A DNA stretch of 64,000 nucleotides from Nesterenkonia ebinurensis (GTDB lineage Bacteria > Actinomycetota > Actinomycetes > Actinomycetales > Micrococcaceae): positions 1 through 64,000 of the forward strand of contig NZ_VWNF01000047.1 of assembly GCF_008711175.1 (NCBI RefSeq). Direction: 5' to 3'. The translations under genes were made by a program, and so were the position numbers. This document shows positions 1 through 64,000 of this stretch, one piece after another. The notes beneath the pieces were generated by a model that saw only the letters and a list, made by a program, of their open reading frames with translations, was not told the origin of the DNA and ran no database searches. Each line of letters begins with the position of its first letter. The first letter of the stretch is position 1.

Positions 1-283
1 CGATCACATAATCGGTGTCCAGGTAGATAGTGGTGACGGTGATATGCCCCTCGGGCTCCGAGCCGCACAGCACGTTCGCACCGAGAATCATCACGTCGCC
101 GACGTTGACGGGCTTCTGCCCGAACTCGCTGAACAAGATCGCCGAGCCCGACCTGATGACGATCACCTTCACACAGTCGTACGCCACCGGGCCGACCGGC
201 GAATGGATCGTCCGCGTTCGCGCGAGGATCGGTGCGAAGCCGAGTTGTTCTTCCGTGCCAGCGCGTTCGGGTGCGAGGTACAT
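1..283 (-). CDS. AraC-type regulator with N-terminal cupin domain (partial)
   Basis: The 94 visible residues are the N-terminus of a protein that starts with ATG at 283 and runs off the left edge. The frame opens with MYLAPERAGTEEQLGF and contains a beta-rich stretch (IVIRSGSAILFSEF, then VNVGDVMILGANVLCG) typical of the cupin ligand-binding half of AraC-family regulators found on actinobacterial mobile elements. The DNA-binding half is not visible, so the AraC assignment is by resemblance of the N-terminal half only. A free-standing cupin protein is the main alternative. It lies on the same strand as the efflux gene that ends at 402. Confidence 0.5.
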   Translation of the reverse strand, partial: MYLAPERAGTEEQLGFAPILARTRTIHSPVGPVAYDCVKVIVIRSGSAILFSEFGQKPVNVGDVMILGANVLCGSEPEGHITVTTIYLDTDYVI

Positions 284-401
284 GAGGGGGTGTCATCGGG
301 TGTGCTGGCCTGGCCCCGGCCGGCGTGCGCGTGCCCGGCTCACGACATCGGTGGATGCCGGATTGGGCACGCGCACGGCGCGGGTGCGGGTCAACGTCAA
401 C

Positions 402-1991
402 TCAGGCTCCGGCGGGCTGGTTCGTGCGCGGGGTCTTGATGAACAGCGCCAGCACCGCGGCGGCGAGCACGGTGATGATGGCGACGGTGAATACCGTGTC
501 GAGGGCGTTCAGGAACGTCAGATGCGCCGCCTGGATGACCTCGCCGGCGATGGGGTCACCGAGTTGTTCGCGGAGCTGTTCTTGGGCACCGGCGGGGAAC
601 CCCAGGGCGACGCTCTCCCGCAGCCCGCCGTCGCCACCGAGGTCCGCGGCGAGTTCAGCGGGTGCGCTGGTCGCCCGGACCGCCTGGGCGAAGGTCTGGG
701 CGACGATCGAGGAGATGATGCTGCCGAAGACGGCAATGCCCAGGGTGCCGCCGAGCTGTTGGGTGGCTTGCTGGATGCCGGAGGCGACGCCTGACTGTGC
801 TTCGGGGGCGCTGCCGACCACGAGGTTAATGGCCGGCACCAGCAGGAACCCGGCACCGGCGCCGGCGAGCAGCAGTGCGGGCGCCAGGCCCAGCACGGAA
901 GAGTCGGTGTCGAGGCCGAGCAGGATGAGCAGCGAGCCTGTGATGGCTCCGGCCCCGATCAGGACGGTGCCGCGGCTGCCGAGGCGTTCGGTGGTCCATC
1001 CGGCTAGGGGTGAGGCGATGGTGAAGATCGCGGTCAGCGGGAGCATCGCCAGGCCGGTGGCGACGGCGGTCTTGCCCTGGACGCCTTGGAAGAAGAACGT
1101 CAGGTAGAACATGATCGCGAAGAACACGAACATGGTCACCACGCTGAGCACGCAGCCGATGGCGAAGGTCCGGTCACGAAACAGGGCCAGGGGCACCATC
1201 GGTCGGCGCGCCCGGGCCTCGATGAGGATGAACACTCCGAGCAGTACGAGCCCGGCGACGAGGAAGCCGATGGTGCTGGCGGTCCACCCGTTTTCCTGGA
1301 TGGCGGTGATGCCCCAGATGACGGCGACCATCGAGGCCACCAGGGTGATCGCTCCGGCGAGGTCGAGCCGGTCGCGCGACTGGGGCGGGGAGTGCCGCAG
1401 CACCCGCGCACCGACCAGCACGGCCAGCAGTCCGAAAGGCAGGTTGACCAGGAACACCAGGTGCCAGCTCCCCAGCGCCATCAACGCCCCACCCAGCAAC
1501 GGCCCCGAGGCCAGAGCGGCGGCAGTGACCGCACCAAAGACACCGAGCGCACGGGGCAGCGCGCCGGAGGGAAACGCGGTGCGGATCAGCGCGAGCCCGG
1601 CCGGGCCGATCGCGGCGGCGAAGACCGCTTGCAGGACGCGCCCGCCGATCAGCATCTCCACGCTCACCGATACCCCGCACACCAACGAGGCAAGGGTGAA
1701 GCCGCCGACGCCGATCAGGAAGACCCGCTTGTGCCCAAGCCGGTCGGCCACCGTGCCCGCGGGGATCAGCAGACCGGCGAAGACCAGCAGGTAACCGGTG
1801 GTGACCCACTGGATCTGAGCCGGGCTGGCGGCCAGGTCCGCGGCGATCGCGGGGTTGGCGACCGAGACGATCGTGCCGTCGAGCTGGATCACCATGATCC
1901 CCAGCGCGACCGCCAGCAGCGTCAGCCACGAACGTCTGCTCACCCGCTCGGGAGCGGTCGGTGGGCTGTCGTGGTCGGGTGAAGTCGTCAT
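402..1991 (-). CDS. MFS drug efflux transporter, DHA2 (EmrB/QacA) family
   Basis: This 529-residue protein is an inner-membrane proton-coupled exporter of the 14-helix DHA2 family. It shows the family motif LDGTIVSVANPAIAADL in the first helix, a conserved cytoplasmic loop GTVADRLGHKRVFLIG, and a regular run of hydrophobic segments to a short hydrophilic tail. ATG at 1991 was chosen because AAAGGA lies just upstream; an in-frame extension to 2054 would run through the operator repeats. The gene is divergent from a TetR regulator with three operator-like repeats between them, so it is probably repressed by that regulator and induced by its substrate. The substrate cannot be told from sequence. 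Confidence 0.88.
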   Translation of the reverse strand: MTTSPDHDSPPTAPERVSRRSWLTLLAVALGIMVIQLDGTIVSVANPAIAADLAASPAQIQWVTTGYLLVFAGLLIPAGTVADRLGHKRVFLIGVGGFTLASLVCGVSVSVEMLIGGRVLQAVFAAAIGPAGLALIRTAFPSGALPRALGVFGAVTAAALASGPLLGGALMALGSWHLVFLVNLPFGLLAVLVGARVLRHSPPQSRDRLDLAGAITLVASMVAVIWGITAIQENGWTASTIGFLVAGLVLLGVFILIEARARRPMVPLALFRDRTFAIGCVLSVVTMFVFFAIMFYLTFFFQGVQGKTAVATGLAMLPLTAIFTIASPLAGWTTERLGSRGTVLIGAGAITGSLLILLGLDTDSSVLGLAPALLLAGAGAGFLLVPAINLVVGSAPEAQSGVASGIQQATQQLGGTLGIAVFGSIISSIVAQTFAQAVRATSAPAELAADLGGDGGLRESVALGFPAGAQEQLREQLGDPIAGEVIQAAHLTFLNALDTVFTVAIITVLAAAVLALFIKTPRTNQPAGA

Positions 1992-2003
1992 CACAATTCC
2001 TTT

Positions 2004-2062
2004 CTTGTGCACTGCGCAAGTCCTACTTGTGCACCGTACAGGAGACTTGCGCACCGCACAAG
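2004..2062. promoter_or_regulatory. Three 17-bp operator-like repeats between efflux and TetR genes
   Basis: Three related 17-bp imperfect palindromes start at 2004 (CTTGTGCACTGCGCAAG), 2026 (CTTGTGCACCGTACAGG) and 2046 (CTTGCGCACCGCACAAG), spaced 22 and 20 bp apart, roughly two helical turns. The consensus is CTTGYGCAC-Y-GYRCAAG. The third repeat overlaps the likely -35 (TTGCGC, 2047-2052) of the TetR gene, whose -10 is TAGAGT at 2071-2076. The first lies next to the efflux ribosome binding site. This layout fits autorepression plus repression of the transporter. Confidence 0.75.
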
Positions 2063-2083
2063 AAGGCTCGTAGAGTGGGGCTC

Positions 2084-2731
2084 GTGGCCACCGAACGACT
2101 CGACCGGAAGCGCGTCATCGACGCCGCCGTCACCCTCTTGGACGCCGAAGGCCTCGACGCGCTAAGCACCCGACGACTCGGGGCAGTGCTGGACGCCTCG
2201 GCAAACGCGATGTACTGGCACGTCGGGAACATGGACAACCTCGTCGGCCTCGCCGCCGACACCGTCTTCGCCGAACTCGAACTGACCAGCGGCAGCGAGT
2301 CGTGGCGGGATCGGCTCGCTGCCACCTCCCGCGAGCTGCGCGGACTGTTCACCCGCCACCCCTGGCTGACCGCCGCATTCAGCGCCAACCCCCGCATCCA
2401 CGGACCAGGGATCGTGCGGTTCCAGGACCACCTGCTCCAGGTTTGCCACCAGGCCGGCTTCACCGGCTTCGACCTCGACTGGGCCGGCGCGACCGTGTTC
2501 TCCTACGTCATCGGCGACGCCTGGGGCCAAACCCCGCCCCCCGGCATCCAGTCGTCGGACACCGCGGCGGAGCTGGTGGAGCAGGTCAAGGACGACCTCG
2601 CCGACTACCCGCTGCTCCTGGAGCGCTACACCGCCCTCGCCAACGCTGACCCGGCCGACGTCAACGACGCCAGCTTCGAGTTCGGACTCCGCACCCTGCT
2701 CGACGGACTCCAGGCCCACCTCGACCGCTGA
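2084..2731 (+). CDS. TetR-family transcriptional repressor
   Basis: The 215-residue protein has an N-terminal TetR helix-turn-helix (DAAVTLLDAEGLDALSTRRL through ANAMYWHVGNMDNLV, roughly residues 10-52) followed by a helical ligand-binding domain with the segment HPWLTAAFSANPRIHGPG. GTG at 2084 is preferred because the -10 box TAGAGT ends 7 nt before it, giving a leaderless transcript. GTG at 2075 is in frame but overlaps that box. It is divergent from the DHA2 transporter and very probably controls it and itself through the repeats at 2004-2062. Confidence 0.88.
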   Translation: MATERLDRKRVIDAAVTLLDAEGLDALSTRRLGAVLDASANAMYWHVGNMDNLVGLAADTVFAELELTSGSESWRDRLAATSRELRGLFTRHPWLTAAFSANPRIHGPGIVRFQDHLLQVCHQAGFTGFDLDWAGATVFSYVIGDAWGQTPPPGIQSSDTAAELVEQVKDDLADYPLLLERYTALANADPADVNDASFEFGLRTLLDGLQAHLDR

Positions 2732-2769
2732 GGTGCGACCGCGTAGAAGGGAAGCCGGATTCGTGAGTC

Positions 2770-3882
2770 CTAGTGCGGCATGGTCATGACACCGAGGCCT
2801 TGCGCCGCCTGAAGTGGGAGGACGCCGTTTCCCAGGGCGGCGAGCTGCTGATTGTCGGTGAGTCCATGATCGGGGTTGGTGACCCAGCCTGGTTCGAGTC
2901 CCATGAGCCACTCCACGAACTCCGGCGCGGGCCGTGGCCCCTTCGCCTCGCTCAGGAGCGCTGGCGTTGGCGCGCGTCTTCCGGTGATGTGTTCCCATCG
3001 GGCGATGGCTGGGGCGTAGCGTCCCCAGCGGTGAAGATGTCCTCGATCAGGAACCACAGCCTCTCGGACTCGGCGCTCTGCCTCGGTGAGCCATCGGGTC
3101 CGTGCAGGGCGAGGTCGATGATTTGGTGCGACAGCGCGATCGTCCCGCGACGGGCTCGCACCTGTTCCAGGCTCTCGCCACCGCGGGAGGAGTCGGAGGC
3201 CAACGGTGTCCGGAACAGGACGGTCGGCGAGGACGAAGACACGGAACCGCTGATGCGGAGCGCCGATGGCGGATGCCGGTAGGCCGATCCATCGCGCATC
3301 GCGCCGCAGGTCGGCCAGGTCTCCCGCCACGGCGCCAAGCGCCCGGAGAGGTCGGGCTGGCTCGTCTCCCAGATGCCACGGGTCGGGTTCCACCTCGCGA
3401 AGGGTTGCGCTCGCTTCGTCGGCGGGGGTTGCGGTGGCGGGGTTGCTTCGGGCATCGGTTGCTCCTTCCGGGAGGTTGCGGACCGCTGGTGCGGAGAGCA
3501 GACCGCGCACGTTCTCGATCACCACGAACTCCGGCTGCAACGCCTCGATTGCTGCCGCCATGTGCGACCAGAGCCCCGAGCGAGTGCCGGGTGCGAGTCC
3601 GGCTTGCTTGCCCACGGTCGAGACGTCTTGACAAGGAAAGCCGCCGCAGAGGATGTCCACTGGTGGCACGGCGTTCCAGTCGATGGTGGCGATGTCGCCC
3701 AGGTTCGGGGCGTCGGGCCAGTGGTGGGCGAAGACTCGGGCGACGGGTTGGTTGAGTTCGGAGAACCAGATGGTCTCGGCGTTGAAGACGTGCTCGACGG
3801 CGAGGTCGAGGCCGCCGTATCCGGAGAACAGCGACCCGACCCGCAAGCGACGGCCATAAGACGGGGCGGCGTGGTCGTGCAT
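2770..3882 (-). CDS. DNA (cytosine-5)-methyltransferase, orphan
   Basis: The 370-residue protein has the ordered C5-methyltransferase motifs: I (SLFSGYGGLDLAVEH) near residue 17, IV with the catalytic cysteine (GGFPCQDVS), VI (IENVRG), VIII (QRFRVFVLADR) and X (AALGNGVLPLQAAQG). It transfers a methyl group from SAM to cytosine in DNA. The start ATG at 3882 has GGAG five bases upstream. No restriction endonuclease gene is next to it, so it is probably a solitary methylase protecting the mobile element from host restriction. The target site is carried in the variable middle region and cannot be predicted here. Confidence 0.9.
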   Translation of the reverse strand: MHDHAAPSYGRRLRVGSLFSGYGGLDLAVEHVFNAETIWFSELNQPVARVFAHHWPDAPNLGDIATIDWNAVPPVDILCGGFPCQDVSTVGKQAGLAPGTRSGLWSHMAAAIEALQPEFVVIENVRGLLSAPAVRNLPEGATDARSNPATATPADEASATLREVEPDPWHLGDEPARPLRALGAVAGDLADLRRDARWIGLPASAIGAPHQRFRVFVLADRPVPDTVGLRLLPRWREPGTGASPSRDDRAVAPNHRPRPARTRWLTEAERRVREAVVPDRGHLHRWGRYAPAIARWEHITGRRAPTPALLSEAKGPRPAPEFVEWLMGLEPGWVTNPDHGLTDNQQLAALGNGVLPLQAAQGLGVMTMPH

Positions 3883-4255
3883 GAGGGCTCCGGCAGTTCG
3901 GTGACCCCGGGCCCGAACCCCTCACGGAGCCCATCGCCGGGCTGATCACCTGCCAGGTGCACGAACTCGCTCAACTTCCGCTGATGCCTCGCTGACGAGA
4001 CGCCGAAGCGCACACGCTTCCAACCGTCAGGCCAAGGCCGATCTGCCTCTCGCTCAGCCCGCCATCGGAGCTGCCACGCCTCTTGCAGGTCGAGGGGGAA
4101 GGTCCCGAATCAACGCAGAGTTGACAGTGCGGGCGGGTGCTGGGGTGTGAATGCCTCCGTGGTCCGTGTGGGCCTCGTTGTCCGTCAAAGGCATCGACGC
4201 GGTGTGGTAACTTCAGGTTGGCATTGTCTAATCAAAGTTTACCGTTGGAGTGGGG
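3883..4255. other. Gap between methyltransferase and recombinase operon
   Basis: No convincing intact gene was found in these 373 bases. On the minus strand a frame open from about 4117 down into the methyltransferase start reads protein-like (for example LQEAWQLRWRAEREADRPWP), but it has no ATG and overlaps the methyltransferase, so it may be a gene remnant. The 60 bases before the recombinase start are AT-richer and probably hold its promoter. Confidence 0.4.
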
Positions 4256-5365
4256 TTGTCGATCGAGGTTCCGGGGTCCGCGCACTTGGTGCTGGCTTCC
4301 GGCGTCGTGCATCTGGACGAGCAGGCGGCGGTGTTCGAGGCGATGCTGGTCGGCTGGGAGCGGCAGCAGAAGTCGCGGCTGCTGTCAGATGCGACGATCG
4401 AGCCGCGGATCGCGTTACTGCGGCGTTTCACCGAGTTCGCGGGGTCGTTCCCCTGGCAGTGGAACGCGGGCGACGTGGAGGACTTCACGGTCTCGCTGAT
4501 GAGCGGCGGCGCGCGGCTGGCGCCGTCGACGATCCGCAGCTATCACCTGACGTTGCGGATGTTCTGCGACTATCTGCTCGACGGCCGCTACGGGTGGACG
4601 ACCGAGTGCGAGCAGCGGTTCCGCGCGATCCCGTCGCAGGTCTGTCACGACTTCAACACGGTCGCGCATCTGAGCGAGTACGAAGGCCGCCCGGGCCGGC
4701 GGCCGTTCACCTACGACGAGTTGCAGCACCTGTTCGACTTCCTCGATACTCGCGTCGAGCGGGTGCAACGCTCGCGCCGCAAGGGCGCGTGGGCTGCGTT
4801 GCGGGACGCGCAGATGGTGAAGACCTGCTACGCCTACGGGTTGCGCCGCCGGGAGCTCTGCAACCTCGACGTTGCGGACCTGCGCCCGAACCCGCACATG
4901 CGCCAGTGGGGCAGCTACGGCGCGGTGCACGTCCGCTACGGCAAGGGCGTGCGCGGCGGCACACCGCGCCGGCGCACGGTGCTCACCGTCCCGGAGCTCG
5001 ACTGGGCCGTCGACGGGCTGCGGCAGTGGGTCGAGCAGGCCCGTCCGCTGCTGGAGCCCGGTGCGAGGGGCGCGCTCTGGCTGACCGAGCGCGGGCAGCG
5101 GATTTCGGTGAAGACGATGGATCACCGCTTCGCCTGGCTGCGCGAGCAGGCCGGGCTCGATGCGGACCTGTCGCTGCACTGCCTGCGGCACTCGTATGTC
5201 ACGCATCTGATCGAGTTCGGCTACCCAGAGCGGTTCGTCACCGAGCAGGTCGGCCACTCCCACGCCTCCACGACCGCGATCTATACGTCGGTATCGAACG
5301 ACTTCAAGACCAAGACCCTCAAGGCCGCGCTCGCGCGCGTCTACGAACCACGGGAGGAACGATGA
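4256..5365 (+). CDS. Tyrosine recombinase, first gene of a three-gene recombinase operon
   Basis: This is a site-specific DNA recombinase of about 369 residues with a SAM-like core-binding N-terminal domain (APSTIRSYHLTLRMFCDYLL near residues 85-105) and a C-terminal catalytic domain. The visible catalytic residues are the first arginine (AYGLRRRELCNLDVADL), the H-x-x-R box (LHCLRHSYVTHL), the second histidine (VGHSHAST) and the nucleophilic tyrosine (AIYTSVSND). TTG at 4256 is preferred because GGAG lies 6 nt upstream; GTG at 4250 abuts that GGAG. Its stop overlaps the next start (ATGA at 5362). It probably acts with the next two proteins. Confidence 0.88.
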   Translation: MSIEVPGSAHLVLASGVVHLDEQAAVFEAMLVGWERQQKSRLLSDATIEPRIALLRRFTEFAGSFPWQWNAGDVEDFTVSLMSGGARLAPSTIRSYHLTLRMFCDYLLDGRYGWTTECEQRFRAIPSQVCHDFNTVAHLSEYEGRPGRRPFTYDELQHLFDFLDTRVERVQRSRRKGAWAALRDAQMVKTCYAYGLRRRELCNLDVADLRPNPHMRQWGSYGAVHVRYGKGVRGGTPRRRTVLTVPELDWAVDGLRQWVEQARPLLEPGARGALWLTERGQRISVKTMDHRFAWLREQAGLDADLSLHCLRHSYVTHLIEFGYPERFVTEQVGHSHASTTAIYTSVSNDFKTKTLKAALARVYEPREER

Positions 5366-5697
5366 CGAGGAAGCTGACGATGCTTTGGCATCTGCGCCAG
5401 CTCATGGCCGCGAAGGGCATGTTCCAGACCACCGACCTGATGGAGCCGCTGCACGAGCGCGGCATCGAGCTGTCCCGGCAGATGGTGCACCGGATCGTCA
5501 CCAAGCCGCCACAACGGATCAACACCGACCTGCTTGCCGCGCTCTGCGACATCCTGGACTGCACCCCCTCCGACCTGCTCGAACTGCACGTCGACCAGCA
5601 GCGCCAGGCGCCCGCGGTGGGCGATCACGGACCGGGCATCGGCGATATCAGGCCAATCCGCGCCCGAGTGCGCCGCCCTGACGGCATCGACGAGTGA
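5362..5697 (+). CDS. XRE-type helix-turn-helix protein of the recombinase operon
   Basis: This 111-residue protein has a Cro/CI-type helix-turn-helix (MLWHLRQLMAAKG, then ELSRQMVHRIVTKPPQRI and LAALCDILDCTPSDLLEL, roughly residues 6-70) followed by a polar tail. The start overlaps the recombinase stop by 4 bp after GGAGGAACG, and its own stop overlaps the third gene (GTGA at 5694), so the three are translationally coupled. Small HTH proteins in this position accompany tyrosine recombinases in actinobacterial mobile elements. Whether it regulates the operon or helps assemble the recombination complex is not known. Confidence 0.8.
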   Translation: MTRKLTMLWHLRQLMAAKGMFQTTDLMEPLHERGIELSRQMVHRIVTKPPQRINTDLLAALCDILDCTPSDLLELHVDQQRQAPAVGDHGPGIGDIRPIRARVRRPDGIDE

Positions 5698-7150
5698 CCG
5701 AGTCCCGGTTTCGGGAATGCGTGCGCTGCGGGCTGGTCGGCACGACGATGATGCTCCCGACCGGGCCGATCTGCTACCGCTGCCGACGCAACATCGCCTA
5801 CCACCCCGCCGTCTGCCCGGAGTGCTTCGAGCTGCGCCCGATCGCCTACCCGTCGATGTCGAGCTACGGCGTTCTGGTCTGCGCTGGCTGCGCGGGTGAG
5901 GTCTCGGTGTTCGCCTGCGCCCAGTGCGGGAGCGAGGCTCACCCCTACGGGGCCATCCGCTGCGCACGCTGCATCCTCGCCGAACGCCTCACCGCACTGC
6001 TGACCGACCCTGCCACGGGCGCGGTCCACATCGGGCTGCGACCTCTCTATGACGAACTGGCCGCCGCGGCGCGCCCGCAGAGCGTGCTCACCTGGCTGAA
6101 GAAGCCGCCCGCGACCGGCGCGAGGCTCCTCGGGCTCATGGCCCGGGGCGAGCTGCCAATCAGCCACGACACGTTCCGGGAATTACCCGCGGACCGTTCG
6201 CACAACTACCTGCGCGATCTGCTCGCCGCAACCGGCGTCCTGCCGCTCTACCAGGCTCCTATCGAGCAGATGGAACGCTGGCTCGACATCGCTCTCGCGC
6301 CACTGGCCGCCGACGACTCCGGGCTGATCGGCCGCTACGCCCGCTGGCACCTGCTACGGCACCTGCGGCAGGTTGCCGAGCGCGGGAACCTGACCAAGAC
6401 TGCCCTCTACGGCGCGCGCTCGAACGTCAACGCCGCGACTCGCCTCGCCCGCTGGGCCACCAACCACCACGCCACGATCGCGAGCCTGACCCAACCGCAG
6501 CTGGAGTCCTATCTCGCCGAGCGCCCCGGCGCCCGCAACAGCCTGCAAGGTTTCGTCGCCTGGCTCGGCCGGACCCGGGCCAATCCCCGCATCAGCATCC
6601 TCACCCGCAAGTCAACCTTGCCCGAGGTCATCGTCGCCGACGCTGACCGCTGGGAACAGATCGACCAGCTCCTCCACGACGAGCAGATCGCCCTCTACGC
6701 CCGCATCGGTGGCTTGTTCACGCTCCTGTTCGCCCAGCCGTTGCAGACCATCGTCGCGATGCGCGCCAACCAGATCACCATCAAAGAAGACGGCCGGGTC
6801 CTCGTCACCTTCGACACCATCCCGATCGAGATGCCACCCGGACTGGACGAGCTGATCCGCCGCTACCTCCGCAACCCGGCACCGGCTCGATCGCCGACCG
6901 AGACCACGGCTGGCTGTTCCCCGGCAGGCACCCCGGCCGTCACATGGTCAGAGAGAACTTCCGCGCCAAGCTCGTCGCCAACGGCATCCGCCCCGGCCGC
7001 TCCCGCCACTCCGCGACCTTCGCACTCGCCACCAGCATCCCCGCTCCTGTCCTCGCCAAGCTCGTCGGCATCACCGACGGAACCGCGGCACGCTGGGCCA
7101 CCCTCGCCGCCCGTGACTGGAGCGGCTACATCAGCGACCGCGCCCGCTGA
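5694..7150 (+). pseudogene. Third recombinase-operon protein, zinc-ribbon plus recombinase-like domain, frameshifted
   Basis: The N-terminus (first about 100 residues) holds four CxxC pairs (CVRCG, CYRC, CPEC, CAGC, CAQC, CARC), indicating zinc ribbons. A middle helical domain follows and then a degenerate tyrosine-recombinase-like C-terminus (RPGRSRHSATFALAT ... ARWATLAARDWSGYISDRA). The reading frame breaks near 6883. Up to RRYLRNPAP it is in the frame of 5694, and from GSIADRDHGWLFPGRHPGRH it continues one frame over to the stop at 7148-7150. Adding a single base in the run at 6882-6884 restores one 485-residue protein. This may be a true mutation, a sequencing error or a programmed shift. 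Confidence 0.72.
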
Positions 7151-7156
7151 CCCTAC

Positions 7157-7594
7157 TTAGCGCAGCGCTTCGATCGCGTCGGCCAGCTCGCGGACCGGCA
7201 GACGCCCGTCCAGTTCGACAGTCGCCCCTCGCCGAAGGAGAGGTTCGACATCCACCACATACTGCCGAATCTCGGCCTGCTGGTCCGTCGAGCGCCCATA
7301 CGGGTTGTTCGTCCGAGTCGCGGCGCGCTCGATCAGAACCTCGACCGGAGCGCTCAGCAGCACCACATGCTCGAACCGGTCATAGAAGCGGCCCTGGTTC
7401 TCGACGGTCCCCGAGACCACCACGTCATCGTGACGATCCAGCAGCGCGCTCATCCGAGGCTCATCCCATACCGCACCGGGCAACTCCCAACCGTCGTAGT
7501 CGGTGTCAACGGTCAGACGTCCACGTCGAGCAAGCTCCTCAAGCAGCGTCGACTTCCCCGCGCCCGACATGCCGGTGACGAGGATGCGAGCCAT
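7157..7594 (-). CDS. Small P-loop nucleotide kinase-like protein
   Basis: The 145-residue protein begins with a Walker A motif (ILVTGMSGAGKSTLLEELARRG) and continues with VDTDYDGWELPGAVWDEPRM and an Arg-rich lid-like segment (ERAATRTNNPYGRST). This is the layout of small shikimate/gluconate-kinase-like or adenylate-kinase-like ATPases. The phosphate acceptor cannot be named. The ATG at 7594 lies 6 nt downstream of a TAGGCT box (7601-7606, minus strand), suggesting a leaderless transcript. It is divergent from the hypothetical gene at 7726 and convergent with the recombinase operon. Confidence 0.75.
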   Translation of the reverse strand: MARILVTGMSGAGKSTLLEELARRGRLTVDTDYDGWELPGAVWDEPRMSALLDRHDDVVVSGTVENQGRFYDRFEHVVLLSAPVEVLIERAATRTNNPYGRSTDQQAEIRQYVVDVEPLLRRGATVELDGRLPVRELADAIEALR

Positions 7595-7725
7595 GACCCA
7601 AGCCTACGCGGCCACTACTCGGACCACTTGAATACGGCACCTGCACCAGCAAAGCGGGCTCTGCGGCGACACGACCGGAGGTCGCTGCCGCCGGATGTCC
7701 ACACTTCCTGCCTACGCTTGAAGGC

Positions 7726-8583
7726 ATGGCAGACCAGGACCAACAGCATCTGAGTTCGCTCAAGTCGTTCGTTCTGCGTGCTCGTCGCATCCGCGCTCAC
7801 TCCCTGGCGAAGGACGCCCGGCTTCTCGTGAAGCTGCACAATCCGCAGTTCAAGGTTCTCTTCACGCCGGCCACCGGAGCGATGAAGGTCGTGCTGGAGC
7901 TTCCTCCTGAGGAGCAGGTTGAGAGCGCAGCGGCCCGTGTCCGCCCACTGATCCTCAACGACGAGGACACCTATCACGCCAAGGTGATGAACGCTCTTCT
8001 CCACTTTGGCCGGAAGGGCAACCTGCCGGAAGAGGACATCAAGGTGCTGCGGGGATGGAAGAAGGAGTGGGCCAAGGTCAACCCGAAGGGAAAGACTCTC
8101 GGCTTCTACGAGGTGAGAGTTCAGATGCCGGAAGAGGCCGAGGCCCGGATCAGCGACAACGCCTTGGCCTTTTCCTGGATCTATGGAGACGTGGTTCACG
8201 CTGATGCCGCCCGGCGCGAGGAGGGGCGGATCTACGGAGTTGAAGAGCGTTTCAGAGCAGCTGTCCCTGTGGTCGTCCGACTCATGACGCTCGCTATGGT
8301 GACGCTCACTATCACGGAACGGTTGAACGCTCGCGGAGTTCTGCCTGACCTGGGTGGCGTCTTCGACGAGGACGTCGTCGTATCTGACGAGGCTCAGGAG
8401 GTAGAGACTCGCGTCTATGTAGCCGAGTACGACGAGAACGGAAACATCCCTGCTCCACCAGCGATGGATGAGGAGTTTGGAGAGGGATGGAAGCCTTTCG
8501 CAGAGGTCTTTGGCGCCTTAGCGCCCGGCCAAGAAGGTAGTCGAGAAGAACCAGAGGAGGCTTCTCCCTCCACCTCGGATTGA
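7726..8583 (+). CDS. Uncharacterised acidic protein between recombinases and relaxase
   Basis: I do not recognise this 285-residue protein. It begins MADQDQQHLSSLKSFVLRAR, has an alternating charged core with a segment FGRKGNLPEEDIKVLRGWKK, a hydrophobic helix near residue 185 (VVVRLMTLAMVTLTITERL), and a very acidic, low-complexity C-terminus (EEPEEASPSTSD). There is no signal peptide. Base composition looks lower in GC than the flanking recombinase and relaxase genes, suggesting separate acquisition. The start has GAAGG just upstream and a TACGCT box 7 nt before it. Confidence 0.65.
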   Translation: MADQDQQHLSSLKSFVLRARRIRAHSLAKDARLLVKLHNPQFKVLFTPATGAMKVVLELPPEEQVESAAARVRPLILNDEDTYHAKVMNALLHFGRKGNLPEEDIKVLRGWKKEWAKVNPKGKTLGFYEVRVQMPEEAEARISDNALAFSWIYGDVVHADAARREEGRIYGVEERFRAAVPVVVRLMTLAMVTLTITERLNARGVLPDLGGVFDEDVVVSDEAQEVETRVYVAEYDENGNIPAPPAMDEEFGEGWKPFAEVFGALAPGQEGSREEPEEASPSTSD

Positions 8584-8649
8584 GTTGCATCGGCGGAGCC
8601 TTCGCCGCATGGTGTGCCTCACGTGGAGCGGCGGCTTGCACCTAGCGTC

Positions 8650-11600
8650 ATGACGGTCTCGATGAGGGTTATGTCGGCCGGCGATGGCTATAAGTACCTG
8701 CTGCGCTCGGTCGCCGCTGTAGACGGCGACCGCAGTCTCTCGACTCCTTTGACGAGGTACTACGCGGAGGCGGGAACACCGCCGGGCCAGTGGCTCGGTT
8801 CTGGTGTCGCCGCGCTCGGCCAAGGCCAGCTTGCAGTGGGCGATCGAGTGTCCGAGGCGCAGCTTCAGCTTTTGATGGGGATGGGCCGCGACCCCATCAC
8901 CGGGGACCCCCTCGGGCTGGCGTTCCCGAGCTACAAGTACGTGGCCGAGCGGATCGACGCCCGCATCGCCGACCTCGACGCGAGCCTGAGTCCTGGAGCG
9001 AAGGGTGAGGCGGTGGCACGGATCGAGGTCGAGGAGACCGAGCGTGCGACGCGCCGGGCGGTGGCGGGGTTCGACTTCACCTTCTCGATTCCGAAGTCCG
9101 CCTCGGCGTTGTGGGCGGTCGCTGACGCCGGGACGCAGGCGTTGATCGGGGAGGCGCATCATGCGGCGGTTGCAGAGGTGGTTGCGTTCATGGAGCGCGA
9201 GGTTGCAGCCACCCGTACCGGTGCAACCGCCGGTGACGGGGCCGTTGCACAGGTCGATGTCACCGGGCTGGTGGCGACGGCGTTCGATCACTTCGACTCC
9301 CGCGCCGGCGACCCCCACCTGCACACCCACGTCGTCATCTCCAACAAAGTCCCGACCGCCCTCGACGGGAAGTGGCGGAGCCTGGATGGGCGTCCGATGC
9401 ACGCCGCGGTGGTCGCGCTCTCGGAGCTGCATGAGGCGGTGTTCGCCGACCACATGACCCGCACCTTCGGTGTCGAATGGGAGGCCCGTGACATGGGCCG
9501 AGACCGCAACCCCGCCTGGGCGATCAGCACCGTCCCGGAGGAACTGGTGGCCGAGTTCTCCACCCGCGCAAGGCACATCGACACCGAGACCGACCGCCTC
9601 ATCGCCAACTACGTGAGCAAGCACGGCCGACGTCCGTCCCCAGCGACGATCATGAAGCTCCGCGCCCAAGCCACGCTGTCCACGCGGCCCGAGAAGGAGG
9701 TCCGATCGCTGGCCGACCTCACCGCCGACTGGCGCACCCGCGCCACCGGGGTGCTCGGCCGCGACGCCACCACCTGGGCACGTGAGGTGACCGAAAACGG
9801 CAAGCCGTTGCTGCTGCGAGCCGATGACGTACCGCTCGATGCCATCGGCGAACTCGGGCAGACCGTGGTCGAGGTGGTCGGTGAGAAACGGTCCACCTGG
9901 CGGCGGTGGAACCTGATGGCGGAGGCGTCGCGACAGACGATGGGCTGGCGCTTCGCCACCATTCAAGATCGCGAAGCCGTCGTGGGGATGATCGCCGACG
10001 CCGCCGAACAGGCCTCGTTGCGGTTGACGCCGCCCGATCTTGCGACCTCACCCGTGGCGTTCCGGCGGGTGGACGGCACGAGCGTGTTCCGCCCGAAGCA
10101 CTCGACTGTGTTCTCCTCCGAGCTGCTGCTCGACGCCGAGGATCGACTGCTCGACCGCTCCCGCACAATGACCGCACCCACCGTGCCTGTAGCAGCGGTC
10201 GAGAAGACCACCGCACGGCCCGATGCCGAGGGACGGATGCTCGGTGAGGACCAGGCCGACGCTCTAATGAAGATCGCCATCTCCGGCCGCGTCGTCGATG
10301 TGCTCGTCGGCCCAGCCGGCGCGGGGAAGACGACGGCAATGTCGGCGTTGCGGCAGGCGTGGGAGAAGGAACACGGCGCCGGATCCGTGGTTGGACTCGC
10401 ACCGTCTGCGGTCGCGGCGCAGGTCCTCGCAGACGACCTCCGGATCGCGACGGAGAACACCGCGAAGTGGTGGCAGAACCACCTCGTCCACGGCGAGGAC
10501 TTCCGGGCCGGTCAGCTCGTCATCATCGACGAAGCCTCCCTCGCAGGCACCCTCTCGTTGGACCGGATCACGCACCTGGCCGAACGAGCTGGGGCGAAGG
10601 TGCTGCTGGTCGGTGACTACGCCCAGCTCCAGTCCGTGGATGCCGGCGGCGCGTTCGGGCTCCTCGTCGGTGACCGGGACGATGCGCCCGAGCTGGTCGA
10701 CGTGCACCGCTTCGCCAACGCCTGGGAGAAGACCGCCTCCCTCGCATTGCGGCACGGACGCACGCAGGTGATCGACACCTACCTCGACCACGACCGCGTC
10801 CACGACGGTGACGCCGAGGCGATGACCGACGCCGCCTACATCGCCTGGCGCGCCGACCGGGAGCGCGGTTTGGTGTCGGTGCTGGTTGCTGAGACCCGCG
10901 ACCACGTGACCACCCTCAACCAGCGCGCCCGTGCCGATCTGATCCTCGAGGGCACGTTGAAGCCCGGTCGGGAGGTCGAGTTGAACGACGGCACCATCTC
11001 CGGGGTGGGGGACACGATCATCACCCGACGTAACGACCGCCGCCTACGCAACGGGACGACCTGGGTGCGCAACGGTGACACCTGGACCATCACCGACGTC
11101 CGTGACGACGGGTCGGTCACGATCCGCAAGACCGGCCGCCGGTTCGGTGGCTCCATCGTCCTCCCCGCCTCCTATGTGACCGATCACGTTGATCTTGGTT
11201 ACGCGATCACCGCCCACCGCGCACAGGGCGTCACCGTCGATACCGCGCACGTCCTGGTGGAGCCGACCACCACGCGGGAGAACCTCTACGTCGCGATGAC
11301 TCGCGGCAAGCACTCCAACCGCGCCTACGTGATCCTCGACCGCGCCGACGAGCACGCCCACCCGCATCCCGCTGACGACCCCGACGCCACCGGCAGGTCG
11401 GTGCTCTACGGCGTCCTGCACCATGTGGGTGCCGAACTGTCCGCGCACGAGACCGTCACCGCCGAACACGAGCAGTGGGGCACGATCGCCCAGCTCGCCG
11501 CGGAGTACGAGACCATCGCCGGCGCAGCCCAACACGACCGCTGGGTGACTCTTGTCCGCGCCGCCGGCCTCACGTCGGAGCAGGCCGAGGCGGTCGTGGA

Positions 11601-12195
11601 GTCGGAGACCTTCGGTGCGCTCACCGCCGAGCTGCGCAGGGCGGAGGCCAACCACCACGACCTGGACCGGTTGTTCCCGCGCCTGGTCGCCGCGCGCGAC
11701 CTCGCCGACGCTGACGACCTCGCCTCGGTCCTGCACCACCGGCTCGCCCGCGCCACCACTCGCCCGGCCGGGTCCGGGCGCGCCCGCAAGAGCCCCAGGC
11801 TGATCGCTGGGCTCATCCCGCCTGCCCAGGGCAAGATGAGCGACGACATGCGTCACGCCCTCGATGAGCGGCGTGACCTGATCGAGCACCGAGCCGATAC
11901 CGTCCTCGACACCGCTCTCGACCAGGGCGCCGCCTGGATCACACCCCTTGGGACACCGCCGCGGACGGCAGCCCAGCGGCGGGCATGGCGCCGGCAGGCC
12001 AGGACGGTCGCGGCCTACCGCGACCGATACGGCATCACCGACGACACACCCCTGGGTGCTCTGCCCGCGTCGACCGCGCAGAAGATCGACGCCGCCCGCG
12101 CGAAGATCGCCCTCGACCACGCCAGCCGAATCATCAACAGCGCGCATGAGCCCACGACGCGTCGCACGCAGGAGCGGGACCCGCTCAGTCTGTAA
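8650..12195 (+). CDS. MobF-family (TrwC/TraI-type) relaxase-helicase
   Basis: This 1181-residue protein would nick the element at its transfer origin and unwind it for conjugation. The N-terminal relaxase domain starts MTVSMRVMSAGDGYKYLL, has the catalytic tyrosine region TRYYAEAGTPPG, and the three-histidine metal site FDHFDSRAGDPHLHTHVVI near residue 220. The C-terminal helicase has Walker A (VGPAGAGKTTAM, about residue 550), Walker B (LVIIDEASLAGTL) and the late helicase motif (GYAITAHRAQGVTVDTAHVL). ATG at 8650 matches the usual N-terminus; GTG at 8614 is in frame upstream. No type IV secretion genes are in the window, so the element is at least mobilizable. Confidence 0.93.
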   Translation: MTVSMRVMSAGDGYKYLLRSVAAVDGDRSLSTPLTRYYAEAGTPPGQWLGSGVAALGQGQLAVGDRVSEAQLQLLMGMGRDPITGDPLGLAFPSYKYVAERIDARIADLDASLSPGAKGEAVARIEVEETERATRRAVAGFDFTFSIPKSASALWAVADAGTQALIGEAHHAAVAEVVAFMEREVAATRTGATAGDGAVAQVDVTGLVATAFDHFDSRAGDPHLHTHVVISNKVPTALDGKWRSLDGRPMHAAVVALSELHEAVFADHMTRTFGVEWEARDMGRDRNPAWAISTVPEELVAEFSTRARHIDTETDRLIANYVSKHGRRPSPATIMKLRAQATLSTRPEKEVRSLADLTADWRTRATGVLGRDATTWAREVTENGKPLLLRADDVPLDAIGELGQTVVEVVGEKRSTWRRWNLMAEASRQTMGWRFATIQDREAVVGMIADAAEQASLRLTPPDLATSPVAFRRVDGTSVFRPKHSTVFSSELLLDAEDRLLDRSRTMTAPTVPVAAVEKTTARPDAEGRMLGEDQADALMKIAISGRVVDVLVGPAGAGKTTAMSALRQAWEKEHGAGSVVGLAPSAVAAQVLADDLRIATENTAKWWQNHLVHGEDFRAGQLVIIDEASLAGTLSLDRITHLAERAGAKVLLVGDYAQLQSVDAGGAFGLLVGDRDDAPELVDVHRFANAWEKTASLALRHGRTQVIDTYLDHDRVHDGDAEAMTDAAYIAWRADRERGLVSVLVAETRDHVTTLNQRARADLILEGTLKPGREVELNDGTISGVGDTIITRRNDRRLRNGTTWVRNGDTWTITDVRDDGSVTIRKTGRRFGGSIVLPASYVTDHVDLGYAITAHRAQGVTVDTAHVLVEPTTTRENLYVAMTRGKHSNRAYVILDRADEHAHPHPADDPDATGRSVLYGVLHHVGAELSAHETVTAEHEQWGTIAQLAAEYETIAGAAQHDRWVTLVRAAGLTSEQAEAVVESETFGALTAELRRAEANHHDLDRLFPRLVAARDLADADDLASVLHHRLARATTRPAGSGRARKSPRLIAGLIPPAQGKMSDDMRHALDERRDLIEHRADTVLDTALDQGAAWITPLGTPPRTAAQRRAWRRQARTVAAYRDRYGITDDTPLGALPASTAQKIDAARAKIALDHASRIINSAHEPTTRRTQERDPLSL

Positions 12196-12273
12196 TCACA
12201 TGAACCTGAAGCAGGCTTGGCCGATCCACAAGACCCGCACCACGCAGGTCCAGCCTCTGAGCGACCGTCTCGA

Positions 12274-13419
12274 TCACAGGCCCGTCACGGTGCCGTCGAT
12301 GGAGACGGGGGCTGGGTCGGGTTCGTTCACGTAGACCTGCGGCGGGGTCCAGGCGGCCCGCAGACGTCGCGCGCCCTGGTGGGAGGGGCCGAGCGCGAAC
12401 GAGTCGATCCTGGACGCGGCCTGGTCGGTGATCAGCTTCTCGGCGAACAGCAGGCGCGCCACCGGCCGCAGGACGCTGTCGTCCAGGCCCAGTCCCCGCA
12501 GTGGCGCCAGGGGATCGATCGGCCGCGCCATCCACCCCATCTGTTGACCGAGCAGCGAGGTGCCGAAGAGCCCGTCGGACAGCGCCCGCTGCCCGACCTC
12601 GTCGGCCGATATCCCATTGATGGAGGCGCGCATGGTCGAGCCTCGCTGCTCCTGGGTGACCAACGTCAGCCGCTCCTCATGACCGATCGTCGAGACGGTC
12701 CTAGTGGATAGCTCCACGATCTGCACCGGCAGCGCGGTATGAGGGGAGGCGAACGGGACACCGCCGGCCCGGTTGTCCCGCAGCCGCACCAGCTCGGCAT
12801 GGACCGCGTCGCTGCGCACCGCCGCGGTGAGCGAGATCGTCTTCCCGTCGTTGGTGATCTCCCGCGCACGAAACAGCGTCCGGCCCGCCCGCACCCACGG
12901 CGCCAGCTCCTCCGCAGCCAAGTCCTCCAGACGACGCCGCACCCGCCGACCGAGGTCGTCCGGGTCACTCCACGGACTCGTCGTGTACAGGTTGCGGGCA
13001 CCCTGGATCAGATCGCGCTGCGCACCATCCATCTCCCCGCCGGTCTCGCCGTGCACGAACAGGCACAGCCGCAAGCCGTTGCGCTCGGCCTCCAAGAACT
13101 CAGCATGCGTGGCCGAGTACCCGTCGGGCATCCGCACGCCGTAACGCGAACCCCACATGCCCACGTAGACCTCGGAGCTGCGAACCCCGGAGAGGTAGGC
13201 CTGCTCGGCCGAGATGTCCTGCGCTCCGAGATCCTCGAACATCACCGCCATCGCCCCGACCGACTCGATCGCTGCCCGCACCGCGGCCCGCTCGTCGGGC
13301 ATGTCGGTGATCAGGCTGGACACGAACACTCGCCGCCCGCTCGCCCACGCCCGCACATCCTCCCCGGCGGCAGCCAGGGAGGCCGAGCGCTGGTCGATCA
13401 GCAACGACGCATCATCCAT
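12274..13419 (-). CDS. DUF4062-domain protein
   Basis: The 381-residue protein carries an N-terminal DUF4062 domain (VFVSSLITDMPDERAAVRAA at about residue 31, followed by VYVGMWGSRYG and HAEFLEAERNGLRLCLFV). This Rossmann-like fold is common at the N-terminus of NLR-like and other conflict proteins and is distantly like TIR or deoxyribosyltransferase folds. The rest, with no recognisable ATPase, is alpha/beta and ends in a Pro-rich tail. The start has GAGG six bases upstream. Its place between the relaxase and an IetAS anti-phage pair makes a defence role plausible, but nothing in the sequence proves it. Confidence 0.8.
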   Translation of the reverse strand: MDDASLLIDQRSASLAAAGEDVRAWASGRRVFVSSLITDMPDERAAVRAAIESVGAMAVMFEDLGAQDISAEQAYLSGVRSSEVYVGMWGSRYGVRMPDGYSATHAEFLEAERNGLRLCLFVHGETGGEMDGAQRDLIQGARNLYTTSPWSDPDDLGRRVRRRLEDLAAEELAPWVRAGRTLFRAREITNDGKTISLTAAVRSDAVHAELVRLRDNRAGGVPFASPHTALPVQIVELSTRTVSTIGHEERLTLVTQEQRGSTMRASINGISADEVGQRALSDGLFGTSLLGQQMGWMARPIDPLAPLRGLGLDDSVLRPVARLLFAEKLITDQAASRIDSFALGPSHQGARRLRAAWTPPQVYVNEPDPAPVSIDGTVTGL

Positions 13420-13530
13420 GCCTCAAGTCCACCACGGACACGCCCAGACGCGGAGCGCACACGCGAGCCGCACACCCAGCGAGGGCGGGCGCCAGGTCAC
13501 CTTCGCCTCTTCCCGGTGTCTGCGCGGCGT

Positions 13531-13652
13531 CGTAAAGTAGTTCCTGAGGCGGCCTCTTATGCGGCGCTGTCGCTCCTCGCGACGGTATGACCTTCCCGGG
13601 AACGGGCGGTCCTTTCAGGTTCTTGTCGCCGAACCCTTGAAGAGGTCTGTCC
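13531..13652 (+). promoter_or_regulatory. Conserved leader upstream of small membrane protein, copy 1
   Basis: The 120 bases before the gene match the leader at 22990-23127 block by block. Shared blocks are GTAAAGT, GAGGCG, a GTCGC/GCGAC stem, GACC plus CCCGG plus AAC, and a block like GTCCTTTCAGGTTCTTGTCG just before the start. The GTCGC...GCGAC arms are kept while the loop between them differs (TCCTC here, CCCCAGC in copy 2), which favours a structured RNA. TAAAGT is also a plausible -10 box and recurs before ietA (14337). I do not recognise it as a named riboswitch. Confidence 0.55.
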
Positions 13653-14006
13653 ATGTTCCGACTTATCTGGGCTCTCAGCGTCCACACCCGCTACTTCCTG
13701 CGCCGCTACATGCCCACCAACGTCCTGCTCGACGCCATCCGCACCCGCCGCGGACTGCGCTGGGGCCTGCCGGCGATGCTGCTGACCATCTCGTACCTGT
13801 ACGCCGTGAACCTCTGCGTGCAACTCATCGCCGGCGGCGGTCCCGGGTGGCTGCACCTGCTCGTGCTGCTGTTCATCTACAACGCGATGAAGTTCGCCAT
13901 CATGGGACCGGTCAGCCTCGTCCTCCTGCTCCGCGCCCGCCTCCGCGAGCACGCCGCCCGCCGCCGCGAGCAGCGTGCCGACCACCGGCCTATGGTCGCC
14001 GCGTAG
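13653..14006 (+). CDS. Small two-helix membrane protein, paralogue 1
   Basis: The 117-residue protein starts MFRLIWALSVHTRYFLRRYM and contains two hydrophobic segments (WGLPAMLLTISYLYAVNLCV and WLHLLVLLFIYNAMKFAIMG running into VSLVLLL), with Arg-rich cytoplasmic flanks. Proteins of this kind occur on many actinobacterial plasmids and integrated elements and are often mislabelled sulfate permease. No catalytic motif is visible. It is paralogous to the protein at 23128-23511 and shares its leader. GAAGAGG lies about 7 nt before the start. Its function is unknown. Confidence 0.82.
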   Translation: MFRLIWALSVHTRYFLRRYMPTNVLLDAIRTRRGLRWGLPAMLLTISYLYAVNLCVQLIAGGGPGWLHLLVLLFIYNAMKFAIMGPVSLVLLLRARLREHAARRREQRADHRPMVAA

Positions 14007-14381
14007 GAGCGGGTGTGTGATGGGCGCGTACGTGAAAAGACCGCCCGGCGCCGCTACGACAGTTCACCGTCCGCGCGGTGCCCCGTGACCCGCCCGACCT
14101 GCACAAGCTCTGCGAAGCCCTGATCCGCCTCACCCTGCAAGAGGTCGGCCAGTCACGGGCGCACCGCCGCGCAGATGAGGCTCCCGAGACCTACCGGAGC
14201 CCAGGACAGCCGGACTCAGCACGAGAGAATGACTGAGCCCCGGCGACGTGACCGAGGTCAGAGGTCCACGGGGGCTTGCGGTGTTCAGGGTAGCCGCGGT
14301 GTCGGCGAGGCTCGCTAGCCTCAGAGCCGCCGCCGGTAAAGTAGTCAGCAAACGATGACGGGCAACTGAGGGAGGCAGACC
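14007..14381. other. Gap before ietA
   Basis: The first two thirds hold a possible frameshifted small gene (separate entry, 14020-14236). The remainder carries a promoter-like TAAAGT at 14337-14342 and the ribosome binding site GGGAGG for ietA. I see no RNA gene here. Confidence 0.5.
14020..14236 (+). pseudogene. Possible small helical protein, frameshifted in an A-run
   Basis: ATG at 14020, preceded by GGAG, opens MGAYVK. The frame that then looks protein-like is one base over and runs to TGA at 14234-14236, reading DRPAPLRQFTVRAVPRDPPD and LHKLCEALIRLTLQEVGQSR. Removing one A from the AAAA run at 14035-14038 joins the two into a 71-residue product resembling small proteins of actinobacterial conjugative elements. 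As written the frame is broken. A sequencing error, a real mutation or slippage would explain it. Confidence 0.42.
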
Positions 14382-15338
14382 ATGGCGCGTGCGGACCTGC
14401 TTCTGGACCTCGTCGAGGCCGAGCGCCGTGGCGATCGCGACCGCTTCCGCGTCCTCGTCGAAGCAGTCATCGCTGAGGAGCGAGCCAACCAGCATCATCT
14501 CGTCGCCGACCGCCTCTCCGAGCTGATCACCACCACCGGACAGAGCGCCCCGCGTGATGACCGCGCCGCAGCCATGCGTGACCTGGTGCAGGAGATCGTT
14601 CCTCATCGGCGCCTGGACGAGTTGGAGCTTGCTCCGGTACCGCACCGGGTCGTCACCGAGCTGATCGAAGAGCAGAAGCGCGCCGAGCTGCTGCGCAGCT
14701 ACGGGATCGAGCCCCGCAATCGACTGCTGCTGTCCGGCCCGCCGGGCAACGGCAAGACCAGCGTCGCCGAGGCCATCGCCTCGGAGCTGATGCTGCCGTT
14801 CTACGTCATCCGCTACGAGGGGGTTGTATCCAGCTTCCTGGGCGAGACCGCCGCACGGCTCGACAACGCCTTCGAGTTCGCCCGCACCCGCCGCTGCGTG
14901 CTGTTCTTCGACGAACTCGACACCATCGCCAAAGAGCGATCAGACGAGCACGAGACCGGGGAGATCAAGCGGGTGGTCTCGACCCTGCTGCTCCAGATCG
15001 ACCAGCTTCCCCCACATGTGCTGCTGGTCGGAGCGACCAACCACAGCGAACTTCTCGACCGGGCCGCGTGGCGACGCTTCCAGATTCGCGCTGAACTCGA
15101 ACCGCCCAGTCGTGCACAGGCCACCCGCTTCCTGGAACGCCTCGCCGCCCGCTTGGGCGGCGACCTCGGATTCGCCCCCCGGACCCTGGCGGACAAGCTC
15201 GCGGGAGCGAGCTTCTCCGAGCTGGAGGAGTTCGCGTTGGACGTGCGCCGCAGAGCCGTGCTCGACCTGCCCGACAGCAACCTCCGGCGGATCGTCCAGG
15301 AGCGTCTTGAGCACAGGCGAGATCAGGCGGCGGGGTGA
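14382..15338 (+). CDS. ietA: IetA, AAA ATPase of an IetAS anti-phage system
   Basis: The 318-residue protein is a single-domain AAA+ ATPase: a helical N-terminus of about 100 residues, Walker A (LLLSGPPGNGKTSVAEA, about residue 120), pore-loop-like YEGVVSSFLGETAARL, Walker B (CVLFFDELDTIA, about residue 174), sensor 1 (LLVGATNHSELLDRA), arginine finger (WRRFQI) and a small lid domain. It is followed by a subtilase gene whose start overlaps its stop (GTGA). An AAA ATPase directly coupled to a large S8 peptidase is the described IetAS anti-phage arrangement. The ATPase presumably controls or feeds the protease; the mechanism is not known to me. A strong GGGAGG ribosome binding site precedes ATG 14382. 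Confidence 0.85.
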   Translation: MARADLLLDLVEAERRGDRDRFRVLVEAVIAEERANQHHLVADRLSELITTTGQSAPRDDRAAAMRDLVQEIVPHRRLDELELAPVPHRVVTELIEEQKRAELLRSYGIEPRNRLLLSGPPGNGKTSVAEAIASELMLPFYVIRYEGVVSSFLGETAARLDNAFEFARTRRCVLFFDELDTIAKERSDEHETGEIKRVVSTLLLQIDQLPPHVLLVGATNHSELLDRAAWRRFQIRAELEPPSRAQATRFLERLAARLGGDLGFAPRTLADKLAGASFSELEEFALDVRRRAVLDLPDSNLRRIVQERLEHRRDQAAG

Positions 15339-17950
15339 CCGCGGAGCGCCGGCCGCTCCTGGCGTTCGGGTTGCCAACGGTGGTAGATCGGCCCAAACAA
15401 GGGACACCGAATATGCCGCGCGTGTCCAGACCCAGCGCCGGTCGGCAGGCGCAGCGGCTGACGCCGCAGTTTGGTGAGCTGAGCGCAGCGTTCGATGCCG
15501 AGCGGGCGCGTCTTTCCGCTGACACACCCGACGAGGTCGACCCGGCGCTGGTGGTCGTCTTCGACCTCGCCGGCAGCATCAAGGACTTCCGCAACGCGAT
15601 CGACCAGATCGACGGACTGGAGTTCCTGTCCGAGCTGATCGGAGATCAGTCCGACCCAGACGACGACTTCCACATGACCAAGTCCGAGAGCGGCCGCACG
15701 GACAAGCCCGTCCAGCACTCCCTGTACTTGATGATGTCGAATGCCAAGGCGATCGACGAACTCCTGCGCCTGTTCACCGCCTGGCAAGCAGACCCGTCAG
15801 CGAAATTCGCCTACGGCTTGGGCAAGTTCAAGAACGCGTTCCAGCAGCTCACCGCGATCCGACGGTGGGGACCAGAAGATCGCATCCGAGAGACCGGCCT
15901 GCGCGAGCAGTGGCAGGAGAACCTCGACGTGGTCGGTCAGTCCGTCAGCACCGTGATGGTCGAAGTCGAGCTGTGGTACCGCCGCGACGCCACACAGCGC
16001 ACCACAGCACAAGCACACGTCGAGCAGGTCATCTCCGACAGTGGCGGCCGTGTGCTCGACCGCTCCCAGATCGGCGAGATCAGCTACCACGCCCTGCTCG
16101 CGGAGCTGCCGATCCAACAGGTTCACTCGCTGCTGGCCTACGGGGCCGCGTCGATCCGGCTGCTGACCACCGACGAAGTCATGTTCGTCAACCCGTTCAC
16201 TCCCATGAGCGTCGCACCGCCGACCACAGAACCGGTCAGCGAGGTTCGCCTGCCACCCGGAGAACGCACCGACGGCCGGCCCAGAGTCGCCCTGCTGGAC
16301 GGATTGCCGTTTCCCAACCACGACGCCCTCGCCGGCCGGCTGGTCGTCGACGACCCCGACGGGCTCGGCGAGAACTACCCGCTGGCCGCGCGCCACCACG
16401 GCACCGCGATGGCCTCCCTGATCATCCACGGTGACCTCTCCGCCGACGGCGAACCGCTCGACCGGCCACTATATGTCCGGCCCATCATGCGACCCCACGA
16501 GTTCATGACAGGACACGAGCAGATCCTCCCGGACCGGCTGCTCACCGATCTGCTGCACCGCGCGGTGAAACGAATCGTCGAAGGAGAGGCCGGTCGGGGT
16601 CCGGTCGCGCCAAGCGTGCGCATCATCAACCTCTCCATCGGTGCGCAAGCCCGAGCGCTCGTGCGCCGGATGAGCCCTGTCGGACGGCTACTCGACTGGC
16701 TGGCCCACTCCTACAACCTGCTGTTCATCGTCAGCGCCGGCAACCACCTCGGCCCGCTCACGATCCCAGCCGATGCCACCAGTAACGCCGACGCGGCACG
16801 ATCCGCCGCGCTCCGGTCCGTCTACGACACCGCACTGCTGCGGGGCATCCTCCCTCCAGGCGACGCCCTCAACGCCCTGACCATCGGCGCCACCCACAGC
16901 GATGGACTCGGCGACATCGACGTGCCGGACACCGCCTGGGACATCACCCACCAGGACGGCCCAGCCCACTACGGCGCGACCGGCCCCGGGGTCGACCGCT
17001 CGGTCAAGCCCGACCTTCATTACATCGGAGGCAGGGCGCTCTACGCCCGCCCTGTCACACCGCCGGGCGGGCAGGCAACCGTCGCGGTGGAACTGGCTCA
17101 GACCGCAACCACCGGTCCAGGCCTGCAAGTAGCCGCGCCCGGGCGAGCGGGCGCAACCAACAACACCGTCTTCACCATCGGCACGAGCAACGCCACCGCG
17201 TTGGTGGCCCGCGAAGCCAGCCGCCTGTACGACATCCTCGAAGCCGGCTCCGACGATCCCGAAGACGTGCCGCTGCCGGACCCGCAGTACCACCCGCTGC
17301 TCGTGAGAGCACTCCTCGCCCACGCCAGCAGTTGGGGCGAATGGGAGGCGCGACTGCGCCGCGAACTCGGCCTCACCAACCAGCAAGCCCGCCGCCACCT
17401 GACCGCGCTCCTGGGGTACGGCCGGCTCGACACTGACCGGCTCGGAACCGCAGCCACGAACAGGGCAGTGCTGGTCGGCGGGGGACTGATCGCACGCGAC
17501 CAACGCCACACCTACGAGTTGCCGCTGCCGCCTTCGCTACGTGCACGCGCAGAGTGGCACCGCTTCACCATCACCCTCGCCTACATGGTCCCCACCGTCG
17601 GCCAGCTCAACCGCTACCGGGGCGCCAAGGTCTACTTCGCCACGCCAGACATGCAACTCGCCGGCGGCGACCGGATCGATGCCGAACACAACTCGGTCAG
17701 ACGCGGAAGCCTCCAACATGAGATCGTGCAGGGCACACGCACGATGGTGTTCGGCGACGATGGCACCTTCCCGATCCACGTCGAGTGCATGGACGATGCC
17801 CAACGGCTCGGCGCCGGCAAGACCGTGCGATACGCGCTCGTGGTGTCCGTAGAGACCGCGGAGCAGACATCGACCACCATCCATGACGAGGTACGGGCGA
17901 GACTGCGCCAGCAGGTTCGCGATCGCGCACGCGGTCGGGTGCAGAGCTGA
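15335..17950 (+). CDS. ietS: IetS, S8 (subtilisin-like) peptidase of an IetAS anti-phage system
   Basis: This 871-residue protein has a long N-terminal region without a signal peptide and a central subtilase domain. The triad residues are visible: Asp322 (VALLDGLPFPN), His355 (ARHHGTAMASL) and Ser618 (IGTSNATAL), with the oxyanion asparagine in SAGNHLG. An extra beta-rich C-terminal domain follows (LPLPPSLRARAEWHRFTITL). The absence of a secretion signal points to a cytoplasmic protease, as expected for immunity rather than nutrition. GTG 15335 overlaps the ietA stop by 4 bp. A later start in the same frame near 15412 (ATG) is possible but would break the coupling. Confidence 0.86.
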   Translation: MTAERRPLLAFGLPTVVDRPKQGTPNMPRVSRPSAGRQAQRLTPQFGELSAAFDAERARLSADTPDEVDPALVVVFDLAGSIKDFRNAIDQIDGLEFLSELIGDQSDPDDDFHMTKSESGRTDKPVQHSLYLMMSNAKAIDELLRLFTAWQADPSAKFAYGLGKFKNAFQQLTAIRRWGPEDRIRETGLREQWQENLDVVGQSVSTVMVEVELWYRRDATQRTTAQAHVEQVISDSGGRVLDRSQIGEISYHALLAELPIQQVHSLLAYGAASIRLLTTDEVMFVNPFTPMSVAPPTTEPVSEVRLPPGERTDGRPRVALLDGLPFPNHDALAGRLVVDDPDGLGENYPLAARHHGTAMASLIIHGDLSADGEPLDRPLYVRPIMRPHEFMTGHEQILPDRLLTDLLHRAVKRIVEGEAGRGPVAPSVRIINLSIGAQARALVRRMSPVGRLLDWLAHSYNLLFIVSAGNHLGPLTIPADATSNADAARSAALRSVYDTALLRGILPPGDALNALTIGATHSDGLGDIDVPDTAWDITHQDGPAHYGATGPGVDRSVKPDLHYIGGRALYARPVTPPGGQATVAVELAQTATTGPGLQVAAPGRAGATNNTVFTIGTSNATALVAREASRLYDILEAGSDDPEDVPLPDPQYHPLLVRALLAHASSWGEWEARLRRELGLTNQQARRHLTALLGYGRLDTDRLGTAATNRAVLVGGGLIARDQRHTYELPLPPSLRARAEWHRFTITLAYMVPTVGQLNRYRGAKVYFATPDMQLAGGDRIDAEHNSVRRGSLQHEIVQGTRTMVFGDDGTFPIHVECMDDAQRLGAGKTVRYALVVSVETAEQTSTTIHDEVRARLRQQVRDRARGRVQS

Positions 17951-18006
17951 TGCGCCCGCGAAGCGAGCGGGCGCTGCTCACACATTTGCGAAGCGAGTCG
18001 CTGTGA
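17950..18006 (+). other. 18-codon leader ORF and hairpin between ietS and the SIR2 gene
   Basis: An ATG overlapping the ietS stop (TGATG, 17948-17952) opens MRPRSERALLTHLRSESL, and its TGA (18004-18006) overlaps the GTG start of the SIR2 gene at 18003. The segment also holds an 8-bp perfect stem (17952-17959 with 17967-17974, loop GAAGCGA) and the 10-base direct repeat GCGAAGCGAG. It could couple translation of the SIR2 protein to ietS. There is no T-run, so it is not an ordinary terminator. Confidence 0.4.
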
Positions 18007-21000
18007 ACACCGACGATGCAGACTTCGACGCACGTCTGGCGCACTCAACAGGGATGATCCGGTCGTTCGGTGCATTTGCAGTCATCGGCGCGGGCCTCTC
18101 CGCTGGTGGATACCCCATGACGGCCCAACTTCCCCCGCTACTTTGGCAGGCAATCGAGACTGTCCCCGACGCTCTTACTGCGCTACGCGAAAATTCGGGC
18201 ACCCCCGGTAGTGCGAAAGAGATCCTGTCCTCAGATGGCAATGCATTGCAGGAGGGGTGGCGACTAGTCCGAGCATTTCCCCTTGTTAGGAAAGCGTTCC
18301 AGGAGGCGTTCACCGCACTTGACGCTGACCGCGAGCCGTCTAGCGCACACTTCGATCTTGCCCGTCTCATCAATAGCAGGCACGTGGAGGGAGTGGTGTC
18401 CTTCAACTGGGACACCTGTCTGGAGCGAGCACACGAGCGCATGTTCGGAGTCGGACTGGCTCCCGGAATACTTCACAAGCCGCACGGCGACGCGGCCCAT
18501 CCAGAAGGTGAATGGGTGCTCCCAGACGAGGAGGGGCAAGTTCCCGCCGGCGTGCTCAGCCACGTTGTCCAGTTGTCAGATCGGCCGCGAACGCTCCTTG
18601 TGCTCGGGTACAGCGGCAGCGACGCAGCGGTTGTGGAGTCGCTGCTAGCTCCACTGGAGGAGCGATGGCCCGTTGTGCGAATTAGTCCTTCTGCCTCGGG
18701 AGAGGGAGCACTCCGCGGCACGGCGGATGCCATCCTCTCCTCTGTCACATCGCAACTTGCTCCTCCAGACCCGCTCAGTGGTTGGAAGTACGTCACTTTC
18801 CTACGGAGCAGAAGTTTCCTCGCGGCACTGCGAGGCGAGCGCCTTCGCCCCACAGACGTGAACGCCTGCCCCGAGCTGCCTGCTGTTTCGAGGCTCGCGG
18901 AGCGATTGTCAACTTCAAGGTTCGCAACTCTGTCGGGCTCAAGCGGTACCGGTAAGTCCATCACCGCATTTCACGCTGCGCGCCGCCTCAACCGCGACGG
19001 CTGGAAGGTGCTCGAACTGAAGCAGGCCGGAGTCGCCACCACGACTGACGTTGACGAATTCACTCGGCTGCGCGGTCCTGTACTTGCGGTCGTCGATGAT
19101 GCTCAAGCGATAGACCGAAGCGTAATCGCACTTCTCGAGTCATCTGTCGACGACGATCATGCGGTCCTGTTGGTCTCAACTGAACGGCTTGAAGCACGCG
19201 ACGGCGAGACCCTTCTCGCAAGCCAGGCCGTAGAAGTCCTGAATGCATACTGCCGATCCAATATCGCTGACGTCGGTCCACTGCTAACTCAACTTGACGA
19301 TCGAGTGCGGTGGTCCGTGTTCTCCGACACCCCGGAACAGCGGCTCGAACTCGCGGTCCGCACAGGCACGGAACCTTGGCTGTATATGTTCGTAGCGTCC
19401 GGTGGTGAACGTCGCATTACAGGTTCGCTCGATCGCGCAGTTGAAGACATCGATGCTGCCCTCGTACTTGCCTTCATCTGCGTAGCGCAGATGACATCGC
19501 GCGATGCTGGGGTCACGAGAGGGGAACTCGAATCGACCGCAGGGAAACTCGCGCCAACGCGCTTCTCCATGGACGGCTCGCTTGGGACCGATCGCATTGA
19601 TCGCGCCCTCCTGTTCCTCGCCAACGACAGACTCATCCGCGAACATGACGGCCGTATTCGCGCTTCGCACATTCGCGTCGCTGAGCGGGCTCTACAGAAC
19701 TTGGGCCAACGGGAAGACTCGGGAATCGGGTCGATTGTGCGTCAGTGCGTACGTGCGGCTCTTCTTGACGAGAAGATAGACGCAGCAGGGAAATTCTGGC
19801 TTCTTCGAGTGTTCGACCGGATCGACGTTTACCGCTATCGCTGGGCTAGCGTCATCCTCGACGAGGAAGTCTCGTCAACTCTAGTGGAACAGTGCTTAAG
19901 TGCCGACCCAGGGAGTGACCGCGGCGTCGCGCTCAACCTGGTTTGGACTTCGGAGTGGTTTCATGAACTGTCCGAGACGGCCGCAGAGGAGCTTGCCAGC
20001 GGCATCATCGACTGGTTACCGGCGATGACGTCTGAAGAAGCCAACGGTTACAGATGGATTCTCAGCGGACTTCGTTCGCACCACGAAGCCGCCTACGAAC
20101 GCATCCGCGACGCCATCCCAGCGCGTTTGATTGCTGCGAGGCTGTCGATGGCTGGAAATCGCCGGGCTGCGATGGACTGGACCCATGTTATCCAGGAACT
20201 CTGTCCAGACTGGCGAACCGGAAATCTACATACTTGGAGCGATGAGTTCGAGGGAGCTATCGACTCTGATGCCCTCGCGCGGTGGTTGTCTGATCGCGAT
20301 TCACGCTCGCACCCACTTGAGGTTTACGACCTCATCGATGCGCTCGCCTCCATTGCTCCTCGGACGGCAGGAACGGTGTTTGCGGTCTGTGCCGATGAGA
20401 TCCGTGATGCGATGGAGCATGACCTCGCTGATGCGGCCAGCAACTTCGCTGATTGGGTGTTCGGCACGATGCTTATCGTTGCCATGCTCGCAGATGCGCC
20501 ATCAGCAAGAGATGCCGAAGATTACGAGGATGAGCGCGAAGCTCACGAATCTGATGGCGCTCGTGCAGATTTCATGGAAGCCAAGGAGCCCGCCCTTCGT
20601 GAACTCGCTGATGCTGTCCTCCGTGTGATGCAGAAGGTCGATTGGAGGACTGCCGCGAGGTCTCTTGAGTCGAAGAGGAAGTACCAGCTTCACAATCTGG
20701 ACATGCTGCTCGGCTGGCTCTCTTACCTGTCGACCGACATCACGGACGAGATAGCGACGAACCTGTCGACCGAATGGCTCCTAAGTATTGTTGCCGCAGC
20801 GCGGCAAGAGGAATGGCCGAAGGGCCGTCCGTTCGGCGCCATTGACCACCTGCTTCATCATCTCTCGTTCGGAAAACAAGGAGCGGCCGTGGTGCGTGGG
20901 TTCCTGATGGAACACGAGAACGAGATCGAACCGTTCCCCTCCACGCTCGTGCGGCTCTACCCCGACCTTGCAGTCCGGTGGCTCCGCCAGGGGCGCCTCG

Positions 21001-21398
21001 TAGAGGTTCACGGTCCGCGAGGTTCCGGGTGGAGCCGCCTCACCGCTGACTTGGAGACCGTCGCGTCGATTGATCGCGACGTTGCAGCGAGCTGGCTCGA
21101 TCAGATGTCTGATGAGTTGCTCGCCGCGCTCAACCAACCGCAGAAGCATGACTTGGCCGGGGTGGCACGCTTTGTCTCCCTTGCGGACGATCTGAATTCG
21201 TCCGCGCTCGACTCGGTCATTGCACGACTCGATAGCGAGATCACGCAGAAGAGTTGGCCAGCGAGATGGGAAGACTCGCGCGATGCTCTACGCCCCGTGC
21301 TCCAGCGAGTCTCGAGAGTTGACTGCCCCGAGGCCGACCGAGCGTTGACGCTACTGCGTGATGAGGAGTCTGCCACGATAGCTGGCGGAGACGGCTGA
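18003..21398 (+). CDS. SIR2-STAND (NLR-like) protein, probable NAD-depleting anti-phage sensor
   Basis: The 1131-residue protein has an N-terminal SIR2-like domain (FAVIGAGLSAGGYP near residue 28, VVSFNWDTCLERAHERM, HKPHGD and LLVLGYSGSDAAVVESLL) and then a P-loop NTPase (ATLSGSSGTGKSITAFHAAR near residue 315; Walker B VLAVVDDAQ). About 650 residues of helical repeat-like sequence follow and probably sense the trigger. This SIR2 plus STAND layout is known from bacterial abortive-infection proteins that destroy NAD+ on phage infection. GTG 18003 was chosen because it overlaps a leader ORF and no better start precedes the SIR2 fold. GC content looks clearly lower than in ietAS, suggesting separate origin. 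Confidence 0.83.
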   Translation: MNTDDADFDARLAHSTGMIRSFGAFAVIGAGLSAGGYPMTAQLPPLLWQAIETVPDALTALRENSGTPGSAKEILSSDGNALQEGWRLVRAFPLVRKAFQEAFTALDADREPSSAHFDLARLINSRHVEGVVSFNWDTCLERAHERMFGVGLAPGILHKPHGDAAHPEGEWVLPDEEGQVPAGVLSHVVQLSDRPRTLLVLGYSGSDAAVVESLLAPLEERWPVVRISPSASGEGALRGTADAILSSVTSQLAPPDPLSGWKYVTFLRSRSFLAALRGERLRPTDVNACPELPAVSRLAERLSTSRFATLSGSSGTGKSITAFHAARRLNRDGWKVLELKQAGVATTTDVDEFTRLRGPVLAVVDDAQAIDRSVIALLESSVDDDHAVLLVSTERLEARDGETLLASQAVEVLNAYCRSNIADVGPLLTQLDDRVRWSVFSDTPEQRLELAVRTGTEPWLYMFVASGGERRITGSLDRAVEDIDAALVLAFICVAQMTSRDAGVTRGELESTAGKLAPTRFSMDGSLGTDRIDRALLFLANDRLIREHDGRIRASHIRVAERALQNLGQREDSGIGSIVRQCVRAALLDEKIDAAGKFWLLRVFDRIDVYRYRWASVILDEEVSSTLVEQCLSADPGSDRGVALNLVWTSEWFHELSETAAEELASGIIDWLPAMTSEEANGYRWILSGLRSHHEAAYERIRDAIPARLIAARLSMAGNRRAAMDWTHVIQELCPDWRTGNLHTWSDEFEGAIDSDALARWLSDRDSRSHPLEVYDLIDALASIAPRTAGTVFAVCADEIRDAMEHDLADAASNFADWVFGTMLIVAMLADAPSARDAEDYEDEREAHESDGARADFMEAKEPALRELADAVLRVMQKVDWRTAARSLESKRKYQLHNLDMLLGWLSYLSTDITDEIATNLSTEWLLSIVAAARQEEWPKGRPFGAIDHLLHHLSFGKQGAAVVRGFLMEHENEIEPFPSTLVRLYPDLAVRWLRQGRLVEVHGPRGSGWSRLTADLETVASIDRDVAASWLDQMSDELLAALNQPQKHDLAGVARFVSLADDLNSSALDSVIARLDSEITQKSWPARWEDSRDALRPVLQRVSRVDCPEADRALTLLRDEESATIAGGDG

Positions 21399-21899
21399 GG
21401 GGATGCGGTCGAACTTGTCGCACCAGTGGCTGCGGGCGAAGTGGACCAATGAGGTGACCAACAGCTTGCAAACCCTGCAAGACGAGACATCCAGAGCAAT
21501 CGGCTGAAACGCAAAACCCCAGGTCAGGGGCGGGAGGGTCGTCGATTCCGGCACCTGGGGGATAAGGGGTACAAGCCCCCCGCCAGTCGGCCCGAACAAC
21601 TGAATATGAACGTCACGGGCTGTGGCGCAGCTTGGTAGCGCACATGACTGGGGGTCACGGGGTTCAGGAAGCCGAATCGGTCTGGCTTCTCGGGCCGGCA
21701 GCTGAGCACGGCGCAGAAGATCGACCAGGCCTGAGCATAGGCTGCGTTCCGCCAGCTCGCTCCCGAGTCGGAAGCCCGCCAGCATCACCAGTCCGCCCCA
21801 GTACACTCGTGATCCAGCTTGTATGCCCCGCCGTGACCGGCGAGTCAGGGGCACTATCGAGTCAGGGTCGCGAACACACGTATCAGTCGACTGGCGTGT
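21399..21899. other. 500-base gap with tRNA-Pro fragment
   Basis: No protein gene was found. The gap holds an 8-bp inverted repeat (CCCCAGGT at 21517-21524 with ACCTGGGG at 21553-21560) and a truncated tRNA-Pro at about 21616-21665. This suggests a patchwork of former insertion or attachment sites between the SIR2 gene and the dprA-like gene. Confidence 0.5.
21616..21665 (+). tRNA. Truncated tRNA-Pro (GGG) remnant, possible attachment site
   Basis: The sequence from CGGGCTGTGGCGCAGCTTGG through the D-arm and anticodon loop (CTGGGGG) matches the 5' two thirds of an actinobacterial tRNA-Pro with anticodon GGG. The anticodon stem has one mismatch (CATGA against TCACG). After about 21658 the variable loop, T-arm and acceptor 3' strand are missing or scrambled. 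It cannot be a working tRNA. Integrating elements commonly target tRNA genes, so this is probably a relic of an attachment site. Confidence 0.6.
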
Positions 21900-22913
21900 T
21901 CACAGCGAGAGGCCATCGCGCCCACCGGTGCAGCGGGCATGGTCACGAGAGAGCGTCGAACCGAGCGGCGGGCGCTGCGGACTTTCGAGGAGAGCTTCCC
22001 GCATGTGGAGCATGTTGATGATTTCTCCGGCGTGAGTGACGATCCGCGCCCGCTGCTCGCCAATGAGCTGGTGAGGGCCCGCACTGGCGGCGCTGGTCAC
22101 CGCACCAGGCACCGCGCCGACATTGCGATCCAGCTCGTGAGCTTGCCGGGCGGTGTGCCGGGCACCAGAGCGTGCCCCCGCCTCGACCACGACGGTCGTG
22201 TTCGACAACGCGGCCAGAAGCCTGCCCCGTGCCAAGAACCGGTGCCGGGTCGGCGACGCACCCGGCGGCGTCTCACTGACCAGCAGCCCGACCCCAGCGA
22301 TCTGATCGAGAAGGTCACGATGCCCTGCCGGGTAGGACCGATCGATACCGCCGGCGAGGATTGCGATCGTATCTCCGCCGGCAGCCAGTGCGGCGCGGTG
22401 CGCAGCACCCTCGATCCCGTACGCACCACCGGCGACGACCACCCGCCCATCGCGGGCCAGATCAGTGGCGATCTCCCCGGCAACACGCTCACCGTATGAG
22501 GTGGCGGCTCGGGAACCGGTGATCGTCAGTAGGTCCGTCACCGGACGCGACAGGAACGACGCTGCCCCGCGCGTCCACAGCACGAACGGTTCCCGGTCAT
22601 ACAGGTCTCCCAGTGACGCCGGCCAGTCCCGGTCGCCGGGGACCACTACACCAGTCCCGGACGCCTCGACAGCGCGGAGGCGCCCGGCCAGCTCGTCGGG
22701 CCGTGACGCCGCGCTCAACCGGTCGCGCCAGACCTGCGCATCGACCCGGCCCATGCCCGGTACCTTCCCCTCGCTCTCCAGGAGCCCCAGCATTTCCACC
22801 CCACCCAGGCGAGACAGCAACCGCCCCGTCACTGCATCGTCGGGCTCAGCCAGCATCGATAACATCATCCGCGCCGTGCGGTCATCCTTCGCAAGATTGC
22901 TGAACGAGGTCAT
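21900..22913 (-). CDS. DprA-like DNA-processing protein
   Basis: The 337-residue protein has the DprA/Smf Rossmann fold (LLTITGSRAATSYGERVAGE, then VVVAGGAYGIEGAAHRAALA, TIAILAGGIDRSYPAGH and LARGRLLAALSNTTVVVEA) after a helical N-terminus of about 110 residues. DprA binds single-stranded DNA and loads RecA during uptake of DNA. Element-borne homologues like this may instead handle incoming conjugative single strands or take part in defence. ATG 22913 has GAGAGGA upstream. It lies within the element and differs from a housekeeping dprA, which would sit next to topA or a Mg-chelatase-like gene. Confidence 0.8.
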   Translation of the reverse strand: MTSFSNLAKDDRTARMMLSMLAEPDDAVTGRLLSRLGGVEMLGLLESEGKVPGMGRVDAQVWRDRLSAASRPDELAGRLRAVEASGTGVVVPGDRDWPASLGDLYDREPFVLWTRGAASFLSRPVTDLLTITGSRAATSYGERVAGEIATDLARDGRVVVAGGAYGIEGAAHRAALAAGGDTIAILAGGIDRSYPAGHRDLLDQIAGVGLLVSETPPGASPTRHRFLARGRLLAALSNTTVVVEAGARSGARHTARQAHELDRNVGAVPGAVTSAASAGPHQLIGEQRARIVTHAGEIINMLHMREALLESPQRPPLGSTLSRDHARCTGGRDGLSL

Positions 22914-22989
22914 GATCGGGGTCCTCTCGGTGAGACGTCACCGAGGAGGTACGCGCGTAGCGACGGGGTTCCGCATGTCCGCTGTCGGG

Positions 22990-23127
22990 AGTAAAGTGGA
23001 AACAAGTAGAGGCGACTTTCATCAATGTGTCGCCGTCGCCCCCAGCGCGACGGCACGACCGCCCGGAACCACCTCGGGTAGTCCTTCAAGGTTCTTTGTC
23101 GCCAGAACTGTGGAGAGGACTGCCGTC
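22990..23127 (+). promoter_or_regulatory. Conserved leader upstream of small membrane protein, copy 2
   Basis: This is the partner of the leader at 13531-13652. It keeps GTAAAGT (22991), GAGGCG, the GTCGC...GCGAC stem with a changed loop, GACCGCCCGG, and the block GTCCTTCAAGGTTCTTTGTC before AGAGGACTG and the start codon. It also has an additional GGCGAC/GTCGCC pairing that copy 1 lacks. Confidence 0.55.
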
Positions 23128-23511
23128 ATGTTCCGACTCATCTGGGCCGCCAGCGTTCACACCCGGTACTTCCTGCGCCGGTATATGCCCACCAACATCT
23201 TGCTTGATGCCATCCGCACCCGTCGCGGCCTCAAGTGGGGCGTGCCCGTCATGCTTCTGGCGATCCCGTATCTCTACGTCGCCGGCATCCTCACCGTGGT
23301 CATCCGGGACGGCGGACCCGGATGGCTCAACCTGCTGGTGATCCTCGCTATCTGGAACGCTTTGAAGATGATCTGGATCGGCCCGATCAGCCTTGTCCTC
23401 TTGGTGCGTGCACGTCTTCGAGAGCTAAGTGAGCGCCGCGCGTCGTGGGCATCCGCCTCATCGGCCGGTGAGAGCCAGAACCTCGCCGACGCTGCAGTCG
23501 GGGCGCACTAA
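23128..23511 (+). CDS. Small two-helix membrane protein, paralogue 2
   Basis: The 127-residue protein begins MFRLIWAASVHTRYFLRRYM and is close to the protein at 13653-14006 through both hydrophobic segments (VPVMLLAIPYLYVAGILTVV and LLVILAIWNALKMIWIGPIS), differing mainly in a longer polar tail. ATG 23128 has GGAGAGGA upstream. The gene ends 26 bases before the convergent ABC-F stop. With copy 1 it forms a direct repeat of about 500 bp in the same orientation bracketing the ietAS, SIR2 and dprA-like genes. Its function is unknown. Confidence 0.82.
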   Translation: MFRLIWAASVHTRYFLRRYMPTNILLDAIRTRRGLKWGVPVMLLAIPYLYVAGILTVVIRDGGPGWLNLLVILAIWNALKMIWIGPISLVLLVRARLRELSERRASWASASSAGESQNLADAAVGAH

Positions 23512-23537
23512 GACTGTCCGCACAGCGACCCTGCCTG

Positions 23538-25334
23538 TCAGTCGACGGACTCAGACAGCTCTAGCCACCGCTCCTCCAACTGCGCCACTTCGGCCTCCAT
23601 CTCGCGCAGTTCGTCAGTGTGATGCTGTAGGCCTTCATAGTCGCTCTGGTCGTGCTCGGCCAGGCGCCGGTGTACCGTCTCGATGCTGCCTGACACCTTC
23701 TCTAGCCGGCGCTCGATCGCGCTGATCTCCTTCTGGGCCGCTCGGCGCTCCGCACCGGACAACCCCGACGCGTCCTCAGGCTCAGTTGACGTCGTCGCGA
23801 GGTCGGGCCTGTCGGTCGGCGTGCTCGCCTGCTCCTGCCGCAGCCGCAAGTACTCATCGACCCCGCCCGGCACATGCCGCAGCCGACCGTCCAAGATCGC
23901 ATACTGCTGATCGGTGACCCGCTCCAACAGGTACCGGTCATGGGACACCACGATCAACGTTCCTGGCCAGGAATCCAGCAGATCCTCCATCGCGGTGAGC
24001 ATCTGAGAATCAACGTCGTTCGTAGGTTCATCTAGAGCGATGAGATTAGGTTCGCTCAGCAGCAACAGCAGTAGTTGCAGCCGCCGCTTCTGGCCTCCGG
24101 AGAGATCGTCGACGCGCGCGGAGAGATGTTCACGAGCGAAACCAAGACGTTCGAGCAACTGCGCCGGGGTGTGGTCCTTGCCGTCGATCGTGAACGTGGT
24201 CTTGGTCCGGGCCAGCACCTCACGTACTCGGTCGCCCTTGATCTCGTCGAGTTGGGAGAACTGCTGGTCCAGCACACCGACACGAACCGTCTTGCCGACC
24301 TTGACCCGCCCGGTCGTCGGCTGGAGGGTGTCGCAGATCAATCCCAACAGGGTCGACTTGCCCGCCCCGTTCGCCCCCAGGATGCCGGTGCGCTCACCGG
24401 GCGCGAGCCGCCAGGTGATGTCCCGCAGCACCTCATGGTCACCGAAGCTCACCGAGACGTCCTCGATGTCCACCACATCCTTGCCCAGCCGGGCCACGGC
24501 AAGGCGCTGCAACTCGATCGGGTTGCGCACCGGGGGAACGTCCTCGATCAACTGGTTCGCCGCATCGATGCGGAACTTCGGCTTGGATGTACGGGCCGGC
24601 GCGCCGCGGCGCAGCCACGCCAGTTCCTTGCGCATGAGGTTCTGCCGCTTCGCCTCGGTCGCCGCGGCCATCCGGTCGCGTTCGACCCGCTGGAGCACAT
24701 AGGAGGCGTACCCGCCCTCGAACGGCTCCACGATCCCGTCATGGACCTCCCACGTCTCAGTGCACACCTCGTCCAGGAACCACCGGTCGTGGGTGATCAC
24801 CAGCAGGCCACCGGTGTTCTTCGCCCACCGGCGCTTCAGGTGCTCGGCCAGCCAGGCGACGCCCTCCACGTCCAAGTGGTTCGTCGGCTCGTCCAGCGCG
24901 ATCAGGTCCCAGTCGCTCACCAGCAGCGCGGCCAGGGCGACCCGGCGCCGCTGCCCACCGCTCAGCTCGCCGATCTTCGCCTCCCACGGGATATCGGAGG
25001 CCAAGCCGCCGATCACGTCGCGGATGCGCGCATCACGCGCCCACTCGTGTTCCGGCCCATCGCCCACGATCGAGCGGCCGACCGTCTCATCGGCGTCGAG
25101 GTCGTCGCGCTGATCCAGCACCCCGAACCGCACGCCACTTCGACGTGTCACCCGGCCCGCGTTCGGCTCGATCTGTCCCGACAACATCCCCAGCAGGCTC
25201 GACTTGCCGTCACCGTTGCGACCGACGATCCCGATCCGATCGCCCTCCTCCAACCCAAGAGTCAACGACTCGAACACCACCCGCGTCGGGTACTCCAAGC
25301 TGAGCCCCTCGGCTCCAAGCAGATGCGCCGCCAT
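23538..25334 (-). CDS. ABC-F family ATPase carried by the mobile element
   Basis: This 598-residue soluble protein has two ABC domains and no membrane segments. The first has GIVGRNGDGKSSLLGM, LSGGQRRRVALA and LIALDEPTNHLD; the second has GILGANGAGKSTLLGL, LSGGQKRRLQLL and LIALDEPTNDVD. An inter-domain linker and a C-terminal coiled coil (about residues 525-598) complete the ABC-F layout. Such proteins act on ribosomes, either in translation or antibiotic protection. It closely resembles the host ABC-F that the element disrupted (both begin with an AHLLGAEG segment). Its ATG shares a base with the stop of the truncated host frame (TGATG at 25336-25332), so expression may ride on the host promoter. 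Confidence 0.9.
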   Translation of the reverse strand: MAAHLLGAEGLSLEYPTRVVFESLTLGLEEGDRIGIVGRNGDGKSSLLGMLSGQIEPNAGRVTRRSGVRFGVLDQRDDLDADETVGRSIVGDGPEHEWARDARIRDVIGGLASDIPWEAKIGELSGGQRRRVALAALLVSDWDLIALDEPTNHLDVEGVAWLAEHLKRRWAKNTGGLLVITHDRWFLDEVCTETWEVHDGIVEPFEGGYASYVLQRVERDRMAAATEAKRQNLMRKELAWLRRGAPARTSKPKFRIDAANQLIEDVPPVRNPIELQRLAVARLGKDVVDIEDVSVSFGDHEVLRDITWRLAPGERTGILGANGAGKSTLLGLICDTLQPTTGRVKVGKTVRVGVLDQQFSQLDEIKGDRVREVLARTKTTFTIDGKDHTPAQLLERLGFAREHLSARVDDLSGGQKRRLQLLLLLLSEPNLIALDEPTNDVDSQMLTAMEDLLDSWPGTLIVVSHDRYLLERVTDQQYAILDGRLRHVPGGVDEYLRLRQEQASTPTDRPDLATTSTEPEDASGLSGAERRAAQKEISAIERRLEKVSGSIETVHRRLAEHDQSDYEGLQHHTDELREMEAEVAQLEERWLELSESVD

Positions 25335-26845
25335 CAGGCCACCCCCACCCGATCGCCGGCCCCACGACCACGATCACGACTACCTCCGCACTGTCCGAAT
25401 CGCCCGCTCAGCCGGGAAATCCGCGCCTCACAGCGGTAAGATGAAGGAGTCCGATCCCAATACCCTGTCGGAGTGTTCGGCTCATCGAGCATCAGCACGT
25501 TCGGTTCTCCGGTGAGCAGCTTCAGCAGCTGCAGCCGGCGGCGCTCCCCGCCGGAGAGATCACCCACCGGGGTCCACTGCCGGGACCGGCTGAAGCCGAG
25601 GGTCTCCAGCAGCTGGGCCCCAGAAAGCTCCTTGCCACCGACGTCGAACACAGACTTCTCCTCGGTCATGACCTCCAGGGTGCGCATATGTTCACGCTCA
25701 CGCAGTTCGGTGACCTCCTGAGTGAGGATCGCGGTGCGTACCGTCTTGCCCCGCTTGACCCGGCCCTCTGTCGGCTCCAGCTGGCCGTCGAGCAGACGCA
25801 GCAGGGTGGACTTGCCGGCCCCGTTGACCCCGACGACGCCGACCCGCTCACCAGGGCCAAGCCGGAACGTGACATTGTCGAACAGCAGCGGACCGGACTC
25901 ACCGGCTCGATAGGTGATCTCTTCCAGATCGAGAACATCCTTGCCGAGCCGGGCGGTGGCCATCTTCTTCAGCTGGACCTCATCGCGGTGGACGGGAACA
26001 TCGTTGATCAGAGTGTTGGCGGCATCGATCCGGAACTTGGCCTTAGTGGTGCGTGCCGGTGCGCCGCGGCGCAGCCAGGCCAGCTCCTTCTTCACCAGCT
26101 GCTGACGCTTCTGCTCCTCCACGGCTGCGGCCCGGTCTCGCTCGGCCCGGGCCAGGGTATAGGCGGCGTACCCACCCTCGAAGTGGTCCACCGCGGCGTC
26201 GTGCACCTCCCAGGTGCTGGTGCAGACCTCGTCCAGGAACCAGCGGTCGTGGGTGACCACCAGGAAAGCCGTTTGCTCCCCTCCCGAGCCGCGCCGCGCG
26301 CGCCTCGGTGCCCCGGTCGCTCTCTTATGACCTGCTGGTGTTCGAGACTTTATATGCTCTGCCAACCAGGCCACCCCCTCCACATCCAGGTGGTTGGTGG
26401 GTTCGTCCAGCATGATCACCTCATGCTCGGCCATCAGCAGCGCCGCCAGCGCTACCCTGCGCCGCTGGCCGCCGGAGAGCGCCCCAACCTCGGTTTCCCA
26501 GCCGAGTCCGCCCAGCAGTCCCTCAGCAACGTCCCGCTTGGCCGGGTCGGTGGCCCACTGGTGGTCGGCGGCGTCACCCAGCACCGCGGTACGAACGGTG
26601 CTGAGGTGGTCCAATGTGTCCTGCTGGTCGAGGAACCCCACGGAGACCCCGCCGCGCCAAGTGACCCTGCCTGCATCGGGCTCGGCGGTCCTGGCCAGGA
26701 TCCGCATCAAAGTGGACTTACCGTCACCGTTGCGGCCCACAATGCCGATCCGGGCCCCGGAGTCGATCCCGAGGGTAATGCTCTCAAGTACTTTGCGTGT
26801 GCCGAAGGAGATGGAGACGCCTTCAGCACCGAGGAGATGAGCCAT
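25334..26845 (-). pseudogene. Chromosomal ABC-F ATPase truncated by the mobile element
   Basis: The host protein starts MAHLLGAEGVSISF at 26845 and keeps 456 residues: a complete first ABC domain and the second domain as far as NVLMLDEP. The frame then crosses the element junction at about 25476 and adds 47 foreign residues beginning NTPTGYWDRTPSSY. The lost part includes the rest of LDEPTNDLD, the H-switch and any C-terminal domain, so the second site should be dead. There is also an in-frame insertion of about 20 Arg/Gly-rich residues (TPAGHKRATGAPRRARRGSG) before VVTHDRWFLDEV in the first domain. The missing 3' end should lie at the left end of the element, outside the window. Confidence 0.85.
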
Positions 26846-27018
26846 AGGGGTCCAGCCTACCCAGACCCGCCCGGGTATGGTCATAGTCAACAGCGCTACT
26901 CCCCAAGCAGCAGACCCGCGGCAGCGGTGGTCTGGCAGGTGTCCTGCAGGAAACCGTCCCTGCGCATCCGCATCCTGTTGCCGGTCTCACTACTGTGGCG
27001 GCGATAGGCTTGGCCGAT

Positions 27019-27768
27019 ATGGAGATCATCGCCGGGATCATGGTGCTGCTGGTGGTCGCCTCTATCCTGCAGCGGGTCACCGGGATGGGCTTCGCCCTGC
27101 TGCTGGCCCCGTTTCTGGCGGTGATGGTAGGCCCGCACTCCGGGGTGATCCTCACCAATGCGCTGAGCTTCCTTGCCCCGCTGCTGATGATCGCCGCGGT
27201 GTGGAAGGACATCGACTGGCGGCGTCTGGCGGTCATCGTCCCGGCGGCCCTGCTGGTGATGCCGCCCTTCGGCTGGGTGATGGCCAATACGCCCCAGGGG
27301 CCGCTCTACATTGTGGTGGGCTCGATTGTGATCCTGGCGCTGGCGGTGACCCTGTGGCTGAATCGGATTGATGTGCACGCCGACGGTAAGGGGCTCTTGG
27401 TGGCCACTGGTGTGGGTACCGGCGGCGGAGTGGTGCTGGCCGGGGTCGGTGCACCGGCGATGACCTCCTATGCTGTGCTGGCCCGTTGGAACATCACCAG
27501 TTTTGCCGCCTCCCTGCAGCCGCTGTGGGCGCTGACAGCCCTGACCGCCTTCGGGGTGAACTACTTCTACAGCGGTGAATCGCTGCCGAGCTTCCCTTGG
27601 TGGTTCTGGCCGCTGTGCGTGCCAGTGATCCTGGTGGGGATGTGGGCCGGCGGAGGTGTGCGCAAGCTGGTCAGCGAGTCACTGGTGCGCAAGCTGGTCA
27701 TCGGCCTGGCGCTGTTCGGCGGCCTACTTTCGCTGATCACCGGCATCCGCGATGTCGCAGGACTGTGA
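27019..27768 (+). CDS. TauE/SafE-family sulfite/organosulfur exporter-type permease
   Basis: The 249-residue protein consists of about eight hydrophobic helices, starting IIAGIMVLLVVASILQRVTG with the family's MGFALLLAPFLAVMVGPHSG repeat, a matching second-half repeat GVGTGGGVVLAGVGAPAMTS, and a C-terminal helix. TauE/SafE proteins move small anionic sulfur or carbon compounds across the inner membrane; the substrate is unknown here. ATG 27019 is preferred, with GTG 26995 and TTG 27010 in frame upstream. It is divergent from the truncated host ABC-F and ends four bases from the convergent ispE stop. Confidence 0.85.
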   Translation: MEIIAGIMVLLVVASILQRVTGMGFALLLAPFLAVMVGPHSGVILTNALSFLAPLLMIAAVWKDIDWRRLAVIVPAALLVMPPFGWVMANTPQGPLYIVVGSIVILALAVTLWLNRIDVHADGKGLLVATGVGTGGGVVLAGVGAPAMTSYAVLARWNITSFAASLQPLWALTALTAFGVNYFYSGESLPSFPWWFWPLCVPVILVGMWAGGGVRKLVSESLVRKLVIGLALFGGLLSLITGIRDVAGL

Positions 27769-27772
27769 TCCT

Positions 27773-28786
27773 CTAGCGCAGCCTGGCACCGGGGGCGGGG
27801 CCGTGCAACGGAATAGCCCAGACATCCAGGCGCTCCTGCAGGCCGGTGGCCAGCTGAGCGGCCGCGGCGGCATCGCGGGCTAGGAACATCACAGTGGGAC
27901 CGGAGCCGGAGACCATGCCCTGCATGGCGCCCTCTGCCATCCCGGCGTCCATCATGTCATCCAGATCAGGCAGCATGCTCACCGCCGGGGCCTGCAGGTC
28001 GTTGGCCATCAGAGTGGCCACCAGCTCAGCATCCCCGGTGCAGGCGGCCCGTACCAGGTCATTGTCCAGGTCCGGGTTCTCCTCCTGAAGCCCGGCCTCG
28101 GCGCGCATCTGATCAAGCTTCTGATACACCGCGGGTGTGGACAGCCCGGTGCTGGCGGGCACAATCACCAGGTGCAGCTCCCCGCGGGTCAGCAGCGGAG
28201 AGAGAGTCTCCCCCGCCCCTTGGCCCACAGCTGCCCCGCCGAGGATCGCGAAGGGCACATCGGCACCGAGCTTCGCACCCAGCTCGGCCAGCTGCTCCTT
28301 GGTGAGCCCGGCCTCCCAGAGCGCGGAACAGGCCATCAGCGCAGCGGCGGCGTCGGCCGACCCCCCACCCATACCCCCGGCCACTGGCACGTTCTTGGTG
28401 ATGGTCAGGTCAACCCCGTAGCTGGGCGATTCTGTCCCGGGGAAGGTGAGCACCGCGGCGTCTCGCTCTCGTAGGGCATCACGCAGCAGGGCGGCGGCCC
28501 GGTAGGCCAGGTTGTGCTCGTCCACAGGGATCTGGCTGGTGATGATCTCCCCGGACTCCGGGTCGGTATGCGTGGTGCCGGTGAAGCTGGAGCGCTCGGA
28601 GACTGAGACGGTGATGGCGCTGTCCTGACGCGGAGCGGCGGTAACTTCTTCGAAGAGTGAGACCGCGTAGTAGAGGGATGCCACCGAGTGGTAGCCGTCG
28701 GCGCGCAGCGGACCGACCCGCAGGCTCAGGTTCACCTTGCCGGGGGCCACTGCCGTCACATGGCCGAAAAACTCGCTGTCTCTCAC
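27773..28786 (-). CDS. ispE: 4-diphosphocytidyl-2-C-methyl-D-erythritol kinase
   Basis: This GHMP kinase phosphorylates CDP-ME in the non-mevalonate isoprenoid pathway. The 337-residue protein shows VAPGKVNLSLRVGPLRADGYH at the N-terminus, the ATP-binding VAGGMGGGSADAAAALMAC near the middle, and the C-terminal motif MVSGSGPTVMFLARD. GTG 28786 was chosen because TAGTGT lies 7 nt upstream (28794-28799), giving a leaderless mRNA; a longer open frame exists but overlaps the divergent tatD. The ispE-tatD-ksgA neighbourhood is normal for actinobacteria, except that ispE here is inverted relative to ksgA. Confidence 0.93.
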   Translation of the reverse strand: MRDSEFFGHVTAVAPGKVNLSLRVGPLRADGYHSVASLYYAVSLFEEVTAAPRQDSAITVSVSERSSFTGTTHTDPESGEIITSQIPVDEHNLAYRAAALLRDALRERDAAVLTFPGTESPSYGVDLTITKNVPVAGGMGGGSADAAAALMACSALWEAGLTKEQLAELGAKLGADVPFAILGGAAVGQGAGETLSPLLTRGELHLVIVPASTGLSTPAVYQKLDQMRAEAGLQEENPDLDNDLVRAACTGDAELVATLMANDLQAPAVSMLPDLDDMMDAGMAEGAMQGMVSGSGPTVMFLARDAAAAAQLATGLQERLDVWAIPLHGPAPGARLR

Positions 28787-28849
28787 AGCTTCTACACTAG
28801 CCCCGGGGTAGAAGATCACAGTCCACCACCACGGATAGACTGAGCTGCT

Positions 28850-29809
28850 GTGAGTGATGCTGCTGTGATCCCCGGACAGACCCCTGCCGCGTATCAGCCT
28901 GGTGAAATGGCTTCGGCTGAGGATGCTGGCGGGCCGGCGCGCAGCCAAACGGAGGCGAAGTCCAAGAAGAAGCGCCGTCTGGAGTACCCGCCGGCTCCTC
29001 AGCCGCTGCCCGTGCCGGTGATCGACAACCACGCACATCTGGACTTCCGCGACGGGCAGGTCCAGGTCTCGGTGGCGCAGCATCTGGACACTGCTGAGGC
29101 ACTCGGTGTGGCTGGGGCAGTTCTGGTGGGGTACGACGTCGCCAGTTCCGAGTTCTCGGTGGCCGCCGCCCAGTCCGAGCCGCGCGCCAAGGCCGCAGTA
29201 GCCCTGCATCCCAATGACGCACCCCGGTTGAACGAACAGGGCCAGTACGACGCCGCCTTCGCCCGGATCGCCGAACTTACCACCCAGCCCGAGGTAGTGG
29301 CCGTGGGCGAGACCGGTCTGGATTATTTCCGCACCGGGGACTGGGGTCGGGACTTCCAGCGCCGCAGCTTCTACGACCACATTGCCCTAGCTGAGCAGCG
29401 CGGTCTGGCCCTTCAGATCCACGACCGCGAGGCCCACAACGATGTGGTCTCCGTGCTGAAGGATACCCCTGAGCTGCCGCGCTCAGTAGTCTTCCACTGC
29501 TTCTCCGGGGATGCTGAGCTGGCCAGAATCTGCAATGCCAACGGCTGGTACATGAGCTTCGCCGGGACAGTGACCTTCAAGAACTCGGCCGGACTCCGGG
29601 AAGCGCTGGCGGTGGCCGATCCCCAGCTGATTCTGGCGGAGACCGACTCTCCGTTCCTCACCCCGCACCCTTACCGGGGGCAGCCCAACGCTCCGTATCT
29701 GATCCCGCAGACCATGCGGCTGATGGCAGAGGTGCGCGGTGCTGAGCTGGGTCAGTTCTGCCAGCAGATCATGTTTAACACCCACCAGGCCTACGGACAC
29801 TGGGTATGA
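28850..29809 (+). CDS. tatD: TatD-family metal-dependent deoxyribonuclease
   Basis: The 319-residue protein is a TIM-barrel hydrolase with the TatD metal ligands [34 protein letters not shown] and [14 protein letters not shown] in order. TatD nucleases act on DNA ends in repair and degradation. A hydrophilic N-terminal extension of about 50 residues, Lys/Pro-rich, precedes the barrel. GTG 28850 lies 8 nt after TAGACT (28836-28841). Its stop overlaps the ksgA start (ATGA), so the two are cotranscribed. Confidence 0.92.
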
Positions 29810-30837
29810 CCGACGCTGCCGCCACCTCATCCCAGGGACTGCCCGAGCTGCTCTCTGCCGCTCATGTCAGAGACCTGGCAGGGGCGCTGAGCATCCGGCC
29901 CACTAAGCAGTGGGGGCAGAACTTTGTGATCGATCCCAATACAATCCGCCGGATTGTGGGCCTGGCTGAACTGGACGGGAGCGAACATGTGCTGGAGGTT
30001 GGCCCGGGCTTGGGCTCACTGACCCTGGGGCTGCTGGATGAGGCAGCGCAGGTCACCGCGGTGGAGATCGATCCCAAACTGGCCGCTCAGTTGCCGGAGA
30101 CCGTGCAGCTGATGCGCCCGGAGAAGGCCCAGAACCTCACCGTGGTGCGTCAGGACGCGCTGAAGATCGGTGCCGGAGAGCTCACCGGCAGGGTGATCGG
30201 TGCCGATAGTTCTCGCGGTGATGCCGCGGCTCGAACCGGTGAAGTCCCGCCGCAGCTCGGGGAGCCCTCCGTACTGGTCGCCAACCTGCCGTACAACGTG
30301 GCGGTGCCGGTGGTGCTGCATCTGCTGCAGGTGCTTCCCAGCCTCACCAAGGGTTTGGTGATGGTGCAGGAGGAGGTGGCCGACCGGCTGGCCGCCAAGC
30401 CCGGCTCAAAGATCTACGGGGTGCCCAGTGTCAAAATGGCCTGGGACACCACAGTCCGCAAAGTCGGCGTAGTAGGGAAAAAGGTGTTCTGGCCCGAGCC
30501 GCGGATCTCCTCAGGGCTGGTGCGCTTCGACCGCGGTGATCCGGCTGGACTGAGATCAGGGTCCTGTGCAGATTCGGCAGACTCCGTGGCGGCCGCGTCT
30601 GGGAGGTTGCCAGTTTCCCGTCAGGAGGTCTTTGCCGTGATTGATGCCGCCTTCGCTCAGCGCCGCAAGACTCTGCGTGCGGCCCTCAGCGGCCTGGCTG
30701 GCTCCGGTGTCGCCGCCGAGCAGGCACTCCGCACTGCTGGGGTGGACCCTCAAGCTCGGGGCGAGACTTTGGACATCCACGCCTTCACCCGTATCGCCGC
30801 TGCCCTGGCCTGCACCTCAACCACCTCGAGTGCATGA
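29806..30837 (+). CDS. ksgA: 16S rRNA (adenine(1518)-N6/adenine(1519)-N6)-dimethyltransferase
   Basis: KsgA/RsmA dimethylates two adjacent adenines in the 3' hairpin of 16S rRNA. The protein has [19 protein letters not shown], the SAM motif [25 protein letters not shown] and the catalytic [14 protein letters not shown]. At 343 residues it is longer than usual (about 270-290). The excess includes an in-frame insert of roughly 20-25 residues ([20 protein letters not shown]) just before VANLPYN and a Ser/Ala-rich insert near residue 250. Whether the inserts affect activity is unknown. The stop lies within the left arm of a perfect inverted repeat. Confidence 0.93.
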
Positions 30838-30893
30838 TTTGTGCAGTGCTTTGGGGCTTCTGAGGTCAAGAATGCTGCACAAATCATGCACTC
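30828..30893. repeat. Perfect 19-bp inverted repeat over the ksgA stop codon
   Basis: GAGTGCATGATTTGTGCAG at 30828-30846 is the exact reverse complement of CTGCACAAATCATGCACTC at 30875-30893, with a 28-base loop. The left arm contains the ksgA TGA. No T-run follows, so it is not a classic intrinsic terminator. The length and perfection suggest a mobile REP-type palindrome or a strong mRNA-end structure. Confidence 0.8.
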
Positions 30894-31067
30894 AGCGAAG
30901 ACGTTAGGTCAAGGGCCCTTGACAAGGGCCGCAGAGACAAGGACTGCAGACAACGAGAGCCGTAGAGTTTTCCCCAGGGGCGGGGGCGGTGGGGCGACGC
31001 GCCCGAGGAATCCACAGAAGCGGCACGGGTCTGCTCCAGGGCCGCGATCAGCCCGCATGCTGGGGCT

Positions 31068-32018
31068 ATGCGCCGAACAGCTACCCGAACATCACCAAGA
31101 CGCCGTCCGCCCTGGCCCAGCCCAGTCCTGCCACCCAGACCGTCCCGGCGCACCGAAGAATCGGAGCCCTTCCTCCCGGAAAAGCCCCTACCCGCTAAGC
31201 GGTCGCGGCGGAACCTGCAGCACCGACGGCCACCACTGCCGCACACCGGCGCACTCTTCCCTGCGCGCCGTACCCGTGGCGCAGCGACCCGTGAGAAACC
31301 GAAGCCTGCGTTGCGGCCAGCCCAACCCCAGCCGGGCACCCGGCGAACCCCCAAGCCGCCCCAAGTGCGGCGGCGGCTCAAGCCCGGCGGGCTGTACCGA
31401 CGGGTCCGGCGATTCCGCATCCCGCTGGCCGCAGTCCTGGCAGTCTGCGCCGGGCTGGCCGCGCTGCTCGCCGGAGAACACTCTGACACCGAGACCACCG
31501 CAGCAGTGCGGGTGACCACCGATGTAGCAGCCGGTGAGGTGCTCAGCACCGCTGTGTTGGAGGAGACTGAAATCGACGCCGCGGCGGTTCCCGAGGGCCA
31601 GCCCGCCCCGTTGGAAGATCTCCTGGGCGAAACCCTGGCGGTGGCCCTGCCGGCTGGAGCGCTGGTGCACCATACCCAGTTAGTGGGCCCCGGGCTTCTG
31701 GAAGGCTATCCTCCCGGCACCGTGGCAGTGCCGGTACGCCCATCCGATACCGCTATCATCGGGCTGCTCACCCCCGGCCAGCGAGTAGCCGTCACGGCCT
31801 CGTCCGATGCTCCTGAGGCTCAGGAGGGCCCACAGCGGATCGCTGAGGCAGCGCCGGTGCTGTGGATTCCGCAGGATGAGTCGGAGAACTGGCTGGGTAC
31901 CTCCAGTCAGGACCGCAATGTGGTGATCTTGGCGGTGGACTCTGCCACCGCCGCGCAGATCGCCGAGGCCGGCCATTCAGGGCGGCTGCATCTGAGCCTG
32001 GTGTCCAGCTCGGAATAG
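31068..32018 (+). CDS. SAF-domain membrane-anchored protein (CpaB/RcpC-like)
   Basis: The 316-residue protein has an Arg/Pro-rich cytoplasmic N-terminus of about 115 residues and one transmembrane helix (IPLAAVLAVCAGLAALLAG). An extracytoplasmic SAF/beta-clip region follows (TTAAVRVTTDVAAGEVLSTA, then LVGPGLLEGYPPGTVAVPV and LLTPGQRVAVTASSD). SAF proteins of this type relate to CpaB in pilus assembly, but no pilus genes are nearby, and in Micrococcaceae the gene usually sits alone next to the FmdB gene, as here. ATG 31068 has CTGGGG upstream. Its function is unproven. Confidence 0.8.
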   Translation: MRRTATRTSPRRRPPWPSPVLPPRPSRRTEESEPFLPEKPLPAKRSRRNLQHRRPPLPHTGALFPARRTRGAATREKPKPALRPAQPQPGTRRTPKPPQVRRRLKPGGLYRRVRRFRIPLAAVLAVCAGLAALLAGEHSDTETTAAVRVTTDVAAGEVLSTAVLEETEIDAAAVPEGQPAPLEDLLGETLAVALPAGALVHHTQLVGPGLLEGYPPGTVAVPVRPSDTAIIGLLTPGQRVAVTASSDAPEAQEGPQRIAEAAPVLWIPQDESENWLGTSSQDRNVVILAVDSATAAQIAEAGHSGRLHLSLVSSSE

Positions 32019-32036
32019 CCGCCCCGACCGGACGAC

Positions 32037-32375
32037 TCAGCTGGCCGAGGCTGCGGGGGTCTTGGCAGTGCTGCTGGAGCTGGATGAGGATCCCGAATCG
32101 CCGGGGCCTGAGGACTTGGCGGAGTCTGCGGAACTGCCGCTGGTGCTCTCTGAGCTCTTGGCCCCGGAGTCACCGCCGGAGGTCGCGGAGGAGGAAGACC
32201 CCCGGGAGTCGGTCCGGTAGAAGCCGGAACCCTTGAAGGTCACTCCCACATTGCCGAACTTCTTGCGCAGCTGTCCGCCGCACTGCCGGCATTCGGTCAG
32301 TGAGTCATCGGAGAAGGACTGCACAATATCGAAGGCATGACCGCAGGCCTTGCAGACATAGGCGTAGGTGGGCAT
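32037..32375 (-). CDS. FmdB-family zinc-ribbon protein
   Basis: The 112-residue protein has a FmdB-type zinc ribbon at the N-terminus (MPTYAYVCKACGHAFDIVQS with the second pair CRQCGGQLRKKFG) and the usual GVTFKGSGFYRTD motif. A Ser/Gly-rich low-complexity tail of about 55 residues follows. The family was first tied to formamidase regulation, but its general role is unclear. It is preceded by AGGAGA and by a near-perfect CIRCE operator with a TATAGA -10 box (32428-32433), so it is probably heat-shock regulated by HrcA. Confidence 0.88.
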   Translation of the reverse strand: MPTYAYVCKACGHAFDIVQSFSDDSLTECRQCGGQLRKKFGNVGVTFKGSGFYRTDSRGSSSSATSGGDSGAKSSESTSGSSADSAKSSGPGDSGSSSSSSSTAKTPAASAS

Positions 32376-32399
32376 CGGCGAGAATCTCCTGGGTCGGTG

Positions 32400-32433
32400 C
32401 TAGCACTCAGAGCTGTCGAGTGCTAATTCTATA
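32400..32433 (-). promoter_or_regulatory. CIRCE (HrcA operator) and promoter of the FmdB gene
   Basis: On the minus strand TTAGCACTC (32426-32418), nine bases, then GAGTGCTAG (32408-32400) matches CIRCE (TTAGCACTC-N9-GAGTGCTAA) with a single mismatch at the last base. The -10 box TATAGA at 32433-32428 ends one base before it, placing the operator over the transcription start. CIRCE normally controls groE and dnaK operons. Confidence 0.85.
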
Positions 32434-33304
32434 CCTGCTCGCCGCCGAGCTCATCACCGCCCAGTACGACGACGCCGGCCTCAGTCACTGCCCGCCCCAG
32501 CCTCAGGTCATGCTCCTCCACCGGGAAGGAGCCGACCGGCAGAATCTCTTCGCTGTGCACCACGGCCCAGATGTGCAACGCTTCGTGCGTGAAGTCCGCG
32601 GCAACGCGGCCGAGGCGGAGTCCTGGGAACCCGTGCCACCGCGAAACGGCTGTGCGGGCCGCCTCAGGGAGTAAGCGGGCGACCCGAGTAAGCCGAGGGA
32701 AGAATCGTGCTTGCCCACGATCTTCCGCGGCGATTGAGGATTGCGTGCCGCCAGGCACGCCGCTACCGCTGAAGAGAGCATCGTAATAGCCGCCGCCCTG
32801 GCCCAGCCGAGCGCCCTTGCCGTCAACTGCCAATGCTGGCACGAGCAGTGCCACAGGTGCTGAGGCGGTGGAGATGAGCTGATCCATGCTGAAGCGCTCG
32901 CCGGTCGGCTCGAAGACAGGAGCATGCCGACTACGGCGCAGCTCAGCCTCCGGGCTCCAGCTGGTCCAGAGCAGGCGCCGGGCTGCGGGATCGGCGACCA
33001 CCGGCACCCACACCTCTCCCCCGCGCTCAGTATGCGCTGCAAGAAAAGGCCGCAGGTCCGGCTCCCCGGGCATGGGCAGAAAACCCAGCACTATGGCCTG
33101 CGCGCCTTCGGCGCTTACACCCTCAATCGCCTCGGGATACCCCGCGCAAGCGTGGGTCTCCGCTCGGCTCAATCGGGCCCCGTCCACTACTTCTAGAAGC
33201 ACATGTTTCAGCAGTTCGCCGCGACGGTCGAGCTCCTGCTGGGACAGCTGGGCGCGAGCAGCGCGGAGACGCTGCCGAACCTGGGCTTTGCTGGGGGGAC
33301 TCAT
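32429..33304 (-). CDS. 5-formyltetrahydrofolate cyclo-ligase family protein
   Basis: The 291-residue protein converts 5-formyl-THF to methenyl-THF using ATP. Motifs are the N-terminal KAQVRQRLRAARAQLSQQEL, the middle LLVPALAVDGKGARLGQGGGYYDALF and the C-terminal region HIWAVVHSEEILPVG. It is longer than the usual roughly 200 residues. An in-frame segment ARLSRAETHACAGYPEAIEG near residue 45 is encoded by a repeat-like element (33121-33178) also found in the gene at 48411. ATG 33304 shares its A with the stop of the upstream mannosyltransferase (TGATG), so translation is coupled. Confidence 0.9.
   Translation of the reverse strand: MSPPSKAQVRQRLRAARAQLSQQELDRRGELLKHVLLEVVDGARLSRAETHACAGYPEAIEGVSAEGAQAIVLGFLPMPGEPDLRPFLAAHTERGGEVWVPVVADPAARRLLWTSWSPEAELRRSRHAPVFEPTGERFSMDQLISTASAPVALLVPALAVDGKGARLGQGGGYYDALFSGSGVPGGTQSSIAAEDRGQARFFPRLTRVARLLPEAARTAVSRWHGFPGLRLGRVAADFTHEALHIWAVVHSEEILPVGSFPVEEHDLRLGRAVTEAGVVVLGGDELGGEQV
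33121..33178. repeat. REP-like 58-bp repeat inside the 5-FCL gene (copy B)
   Basis: This segment matches 49565-49622 at 50 of 58 positions without gaps. Its right 25 bases match 42271-42295 at 21 positions. All copies lie in minus-strand genes and are read in the same frame as ARLSR(A/V)E. Confidence 0.8.
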
Positions 33305-34908
33305 CAGATCCAGGATTGCAGCCACATGCGCAGCCGCCATTGGTCGTAGGAGATGAACTCCGCAGTCCAGACGGGCCAGAAGAACACGGAGACCGCCACT
33401 GCCAGCAGCACGAAGCAGATCACCAGCACGGTGTTGCGCTGCTGGGCGGAGACAATCTGCTTCTGGGTCCGTTCCTTGCCTGAGGCCGTCACTGATCCGG
33501 TGCCGATGCGCAGCACCAGGGCGGCCAGCACCACCAGTGTCAGGATCACAAACGGGTGATAGCTGATGGTGTAGAAGAAGAACATGGTGCGGTCCGGGAA
33601 GGCCAGCCAGACCGCAAAGCCCGCGGCGAATCCGGAGAGGATGGCCCCGTGGCGCCAGTCACGGCGACCGATCCAGAGCAGCAGCACGATGACCAGGCCC
33701 AGCATCCCGGCCCACCAGATCAGCGGATTGGCCAGATCCAGTACTGCTGAGGAGCAGGAGGTGTACGCGCAGGTCTCCCCGGTGTGCTCGTAGACCTCTC
33801 CCTGGTCGCGGCCCTGGTAGTGCATGGAAACCGGCCGGCCCATGAACAGCCAGGTCCATGGGTGGGAGGCGTATTCGTGCTCAGAGTCCAATCCGGTGTG
33901 GAACTCGGTGGCCGAGCTGTGGTAGTTCCACAGGGCGCGCAGCGGTGCCGGAAGCAGCCCGATCAGACCTGAGCCCTCCGCATTGTCCCGGCCCCACCCA
34001 CCGGAGCTGGCCAGCCATCCTGACCAGGTGACGATATAGGTAGCGGCCACCACCGGCAGCACAGTGACCACCGCGAGCAGCCCGTCATAGAGCAGGCCAG
34101 CGCTGCACCAGCGGCGGATCCCCACGGCACGCCGTGCATTGACATCCCAGAGCACCACCATGAGGCCGAAGACTGCGATGAATGCCAGGCCGGAGAATTT
34201 GACCCCCACCGAGCAGCCCAGCAGCACGGCGGCTGCCAACCGCCAAGGCCGCCAGAGCAGCAGCGGGCCCCAATCCCACTCCCTAGAATCTGCCGAGGCG
34301 CGGGCAGCCCAGGCAGCCAGGCGGCGGCGTCCGCTGTACCGGTCGGCCAGCAGGGCGCCGAAGGCGGCGAGCACGAACAGCATCAGGAAGATATCGAGCA
34401 GGGCGACCCGGGACATCACCAGGTGGTGGCCGTCCACCGCAGTGAGCACCCCGGCCACCGCACCTAGGAACACTGAGCGGAACATGCGCTGGGCGATCAG
34501 AGCGATCAGCAGCACCCCCAAGGCGCCGGCCACCGCAGAGGAGACCCGCCAGCCCAGGGCATCCTCAATGCCGAAGACCGCGATGCCCGGTGCGATCAGC
34601 CATTTTCCCAGCGGCGGATGCACCACATAGGAGCCTTCATCCAGTGGCTGCGGGTTTCCGGCCTCCCATTGGTCGTTGGCGTCCTCGGGCCACTCCAGCT
34701 CATAGCCAGCCTGCAGCAGGGCATAGGCGTCCTTGGCGTAGTAGGTTTCGTCGAAGATCAGCGCGTGCGGGTTGCTCAGCCCGTCCAGTCGCAGCGCCAG
34801 GGCCACCGCTGTCACGGCCAGCGGCACCAGCCAGCCCCAGAGCCCGGCGCGGAATCGGTCAGCACCCAGACGCAGCTCGAGTCGGCTGCGAGTCAGGGTG
34901 TCGGTCAC
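33304..34908 (-). CDS. Protein O-mannosyltransferase, GT39 (PMT) family
   Basis: The 534-residue polytopic membrane protein transfers mannose from polyprenyl-phosphate-mannose to secreted proteins. It shows the first-loop acidic motif HALIFDETYYAKDAYALL, the conserved segment GKWLIAPGIAVFGIEDALGW, and about ten further hydrophobic helices ending IWWAGMLGLVIVLLLWIGRR and a C-terminal helix. GTG 34908 is supported by TAGCAT 7 nt upstream (34916-34921, minus). A longer open frame to 35190 would cross the divergent rsmI and is rejected. It is adjacent to and divergent from rsmI, a standard actinobacterial arrangement. Confidence 0.92.
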   Translation of the reverse strand: MTDTLTRSRLELRLGADRFRAGLWGWLVPLAVTAVALALRLDGLSNPHALIFDETYYAKDAYALLQAGYELEWPEDANDQWEAGNPQPLDEGSYVVHPPLGKWLIAPGIAVFGIEDALGWRVSSAVAGALGVLLIALIAQRMFRSVFLGAVAGVLTAVDGHHLVMSRVALLDIFLMLFVLAAFGALLADRYSGRRRLAAWAARASADSREWDWGPLLLWRPWRLAAAVLLGCSVGVKFSGLAFIAVFGLMVVLWDVNARRAVGIRRWCSAGLLYDGLLAVVTVLPVVAATYIVTWSGWLASSGGWGRDNAEGSGLIGLLPAPLRALWNYHSSATEFHTGLDSEHEYASHPWTWLFMGRPVSMHYQGRDQGEVYEHTGETCAYTSCSSAVLDLANPLIWWAGMLGLVIVLLLWIGRRDWRHGAILSGFAAGFAVWLAFPDRTMFFFYTISYHPFVILTLVVLAALVLRIGTGSVTASGKERTQKQIVSAQQRNTVLVICFVLLAVAVSVFFWPVWTAEFISYDQWRLRMWLQSWI

Positions 34909-34957
34909 CCTGGATATGCTACTTGCCAGGGAACAGACGACCAGGGAGGCCGAGGCC

Positions 34958-35965
34958 GTGAGCTGCGAACAAAGTGATGCAGCGAATTCAGGCGTGAAAT
35001 CCGGCAAGGCTCTGCCGGACGAGAGCGGCGGCGACATGTGCGCCGCCAGCGGGACCAGCCCTGACTGGCTGTGGGAGACCCCGCTGGTACTGGCCGCCAC
35101 GCCTATCGGGAATCTGGCCGATGCCACGCAGCGGCTGCGGATGCTGATCCGCACCGCCGAAGTCATTGCCTGCGAGGACACCCGCAACACCCGTCACCTG
35201 ATCCGGAGACTGGGCGAGCAGACCCCGGCCAGGCTGGTCAGCCTGCACGAGCATAATGAGGCATCCCGCTCCGCAGAGCTGGTGGAGCAGGCCGCGGCCG
35301 GCACCCGGATCCTGGTGGTCTCCGATGCGGGAATGCCAGGAGTCTCCGATCCGGGGCTACGGCTGGTGCGCGCGGCGATTGATGCCGGAGTGCAGGTCAC
35401 CGCGGCCCCAGGAGCCTCAGCGGTACCCACTGCCCTGGCCCTTTCCGGACTGGCCAGTGACCGGTTCAGCTTCGCCGGATTTGTGCCGCGTAAGAAGTCT
35501 GAACGCACTGCCCTGCTGGACCGGCTGCGCGGCGATGCCTGGACCACTGTGCTCTTTGAGTCTCCGCACCGGGTTGCGGCCACGGCGCGCGAGTTCGCTG
35601 AAGTCCTCGGCGCGAACCGGCCTGCGGCGGTGGCCCGGGAGCTGACCAAGAAACACGAGGAGATCCTCCGCGGAAGTCTGGGCGAGCTGGCCGATACATT
35701 GGCTGCCCGGCAGACGGGCTCAGGGCCGACTCGCTCAGGGCTGAAGGGCGAGTTTGTGCTGGTGGTGGGGGGAGCCTCCACCGGTGACGGTGAGCCGGGC
35801 ACCCAGAAGACAATGGGGATGGAAGCCGCCGCGGACCTCGTCATACGCCGTGCCGAACAGGGCGAGCGCCTCAAAATCGTGGCCAAGGAGATCGCCGCAG
35901 CCCATGGTCTGAACACCAGTGAGCTCTACGACTCGGCTAACCGGCTGCGCAGCCGGGCGCGTTAG
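34958..35965 (+). CDS. rsmI: 16S rRNA (cytidine(1402)-2'-O)-methyltransferase
   Basis: RsmI methylates the ribose of C1402 in the decoding centre. The tetrapyrrole-methylase fold is clear: PLVLAATPIGNLADATQRL, VIACEDTRNTRHLIRRL, RILVVSDAGMPGVSDPG, VTAAPGASAVPTALALSGL, SFAGFVPRKKSER and FESPHRVAATARE. The 335-residue length includes about 40 extra N-terminal residues before PDWLWETPLVLA. GTG 34958 follows AGGGAGG with 8-nt spacing, the best ribosome binding site in this region. ATG 34916 is in frame but has none. Confidence 0.93.
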   Translation: MSCEQSDAANSGVKSGKALPDESGGDMCAASGTSPDWLWETPLVLAATPIGNLADATQRLRMLIRTAEVIACEDTRNTRHLIRRLGEQTPARLVSLHEHNEASRSAELVEQAAAGTRILVVSDAGMPGVSDPGLRLVRAAIDAGVQVTAAPGASAVPTALALSGLASDRFSFAGFVPRKKSERTALLDRLRGDAWTTVLFESPHRVAATAREFAEVLGANRPAAVARELTKKHEEILRGSLGELADTLAARQTGSGPTRSGLKGEFVLVVGGASTGDGEPGTQKTMGMEAAADLVIRRAEQGERLKIVAKEIAAAHGLNTSELYDSANRLRSRAR

Positions 35966-36004
35966 ATCCTGCTTGATCGCCGGAATCACAGGGCGAGCTG
36001 TGGT

Positions 36005-36010
36005 TAGACT
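36005..36010 (+). promoter_or_regulatory. Leaderless-type -10 box of the acyl-CoA ligase
   Basis: TAGACT ends 6 nt before the GTG start at 36017 with no ribosome binding site between, the spacing expected when transcription starts at or next to the start codon. Confidence 0.6.
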
Positions 36011-36016
36011 GGCCAA

Positions 36017-37945
36017 GTGACTACCACCGCTGAGACCACTGACGCTGAAACCATCCGTGAGACCACTACTGAGCTGATTGCCCGGATCAGCGATGACGTC
36101 AATGTGACCCACGGGGTGCTGGCTCTGGCTGAGGCCCAGCCTGACCAGCCGGTCTACGCGGTGCGCAATGGTGCCGGCGGCTGGCTGGATGTGACCATCA
36201 GCAGCTTCCTGGATCAGGTGCGCGCGGTGGCCAAGGGGCTGATCGGACTCGGCGTGGAACCTGGCAGCAAGGTGGCGGTGATGTCTGCCACCAGCTACTC
36301 CTGGGCCGTGGTGGACCAGGCCATCTGGTTTGCCGGCGGGATCTCGGTGCCGATCTACGAGACCAGCTCCGCCCATCAGATCGCCCACCTGCTGGCCGAC
36401 TCTGAGGCCAAGCTGGTGCTGATCGGTGATGAGGCGCTGCGCACCAAGGTGCAGTCCGGGGCGAATATGGCCCACGGCAAGAACTCCGGGCTGGAGATCT
36501 ACTCGATGGCCACTGCCGCGGATCTGGAGGAGATCGCGGCCAACGCCACCAATGTGACCGGCTCCCAGCTGGAGGCAGCGCGGAAGACCGCAGCAGCCGA
36601 CGACGTCGCCACCCTGGTCTACACCTCCGGCACCACCGGCAAGCCCAAAGGGGTCAGGATCACCCACCGCAATCTGGCTGAGGGGGCCGCCAATATTGCG
36701 CCCTTCGCCTCCGACATTCTCGGCGAGGGTGAATCGCGCACGCTGCTGTTTCTGCCGCTGGCCCATGTACTGGCCCGGGCGGTGCAGCTGATCTGTCTGC
36801 ACCGGGGTATTCAGGTGGCCCATACCGGAGACACCACTACCCTGCTTGACGATCTGGGCAGCTTCCGGCCCACCTGGCTGCTGGCTGTGCCCCGGGTTTT
36901 CGAGAAGGTCTACCACTCTGCGGCCGCCAAGGCTGAGACAGACGGCAAGGGCCGGATCTTCGAGGCCGCCCGGGCCACTGCAGTGGCCTACTCCAAGGCA
37001 CTGCAGTCCGCTGCTTCCGGCTCCGGTCCGGGTCTTGGGCTTCGGGCCAAGCATGGGCTGTTCTCTCGGCTGGTCTACGGCAAGCTGCTGGAGAAGCTGG
37101 GCGGCGAGGTGACGCATATGGTCTCCGGGGCCTCCCCGCTGAGCCCGGAGATCGCGCATTTCTTCACCGGGATCGGGGTCCCGATCCAAGAGGGCTATGG
37201 ACTCACCGAGTCCACTGCGCCGATCACCCTGAACATCCCAGGTGCCACCCGGATCGGTTCGGTGGGACTGCCGGTGCCGGGCAATACGGTGAAGATCGCT
37301 GAGGACGGCGAGGTGCTGCTGAAGGGGCCGGTGATCTTCGACGGCTACCACAATAATCCGCAGGCGACTGCTGAAGCGTTCGACTTCAGCGACACACCCG
37401 GAGAGCGCTCTCCTAATCCAGATGGCGGATTAGGGCCCGGGCGTGGCATGGGATACTTCCGCTCCGGGGACCTGGGTTCCCTGGACGCCGATGGGTTCCT
37501 CACCATCACCGGGCGGAAGAAGGAGCTGATCGTCACCGCCGGTGGGAAGAACGTGTACCCCACTCCGATGGAGGAGTCGGTGCGCAGTCATCCGCTGATC
37601 GCCCAGACTGTGGTGGCCGGGGATAACAGACCCTTCGTCTCCGCGCTGATCTTCCCTGACGCTGAAGCCGTAGCCGCCTGGGCACAGCGCAAGGGATACG
37701 GCGAGGAACTCACCGTGACAGAGGTGCTGGCCCATGAGGAGTCCGGGACTGCGCTGCGTGCGGAGGTCCAGCAGGCAGTCCAGGCGGCTAATGAGCTGGT
37801 CTCCCGGGCTGAGTCGATCCGGGAGTTCAGGATCATCGACGCCGCAATCTCCGAGTCCTCAGGGCATCTGACGCCTTCGCTGAAGCTGATCCGCGGCAAG
37901 GTGCTCAAAGATTACGCTGAGACTCTGGAGGAGATCTACCAGTAG
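36017..37945 (+). CDS. Long-chain fatty acid-CoA ligase (AMP-dependent synthetase)
   Basis: The 642-residue protein activates fatty acids to acyl-CoA via an acyl-adenylate. Motifs in order are VATLVYTSGTTGKPKGVRIT (P-loop), FLPLAHVLARAVQLI, the signature EGYGLTESTAPITLN, FRSGDLGSLDADGFLTITGR and the catalytic lysine region LTPSLKLIRGKVL. This layout matches FadD15-type ligases. There is an in-frame insert of about 20 residues (DTPGERSPNPDGGLGPGRG) between FDFS and YFRSGDLG, coded partly by a palindrome at 37412-37434. It is transcribed alone from a leaderless-type promoter. Confidence 0.92.
   Translation: MTTTAETTDAETIRETTTELIARISDDVNVTHGVLALAEAQPDQPVYAVRNGAGGWLDVTISSFLDQVRAVAKGLIGLGVEPGSKVAVMSATSYSWAVVDQAIWFAGGISVPIYETSSAHQIAHLLADSEAKLVLIGDEALRTKVQSGANMAHGKNSGLEIYSMATAADLEEIAANATNVTGSQLEAARKTAAADDVATLVYTSGTTGKPKGVRITHRNLAEGAANIAPFASDILGEGESRTLLFLPLAHVLARAVQLICLHRGIQVAHTGDTTTLLDDLGSFRPTWLLAVPRVFEKVYHSAAAKAETDGKGRIFEAARATAVAYSKALQSAASGSGPGLGLRAKHGLFSRLVYGKLLEKLGGEVTHMVSGASPLSPEIAHFFTGIGVPIQEGYGLTESTAPITLNIPGATRIGSVGLPVPGNTVKIAEDGEVLLKGPVIFDGYHNNPQATAEAFDFSDTPGERSPNPDGGLGPGRGMGYFRSGDLGSLDADGFLTITGRKKELIVTAGGKNVYPTPMEESVRSHPLIAQTVVAGDNRPFVSALIFPDAEAVAAWAQRKGYGEELTVTEVLAHEESGTALRAEVQQAVQAANELVSRAESIREFRIIDAAISESSGHLTPSLKLIRGKVLKDYAETLEEIYQ
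37412..37434. repeat. 8-bp palindrome inside the acyl-CoA ligase insert
   Basis: CCTAATCC (37412-37419) and GGATTAGG (37427-37434) form a perfect stem around AGATGGC. The segment lies in the non-conserved insert just before the FRSGDLG motif, suggesting that a small palindromic element inserted in frame. Confidence 0.6.
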
Positions 37946-37969
37946 CCGTATGCTGTGCCCTCACTGCCG

Positions 37970-38032
37970 TGCCTAGAGCTGTTGACACCGCCGAGAGTTA
38001 TAGCTCTAGGCAACGCAATCAGCTCTAGGCAA
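37970..38032. repeat. Inverted/direct repeat cluster after the acyl-CoA ligase
   Basis: TGCCTAGAGCT (37970-37980) is exactly complementary to AGCTCTAGGCA at both 38002-38012 and 38021-38031. The two right-hand copies form a 12-base direct repeat (AGCTCTAGGCAA) 19 bp apart. The left arm can thus pair with either copy. It sits between convergent genes (37945 and 38097), so it may serve as a bidirectional 3' end, but no T-run is present. Confidence 0.7.
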
Positions 38033-38096
38033 ATGAGTGGCAGACTCCCCAGCAGGACGGCGGTCTGGGCTTGTGCGCAATTGGCCCACTGCCGGT

Positions 38097-38315
38097 TCAC
38101 CAGTGGGGTGGCCGTTCGGACTTCATCCACTCGTCCAGGGAGTCCCCTTCGGGCTGCTCAGCGCTGCTCTGCCGAATCTTCTGGAGCGGATCGTAGACCT
38201 CCGCTTCCAACTCCTCGGGCTGACCCGAGGTGCCTGGTGCGGTGACCCGGCGGTTTCCCCGTCGGCGGGGCTGCTGCTGGGCGGGGCGGGCGCCGTCGGC
38301 CTGGTGATCGGTCAC
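38097..38315 (-). CDS. Small acidic protein coupled to the DUF4011-type gene
   Basis: The 72-residue product begins with a GTG that overlaps the upstream gene's stop (GTGA at 38312-38315). It has a basic Gln/Arg-rich N-terminus and an acidic C-terminus (EELEAEVYDPLQKIRQSSAE) ending DEWMKSERPPHW. This conserved-looking tail, the 4-bp overlap and the strand argue it is real rather than chance. No fold or function is recognised; it may be a partner of the large upstream protein. Confidence 0.65.
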   Translation of the reverse strand: MTDHQADGARPAQQQPRRRGNRRVTAPGTSGQPEELEAEVYDPLQKIRQSSAEQPEGDSLDEWMKSERPPHW

Positions 38316-41300
38316 GGCTGGAAGCGACGCTGGTCAGGGGCCGGGTACTGCTTATTGCGGCGGTGGGCATCCTCATCCTCCGTGTCAGCTGCCCCGCCGT
38401 AGCGGATCTGGCCGGTGCTGCTGCTCAGCACAGCGCGTCCATGCTGGGCGAACTCAGGGCCCGCGCCGAGTCCCACCTTCTCGGCGACCAGCTCAGTGGT
38501 AGCGCCGGGATCACTGAAGACCTCAATGGTCCATAGCACCAGGAAGTCCCAGCCCAGTTCCTCGAATCGGTCCGGGCGCAGCCGGGATCGCTCACGCACC
38601 GGCAGCTGGGCATAGTGTTCGGTGCCATCGGAGACCATGGCCACCGGTGTCACCGGGGTCTCTGCGGTGATCCGCCGTGGGCAGGCTGCCAAGTCCAGAG
38701 TGCCGCGGAAGCCATCCTCCACCCGGCCGCCGCGAGCGCGAATCCGGTCCACCAGGTCAAGCACCAGTGGATCGGTGAGCTCCGCGGAGCTGGAAGGGTT
38801 GGACTCCAGCCCGCCGGCTCCGAGCCTGAGCAGGTCGTGGACCAATACGGCGCCCTGCTGCAGCCGGGAGCGGTCCAGATCCTCCGGACCGATAGAGCTG
38901 ACCACGGTGAGTCGGCCACGGGCACGGGTCACCGCTTGGGCGAAGTACTGACGACCGCGCGAACCGGAGAGCTCGCCCAGCTCGTGGGCCGGCTCCCCCT
39001 TCACACTGCGGCCATAGCCCACTGAGAAGATCACATCATCACGGACCACCCCGTGGGCACGTTCCACCGGAGCCACCACAAAGCTCTCGCCGGTGCCGGC
39101 GCCGGCCGCCCCGGAGCCTGATCCGCCGGGGACTCCGGCGGCACCATGCTCAAAGAACGGCGCTGCCCACTGGTGGTTGGCCAGGTGCAGCCTGATGGCA
39201 TCGGCCACCCGTTTGGCGTGCCATTCCGATCCGGTGACTACCGCCAGCGAGCGGTTGCGGCTGCGCCGGATATGGTCGAACACCAAGTCCACCACCCGGT
39301 TGACCTCTGCAGTGGGCGATTCCACCGGCTCCCGGCCCCCGGCGCCTGTGACCTGCTCCAGACTCAGCCGGCGGCCCTGCCCAGTCAGCTGGGCGGCGTC
39401 GGGCAGGCGGAACAGCCTCCCCTCATAGAGCGCCTCAGAGAGCAGCTCCGTCAGCTCCTGGTCCACCCCACGGTGCACCTGGCGCAGCCGGTACTCCGGA
39501 AGAATCCGGGCCAGCTCCGCGTAGATGGACGCAGGCACCTGTGCCTCAGCCTCCCGGGCAATGGGATCGGCGGAGACGATCATCGGCTTGGGTACACCGG
39601 AGGCAGGGTCGCCGAAGACCACCACCTGCTCAGCCCGGGCGAGCGCGCCGAGGGCCGCCGGGACAGCCAGAGTCTCGCCATCCAGCAGGATCACCGCATC
39701 AAAGCTGGGCTTCTCTCCGGCGGGCGGGAAATGCGTGGCCAGCCCCAGGGGGGAGGTGGCCCAGACCGGGACCAGCGGCTGGGTCAGTTCCCGGTCCGCT
39801 GATTCCAGAGCGGCCACTGTGGGCCGGGACTCCCGCAGCAGGCTGCGCAGTTGGACGGCAGCCTGGGGATTGGCTTCCACAGCGGACTTCCACCGTACGG
39901 CCAGCGTGTGGTTGAGCCGCTGGGAACCTGAGGCGATATGGGCGGCGTCAGCCTTTCTGAACTCAGACTCGATGCTGCGCATGTTCTCTCCGGAGGTCAT
40001 CGCCAAGTAGTCATCCCCGGAGATCATCGCCTCCAGGGCGGACTGCCACCAAGCAAGCTCCAGCTCATCGGCCACCCGATCTGCCGGCACCTGGCGTGCG
40101 GCCAGATCCTCTAGCAGCTCAGTGAAGCCCTGCTCTCGCAGCTGTTCGAAGACCAGAGTGCGCTCCGGCAGGGTCTGCAGGGAGCGTTCGTCCTCTGCGA
40201 GCACCTCCACGACGGCGAAGAGCTGCTCGGCGGGCACGTCGAACAAAGTAGTGCCGGCCTCATCCGCCGGGACCAGCACGGTCACCAGCTTCTCCAGCCG
40301 TGTCTGGACCTGACCCACCCGATCCACCAGGGCATCGAGATGGCGGGGCACTTTGGGCAGCGAGTTGTTGACCGCGCGGGAGACCCACTCCTCGCGCTCG
40401 GACTGGACATCCACCAGGGATCCGTGCAGATCGCTGATCGAGGCTCCAGGGCGGAGGTACTCCTTGGCCACCCGGCGCAGCCGGGAGCGGGCCATCGAGC
40501 TCATCTCCACACTGTGCTGCCGGCGCCACCAGCCCGGTGCGGTGGCTGCGATGAGATCGTCCACGTCCCAGGCGTAGATATCGTGGCTGAACCGGCCCAG
40601 CGACTCCTGGACCCGCTGGAAGAGCAGCACCTGGGCATGCCAGTCGGCGAAGCTGTCTCCGGGGCGGACCTCCACGGACTCGCAGGCGGTGACCAGCTGC
40701 TCGCGCAGCTGCGGAAGCTCAGTGCGCAGTTCGGTCACCAGCTGCTGGGCGTCACGGGTCTCCTGCCGGTTGGAGAGCTTGGCGCCGAACCAGGGGCTGT
40801 TCCGAGTCTCTGCGGAAAACTCGCCCAGCTCAGCAATCCGCTTCAGCTTCACCGCTGCCGGGGAGCGGTCCACCGTATTGTCCAGCACCGAGCGCTTCAG
40901 CCGCACGGAGGTGCCCGGCGCAGGGTTGAGACTGGTCAGCGCGGCCAGGGCCTGCATGGCCTGGTAGGGGGAGCAGCTCCACCGCTGGCGCACTTTGTGC
41001 AGGCTGGCCACGTGATCGCTGAGCTGCAGGCGCCGCTCGGTGAGTTTCTTATGCAGTTCGGCCAGCCGGGGCGGCTCGGCGCGCTCAGCACGTTTGATCG
41101 CCCGAATCACCTGGGCTTTGAGCTCCTCAGGGGACGACGCCCCTGAGGTCACAGTTGCTGCCAGGGTGCCCGCCTTGGCTGCTGAGAGCCGCTGGTTGAA
41201 CTCAGTGAGCGTGGCAGTGCGCTCGGCCACCACCAGCACTCGCTTGCCGGACCAGGCCAGGCCGGCGGCAGCGTTGACCGCAGTCTGGGTCTGCCCAGTC

Positions 41301-42358
41301 CCCGGCGGGGCTGAGATAACGGCGGAGACCCCGGAGAGCACGGCGTCCAGAGCTTCCTGCTGGTCCTTATCAGCATCAAGGACCAAGCGCTCGGAGGCCG
41401 GAGAACGTTCGTTGAGCGGAGGCATGGCTGCCGCTGCGGCCAGTGCCTCATCCTGGTCCCACTCTTCGCCGGAGGCCAGCCCCTGCAGCAACGGGTGGTC
41501 CAGATGCAGGGCGGCGGGATTCCCCAGATCGGCGATATCGGCGAAGGTGGAGACATAGAGCTGCTTCCAGACCTGCAGGCTGCCCAGCGGGGAACCGGGT
41601 TCCTCTTCGGTGACCTCGGCGGCGACTCGGACCAGCAGATCGGCGGTACGGGCGGGGTCAAACCGAGCAGTGGCATAGCCGGCCTGGTGAAACGCCTGCG
41701 GATCAAGGGTGACCCCGTGGGTCTGAGCCAGGTGACGGGCCAGGGCAGGGTTGAGGCCTGCGGGGCCGGTGAACTGCAGCTCATAGTCAGTAGTGGCCGA
41801 GCGCGCCTCAGAGCGGTGCCGCAGGCTGACCGGGATGAGCATCACCGGGGCGGTGAAGGACTCGGTGCCAGCCCCTGTGGTCTCGGTCCAGGAGGCGATG
41901 CCGGCGGCCAGATACCCCACTTCGATGCCGCGCTCCTCGGAGAGCTCGCGGATCTTAGCCCGGATGTTGGCCGCCGCCTTGGCCCCGGGGTCGAACACAC
42001 TGGGATCGTTGAGCAGGGTGGAGAGCCGGGTGCGGCGGCCCCCGAAAAGCTGCATGATCCCGGATGAGTTGGCCTCGGTGAGGTCGATGCTGTTGTGCTG
42101 ACTAGGGGTGAAGCGCAGCATCGTGTCATTCTCGGTCCCGGTGCCGTGAGACTCGATCCAGCTGACGATGGGCGCTGTGGTGTGCTGAGCGGCGTCGGGT
42201 GACTCTGCACCGGGAGCAGGGTCTGGGCTCTCTGGCGAAGCCACGGCGTCGGGGGATTCGGCACTCATGCCGGACTCTGCTCGGCTCAGTCGGGCACCGT
42301 CTTCAAAGTCCTCGTGGACAGGGGACTCCGCCGAAGATGCGGATGTTTTCTCAGGCAC
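38312..42358 (-). CDS. DUF4011-type superfamily I helicase-like protein with degenerate Walker A
   Basis: The 1348-residue protein has an N-terminal DUF4011-like domain (TPSQHNSIDLTEANSSGIM), a split helicase core and a C-terminal region resembling a Vsr/REase fold (RFEELGWDFLVLWTIEVFSD). The P-loop reads SAPPGTGQTQTAV: the lysine that contacts ATP phosphate is glutamine. The expected Walker B (DAVILLDGETLAV) also lacks the DE pair, so ATP hydrolysis is doubtful. GTG 42358 follows GGAGGG with good spacing. The N-terminal 60 residues are low complexity and contain a REP-like ARLSRAE segment. Its role is unknown; a structural or DNA-binding function is possible. Confidence 0.8.
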   Translation of the reverse strand: MPEKTSASSAESPVHEDFEDGARLSRAESGMSAESPDAVASPESPDPAPGAESPDAAQHTTAPIVSWIESHGTGTENDTMLRFTPSQHNSIDLTEANSSGIMQLFGGRRTRLSTLLNDPSVFDPGAKAAANIRAKIRELSEERGIEVGYLAAGIASWTETTGAGTESFTAPVMLIPVSLRHRSEARSATTDYELQFTGPAGLNPALARHLAQTHGVTLDPQAFHQAGYATARFDPARTADLLVRVAAEVTEEEPGSPLGSLQVWKQLYVSTFADIADLGNPAALHLDHPLLQGLASGEEWDQDEALAAAAAMPPLNERSPASERLVLDADKDQQEALDAVLSGVSAVISAPPGTGQTQTAVNAAAGLAWSGKRVLVVAERTATLTEFNQRLSAAKAGTLAATVTSGASSPEELKAQVIRAIKRAERAEPPRLAELHKKLTERRLQLSDHVASLHKVRQRWSCSPYQAMQALAALTSLNPAPGTSVRLKRSVLDNTVDRSPAAVKLKRIAELGEFSAETRNSPWFGAKLSNRQETRDAQQLVTELRTELPQLREQLVTACESVEVRPGDSFADWHAQVLLFQRVQESLGRFSHDIYAWDVDDLIAATAPGWWRRQHSVEMSSMARSRLRRVAKEYLRPGASISDLHGSLVDVQSEREEWVSRAVNNSLPKVPRHLDALVDRVGQVQTRLEKLVTVLVPADEAGTTLFDVPAEQLFAVVEVLAEDERSLQTLPERTLVFEQLREQGFTELLEDLAARQVPADRVADELELAWWQSALEAMISGDDYLAMTSGENMRSIESEFRKADAAHIASGSQRLNHTLAVRWKSAVEANPQAAVQLRSLLRESRPTVAALESADRELTQPLVPVWATSPLGLATHFPPAGEKPSFDAVILLDGETLAVPAALGALARAEQVVVFGDPASGVPKPMIVSADPIAREAEAQVPASIYAELARILPEYRLRQVHRGVDQELTELLSEALYEGRLFRLPDAAQLTGQGRRLSLEQVTGAGGREPVESPTAEVNRVVDLVFDHIRRSRNRSLAVVTGSEWHAKRVADAIRLHLANHQWAAPFFEHGAAGVPGGSGSGAAGAGTGESFVVAPVERAHGVVRDDVIFSVGYGRSVKGEPAHELGELSGSRGRQYFAQAVTRARGRLTVVSSIGPEDLDRSRLQQGAVLVHDLLRLGAGGLESNPSSSAELTDPLVLDLVDRIRARGGRVEDGFRGTLDLAACPRRITAETPVTPVAMVSDGTEHYAQLPVRERSRLRPDRFEELGWDFLVLWTIEVFSDPGATTELVAEKVGLGAGPEFAQHGRAVLSSSTGQIRYGGAADTEDEDAHRRNKQYPAPDQRRFQP
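42271..42295. repeat. REP-like repeat fragment inside the DUF4011-type gene (copy C)
   Basis: These 25 bases match the right end of copy B (33154-33178) at 21 positions and encode the same ARLSRAE motif in the same frame. The rest of the 58-bp element is not recognisable here. Confidence 0.6.
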
Positions 42359-42402
42359 CGATTCCCTCCACAACACTTACAGGTCTGGAAGGCAGGGTAC
42401 CG

Positions 42403-44001
42403 CTACTCCCACTCGATCGTCCCCGGTGGTTTCGAGGTCACGTCGAGGGTTACCCGGTTGATCTGCTCCACCTCGTTGGTGATCCGATTCGAGATGGTGG
42501 CCAGCAGATCGTAGGGCAGCCGGGACCAGTCGGCGGTCATCGCGTCCTCGGAGCTGACCGGGCGCAGCACCACCGGATGGCCGTAGGTGCGGCCGTCGCC
42601 CTGGACACCCACGGAGTGCACATCAGCCAGCAGTACCACCGGCATCTGCCAAACCTCGGCGTCCAGGCCGGAGTTGGTGAGCTCCTCACGGGCGATGGCA
42701 TCAGCAGCCCGGAGGATCTCCAGACGTTCCTCGGTGACCTCGCCGATGATCCGGATGCCCAGCCCTGGGCCGGGGAAGGGGTGGCGCTGGACGATCTCGG
42801 CGGGCAGACCCAGCTCGGCTCCCACTGCGCGAACCTCGTCCTTGAACAAGGCGCGCAGCGGCTCCACCAGCTTGAACTGGAGGTCCTCGGGCAATCCGCC
42901 CACGTTGTGGTGGGATTTGATATTGGCTGCGCCCTCTCCCCCGCCGGATTCGACCACATCCGGGTAGAGAGTGCCCTGGACCAGGAACTCAACCTTGGCA
43001 CCGTCTGCCTCGGCCTCCTCCAGGATATTGCGCTCGGCCTCCTCGAAGGCGCGGATGAATTCGCGGCCGATGATTTTGCGCTTCTGCTCCGGCTCGGTGA
43101 CCCCGGCCAGCGCGGAGAGGAACCGCTTCTTCTCGTCAGCCACATAGAGCTTGGCACCGGTAGCAGCTACGAAATCGCGCTCCACCTGCTCGGCCTCACC
43201 TTCGCGCATCAAACCGTGGTCGACGAACACGCAGGTCAGCTGCTCGCCGATGGCTTTCTGGACCAGGGCTGCGGCCACTGCGGAGTCCACTCCGCCGGAG
43301 AGTCCGCAGATGGCCCGGGCGTCACCGACCTGGGCGCGGATGGCGGCCACCTGTTCTTCGACGATATTGCCGGTGGTCCATTCCGGGATGAGCCCGGCGC
43401 CGTCGTATAGGAAGTTCTCGATGACCCGCTGGCCCTGTGGGGAGTGCTTGACCTCGGGGTGCCACTGGACCCCGTAGAGCCGGCGGTCCTCATCGGCGAA
43501 ACAGGCCACCGAAGCACCCGAGACGGCCAGCACCTCGAAGCCCTCAGGAGCCTCAGTCACCGCATCACCGTGGGACATCCAGGTGGTCTGGACCGGGTCG
43601 GTGCCATCGAGCAGCCCGTATGGCGCCGTGGTGCTGCGCACCTCGGTCTTGCCGTATTCGCGGTCTCCGGTGTGAGCCACTGTGCCGCCCAGTGCATAGG
43701 CCATCACCTGGAAGCCGTAGCAGATGCCCAGGACTGGAACACCGGCCTCGAAAAGCTCGCGCTCTACCGCGGGGGCGCCCTCAGCATAGACGCTGGCCGG
43801 CCCCCCGGAGAGGATGACAGCGGCGGGTTTACGGGCGATGATCTCGGCGGTAGGCAGGGTGTGCGGAACCACCTCGGAGTAGACGCGGGCCTCACGGACC
43901 CGGCGGGCGATCAGCTGGGCGTACTGGGCGCCGTAGTCCACCACCAGCACAGTCTGCGCGGCATGGTCGGGGCGCTCGGCGGCAGGGGCTTGAGAAGTCA
44001 C
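42403..44001 (-). CDS. guaA: GMP synthase (glutamine-hydrolysing)
   Basis: The 532-residue enzyme makes GMP from XMP, glutamine and ATP. The N-terminal class I amidotransferase shows [17 protein letters not shown], the nucleophile cysteine in [15 protein letters not shown] and the partner histidine/glutamate in [15 protein letters not shown]. The ATP pyrophosphatase domain has [16 protein letters not shown], and the C-terminal dimerisation domain has [18 protein letters not shown] and ends [14 protein letters not shown] 44001 has TAGAAT 6 nt upstream (44008-44013), a leaderless-type promoter. Confidence 0.97.
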
Positions 44002-44007
44002 TTAGCC

Positions 44008-44013
44008 ATTCTA
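44008..44013 (-). promoter_or_regulatory. Leaderless-type -10 box of guaA
   Basis: TAGAAT on the minus strand ends 6 nt before the GTG start of guaA and no ribosome binding site intervenes. Confidence 0.6.
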
Positions 44014-44162
44014 CTGACGCTGGTCCCGGTGCCGGGTATGCCACGAGGTGGCCCGCACCACCGCCGCACACTGGCACAGGTCCCTGACCTCGTGGTTTCC
44101 ATCCTGGCCCCTCTCGGCAGTCTTAGGTCAGCTCACACCTGAAGCTGATGTCTTCGGCGCGC

Positions 44163-44819
44163 TCAATACCTCGGAGCGGCGTCGGGATGGGCTTCCACGT
44201 CTGTGCGAACCAGGTGGGAGACCTTGCGCTCCACGAAGAAGCTGAAGAACGGCACCAGGCCGCCGGAGATGATCAGTGCCAGCCGGCCCGAGCCCCAGCG
44301 GATCATGTACCAGAGCCGGAACCCGGTCACCAGGTAGATGATGTAGGCAACCCCATGGGCCTGGGCGATCATCGTGGAGGTTGACCGTGCATCCTGCAGC
44401 GAGTCCGCCGGGTAGAAGCCGATGGCGTTGGAATCCCCGTCCACTGTGGTGCCGCCGATGTAGAGCTCATAGCCGTCCCAGAAGGTCCAGCCGAACAGAG
44501 AGCCCGAGATCAGGATCTTGGCCACCATGATCAGCAGAAAGATGCCGGTGATGATGGCCATCACCCGGTAGAAGCTCAGTGCGCTGCGGATCTGAGCGTG
44601 GGTGCCATAGAACCGTTTGGCGTTCTTCCCCGGCCGGGGAGGCGGCACAGTGTTAGTCCCGCTGGCGGCGCGTGCCACGACCTGGCCCCCACCAACGCTG
44701 TCGCGTTCGCGCGGGTCCCTGACGTCGCGGTTCCCGCCGCCGCTCTCATCGGCGTTGCCGCTGACTTCACGCCCAAAGTCGGCTCGCTCGCTGCGCTGGC
44801 GAGCCTCAGTGTCATCCAT
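44163..44819 (-). CDS. DUF3817-family integral membrane protein
   Basis: The 218-residue protein has a charged N-terminus of about 75 residues and then a DUF3817 domain: SALSFYRVMAIITGIFLLIM, a long loop, TMIAQAHGVAYIIYLVTGFRLWYM, and LALIISGGLVPFFSFFVERKV. The family is of unknown function and commonly sits beside SURF1 and guaA in actinobacteria, as here. ATG 44819 overlaps the SURF1 stop by 8 bases, indicating cotranscription. Confidence 0.88.
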   Translation of the reverse strand: MDDTEARQRSERADFGREVSGNADESGGGNRDVRDPRERDSVGGGQVVARAASGTNTVPPPRPGKNAKRFYGTHAQIRSALSFYRVMAIITGIFLLIMVAKILISGSLFGWTFWDGYELYIGGTTVDGDSNAIGFYPADSLQDARSTSTMIAQAHGVAYIIYLVTGFRLWYMIRWGSGRLALIISGGLVPFFSFFVERKVSHLVRTDVEAHPDAAPRY

Positions 44820-45663
44820 CACTTTCGCTCCTGTTCTCCTGCTGCTTGGCCAGCTGCTCGCGCCGCCACTGTGCTTCCCACTCGGCATCCAGTCGAGCTT
44901 CCTCCACCTGACGCTGCTGGGCATCGCGCACCATTCTCCACCAGAAGTAGAAGGCGAACCCGGCGAAGACCACCCATTCCACCGCGTAGAAGAGGTTGAG
45001 CCAGTTGATGCTGCTGCCCTCAGGCTGGGTGCCCACCCAGACGCTTTCAAGGGACGACGACGCCTGCTCCCCGGCATCATCACCAGCACCTGCCTCGCCG
45101 CTGAAGTCCACCAGAAAGCCGGAGTAGGAGTCCTCATCCCACAGGTTGATCAGCTCCGCCACCGACAGAGTGGCCAGCAGTGGGTAAGGAAGCTCGCGCG
45201 GACCCGGGGCAGGGGCCTCGGTGGGCAGCAGCCTGCCCTGGAGGGTGAGCTGCCCCTCGGGAGGCAAGCCGACGTGGTCGTAATCTTCTGCCCATCCACG
45301 CACCACGGGAATCACCTCATCATCCGGGGCGCCATCGACTCGGAAGGCGGCCACCGCCCAGTAGCCCTGCACACCCTCACGGAGGCGCTCAACAATGAAG
45401 ACCTGGGTATCCGGAACGAACTCACCGGTGACATCCACAATGCGGTCAGCCTCATGGACCGTGATGGAGCGAGCCGGCTCGTAGATGTCGGTGAGCTCCA
45501 CGGGAGTCTCAGTGTCCTCATGCTGGACGGCCTCACTGCGGGATGCTCCGAACTGCCAGGCCGAGAGCACCACGAACACGGTGGCCAGCACCAGGGCGAG
45601 GACCAGCATGGCGATCCACTTGGGCTGACGGGCAACGGCCCAGAAAGTCGGCGGGTGAGGCAC
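44812..45663 (-). CDS. SURF1-family cytochrome oxidase biogenesis protein
   Basis: SURF1 proteins help insert heme into cytochrome c oxidase. The 283-residue protein has an N-terminal helix (KWIAMLVLALVLATVFVVLS), the family start AWQFGASRSEAV, the internal signatures VPDTQVFIVER and IPVVRGWAEDYDHVG, and a C-terminal helix (INWLNLFYAVEWVVFAGFAF) followed by a charged cytoplasmic tail. GTG 45663 has TATCCT 6 nt upstream (45670-45675). The extracytoplasmic loop contains a Ser/Ala-rich stretch (GAGDDAGEQASSSLES) that is not typical. Confidence 0.88.
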   Translation of the reverse strand: MPHPPTFWAVARQPKWIAMLVLALVLATVFVVLSAWQFGASRSEAVQHEDTETPVELTDIYEPARSITVHEADRIVDVTGEFVPDTQVFIVERLREGVQGYWAVAAFRVDGAPDDEVIPVVRGWAEDYDHVGLPPEGQLTLQGRLLPTEAPAPGPRELPYPLLATLSVAELINLWDEDSYSGFLVDFSGEAGAGDDAGEQASSSLESVWVGTQPEGSSINWLNLFYAVEWVVFAGFAFYFWWRMVRDAQQRQVEEARLDAEWEAQWRREQLAKQQENRSESDG

Positions 45664-45687
45664 CGTACCAGGATACGCGGGTGCGAG

Positions 45688-45716
45688 GCGGAGTTCTACG
45701 CGAGGTAGAACTCCGC
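45688..45716. repeat. 12-bp perfect hairpin between SURF1 and glyoxalase-like genes
   Basis: GCGGAGTTCTAC (45688-45699) and GTAGAACTCCGC (45705-45716) flank a GCGAG loop. It lies between divergent genes, just outside the SURF1 -10 box, so a transcription terminator is not expected there. It could be a regulator site or a REP-type palindrome. Confidence 0.8.
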
Positions 45717-45766
45717 TGCGTCATCTCGATTTCGGGTATCCCGGCTCCCGGTGTGAAGATAGGGGC

Positions 45767-46411
45767 ATGATGCGACTGGATCACGTCTCGTTCGCCGTAG
45801 GTCCCGATGGCATGGACGCCACGGTGGACCGGATCACCGAAGCCCTGGGCGTCGAGCGGGTCAAGGGCGGCATACATCCCAGATTCGGCACTGCCAATGC
45901 GATCATTCCGCTGGCTGGGCAGCAGTACCTGGAGATTGTGGAAGTGCTGGACCATCCCTCTGCCGATAAGGCGCCGTTCGGGCAGGCGGTGCGGAACCGC
46001 TCACAGATCGGCGGCGGCTGGATGGGCTGGTGCGTCACGGTGGATGACCTGGAGCCTTTTGAGCAGCGGCTGGGCCGGCGGTCAGTGCCCGGCAACCGCA
46101 AATTCCCCGACGGCCAGGAGCTGACCTGGCAGCAGATCGGCATCAAGGGGCTGATCGCCGATCCGCAGGTGCCCTACCTGCTGCGCTGGGATGAGGGCAC
46201 CGAACACCTGCACCCTTCCCGCGCCTATAAGCCTGAGGCCAAGCTGGAGAAGCTGTCGATTGCCGGCTCGCCGCAACGGGTGGCGGACTGGCTGGGTTCC
46301 CCCGAGGCAGACCCGTTCGACGACGTGGAGGTCGAGTGGGTGGCCCCCTCCGGCACACCAGGAATCATGAGCGTCACCTTCCAGACCCCCAAAGGAAACA
46401 TCACGATCTAA
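45767..46411 (+). CDS. Glyoxalase/VOC-like domain protein
   Basis: The 214-residue protein starts MMRLDHVSFAVGPDGMDATV and contains the beta-alpha-beta-beta-beta pattern of a glyoxalase_3-type domain (GGIHPRFGTANAIIPLAGQQ, YLEIVEVLDHPSADKAPFG). His5 and Glu of YLEIVE are the likely metal ligands. The substrate is unknown. ATG 45767 or 45770 can serve as start; ATAGGGG lies just before. It is a single-gene unit. Confidence 0.82.
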   Translation: MMRLDHVSFAVGPDGMDATVDRITEALGVERVKGGIHPRFGTANAIIPLAGQQYLEIVEVLDHPSADKAPFGQAVRNRSQIGGGWMGWCVTVDDLEPFEQRLGRRSVPGNRKFPDGQELTWQQIGIKGLIADPQVPYLLRWDEGTEHLHPSRAYKPEAKLEKLSIAGSPQRVADWLGSPEADPFDDVEVEWVAPSGTPGIMSVTFQTPKGNITI

Positions 46412-46436
46412 GCAGCTGTTCGGGATTTCAGGGCTC

Positions 46437-47207
46437 TCAAGCGAAGAGCCAGAGCACCAGGGCCAGCAGTGCGGTGTAGACGGGCATCATGAGGATCGGC
46501 ACGTAGCCGGTCCAGCGCACAGAATTGGCCCGGCGGATCACCGCTTCCTCATCCTCCAGCGGCGTGGATACCATATCTTCGGTGAGGCTGACGCTCCTCA
46601 TGCGCAGCACACCCCACACTGTGGCCACGGTCAGCATGACTGCACCGAAGATCAGCATCGGCACTGGGGACAACTCCATTACTGGGGCCTGCAGCAGCCA
46701 TACCGCGAGCACCATCAGCCCCACCAGTGCAACGCCAGAGAGGACTGCGACTACGGGGCGGCGCAGAACGAACTGCACGAACTTCAGCACCCGCCAGGTC
46801 ATCAGCACGATGGCGGTGAAGACGATGCCCAGCAGGGCAATCTGTCCGGTGCGGATCACGACCTCCTGACCCTGGGACAAGGCAGGCAGCGCCCACAGGA
46901 CCGGAAGCATGCCGAGGATCTGTCCCAAGATCGGTACAACGGTCATCAGCTGAGAGCCTTCCTGCTGCTGAGGTGCGGGCAGCTCCAGCTCCTGGGCATA
47001 CTCTGCAGGCGAGCCGAATGCCTCGGCCGCGGACTCTCCGGAGTCAGCGCAGTATGAATCCACCTCGGCAAGCGCCTCACCGATCGTCTCCCCCGAGGCT
47101 CCTCGGAGCCGCAGCTCCACGGTGAGCTCCTGCGCCCATACGGGGTCCACATGGGGAGCAAGTTCTTGTTCAAACCGGTATTTCCGCGGTGCACGTATTC
47201 TGCTCAT
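46437..47207 (-). CDS. Integral membrane protein coupled to the PadR regulator
   Basis: The 256-residue protein has a soluble helical N-terminus of about 80 residues (PVWAQELTVELRLRGASGET, as in DUF1700/DUF1048-like partners of PadR regulators). Six or so hydrophobic helices follow from LMTVVPILGQILGMLPVLWA to the C-terminus. Its ATG overlaps the PadR stop (ATGA). PadR-plus-membrane-protein pairs usually respond to envelope stress or drugs. Its function is otherwise unknown. Confidence 0.82.
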   Translation of the reverse strand: MSRIRAPRKYRFEQELAPHVDPVWAQELTVELRLRGASGETIGEALAEVDSYCADSGESAAEAFGSPAEYAQELELPAPQQQEGSQLMTVVPILGQILGMLPVLWALPALSQGQEVVIRTGQIALLGIVFTAIVLMTWRVLKFVQFVLRRPVVAVLSGVALVGLMVLAVWLLQAPVMELSPVPMLIFGAVMLTVATVWGVLRMRSVSLTEDMVSTPLEDEEAVIRRANSVRWTGYVPILMMPVYTALLALVLWLFA

Positions 47208-47560
47208 CGCTCCTCCTCAGGTTCCGCTCCTCGGTCAAGGATCTGGTCTATGACATGGGCAAAGCTCTGCCAGTGCTGAGTCAGCTCCTGAAGGGCGCGG
47301 CTGCCGTCCTCGGTGAGCACGTAGTATTTTCGGCCCGGTCCGCCCTCGCCGGGCCGCCACTCGATGTCCACTCTGCCCGAGGCCTCAAACCGCTTGAGCA
47401 TCGGGTAGAGCGTGCCGCCTTTGACCGTGCCGAGACCGCTGGCTGCCAACCGGGCAGAGACCTGGTACCCGTAGGTCGGGCCGTCTGCCAGGATCCGCAG
47501 TGTGCAGAGCTCCAAGACTCCCCGTAGCCATTCACTGGGCCACTGCTGTTCTGAACTCAT
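47204..47560 (-). CDS. PadR-family transcriptional regulator
   Basis: The 118-residue protein is a winged helix of the PadR type: LRGVLELCTLRILADGPTYG, YQVSARLAASGLGTVKGGTL, YPMLKRFEASGRVDIEW and GGPGRKYYVLTEDGSRALQE, with a single C-terminal helix. It is the first gene of a two-gene operon with the membrane protein at 46437. Three alternating AACTAGAT half-sites directly before its start codon (47561-47602) suggest autoregulation. Confidence 0.93.
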   Translation of the reverse strand: MSSEQQWPSEWLRGVLELCTLRILADGPTYGYQVSARLAASGLGTVKGGTLYPMLKRFEASGRVDIEWRPGEGGPGRKYYVLTEDGSRALQELTQHWQSFAHVIDQILDRGAEPEEER

Positions 47561-47602
47561 AACTAGATCGTATGTCTATCTAGTTATTTTTTCAAACTAG
47601 AT
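47561..47602. promoter_or_regulatory. PadR operator: three alternating half-sites with exact 9-bp spacers
   Basis: AACTAGAT at 47561-47568, its complement ATCTAGTT at 47578-47585, and AACTAGAT at 47595-47602 are perfect copies separated by exactly 9 bp each time. They form two overlapping inverted repeats that share the middle half-site. They abut the padR start codon and lie 60 bp before the divergent Nudix gene. Confidence 0.8.
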
Positions 47603-47661
47603 CCTGGATTAAACCAGAATGTACATCGTCACCGGTGTGCGGCTGCCGCTAGCCTGGAACT

Positions 47662-48294
47662 GTGAAGATTCAGGATTCCGCCGATGAACCTCCGCTGGAG
47701 GGCTCAGAGGTGCTGGCACGATCACCCCTTACAGAGCTTGTGCAGGATGCCTTCGTCTTTGGCGCCGCACGCCAGACTCTCACCCGGCAGTACCTGCGGC
47801 ACAAGAGCGCCGTGGGCATTCTGGCAGTGAACGACGCCGATCAGATCCTGCTGGTGCGCCAGTACCGGCATCCGGTACGCGCTCACCTCTGGGAGATTCC
47901 GACGGGACTCCTGGACTCTGAGGGCGAATCGATGCTTCAGACTGCCCAACGCGAGCTGGCCGAGGAGGCGGACCTGTCAGCTGAGAGCTGGCATACCCTG
48001 GTGGACTTCTTCACCACGCCTGGAATCTCTGATGAAGCGATGCGCGTATACCTGGCCCGGGACCTTCATGCGGTGCCGATGAATGAGCGGCACATCCGTG
48101 AGGATGAGGAAGCGGAGTTTGAGTTCGCTTGGATCACCTTCGAAGAAGCTCTCCAAGCCGTCATGAGCGGGGTAATCCGTAACCCAGCAACCGTCACCGG
48201 GCTGTTGGCCCTGCATGCAGTCCGCACCGGGGCTGGCAAGCTCAGAGACCCAACGTCACCGTGGCCCCTTCACCCCCGCAGCATCAGCCCCTAG
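47662..48294 (+). CDS. Nudix hydrolase, ADP-ribose pyrophosphatase type
   Basis: The 210-residue protein has an N-terminal beta domain (RQTLTRQYLRHKSAVGILAV) and a Nudix box (GLLDSEGESMLQTAQRELAE followed by EADL) carrying the catalytic REL-AEE helix. It is preceded by VRQYRHPVRAHLWEIPTG, typical of ADP-ribose pyrophosphatases, which cleave ADP-ribose to AMP and ribose-5-phosphate. GTG 47662 has TAGCCT 6 nt upstream (47650-47655). It is divergent from the PadR operon. Confidence 0.9.
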   Translation: MKIQDSADEPPLEGSEVLARSPLTELVQDAFVFGAARQTLTRQYLRHKSAVGILAVNDADQILLVRQYRHPVRAHLWEIPTGLLDSEGESMLQTAQRELAEEADLSAESWHTLVDFFTTPGISDEAMRVYLARDLHAVPMNERHIREDEEAEFEFAWITFEEALQAVMSGVIRNPATVTGLLALHAVRTGAGKLRDPTSPWPLHPRSISP

Positions 48295-48410
48295 CTGACC
48301 CCGTGTGGCGTGCTCTCATGTCAGGCCCCGCTGCGGGACCTCGGCATGTCCTAAGGTAAGGAACAAGGAATGCTGTTCAGGAGCGCTGACGACACGACCA
48401 GTCTTATCTA

Positions 48411-49757
48411 TCAGCCTCTGGCGGCTTCCTCTTCGAGCTCCTGGCGGGCCTTGGCCAGCTTACGGTCACGGACCTCGGCAAGGCGGGCGGCACGGCGCTC
48501 ACGGCGGCGCCTGGTAGGCCAGGTGATCAGGATGGTGATCAGGCTCATCAGCAGCAGCAGGCCGGCCAGCCAAATACCTGCATCGATCCAGAACTGCTCC
48601 GGGTAGAGTCGGATCAGTGCCGACTCCGAGGAGAAGGCCCAGTTGCCCTGCGGGAAGAAAAGGTTGTGGAACTCGGTGAAGAATCGTTCCCAGCCGATGA
48701 TGAACGGGACAGCCACTCCGGCTGCCATCAGGCCGATAGTGGCCCAAGCACCAGCGAAGAGGCCGCGGGCGAAGCCTCCGGGCCGCCAGGCCCGCAGCAG
48801 CAGTGCGAGCAGCAGGGTAATCAGCAGCAGCCCGACGCCGATGATCATTGCATACCAGACCAGGATCTTCACATCTGCCATATGTGAGACTTCTGCCTCG
48901 GTGAACAGTGGCTCCCCGCCCGGGGCGAGTTCAGCCAGGTAGCGGGAATCTGCGGCGTTCAGCAGGAAGTCGGTGCCGTAGGAGCCGTAGAGCAGGCGCT
49001 CAGGCAGCTCCCATCCACCTGGATCCTCCGGGAAGCCGGGCCGCCAGTAGGTGGCCATCAGGAACAGCGGGCTGGCCACCAACCGAATGGCCAGCACAAT
49101 GAACATGAGCGGAGTGAAGATGGCGATCAGCACGGTGAAGAAGCGGGAGACGCCTCGTTTGTCCTTCTCCACAAGTTCCTGAAGCTCACTGTCATCAGCC
49201 AGCTCAGTCGGGTGCTCATGGCGGACGGGCGGAGATGGGGTCACAGGGTCGCTGCTGAGCTCCGGGAAGCCGGCCGACTGGGGTGAGGCGGCTGTCCCGG
49301 GCGACGTGCTGCGCACCGGGGCGGCAGCACCGGCCTTCTCCTCGCGGGGCAGGGTGGCAGTGGCCTGCTCTTGAGGCATTGGCAGCGCGGTAGTGGACTG
49401 TTCCTCCGGAGACGGCGCTGAGGCGGCAGCCGGGCTCTGCGGAGTTCGCTCAGCAGACTTTCCACGGCCGCTGACTGGGGGGACGATCGCTGTGGGCTGG
49501 GAGTCATCATCTGCAGTGCCTTGGGCAAAGCCGGCCGGGGCGGCGGCGTCGCTCCGCTCACTCTCCTCAATCGCCTCGGGAGACTCCTCGCCAGCGCGGG
49601 TCTCCACTCGACTCAGTCGGGCGTCCTCTGCCTTGTCGTCAAGGTGGTCCTCGGGGAAGTCAGGCTCATCGGAGACGAAGGCGCCGTAGTCCAGGCCGGA
49701 CTCGAACTCCTTCTCCTCCGCCGAACTCTGGCGGTTGTCCTCAGGATTCTGGCTCAT
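48411..49757 (-). CDS. DUF1461 (TIGR01906-type) integral membrane protein with long acidic N-terminus
   Basis: The 448-residue protein has a low-complexity acidic/Pro/Ala N-terminus of about 200 residues. A membrane domain follows (FFTVLIAIFTPLMFIVLAIR, the loop GSYGTDFLLNAADSRYLAEL, AEVSHMADVKILVWYAMIIG and VGLLLITLLLALLLRA) typical of DUF1461. The family function is unknown. The N-terminus includes ARLSRVETRAGEESPEAIEE, coded by a REP-like element at 49565-49622. ATG 49757 has GAGAGG upstream. The C-terminus is a basic and acidic coiled helix. Confidence 0.82.
   Translation of the reverse strand: MSQNPEDNRQSSAEEKEFESGLDYGAFVSDEPDFPEDHLDDKAEDARLSRVETRAGEESPEAIEESERSDAAAPAGFAQGTADDDSQPTAIVPPVSGRGKSAERTPQSPAAASAPSPEEQSTTALPMPQEQATATLPREEKAGAAAPVRSTSPGTAASPQSAGFPELSSDPVTPSPPVRHEHPTELADDSELQELVEKDKRGVSRFFTVLIAIFTPLMFIVLAIRLVASPLFLMATYWRPGFPEDPGGWELPERLLYGSYGTDFLLNAADSRYLAELAPGGEPLFTEAEVSHMADVKILVWYAMIIGVGLLLITLLLALLLRAWRPGGFARGLFAGAWATIGLMAAGVAVPFIIGWERFFTEFHNLFFPQGNWAFSSESALIRLYPEQFWIDAGIWLAGLLLLMSLITILITWPTRRRRERRAARLAEVRDRKLAKARQELEEEAARG
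49565..49622. repeat. REP-like 58-bp repeat inside the DUF1461 gene (copy A)
   Basis: This ungapped 58-bp segment matches the one at 33121-33178 at 50 positions. It encodes ARLSRVETRAG...SPEAIE in a disordered N-terminal region. Confidence 0.8.
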
Positions 49758-49881
49758 TATTCGCCTCTCGACACGCATTACTGGCCAGAATCAACACTAG
49801 AGCCCGGAAGTGCCGCTAGGCCGGAACGCGCCCGGCAAGTTGCGGAATTGGTGCAGGATCTCAGTCGGCGGGCAAGCTAGG

Positions 49882-50871
49882 TCAGGCCGTCAGCTCATGG
49901 TTGCCGGAGTCGTAACGCCCCAGGTCGCCAGTGACCCCAGCCAGATAAGCACGGCGCCCCAACAGCAAGGTGTAGACCCAGTAGGCGCCCAGCACCAGTG
50001 CACCGATGCCGATACGCAGCCAGTCCGGCCAGGGGGCGGGGGTGACAAAGCCCTCCACAACACCAGAGACCAGCAGCACCAGGCACAGCCCCAGCGCCAC
50101 GGTGATCAGCCGCCGGGCCTCTTCCGCCACGGAGGTCAGCCGTTTCTTCTGCCCCGGGGCCACCCAGGCCCAGAAGATGCGCAGCCCGGCGGCGGCAGCC
50201 ACAAACACCGCGGTCATCTCCATCAGACCATGCGGCAGGATATTGACCCAGAAGGACTGGGCAGCCTCTTGTTCATACATCACCCCTGCGGCGACACCCA
50301 CGTTGATCGAGTTGAGCCCCAGAATCCAGACTGGCCAGATCCCGGTGACGCCGAATGCCACGCACTGGGCGGCGATCCACGCATTATTGGTCCACACCTG
50401 GGAGGCGAATGCGGAGCTGGGGTGCTCGGAGTAGTAGTTGACGAAGTCTTCCTGGGCGTACTGCTGCCGGGCCGCCTCCGGCATGATCAGGTCAATCTGC
50501 GGATGGTGATAGACCCAGTAGCCGGTGGCTGCAGCAAGTCCGATGAACCCCACTGCAATGATCAGAGTCAGCCAGCGCAGCCGGTAGAAGGCCACCGGGA
50601 GCGCCTGGGCGAAGAAATAGGCGATTGAGGTGAAGACGTTCTCCCCTGCCCCAGTCAGATGGGCTCGGGCCCGGCCGATCCGGGCTGAGAGCTGGGCGGC
50701 AACCGGAGAGTCAGGCTCCACCGCTTGGATCATCGACAGATGAGTGGAGGCGCGCTGGTAGAGCACCAGCATCTGATCAGCCTCAGCCGCGCTCAGCCGG
50801 CGCCTGGTGGCAAGCTGGTCGAGGCGGTCCCACTGCGGCTGATGCACCGCGATAAAGGCGTCGATGTCCAC
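49882..50871 (-). CDS. SpoIIM/DUF95-like membrane protein
   Basis: The 329-residue protein starts MDIDAFIAVHQPQWDRLDQL-like (GTG-coded first residue) with a helical N-terminal domain of about 85 residues. Membrane helices of the stage II sporulation protein M family follow (LTLIIAVGFIGLAAATGYWV; GVTGIWPVWILGLNSINVGV; ILPHGLMEMTAVFVAAAAGL). Non-sporulating actinobacteria have this gene next to RDD-family and MoxR genes, which are not seen here. GTG 50871 lies 7 nt after TAGTGT (50879-50884) and matches the usual N-terminus; GTG 50880 and 50877 are alternatives. Confidence 0.85.
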   Translation of the reverse strand: MDIDAFIAVHQPQWDRLDQLATRRRLSAAEADQMLVLYQRASTHLSMIQAVEPDSPVAAQLSARIGRARAHLTGAGENVFTSIAYFFAQALPVAFYRLRWLTLIIAVGFIGLAAATGYWVYHHPQIDLIMPEAARQQYAQEDFVNYYSEHPSSAFASQVWTNNAWIAAQCVAFGVTGIWPVWILGLNSINVGVAAGVMYEQEAAQSFWVNILPHGLMEMTAVFVAAAAGLRIFWAWVAPGQKKRLTSVAEEARRLITVALGLCLVLLVSGVVEGFVTPAPWPDWLRIGIGALVLGAYWVYTLLLGRRAYLAGVTGDLGRYDSGNHELTA

Positions 50872-50901
50872 GGTCACCACACTAGCAACAGCGTAGCGGC
50901 G

Positions 50902-52104
50902 TCAGGCCACTATTTCCCCGCCACGAATCACCGTGCGGGAACGTGTGGTGTCCCACAGGACTTGCGGTTGAATGAGCGGGTCATCGCGGAGTATCAGCAA
51001 GTCTGCTGGTGTTCCGGGGGCTAAGGTTCCCAACTCCGGTGCGCCGATGAGTTCCGCGTTGATCGTAGTCAGTGAACGCAACAACTCTAGAGGCTTCTGG
51101 ACTTCAGCTTGCAGGGCGATGCCGCACAGTTGGTCGTCTTCTAAGTCACCCATCAGATCACTGCCAAAGCCGATCTGCACCCCGGCCGCAGCGGCCATCT
51201 GGATGGCATGCTTCCCAGCGTCGAGCACTTCGACGTTCTTCTTCTTACCCTCCGTGGAGAGCCCCACCGCATCACCTCGCCGGTTCATCGCATCATAGGC
51301 GACTAGGGTAGGCACCAAATAGGTCCCGCGCTCTGCCATGATCTCTGCGGCTTGAGTATCGATGAGATTGCCGTGCTCCACCGAGAGCACCCCGTTGGTC
51401 ACCGCGTGGATGACGGCATCGGCTGTGTAAGTGTGGGCGGCCACGTAGCTGCCGCGCCGGGTCGCCTCGTCGCATGCAGCTGCGATTTCCTCGGGTGAGT
51501 ACTGCGGGATGCGCAGCGGGTCGGTGGGCGAGACTACCCCGCCAGAGGCCATGATCTTGATGCAGTGGACACCGATGCGGAACCGTTCACGCACCGCCCG
51601 GCGGATGTCGTCGATGCCGTCGACCACCTCACCGAGATGTCCGTGGTTGAGGCAGATGTCATACTCGGCTGGGCGCGCGTCACCATGCCCGCCAGTTTGA
51701 CTCAGAGCAGGTCCCGTAAAGAGATACCGACAGGCCGGTTCCTCTCCGATCTCAAGAGCCTGCTGGAGGCCCAGGTCACCGCCAGCAACGTCACGAATGG
51801 TTGTGAATCCGCGACGCAGGGCCTTGCGCAATCTGCGCATGCCGTTGATAGCCACATAGCTTAGATGCCGTGTCTCTAGCTCGGGTCCGCCGATGGTGTG
51901 GGCGTAGGCATGGAAGTGCGCGTCGATGAGTCCTGGAATCACCGTCTGGCCAGTGACGTCGAGTTCGGTATCGAAACCTCCTCGGACGTTCTCGACTGGG
52001 ATAATCATTCCGTCTGCCACGCCAAGATTCTCTTGAACGCTTTCTCCACTGAGAGGGTCCAGCAGGTGCCCTCCGCGCAGTAGCAGTGTGTTCGATGCGC
52101 TCAT
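50902..52104 (-). CDS. Amidohydrolase of the COG1228 (prolidase-like) group
   Basis: The 400-residue protein is a binuclear-metal amidohydrolase: DAHFHAYAHT (His63, His65), the carboxylated-lysine site HCIKIMASGGVVSP, VAAHTYTADAV, SVEHGNLID and the final Asp in IGFGSDLMGD. COG1228 members of this shape include prolidases that cut Xaa-Pro and Xaa-hydroxyproline dipeptides. Its position downstream of a proline-iminopeptidase-like gene in a hydroxyproline cluster supports that role here. Other amide substrates remain possible. ATG 52104 overlaps the upstream stop (ATGA). There is no signal peptide. Confidence 0.85.
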   Translation of the reverse strand: MSASNTLLLRGGHLLDPLSGESVQENLGVADGMIIPVENVRGGFDTELDVTGQTVIPGLIDAHFHAYAHTIGGPELETRHLSYVAINGMRRLRKALRRGFTTIRDVAGGDLGLQQALEIGEEPACRYLFTGPALSQTGGHGDARPAEYDICLNHGHLGEVVDGIDDIRRAVRERFRIGVHCIKIMASGGVVSPTDPLRIPQYSPEEIAAACDEATRRGSYVAAHTYTADAVIHAVTNGVLSVEHGNLIDTQAAEIMAERGTYLVPTLVAYDAMNRRGDAVGLSTEGKKKNVEVLDAGKHAIQMAAAAGVQIGFGSDLMGDLEDDQLCGIALQAEVQKPLELLRSLTTINAELIGAPELGTLAPGTPADLLILRDDPLIQPQVLWDTTRSRTVIRGGEIVA

Positions 52105-53387
52105 GGTTGTTTCTTCTCTCCCCCGCGGTCGCGCACCAGGGTGCGCAGGTAGGTAAACGTCTTGCCTGAGCTGATCCCGTCGTGCTCGAGCTCGTTGGTC
52201 ACCCAGGCCTGGGAGTTGCCAATCCTGCTGAGGGTATCCAGCTGCAGGTGTGCGTCGACGAACATATCGTCGTAATAGACGGCCGCAGCCACGGGGATGT
52301 CATTGGCCGCCAGCCTGGAGTAGTCATAGATCTTCGAGTAGTCACTCCGGTTATGGAGGGCGCTGACCGCCGCAGCGGCGGGTTTCAGTGCTCGGATTTC
52401 GTTGAACATCCACGGGAATGCCATTTCTCCGGTGAAGAGCAGCGGACGTGCATCTTCTGCGAACTGGGAGTGCTTGTCTCGTTCGGCTTGGGCCGCCCAG
52501 CCGGTGGACCCGGAGTCTGGGTCTCCGTAGATAGCTTCCTGCAGACCCCAATAGATGGGGCCGTCGACGGCGGAAGTGATGTTCATGGTGTTGGCGAGGA
52601 ACCGTTCGGAGAGACGGCCGGGGCGGGCGAAGGCGGTTTCGATCAGCCAGTGCACCTGCTCGAAACCGGGCTTCATCCCGAAGTCCTTGCCGAGTGCCTG
52701 GAAGCGGCGCACGGTAAGCCGGTCGCCGTCGGGCAGCCGGATATCTTCCCTGGCCAGCAGGTCGGCGATCTCAGCGACCACCGGCTCGTCTTGCGGGAAG
52801 CGGCGGTAGTACTCGGCGGTCTTGGCTCCCGCCCGGGGGAACGTTCTACGGTAGACCGCCGCGGCCCGCGGCGGAGTGCCAGGGATACCGCCGCAGATGT
52901 AACAGGCGGTCAGTGCCTCCGGGGCGGCGGAGAGGTACGTCAGTGTCAACCACCCGCCGTAGCTCTGCCCGAGTGTGGTCCACTTCCGGCCGCCGTAGAG
53001 TTCGGCCCGAATGTGTTCCATATCCTGGATAATTGAGTCAGCCCGGAAGTGCATCAGGTAGTCAGCGCCTTTTTCGGCTGAACCCCGGGCAGCGACGTCG
53101 CGGGCCTCCAGTGGCGTGGACTTACCCGTGCCACGCTGATCTACAAGGACTATCCGATAGTGCGGCAGGGCCTCGGCGATCCATCCAGTAGGTTCCAACG
53201 GGCGTGGACTGGCTCCCCCAGGTCCGCCTTGAAGGTAGGTCAGCAGCGGAAGTTCGGCGTCCTTTTTGTCCGGGTCAACAATTTCACGCACGAAGAGCTG
53301 GAGAGATTCCCCTCCGGGATCCTTCCAGTCCAGCGGCACAGTGGTAGTGTGCTCGGTGACCCACAAACCAGGAATTGGGTAACCCAA
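52101..53387 (-). CDS. Alpha/beta hydrolase, S33 proline iminopeptidase type
   Basis: The protein of about 428 residues has the S33 features LLTYLQGGPGGASPRPLE (oxyanion), IVLVDQRGTGKSTPLEA, the nucleophile elbow TLGQSYGGWLTLTYL, the acid YYDDMFVD and the histidine in ELEHDG. Such enzymes release N-terminal proline or hydroxyproline from peptides in the cytoplasm. TTG 53387 is preferred because AAGGG precedes it; an upstream TTG at 53438 is in frame and no ATG or GTG is available. A 15-bp palindrome overlaps this start. It is coupled to the amidohydrolase. Confidence 0.82.
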   Translation of the reverse strand: MGYPIPGLWVTEHTTTVPLDWKDPGGESLQLFVREIVDPDKKDAELPLLTYLQGGPGGASPRPLEPTGWIAEALPHYRIVLVDQRGTGKSTPLEARDVAARGSAEKGADYLMHFRADSIIQDMEHIRAELYGGRKWTTLGQSYGGWLTLTYLSAAPEALTACYICGGIPGTPPRAAAVYRRTFPRAGAKTAEYYRRFPQDEPVVAEIADLLAREDIRLPDGDRLTVRRFQALGKDFGMKPGFEQVHWLIETAFARPGRLSERFLANTMNITSAVDGPIYWGLQEAIYGDPDSGSTGWAAQAERDKHSQFAEDARPLLFTGEMAFPWMFNEIRALKPAAAAVSALHNRSDYSKIYDYSRLAANDIPVAAAVYYDDMFVDAHLQLDTLSRIGNSQAWVTNELEHDGISSGKTFTYLRTLVRDRGGEKKQP

Positions 53388-53388
53388 T
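53374..53388. promoter_or_regulatory. 15-bp palindrome at the S33 hydrolase start
   Basis: ATTGGGTAACCCAAT is a perfect palindrome apart from its central base and covers the TTG start. It may be a regulator operator or limit translation initiation. No second copy was found in the cluster. Confidence 0.4.
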
Positions 53389-53502
53389 ATAACCCTTTCT
53401 CTTGATGTGCTGTCCTGGGAGGGCCTGCGCTTTCCCAAATAAAGAACCTATTGTGCAATTTTACATCTTACAGAATCAGCGCCTCGCTTATGGGCCAGAC
53501 AG

Positions 53503-54960
53503 TTAGATAGTGGTGCGCAGGGGTTCCTCAGGCATCAGTGCATTAGCAAGAACGGCTGGGATCGTCGCACATGCGCCTACTAAGAAGACGGTACCAGCAG
53601 CCTCGGCGTATACAGGATCGCCGCTTCCGACCGTGGGCGCAGCCACCGCGAGCCCACCGACCTGTAGTGCCATGACGGAGCCGAGCACAGAGTTCCAGCT
53701 CGCCGCACCGAAGGTTCGGGAAAAGGAAATGATCGAGCTGGCCTGCCCCACCTGAGCTACTTGGACGGTATTCTGTACGGCAAGCATGAGGTTCTGCATC
53801 TGGGCCCCGAATCCCAGCCCGATAAGAAACAGAATCACAGCCACCTCCCAGGTAGCGGCGGCCCCTGCCACGAGAGAGAGCCCGAAGAACGAAACCGTCA
53901 GTATGACTGCTCCGCCAATAAGCCACCCCTTCCAACGGCCTGTACGGGCGATGAGCCGCCCGCTGATCGTTGTGGAAACTAGATTTCCGCCGATCAGCGG
54001 AACCAGCATCAGTCCCGCTTCTGTGGGACTGAGTCCCCGACCCAATTGTAGGTACTGCATCAAATAGGGCGGCAGCGCCCCCAAAGCTACTGCGATCGAA
54101 ACCGAGGAGATCACAGCCAGGAAGGTGACACGATTGGTGAGCATACGCAGGTGGATCACAGGCTCACGGCTGTGTCGCTCCACTACTACGAACACAATCA
54201 ACAGCACAGCTACCGAACCCAGCAGCACCGCAGACTGCCAGGAAGTCCACGGGAAAAACTCCTCCAGTCCTGCAAGGGACAGCCAAATCGTCACCGCGGA
54301 TACGACGGTCACCAGCAACGCTGCACCCATCACATCGAGCTTGACCTGCCGTCTAACGGCCTGAAGCTTCAGCATGACGGAGAAGACCACCAGCGAGACG
54401 AGGGTCATCGGCACCCCGGTGAGAAAGCACCATCGCCAACCGATCGTGTCGACGATAAGCCCGCCGATTAGTGGTCCACCCATCGTAGAGGTCGTCATGC
54501 ACAGGCCCAGCCACCCCGCATAGCGCCCGCGCCGTCTAGGGGAGATTAGAGAGGCGATAATGGCCATGGTGAGAGTAAGCACCCCGCCCATAGCCACGCC
54601 TTGGAACAGGCGTCCGAGCAGGAGTATTTCCATGGTCGGAGCGAATCCGGCGATCAGGCAGGCAAGGATGAAAATGACACCGGCGGCCTGGAAGAGCTTC
54701 TTCTTCGAGACCGTATCTGCCAGCTTGCCCCAGATAGGAGTCGAAGAGGCATTGGCGAGCAGGTTGATAATCACGACCCAGGAGTACTGAATCTGGTTGC
54801 CGTCCAGTTCCCCGACAATCACCGGCAACGCTGTAAGGACGATGTTCATGGACAGTCCCACGGTGAAAAACACCGAGAGCAGCCCGGCTATGGCCCAGTT
54901 CACCTGTCTCCGGGTCATGCCCTCCGGGATATCGTCAAAATCTGCCGTCGACTGACTCAC
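53503..54960 (-). CDS. MFS transporter, DHA2-like, in the hydroxyproline cluster
   Basis: The 485-residue membrane protein has 14 predicted helices and the DHA2 pattern (NIVLTALPVIVGELDGNQIQ, then STPIWGKLADTVSKKKLFQA, ISPRRRGRYAGWLGLCMTTS). Its GTG overlaps the stop of the flavoenzyme alpha subunit (GTGA), so it belongs to that operon. The family is mostly efflux pumps, so in this setting it may export a toxic intermediate or surplus amino acid; uptake cannot be excluded. Base composition is lower in GC than in the core region. Confidence 0.87.
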   Translation of the reverse strand: MSQSTADFDDIPEGMTRRQVNWAIAGLLSVFFTVGLSMNIVLTALPVIVGELDGNQIQYSWVVIINLLANASSTPIWGKLADTVSKKKLFQAAGVIFILACLIAGFAPTMEILLLGRLFQGVAMGGVLTLTMAIIASLISPRRRGRYAGWLGLCMTTSTMGGPLIGGLIVDTIGWRWCFLTGVPMTLVSLVVFSVMLKLQAVRRQVKLDVMGAALLVTVVSAVTIWLSLAGLEEFFPWTSWQSAVLLGSVAVLLIVFVVVERHSREPVIHLRMLTNRVTFLAVISSVSIAVALGALPPYLMQYLQLGRGLSPTEAGLMLVPLIGGNLVSTTISGRLIARTGRWKGWLIGGAVILTVSFFGLSLVAGAAATWEVAVILFLIGLGFGAQMQNLMLAVQNTVQVAQVGQASSIISFSRTFGAASWNSVLGSVMALQVGGLAVAAPTVGSGDPVYAEAAGTVFLVGACATIPAVLANALMPEEPLRTTI

Positions 54961-56450
54961 GGCGCTTTGAGCGGCCTCGTCTGAGCTCGGCTCTCCGCGA
55001 GGTCAGATAGCCGCACGGGAGCGGCGAGTGGGCGCTTCGCCACTGCTCGGGCGGCTTGCTCCTTTCTTTGATCACCGGAGCTCTTTGCGAGGCAGATGGC
55101 AGCGGCACCGCATATCCGCCCCTGGCACCAGCCCATCCCAGTCCGGGTGGTGCCCTTCAGCCCGCGCGGCTCCTGAGCCGAGAGAGTCTCGGTGGATTCA
55201 CGGATCCGATGGTAGGGCACCTCCTCGCAGCGGCATACCGTGGTCTCCTCCTGCATCCAAGACTCCCAACCAGCCGGCAGCGGATGGGCAGTATGCATGG
55301 CGCGGGCGAAAGCCCGGTGGTTGGCACGTAGGATCTTGTCCCGCTGCGCTGCGGCTGCTTGGCGAGCGCCACGCACCCGATACCCGGCCATCCACGCCGC
55401 AGCGTATCCGGCGATTCGCCCCTCGGCCACTGCTGCAGTGGCACCTGCCACGCCGGTGATCTCCCCGGCCAGGTACAGTCCCTCCACGCTGGAGTGCTGG
55501 CGGGTGTCCACCACGCCAATGAGCGAGCCGTCGATGTCGATCCGGGTTTGCGCGCCGAACTGGACCACCAGTTCCGACTGGGGCACGAACCCCCAACCGA
55601 GTCCGACGAGGTCGACGTCGTTGAAGTGCTTCTCCGTACCTGCCACCACAGCACCGTGCCGGTCGAGACGCGATACCGTGACCTTTTCCGCCCTCTGTTC
55701 TCCGTGAATGGCGGTTACTGCGGTGCGCCGTAAGTACGGCACCCGGTGCTTGGCAAGCAAGCTGATGTACTCAGCTCCCTCAAGACCTTTGGAGGGCACC
55801 AAGGCCGCAGCCACCCCGTGGGGCACCCAGCCGGTGAGATCAGCGGCTTCACACACGGCCGCGACTTCTCCCCCCGCTTGAATGACGGAGGCAGCGGCCG
55901 AGAGCAGGAACGGACCAGTCCCGGCGAGCACAGCCCTGCGGCCAGGGGCTGCTCCCTGAGTCTTGATGAACGCCTGCACACCGCCAGCAGCCATGACCCC
56001 GGGCAAGGTCCACCCCGGCACAGGCAGCTGACGGTCATAGGCTCCGGGACAGAGCACCACCGCGGGTGCCTCAACCGTGATGAGCCCGCGGACACCGTCA
56101 GCGAGCTCCGGAACCGGCTGGACAGTCAGCCCCAGCCCGGTGCCAGTACGCTCCCCAGTGAGCACGTGGTGCCCGGAGAGGTGCTCAACCCGTCCGGTGC
56201 CAATGGCCCGCTCCAGCACCTTGGCGAGTTGGGTGTAGGTGTTCCAGCCGTGGTGCCAGCGCCCGGGATCGGCGTCGTGCTCTTCACTGGCGTGACGCCA
56301 GAATTGGCCGCCCGGGCGGAGAGATTGGTCGATCAGCAGCACCTGCGCCCCGGCGCCAGAGGCCTGGGATGCTGCAGCTAGTCCGGCGGGCCCGGCACCG
56401 ATGACGACGACGTCGCAGTGCTTCTGCCTCACGGAATTTTCCTTGCTCAC
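54957..56450 (-). CDS. D-hydroxyproline dehydrogenase-like alpha subunit (FAD, BFD-type [2Fe-2S])
   Basis: The 497-residue protein starts with a dinucleotide-binding fold (CDVVVIGAGPAGLAAASQAS) and has a second one (PGRRAVLAGTGPFLLSAAAS) and the FAD-closing motif GLYLAGEITGVAGATAAVAE. The C-terminal third has a BFD-like iron-sulfur domain (TVCRCEEVPYHRI and TGMGWCQGRICGAAA, four cysteines). It forms a complex with the gamma and beta subunits encoded just upstream with overlapping codons. Similar three-subunit enzymes oxidise opines, sarcosine-like amines or D-hydroxyproline. The adjacent epimerase and DapA-family genes favour D-hydroxyproline. GTG 56450 overlaps the gamma stop. Confidence 0.87.
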   Translation of the reverse strand: MSKENSVRQKHCDVVVIGAGPAGLAAASQASGAGAQVLLIDQSLRPGGQFWRHASEEHDADPGRWHHGWNTYTQLAKVLERAIGTGRVEHLSGHHVLTGERTGTGLGLTVQPVPELADGVRGLITVEAPAVVLCPGAYDRQLPVPGWTLPGVMAAGGVQAFIKTQGAAPGRRAVLAGTGPFLLSAAASVIQAGGEVAAVCEAADLTGWVPHGVAAALVPSKGLEGAEYISLLAKHRVPYLRRTAVTAIHGEQRAEKVTVSRLDRHGAVVAGTEKHFNDVDLVGLGWGFVPQSELVVQFGAQTRIDIDGSLIGVVDTRQHSSVEGLYLAGEITGVAGATAAVAEGRIAGYAAAWMAGYRVRGARQAAAAQRDKILRANHRAFARAMHTAHPLPAGWESWMQEETTVCRCEEVPYHRIRESTETLSAQEPRGLKGTTRTGMGWCQGRICGAAAICLAKSSGDQRKEQAARAVAKRPLAAPVRLSDLAESRAQTRPLKAP

Positions 56451-56713
56451 CGGGTGCCCCTCTCTGAGGTTTCGATGACCATGCCGTCTTCAGCCGGGAT
56501 GAGGCAGGCCCGTAGGGAGGCTTCCCCGTTGACAGTGACGAGGCAGTCAAAGCACACTCCGATCCCGCAGAAGAGCCCGCGGGGTTCGTTGTTGAACCGT
56601 GTACGCCGCCAGGCGGGACGTTCAGCCGCCAGCATGAGCGCGGCGGCGACGGTCCGCTTGGGCTCTATGGTGATCTCTTCGCCGTCGACAGACAGGGTGA
56701 TCGTCTCGCTCAT
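56447..56713 (-). CDS. D-hydroxyproline dehydrogenase-like gamma subunit, [2Fe-2S] ferredoxin-type
   Basis: This 88-residue protein is a ferredoxin-like electron carrier with Cys49, Cys54, Cys57 (FCGIGVCFDCLVTV) and Cys70 (LRACLIP), the plant-type [2Fe-2S] ligand spacing. Both ends overlap neighbouring genes by 4 bases (ATGA with beta, GTGA with alpha), which fits equimolar synthesis of a three-subunit complex. It probably passes electrons between the two flavins. Confidence 0.9.
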   Translation of the reverse strand: MSETITLSVDGEEITIEPKRTVAAALMLAAERPAWRRTRFNNEPRGLFCGIGVCFDCLVTVNGEASLRACLIPAEDGMVIETSERGTR

Positions 56714-57888
56714 GCGGCCACCTCTGTCAGTTCGCCGAACCGAGTCGGGGAGAAAACCTCAAGGGACAGGTCGGTATCCTCGCCGGCCACCGCCTGAGAG
56801 ATAATCTTGCCAGTGCCCACCGAGAGCCCGATGCCAGCCCCTTCGTGCCCGCAAGCGTGCCAGAGCCCCGGGGCGCGGGGGTCCGGACCGATGACCGGCA
56901 CGTGGTCGGGCACATAGGGGCGGAAGCCGAAGTAGTACCGCAGGACGCGAGTCTCAGCCAGGAATGGGAAGAGCTTTACCGCATTCGTCGCAATCCGTCC
57001 GATCGCCTCTGGGTTGAAAGTGGTGTCAAATCCGCCCCTTTCCCGAGAGGACCCGATGAGGACGGATCCTGCCGGGGTGCCTTCGACCACTGGGGAGGCT
57101 TGGAGCCCGCCGTCGGAAGAACCAACGTTGTCGATGTACTCGGCCGCATAGACCTTACGGAAAATCTTCGGCTCCATCGGCTCGGTGACCAGCACATATC
57201 CGCGGCGAGGTTCGACCGGCACGTTGACCCCGGCAAGCCTGGCCAGCTGGCCACCCCACGGCCCGGCGGCATTGATCACGGCGTCGGCCCAAAAGCTGCC
57301 GCGAGCAGTGATGACGCCTCGGACCTCATCACCGCTGCGGAGGAGGCCGGTGACTTCGGTATATGGCCACATGTGAGCACCGGCCTCGGAGGCCATGCGC
57401 ATCAGGTGTGCAGTGACCAGCATGGGCATGACCTGGGAGTCATCAGGGTAGAACGCGGCGCCGACGGCCTCGTCGGTGACGTTGGGTTCGTAACGTTTCA
57501 GCTCGGCGACGTCGATCTCCTCGACCCGAATGCCGTGTTCACGCTGAACGCGCAGAGCCCGCTGCAAGGAAGCCATCGAGGACTCCTGGGAGGCAACGAT
57601 GATCCCACCCTTGTTCTCGAACTCCCAGAGGTGGGAGTGCTCGGCGAGCTCTCCCTGCCAAAGCTTTAGGGAGTAGTTGGCCAGGTCAAGCTCGGGGCCA
57701 TGTTCCTTGTCCGAAACCAGCAGATTTCCCTCACACTTCGATGAGGTGCCTGAGCCAACTGCTCCTGAGTCCACTACCGCGACCGAGAGTCCCCGGAGGG
57801 CACAGAAGTATGCGATAGCCGCACCCACTGCACCGGAGCCAATGACGAGCACATCGGAGGCATTCACCGCAGGCACCACAATGATCAA
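56710..57888 (-). CDS. D-hydroxyproline dehydrogenase-like beta subunit (DAO-family FAD oxidoreductase)
   Basis: The 392-residue protein is a DAO-fold flavoenzyme: DVLVIGSGAVGAAIAYFCAL at the N-terminus, VINAAGPWGGQLARLAGVNV, and near the C-terminus RPYVPDHVPVIGPDPRAPGL with WHACGHEGAGIGLSVGTGKI. This subunit should carry the amino-acid oxidation site, removing two electrons from D-hydroxyproline to give a pyrroline. TTG 57888 overlaps the GntR stop (TTGA); GTG at 57879 or 57876 are possible starts. It is the first enzyme gene of the beta-gamma-alpha set. Confidence 0.87.
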   Translation of the reverse strand: MIIVVPAVNASDVLVIGSGAVGAAIAYFCALRGLSVAVVDSGAVGSGTSSKCEGNLLVSDKEHGPELDLANYSLKLWQGELAEHSHLWEFENKGGIIVASQESSMASLQRALRVQREHGIRVEEIDVAELKRYEPNVTDEAVGAAFYPDDSQVMPMLVTAHLMRMASEAGAHMWPYTEVTGLLRSGDEVRGVITARGSFWADAVINAAGPWGGQLARLAGVNVPVEPRRGYVLVTEPMEPKIFRKVYAAEYIDNVGSSDGGLQASPVVEGTPAGSVLIGSSRERGGFDTTFNPEAIGRIATNAVKLFPFLAETRVLRYYFGFRPYVPDHVPVIGPDPRAPGLWHACGHEGAGIGLSVGTGKIISQAVAGEDTDLSLEVFSPTRFGELTEVAA

Positions 57889-58625
57889 GAGCTCTCAGGT
57901 GAAGGTTTAGCGATGTCGTGCAGCAGGATAGGAGTGATGTGGGTTGTGCTCTGCCCCTCAGTGCCCTGGGACCACAGCTGGGAGGCATGACCCAGGTGGC
58001 GCATGATGACTTCGTAGGCACCCTCAGCGTCGCCCTCCTCCAGCTTGTTGAGCAGAATAACGTGTTCATAGGCGGAATGGATGAGCTGCCCGTTATCCAC
58101 CAGAGTGCGCAGAGCCTTAAGCCGCGTGCGCCCGCGCAGCTGTGTACAGAGGATGACCAAGTGCGAGTTGCCGGTGTGTTTGAGGATCTCGGCATGGAAG
58201 ACGCGGTCCTCGGCTAGGTAGGTGCGCAAGTCGCCCTCAGCGGCAGCCGCGTTGATTTGGTCGGCCTTGGCGCGCAGGGCTGGGAACTCCTCGGCGGGGA
58301 TGTGCCCGGTGACCGCGTGGACGGCTGGACCTTCGAGCAGCTGCCGCACCGCGGTCATCTCACGAAGGTCTTCCGGAGTCATGACGGTCACCCTGAAGCC
58401 CTTGTTTTTCACCGGAGACACAAGACCTTCATTGGTCAGGTCCATCATTGCTTCACGAACTGGGGTGGCTGACACTCCGAGCGGCTCGGCCAGCGCCGGG
58501 GCGGAGTACAGTTCCCCTTCTTCGAGGTCGCCCACGATAATCGCGGTGCGCAGCGCCTCAGTGACGGTGCTGCGCAGGCTCTTGTACTGCTGGATTGTGC
58601 TCAGCGGAATATCGTGTGCGGCCAT
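57885..58625 (-). CDS. GntR-family regulator with FCD domain
   Basis: The 246-residue protein has an N-terminal winged helix (TVTEALRTAIIVGDLEEGEL, then SAPALAEPLGVSATPVREAM and NEGLVSPVKNKGFRV) and an FCD ligand domain with metal-type residues (EDRVFHAEIL, YEVIMRHLGHA). It probably senses hydroxyproline or a derivative and controls this cluster. It lies inside the operon, between the epimerase and the dehydrogenase genes. TGTAAAAT occurs in the gaps upstream of this gene and of the S33 gene, a possible operator half. Confidence 0.88.
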   Translation of the reverse strand: MAAHDIPLSTIQQYKSLRSTVTEALRTAIIVGDLEEGELYSAPALAEPLGVSATPVREAMMDLTNEGLVSPVKNKGFRVTVMTPEDLREMTAVRQLLEGPAVHAVTGHIPAEEFPALRAKADQINAAAAEGDLRTYLAEDRVFHAEILKHTGNSHLVILCTQLRGRTRLKALRTLVDNGQLIHSAYEHVILLNKLEEGDAEGAYEVIMRHLGHASQLWSQGTEGQSTTHITPILLHDIAKPSPESS

Positions 58626-58695
58626 CTCTTCTGCTCTTCTCTGTTCCTGGGGACTGGGGCGTCACATGTTTCGGTGCAGTGTGACATAGCAGATT

Positions 58696-59697
58696 TTACA
58701 GCTCAAAACCCTCCGGATAAGGATCGGTGGGATCTAGGAAGAACTGAGCTGTCCCAGTGATCCAGGCCCGACCGGTAACCATGGGTACCACGGCATGGTA
58801 ATCCCCCACTCTGGTTTCCTCTGTGAGCCGCCCGATGAACCGGGACCCGATAAAAGACTCGTTAATGAAATCCTCGCCAAGGGCAAGCTCACCTTTGACG
58901 TGCAGCTGCGCCATCCGCGCGCTAGTCCCGGTGCCGCAGGGGGAGCGATCAAACCAGCCAGGATGAATCGCCATGGCATGCCGAGAATGCTGGGCTGTGG
59001 ATCCCGGCGCTTGCAGGTAGACATGGTGACAGCCACGGATATCAGGACGAACCGGATGGACCGGCTCATCGGCCTGGTTGATCGCCGCCATAATCTTCAA
59101 GCCTGCCTGCAGCAGGAGATCTTTGCGTGACTTCTCAAATGGCAATCCCAGCAACTCAAGCTCAACTATGGCATAGAAGTTTCCACCGAAAGCAAGGTCA
59201 TAGGTGACTTCACCGTAGCCAGGGACCTCCACCGTGGCTGCAGTGCGCAGATGGAAGGCCGGCACATTGGTTATCGTGACCGATTCAGCTTGTCCCTCAC
59301 GCACAGCCACTTCGGCGGTGACCAGTCCAGCCGGAGTGTCGAGCCTGATCGTCGTCCTGGGTTCGGTGACCTCCACCATGCCAGTCTCCACCAGCACGGT
59401 GCAGACACCGATGGCGCCATGACCGCACATCGGCAGCAGCCCGGACACTTCAATGAAAAGAACGCCCCAGTCAGCATCATCGCGGGTGGTGGGCTGGAGA
59501 ATGGCTCCACTCATCGCACTGTGCCCGCGGGGTTCACGCATTAGCAGGTTGCGCAGGTGGTCTCGATGCTCCATGAACCACAAACGGCGCTGAGCCATGG
59601 TGGCCCCAGGAATGGGGGCGACTCCACCGGTGATGACCCTCGTGGGCATCCCCTCAGTGTGGGAGTCAACTGTGTGGTAGACGTGATGGGTACGCAC
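58696..59697 (-). CDS. 4-hydroxyproline 2-epimerase (proline racemase family)
   Basis: The 333-residue enzyme interconverts trans-4-hydroxy-L-proline and cis-4-hydroxy-D-proline. Both catalytic cysteines are present, Cys91 in LLPMCGHGAIG and Cys254 in RSPCGTGTSARMAQLHV, so it is an epimerase/racemase rather than the Cys-Thr dehydratase of the same fold. Family signatures DSHTEGMPTRVITGG and FGGNFYAIVE are also clear. The start is ATG 59697 with a GAG-rich but weak upstream site. It follows the DapA-family gene by 9 bases. Hydroxyproline rather than proline specificity is inferred from the neighbours. Confidence 0.9.
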   Translation of the reverse strand: MRTHHVYHTVDSHTEGMPTRVITGGVAPIPGATMAQRRLWFMEHRDHLRNLLMREPRGHSAMSGAILQPTTRDDADWGVLFIEVSGLLPMCGHGAIGVCTVLVETGMVEVTEPRTTIRLDTPAGLVTAEVAVREGQAESVTITNVPAFHLRTAATVEVPGYGEVTYDLAFGGNFYAIVELELLGLPFEKSRKDLLLQAGLKIMAAINQADEPVHPVRPDIRGCHHVYLQAPGSTAQHSRHAMAIHPGWFDRSPCGTGTSARMAQLHVKGELALGEDFINESFIGSRFIGRLTEETRVGDYHAVVPMVTGRAWITGTAQFFLDPTDPYPEGFEL

Positions 59698-59706
59698 AGA
59701 GCGAGC

Positions 59707-60609
59707 CTACTTGTAGCCTTTGGCGAGGGCAGCTTCAGTATCCCGCGTGATCGCCTGGTGCATCCAGCCCGCCAAAGGTCCACGCGGGGGCCGGCATTGA
59801 CCACCTTTCAATCCAACGATGTCCATTGAGAGCTTGATGGCCTGCACGAACTCAGTCTTTGTATCCCACCTTAGCAGTGGGTGCAGTTCCGCGTAGAGCT
59901 CCTTAGCCTTCAGCAGGCCCTCAGGCTCCCCTGAGGTCGACAGCTGGTAAAGCTCCACTGTCGTCTGCGGAATCGCATTCGGATACCCCGAAACCCAACC
60001 TACTGCACCAGCCAAACCAACCTCCAATACCGTGTCATCGGTACCAATAATGATGTCCATCTCGGGAGCAAGCTCTTTAATCTCATAGGCCCGGCGGACA
60101 TCACCGGAGAACTCTTTGACTCCCACCATGTTTCCTTCCTCATGGATGCGGGCGATCAGCCGCGGGTGCAGATCTACCTTGGTGTCAATCGGGTTGTTGT
60201 ATCCCACCACCGGGAGGCCCACCTTACCGACATGACGGTAGTGGTCTACCACCTCATCATCATTGGCCCGGTAGGAGTTTGGAGGAAGCAGCATCAAACA
60301 ATCGGCACCTGCCTCCGCGGCGTGCTCAGCCCACCTCTGAGATTCAAAGGCGCCATAGGCGCCGACTCCAGCCATCACATTGAAGCCTTCAGGTGCTGCT
60401 TCCACTGCAGTCTCAATGACTTTGGCTCGCTCTTCATCGGTGAGCACTTGGTACTCCCCCAACGAACCGTTCGGGGCAACGCCGTCACAGCCATTCTCAG
60501 CAAGCCACACGATGTGCTTCGCGAAGGCATCGAAATCAATTTTAAGGTCATCGGTGTAGGGAAGTGCTGTCGCGACGATTACGCCGTGCCACGGCTTGGA
60601 CTCTGCCAT
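59707..60609 (-). CDS. DapA-family lyase, probable pyrroline-4-hydroxy-2-carboxylate deaminase
   Basis: The 300-residue TIM-barrel protein has the Schiff-base lysine (MVGVKEFSG, Lys165) and the catalytic tyrosine (VVGYNNP, Tyr137), with the phosphate-loop-like GVAPNGSLGEYQVLTDEER. Family members make dihydrodipicolinate, cleave sialic acid, or deaminate pyrroline-4-hydroxy-2-carboxylate to 2-oxoglutarate semialdehyde; the cluster supports the last. ATG 60609 is 10 nt after GGAG, with TTG 60615 as an alternative. The C-terminus has LKGGQCRPPRGPLAGW, as in the deaminase group. Confidence 0.85.
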   Translation of the reverse strand: MAESKPWHGVIVATALPYTDDLKIDFDAFAKHIVWLAENGCDGVAPNGSLGEYQVLTDEERAKVIETAVEAAPEGFNVMAGVGAYGAFESQRWAEHAAEAGADCLMLLPPNSYRANDDEVVDHYRHVGKVGLPVVGYNNPIDTKVDLHPRLIARIHEEGNMVGVKEFSGDVRRAYEIKELAPEMDIIIGTDDTVLEVGLAGAVGWVSGYPNAIPQTTVELYQLSTSGEPEGLLKAKELYAELHPLLRWDTKTEFVQAIKLSMDIVGLKGGQCRPPRGPLAGWMHQAITRDTEAALAKGYK

Positions 60610-60670
60610 TTTCAAGGTGCTCCTTACCCAGGTTGGTAGTGCAGCAGCGCATCGAACTCTGCCGCATGCA

Positions 60671-60699
60671 ATTCTTTCGCAATAAATCTAATATGTCAA
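60671..60699 (-). promoter_or_regulatory. Sigma-70-type promoter upstream of the DapA-family gene
   Basis: On the minus strand TTGACA (60699-60694), 17 bases, then AAGAAT (60676-60671) gives near-consensus -35/-10 spacing in an AT-rich gap of about 125 bases. The -35 overlaps TGTTACAGTTGACA, a possible GntR-binding site. This marks a likely internal transcription start for the catabolic genes. Confidence 0.6.
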
Positions 60700-60735
60700 C
60701 TGTAACATTTCACCGTGTACTGTCTCTGCGAGGTT

Positions 60736-62514
60736 TCACCGTCCAACTGCATAGCCCTGACTTCCACGTGGGTTGGCTGCTGCTCGGAAGAAATCTTTCT
60801 CCCTCGCCACAGCACTCAGCCGGCCTTCCGACCATCCGTCCCCAACGACAAGTTCGTGCCCTCGCCGCCGCAAATCGTCCAGCACGTCCTGTGAGAACCG
60901 GTCCTCGATCATGATCTGGGCTGGGAAGGATTCCCGGGGATAGAACGAGCTGGGTACATGGGTCGAGTGGAAAGCCGGAGCATCAATCGCTTCCTGGAGG
61001 TTCATCTGTCCATGCACCACGTTGAGGAAGAACTGCAGTTGCCATTGGTCCTGGGAGTCACCGCCTGGACTACCGAAAGCCATCCAAGGTCTACCGTCCC
61101 TCAAAGCAAGGGAGGGAGTGAGCGTGGTTCTAGGACAAGCACCGGGACGCAGCGAATTCGGCAGGCCCTCCTCAAGCCAGAACATCTGCCCGCGGGTACT
61201 CAGCGGAAATCCTAGGCCAGGAATGGTAGGGGAAGCCTGGAACCATCCACCGCTTGGCGTGGCGGAGATCATCATGCCGTTACGGTCTACGACATCGACA
61301 TGGCAGGTGTCTCCCCGGGTCTCACCTGTCTTGGCAACAGTAGGCTCCCCGATGCCCGCTGGCAGGCTGACCTGACTGGCATCTGGGCACTTCGGGAGGC
61401 GTGGAGTGCGCCCTCCTGGACTTCCCGGCAACAGCTCCTGGGAGGCGTTCTCCCCGATCAAGGAGCGTCGCTTCTCGGTATATTCGGGAGAAAGTAGGTC
61501 CTCAACCGGGACATCGGTGAATCGTGGGTCGCCGTACCACGCTTCTCGGTCAGCGAAGGCCAATTTGCCGCACTCGACGATTAGGTGGACCCAATCAGCA
61601 GAACCTGGCTGAAGGGACCCCAAGTCGAAATCCTCCAAGAGTGCCAGTTGCTGGAGCATCACGGGACCCTGCCCCCAAGGGCCAGTCTTGCAGACGGTGT
61701 AGTTTCCGTAGTCCAGGCTCAATGGCTCTTCAACGGAGGCTCGCCACTGTGCGAGATCATCAGCTCTCAACAGTCCTGCGTGCCTTCTACCCGAGGTGTC
61801 CAGGACTTCCTGCGTGGTGCAGAAGTGGTCGATCGCCTCCGCTACGAAGCCTTCATACCAAGCGAGCCGCGCAGCTTCGATCTGCGCATCACGGTCTCGA
61901 CCCGCAGACTCCGCCTCTTCTGCAATGCGTTGGTATGTTGCTGCCAGTACCGGGTTTTTCATCAGACTTCCTGCACCAGGAACTTTTCCCTGGGGTAGCC
62001 AGGTATCAGCCGAGCTCGGCCACTCTGTGGTGAAGAGTTCTTGCATCGTCCCTAGAGCGGCAGAGACGCGTTTGAGCACGGGATGACCGGTACCCGCGTA
62101 GTGTATGACAGGCTCCAGCACCTCGCTGACACTCATCGTCCCGTGCCGTTGTAGCAGGCTAAGCCATGCGTCGAAAGCCCCTGGGACAACTGTCGGAAGC
62201 AACCCGGTCCCGGGCATGATGTCAAGACCCAAATCGTTCAGCTTCTTGGGCTCAGCCAATGCGGGGGCTACCCCCTGGCCGTTAATCACCTCAGGCTTCT
62301 GGTTCTCCTCCGACCAGACGATGATGGGCACTTCCCCGCCGGGGCCGTTGAGATGAGGCTCCAGCACCTGCAGCACAAAGCCGGAGGCTACCGCCGCGTC
62401 CGCAGCATTGCCTCCACGGTCCAGGATGCTCATCCCCACAGAGGAGGCGATCCAGTGGGTGGAAGCCACCATCCCGATATTGCCCAGCAGCTCCGGGCGT
62501 GTGGTTTCCAGCAT
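60736..62514 (-). CDS. Gamma-glutamyltransferase-family protein, cytoplasmic
   Basis: The 592-residue Ntn-hydrolase precursor has the large-subunit start NIGMVASTHWIASSVGMSIL with GGNAADAAVASGFVLQVLEP. The likely autocleavage threonine is in GDTCHVDVVDRNGMMISATP, and the small-subunit signature is NSLRPGACPRTTLTPSLALR plus GSPGGDSQDQWQLQFFLNVV. There is no signal peptide, unlike typical periplasmic GGTs. ATG 62514 follows GGAGG closely. In this cluster it may open gamma-glutamyl or related amide bonds of imported peptides; the exact substrate is not known. Confidence 0.85.
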   Translation of the reverse strand: MLETTRPELLGNIGMVASTHWIASSVGMSILDRGGNAADAAVASGFVLQVLEPHLNGPGGEVPIIVWSEENQKPEVINGQGVAPALAEPKKLNDLGLDIMPGTGLLPTVVPGAFDAWLSLLQRHGTMSVSEVLEPVIHYAGTGHPVLKRVSAALGTMQELFTTEWPSSADTWLPQGKVPGAGSLMKNPVLAATYQRIAEEAESAGRDRDAQIEAARLAWYEGFVAEAIDHFCTTQEVLDTSGRRHAGLLRADDLAQWRASVEEPLSLDYGNYTVCKTGPWGQGPVMLQQLALLEDFDLGSLQPGSADWVHLIVECGKLAFADREAWYGDPRFTDVPVEDLLSPEYTEKRRSLIGENASQELLPGSPGGRTPRLPKCPDASQVSLPAGIGEPTVAKTGETRGDTCHVDVVDRNGMMISATPSGGWFQASPTIPGLGFPLSTRGQMFWLEEGLPNSLRPGACPRTTLTPSLALRDGRPWMAFGSPGGDSQDQWQLQFFLNVVHGQMNLQEAIDAPAFHSTHVPSSFYPRESFPAQIMIEDRFSQDVLDDLRRRGHELVVGDGWSEGRLSAVAREKDFFRAAANPRGSQGYAVGR

Positions 62515-62527
62515 ATGTTCTCGCCTC

Positions 62528-63334
62528 CTACCCCGCTTGCCGAGCAGCTTCCCAGGATGGGTCGACCTGAGGAACTGCTGCCAGCAGGGACTGTGTGTAC
62601 TCGTGCCGCGGTGCATCGAAGATCGCCTCACGGGATCCCTGTTCAACGATCTCGCCGCTCTTCATGACGGCAACCTTATGAGCGATCTGACGGACCACAG
62701 CCAGATCATGAGCGATGAAGATGTATGACAGGTTCAGGTCCCGCTGGAGGTCTCGCAGCAGGTCCAGCACCTGGGCCTGTACGGAGACATCAAGGGCAGA
62801 CACTGCCTCGTCGCAGATCACCAGCTGAGGCTCGACGACCAGGGCACGGGCGATGCCGATCCGCTGCGCCTGGCCTCCTGAGAACTGTGCCGGATAGCGG
62901 CCGGAGTGATCGGGATTGAGTCCCACCCGCTCCATGGACTCCTTCACTACGCGACGGCGGCCGCCCAGAACCTTCCTCCCCTGATAGAGCAGCGGCGCCG
63001 AGATCACCTGCTCCACCGTGTGCCGGGGGTTCAGCGAGGAATAGGGGTCCTGGAAGACCACCTGGACGCCCCCGCGGAAGTCACGCAGGGCCTTGCCAGC
63101 CTTATAGGTGACGTCGACGCCGTCGAACTCAAGCAGTCCCTCTGTGGGCTCGATGAGCTTCGCGGCCATCCTCGCGGTAGTCGACTTCCCCGACCCGGAT
63201 TCGCCGACGATCCCGAGAGTCTCCCTGCGCGCCACATCGAAGGACACGCCTTTGACAGCGCGGAAAATGGTACGGGGCCCGGTGCGGAAATCTCTGACAA
63301 GATTCTCGGCTCTCAGCAGCGGCTGCCGCGTCAT
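62528..63334 (-). CDS. Peptide ABC transporter ATP-binding protein (OppF-like)
   Basis: The 268-residue ATPase has Walker A (GIVGESGSGKSTTARMAAKL), the Q-loop VQVVFQDPYSSLNPRHTVEQ, signature QFSGGQAQRIGIARALV, Walker B (LVICDEAVSALDVSVQAQVL) and the H-loop FIAHDLAVVRQIAHKV. The DPYSSLNPR motif is typical of oligopeptide/dipeptide importers. It ends soon after QSLLAAVPQVDP without the longer tail seen in many OppF proteins. The start overlaps the OppD-like stop (ATGA). It probably energises uptake of hydroxyproline-containing peptides. Confidence 0.9.
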   Translation of the reverse strand: MTRQPLLRAENLVRDFRTGPRTIFRAVKGVSFDVARRETLGIVGESGSGKSTTARMAAKLIEPTEGLLEFDGVDVTYKAGKALRDFRGGVQVVFQDPYSSLNPRHTVEQVISAPLLYQGRKVLGGRRRVVKESMERVGLNPDHSGRYPAQFSGGQAQRIGIARALVVEPQLVICDEAVSALDVSVQAQVLDLLRDLQRDLNLSYIFIAHDLAVVRQIAHKVAVMKSGEIVEQGSREAIFDAPRHEYTQSLLAAVPQVDPSWEAARQAG

Positions 63335-64000
63335 GAGTCCTCACTTCCAACTGGGGTCAGAATCGGCTCGGGAAGGTCCACCTGGTCGTCGAGCCGCGGT
63401 GTGGCGGCCAGCAGCTGACGGGTATAGTCATTGCTGGGCCGGGAGAAGATCTGTTCTGCTGTTCCCTGCTCGACGGTGCGCCCGTGGCGCATCACTGTGA
63501 TCCGGTCCGAGACCTGACTGACGACTGCCAGGTCGTGGGTGATGAAGAGCATGCCGGCCCCGGTGCTCTGCTGGACTTCGGCCAGCAGCTCCAGAATCTG
63601 GGCCTGCACGGTGACGTCCAGAGCCGTGGTCGGCTCATCGGCGATGATCAGCTCCGGTTCGCAGACCAAAGCCATGGCGATCATGACACGCTGCCGCATA
63701 CCGCCCGAGAATTGATGCGGGTAGTGGTTAACTCGCTTATCGGCATCCACGATCTTGACCCGGTCCATGGCTTCCACTGCGCGTCGGAGTCCAGCTCGCC
63801 GGGATCCCCCTCGGTGTGCACGGTATGCCTCTGCGATCTGGAATCCGACCGTGTAGTAGGGATTCAGGGAGGAGAGCGGGTCCTGGAAGATCATCGCCAT
63901 GCGGTCGCCGCGCAGTCTGCGCATCTGTCGGTCAGACCGGCCCAGGAGCTCCTCGTCCATAAAGCTGATCCGGCCCGTGGTCCGGGCCTCTCGCGGCAGC
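63331..64000 (-). CDS. Peptide ABC transporter ATP-binding protein (OppD-like), partial
   Basis: The visible 222 residues are the C-terminal part; the frame is open to the window edge and its start lies beyond 64000. It shows MAMIFQDPLSSLNPYYTVGF, HQFSGGMRQRVMIAMALVCE, LIIADEPTTALDVTVQAQIL and MLFITHDLAVVSQVSDRITV, with the OppD-type tail DYTRQLLAATPRL. ATG at 63960 is internal, since in-frame codons continue upstream (REARTTGRISF). The missing part should carry Walker A, and permease and binding-protein genes are expected further right. Confidence 0.9.
   Translation of the reverse strand, partial: LPREARTTGRISFMDEELLGRSDRQMRRLRGDRMAMIFQDPLSSLNPYYTVGFQIAEAYRAHRGGSRRAGLRRAVEAMDRVKIVDADKRVNHYPHQFSGGMRQRVMIAMALVCEPELIIADEPTTALDVTVQAQILELLAEVQQSTGAGMLFITHDLAVVSQVSDRITVMRHGRTVEQGTAEQIFSRPSNDYTRQLLAATPRLDDQVDLPEPILTPVGSEDS

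Follow-up and report, generated by a model that had tools for sequence, protein, structure and literature searches.

Junction, element ends and gene content

The window analysed here, a stretch of 64,000 nucleotides, is the start of contig C46 in the 3.74-Mb draft genome of Nesterenkonia ebinurensis, which is assembled in 50 contigs. It contains the right part of an element, ending against the 5' half of a host ABC-F gene; the integrase end of the element and the 3' half of that gene are on contig C14. The features are as follows, in window coordinates unless C14 is named.

1..25477, no strand: right part of the element, with the integrase end and the host 3' half on contig C14
8614..12195, plus strand: MobF/TrwC relaxase-helicase
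21900..22913, minus strand: DprA-like protein
23538..25334, minus strand: intact element-borne ABC-F of 598 aa
25334..25477, minus strand: leader of 47 element codons and a TGA, in frame with the host gene
25465..25477, no strand: element-side arm of an attP-like inverted repeat, AACACTCCGACAG in gene sense (by eye)
25478..26845, minus strand: 5' half of the host ABC-F, cut after the NBD2 Walker B codons (MLDEP)
25479..25484, no strand: crossover region TGAGCC in gene sense
C14:14805-15329, minus strand: 3' half of the host ABC-F
C14:15338-16834, plus strand: serine integrase of 498 aa

The host ABC-F frame starts at 26845 on the minus strand, and the P codon of LDEP, the last before the cut, occupies 25478-25480. 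The frame then continues through the leader codons (25337-25477) to a TGA at 25336-25334 that overlaps by one base (TGATG) the ATG of the next gene at 25334-25332. This gene encodes an ABC-F with two ABC_tran domains and ABC_tran_CTD, the PF16326 C-terminal domain being found in it. The initial annotation had described a frame cut after MLDEP that reads 47 foreign codons and stops at the ATG of an intact, homologous ABC-F, and this description held. The host 5' half is 57% identical to the carried ABC-F over 455 aa and 77-87% identical to uninterrupted genes in 14 of 29 genomes of the same genus. By eye, its neighbours are genes that we take to encode a TauE-like protein, ispE, rsmA and tatD. 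A match to the cut gene was found in 58/58 genomes searched, this genome included. The empty site that the initial annotation proposed to look for was found within the genus: in G015 the gene is uninterrupted (L075 6159-8000), LMLDEPTNDLDTDTLAAMEDLL is contiguous, and a protein kinase gene lies on one side with TauE-like and ispE genes on the other. The host NBD1 carries an extra stretch, RTPAGHKRATGAPRRARRGSGGEQTAF, at about 26265-26360, where most relatives have RWK.EGAF; a similar stretch is present in G015.

The missing 3' end of the host gene, for which the initial annotation had also proposed a search, was located by searching the same genome with the element's ABC-F (match C14:14814-15320). 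It begins at the same codons (GEPTNDLDTDTL) and adjoins the integrase. Contig C14 also bears what we take, by eye, to be glmU and prs, and these two genes flank the ABC-F locus in relatives. In Brevibacterium sp. W7.2 (G434), whose chromosome is closed, the C14 and window proteins both have relatives in one stretch of about 53 kb, which sits between two halves of an ABC-F gene. Because G434 has both protein sets together, C14 and C46 most likely represent opposite ends of a single element; there is no sequence join between them. The crossover region TGAGCC is common to both element ends. The direct repeat suggested by the initial annotation (GATGAGCCGA) thus held only in part, the common sequence being shorter. 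An imperfect inverted repeat has one arm at each element end, AACACTCCGACAG in the window and CTATCGGAGTGCTT on C14, as in attP (by eye). The attachment sites of the integrase are inferred from junctions only.

Could the junction be an assembly or sequencing artefact, as the initial annotation allowed? In favour of this, the draft assembly consists of 50 contigs, with the element divided between C46 and C14. Against it, the same arrangement occurs in separate assemblies, including the closed chromosome of G434 and a 1.1-Mb contig in G436, the missing 3' half lies beside the integrase on C14, and an uninterrupted gene with matching neighbours exists in the same genus. We regard an artefact as all but excluded.

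The integrase matches Pfam PF00239 and PF07508 above cut-off, and with these Resolvase N-terminal and Recombinase domains it meets the criterion for a large serine recombinase. Contig C14 also encodes a TraG/VirD4-type protein, and the MobF relaxase in the window has a relative in the G434 element. The gene set of an integrative and conjugative element (ICE) is complete across the two contigs, and relatives of these genes occur together in the closed G434. By gene content the element is an ICE; its excision and transfer are inferred. The integrase and the ABC-F of the window are 99% identical to those of Tamaricihabitans, which suggests recent transfer.

The element carries other genes. IetA and IetS, a known anti-phage system, lie at 14382-17947 (PADLOC E 1.7e-145 and 0) and are followed by a STAND-type NTPase of 1171 aa (17883-21395); together these are probably defence cargo, a reading inferred from sequence alone. 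The DprA-like protein is also found in the elements of G024 and G434. At 405-5362, within the element part, lie an MFS transporter, a TetR-type regulator, a C5 cytosine methylase and a tyrosine recombinase. A small ORF (RYMPTN.LLDAIRTRRGL.WG.P) occurs twice in the element, at 13653-14003 and at about 23154-23511, the second copy adjoining the ABC-F; a relative of it is present in G194.

Integrase targets and recurrence of the arrangement

An integrase match at E <= 1e-60 was found in 9 of 396 genomes of the order, this genome included. In seven of the eight others the 3' part of an ABC ATPase, starting from DEPT, adjoins the integrase start; the exception, G388, has the most remote integrase of the set (34% identity). 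A scan of genome contigs for the integrase gave 30 loci, several from the same genomes, and two of them were unreadable (L109, with 83 nt before the integrase, and L127, with 29 nt). In 26 of the 28 readable loci, the integrase adjoins an ABC ATPase 3' half that begins with the Walker B codons; the assignment rests on tblastn to ABC-F for 12, on NCBIfam ABC models for 13 and on inspection by eye for L115. The NCBIfam models match from the Walker B position onwards in 13 of the 14 loci tested with them. The one without a match, L129, is doubtful, being ABC-like by eye with a frame break at the junction and a 3' part that no NCBIfam model matched. L107 (Tamaricihabitans halophyticus) is in a gene without ABC motifs. 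Where the integrase is at least 74% identical, 13 of 15 readable loci are in ABC-F genes (exceptions L107 and L118); the 13 readable loci of remoter integrases have mostly transporter ATPases as targets, with ABC-F-type genes in three (L122, L128, L132). Although the sites are inferred from junctions, we consider it very likely that relatives of this integrase target DNA coding for the ABC Walker B motif. Brevibacterium sp. CS2 (G333, L104-L105, about 1500 to 26280) has a 24.6-kb element of the remoter-integrase type in an ABC ATPase, with ABC ATPase genes near its right end on the opposite strand.

For the closest subfamily, 18 genomes were examined: 15 searched with the element ABC-F, together with this genome, G024 and G194. 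In 12 of them an ABC-F 5' half ends at the cut and a full-length element ABC-F comes after it (G000, G024, G429, G431, G432, G433, G434, G435, G436, G439, G440 and G441). The cut is at the first Walker B in G024 and G433 and at the second in the other ten, and in G431 a gene that by eye encodes an AAA-like ATPase lies between the cut half and the element ABC-F. No integrase was found for the G024 element, the best match being 26%. Replacement is not the only state, since in two genomes the ABC-F is carried at other targets: in G194 (Actinotalea caeni) the element is inserted in a transporter ATPase, and in G428 (Tamaricihabitans) in a non-ABC gene, with an ordinary full-length ABC-F, 50% identical, elsewhere in the genome. 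G437 (Leucobacter celer) and G438 (Microbacterium lacticum) each have a full-length ABC-F, with an extra 3' half next to the integrase; the two 3' halves of G438 are 99.4% identical (531 nt). It is possible that these two elements restore only the 3' half. The loci of G430 and G442 end at contig edges.

Twelve direct junctions are available, from 11 of the 12 replacement genomes (all but G431) and from G428. Between the P of DEP and the ABC-F start there are 134, 137, 143 or 146 nt, leader lengths differing by multiples of three, and the leader has 44-48 codons in 11 of the 12. In as many, the stop overlaps the ABC-F start by exactly one base (TGATG, TAATG or TAGTG); in G436 the read-through stop ends 5 nt before it. 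In both G194 and G431 (2/2) the stop shares an ATGA with the start codon of the intervening gene, so that an overlap is found at 13 of 14 junctions, despite varied leader length and sequence. These 14 are not all independent, as members of a clade are related. The 12 leaders contain one internal stop in the host frame (G436) and ten in each of the other frames. Shuffled leaders were open in 24-43% of trials, so an open leader is not rare by itself; what exceeds chance is the recurrence of the exact stop/start overlap. The overlap suits different targets because the integrase site fixes the codon phase. A conserved leader peptide was rejected, since 10 leader pairs gave no excess of third-position changes. 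What is conserved is the open frame and the position of its stop, not the peptide, and this is what coupling, itself inferred, would need.

Ancestry and function of the carried ABC-F

In a tree of 52 proteins, the 14 element ABC-Fs form two clades, of 10 and 4 members (two label changes), and none of the nine cut host genes falls inside either. The G431 host gene groups with Leucobacter celer and the G429 host gene with that of G434; the smaller element clade has as its sister the G441 host gene, which sits on a long branch, as do G430 and G432. The tree does not include the host halves of G433, G435 and G439, which are short or in pieces, the native L063 or the cut half of G024. Host and element copies within one genome are 57-78% identical. 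Because the element ABC-Fs group separately from the cut host genes, in two clades of their own, they are very likely inherited cargo and not captured host genes. The statement of the initial annotation that the element captures a host ABC-F gene therefore failed, the more so as the gene is also carried at other targets (G194, G428).

A rival view is that the element basically restores 3' ends, and that the whole ABC-F arose at its end by recombination with host genes. The full-length ABC-F and spare 3' half of G437 and G438 speak for it, as does the C14 3' half, which is a mosaic of host-like and foreign parts. Against it stand the two clades without any cut host gene and the low identity of the copies in one genome, and we consider this origin very unlikely. 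In the C14 mosaic, the eight best matches of the NBD2 end are native genes of the genus (92-97% identity), and the nearest genes to the C-terminal domain come from Gulosibacter and Leucobacter celer (62-68%). Past this 3' half, C14 encodes an AraC-type regulator and a DUF4143 protein, and the same locus (L041) has another ABC-F 3' end, which is decayed (C14:10590-10797) and adjoins the kinase gene. From the mosaic and decayed 3' ends we infer that an element, perhaps one of the 3'-restoring type, may have entered this gene before. In the same genus, the ispE-glmU interval holds two ABC-F types that are about 60% alike (L075, L076 and L080 versus L077, L078 and L079). Two types at one locus make past displacement possible, and the core gene between the ispE and glmU regions may once have been displaced.

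The carried ABC-F passes no cut-off among the best 25 of 201 NCBIfam models, the nearest miss being NF000355 (347 against a cut-off of 380; the ordinary G015 gene scores 359). An identity as a resistance ABC-F is unsupported, no curated resistance cut-off being passed among these 25, and with it the suggestion of the initial annotation that the replacement could deliver altered ribosome protection. The best models are EttA (360 against 599 bits) and Uup (317 against 900 bits), and the ordinary G015 gene scores alike; the models predict a place for both ABC-Fs near EttA and Uup, with no cut-off passed among these 25. In E. coli, uup mutations change the precise excision of transposons. By analogy, it is conceivable that an element with a Uup-like ABC-F might affect its own stability.

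The carried ABC-F might instead be no more than ordinary cargo, such as a gene for ribosome protection whose place at the element end is fortuitous, the host gene simply being lost. Its presence at other targets in G194 and G428 supports this, and many resistance ABC-Fs do travel on mobile elements. However, no resistance ABC-F cut-off was passed among the models shown, and the cut gene is itself an ABC-F in 12 of 18 genomes, with the in-frame stop/start overlap kept. Ordinary cargo is, in our view, unlikely.

The predicted attachment-site score averages 17.7 bits at 14 element NBD2 sites and 36.3 bits at 28 native sites, a difference that looks strong initially. When only shared residues were compared in windows over the whole gene, 30 of 302 windows were as extreme, and recoding of the attachment site in the element ABC-F is no more than a suggestion. 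The sequences also fall into two clades and are not independent.

Proposed mechanism and comparison with known systems

The sites, the frame, the overlap, their recurrence and the separate ancestry of the carried ABC-F are shown. Co-transcription, translational coupling and functional replacement are inferred, without expression data. We propose that insertion takes place at a site made up of conserved-motif codons, and this position keeps the reading frame at the junction the same each time. The element end is an open leader in that frame; its stop overlaps the start of the element gene that follows, which is normally a complete ABC-F. Transcription from the host promoter, with ribosomes arriving from the truncated host frame, would then allow the element ABC-F to be expressed instead of the broken gene. 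No consensus sigma-70-type promoter was found in 25200-27200, which lends weak support to use of the host promoter; other promoter types are not excluded by this search. According to the initial annotation, the element disrupts an ABC-F gene yet provides a full-length substitute, positioned for translation by coupling. This idea is supported because the arrangement recurs in other genera with the frame and the stop/start overlap kept; coupling and function remain inferences. Inferred as it is from sequence alone, the explanation as a whole, in which the element cuts an ABC-F at Walker B and supplies a replacement through a coupled leader, is likely to be correct.

A bolder reading, towards which we lean by a narrow margin, is that a protein motif serves as the address, the integrase recognising DNA that encodes ABC Walker B so that the frame of entry is set beforehand, that the leader evolved as an in-frame adapter passing host ribosomes on to the element's full-length paralogue, that the host is made dependent on the element, and that the element's own copy is not a target. 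For this last part, immunity, the element copy would differ at the site by synonymous changes and, in some copies, by S or A instead of T. If this reading is true, an element can insert into the core of a housekeeping gene and yet preserve its function. Supplying a whole gene would open far more of the genome to insertion and could make the element hard to lose, and a core gene could be displaced by a paralogue through horizontal transfer. An integrase reading a motif common to so large a gene family might also find use in genome engineering.

In the open-access literature searched, no account was found of serine integrases addressing Walker B codons or of replacement of the whole target gene. 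The search took in PMC10083194, PMC6579920, PMC5526665 and PMC2791158, without preprints or supplements and with few subscription papers, and the novelty of the system is provisional given this scope. A survey of site-specific and multi-targeting large serine recombinases, enzymes of the same class as the present integrase, groups target genes by cluster (PMC10083194); the words ABC and ATP-binding are absent from its main text, its supplements not being covered. Among actinobacterial phages, for example Gordonia phage Mellie, 139 records have serine integrases that match the present one with a coverage of at least 80%, all below 60% identity and 20 of them at 35-37%.

Known elements keep the damage small by inserting at gene ends and regenerating a few codons, whereas here a catalytic core is cut and a whole gene is supplied. 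The present element is not of the kind that restores only the end of its target, since the host reading frame terminates at a stop codon and a complete gene of its own comes after it. SXT/R391 resembles the present element as an ICE in a conserved, translation-associated gene, since it enters the 5' end of the translation-factor gene prfC (PMC2791158). It supplies new 5' coding sequence to prfC; SXT/R391 uses a tyrosine integrase, has one target gene and is not known to supply a second full-length gene. BreLI, an example of the elements that restore the 3' end of their target, is like the present element an actinobacterial ICE in a coding gene, found at the 3' end of a ribonucleotide reductase gene with a 12-bp repeat (PMC6579920). 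While BreLI sits at the end of its gene, the present element cuts the catalytic core of its target, and a whole paralogue follows.
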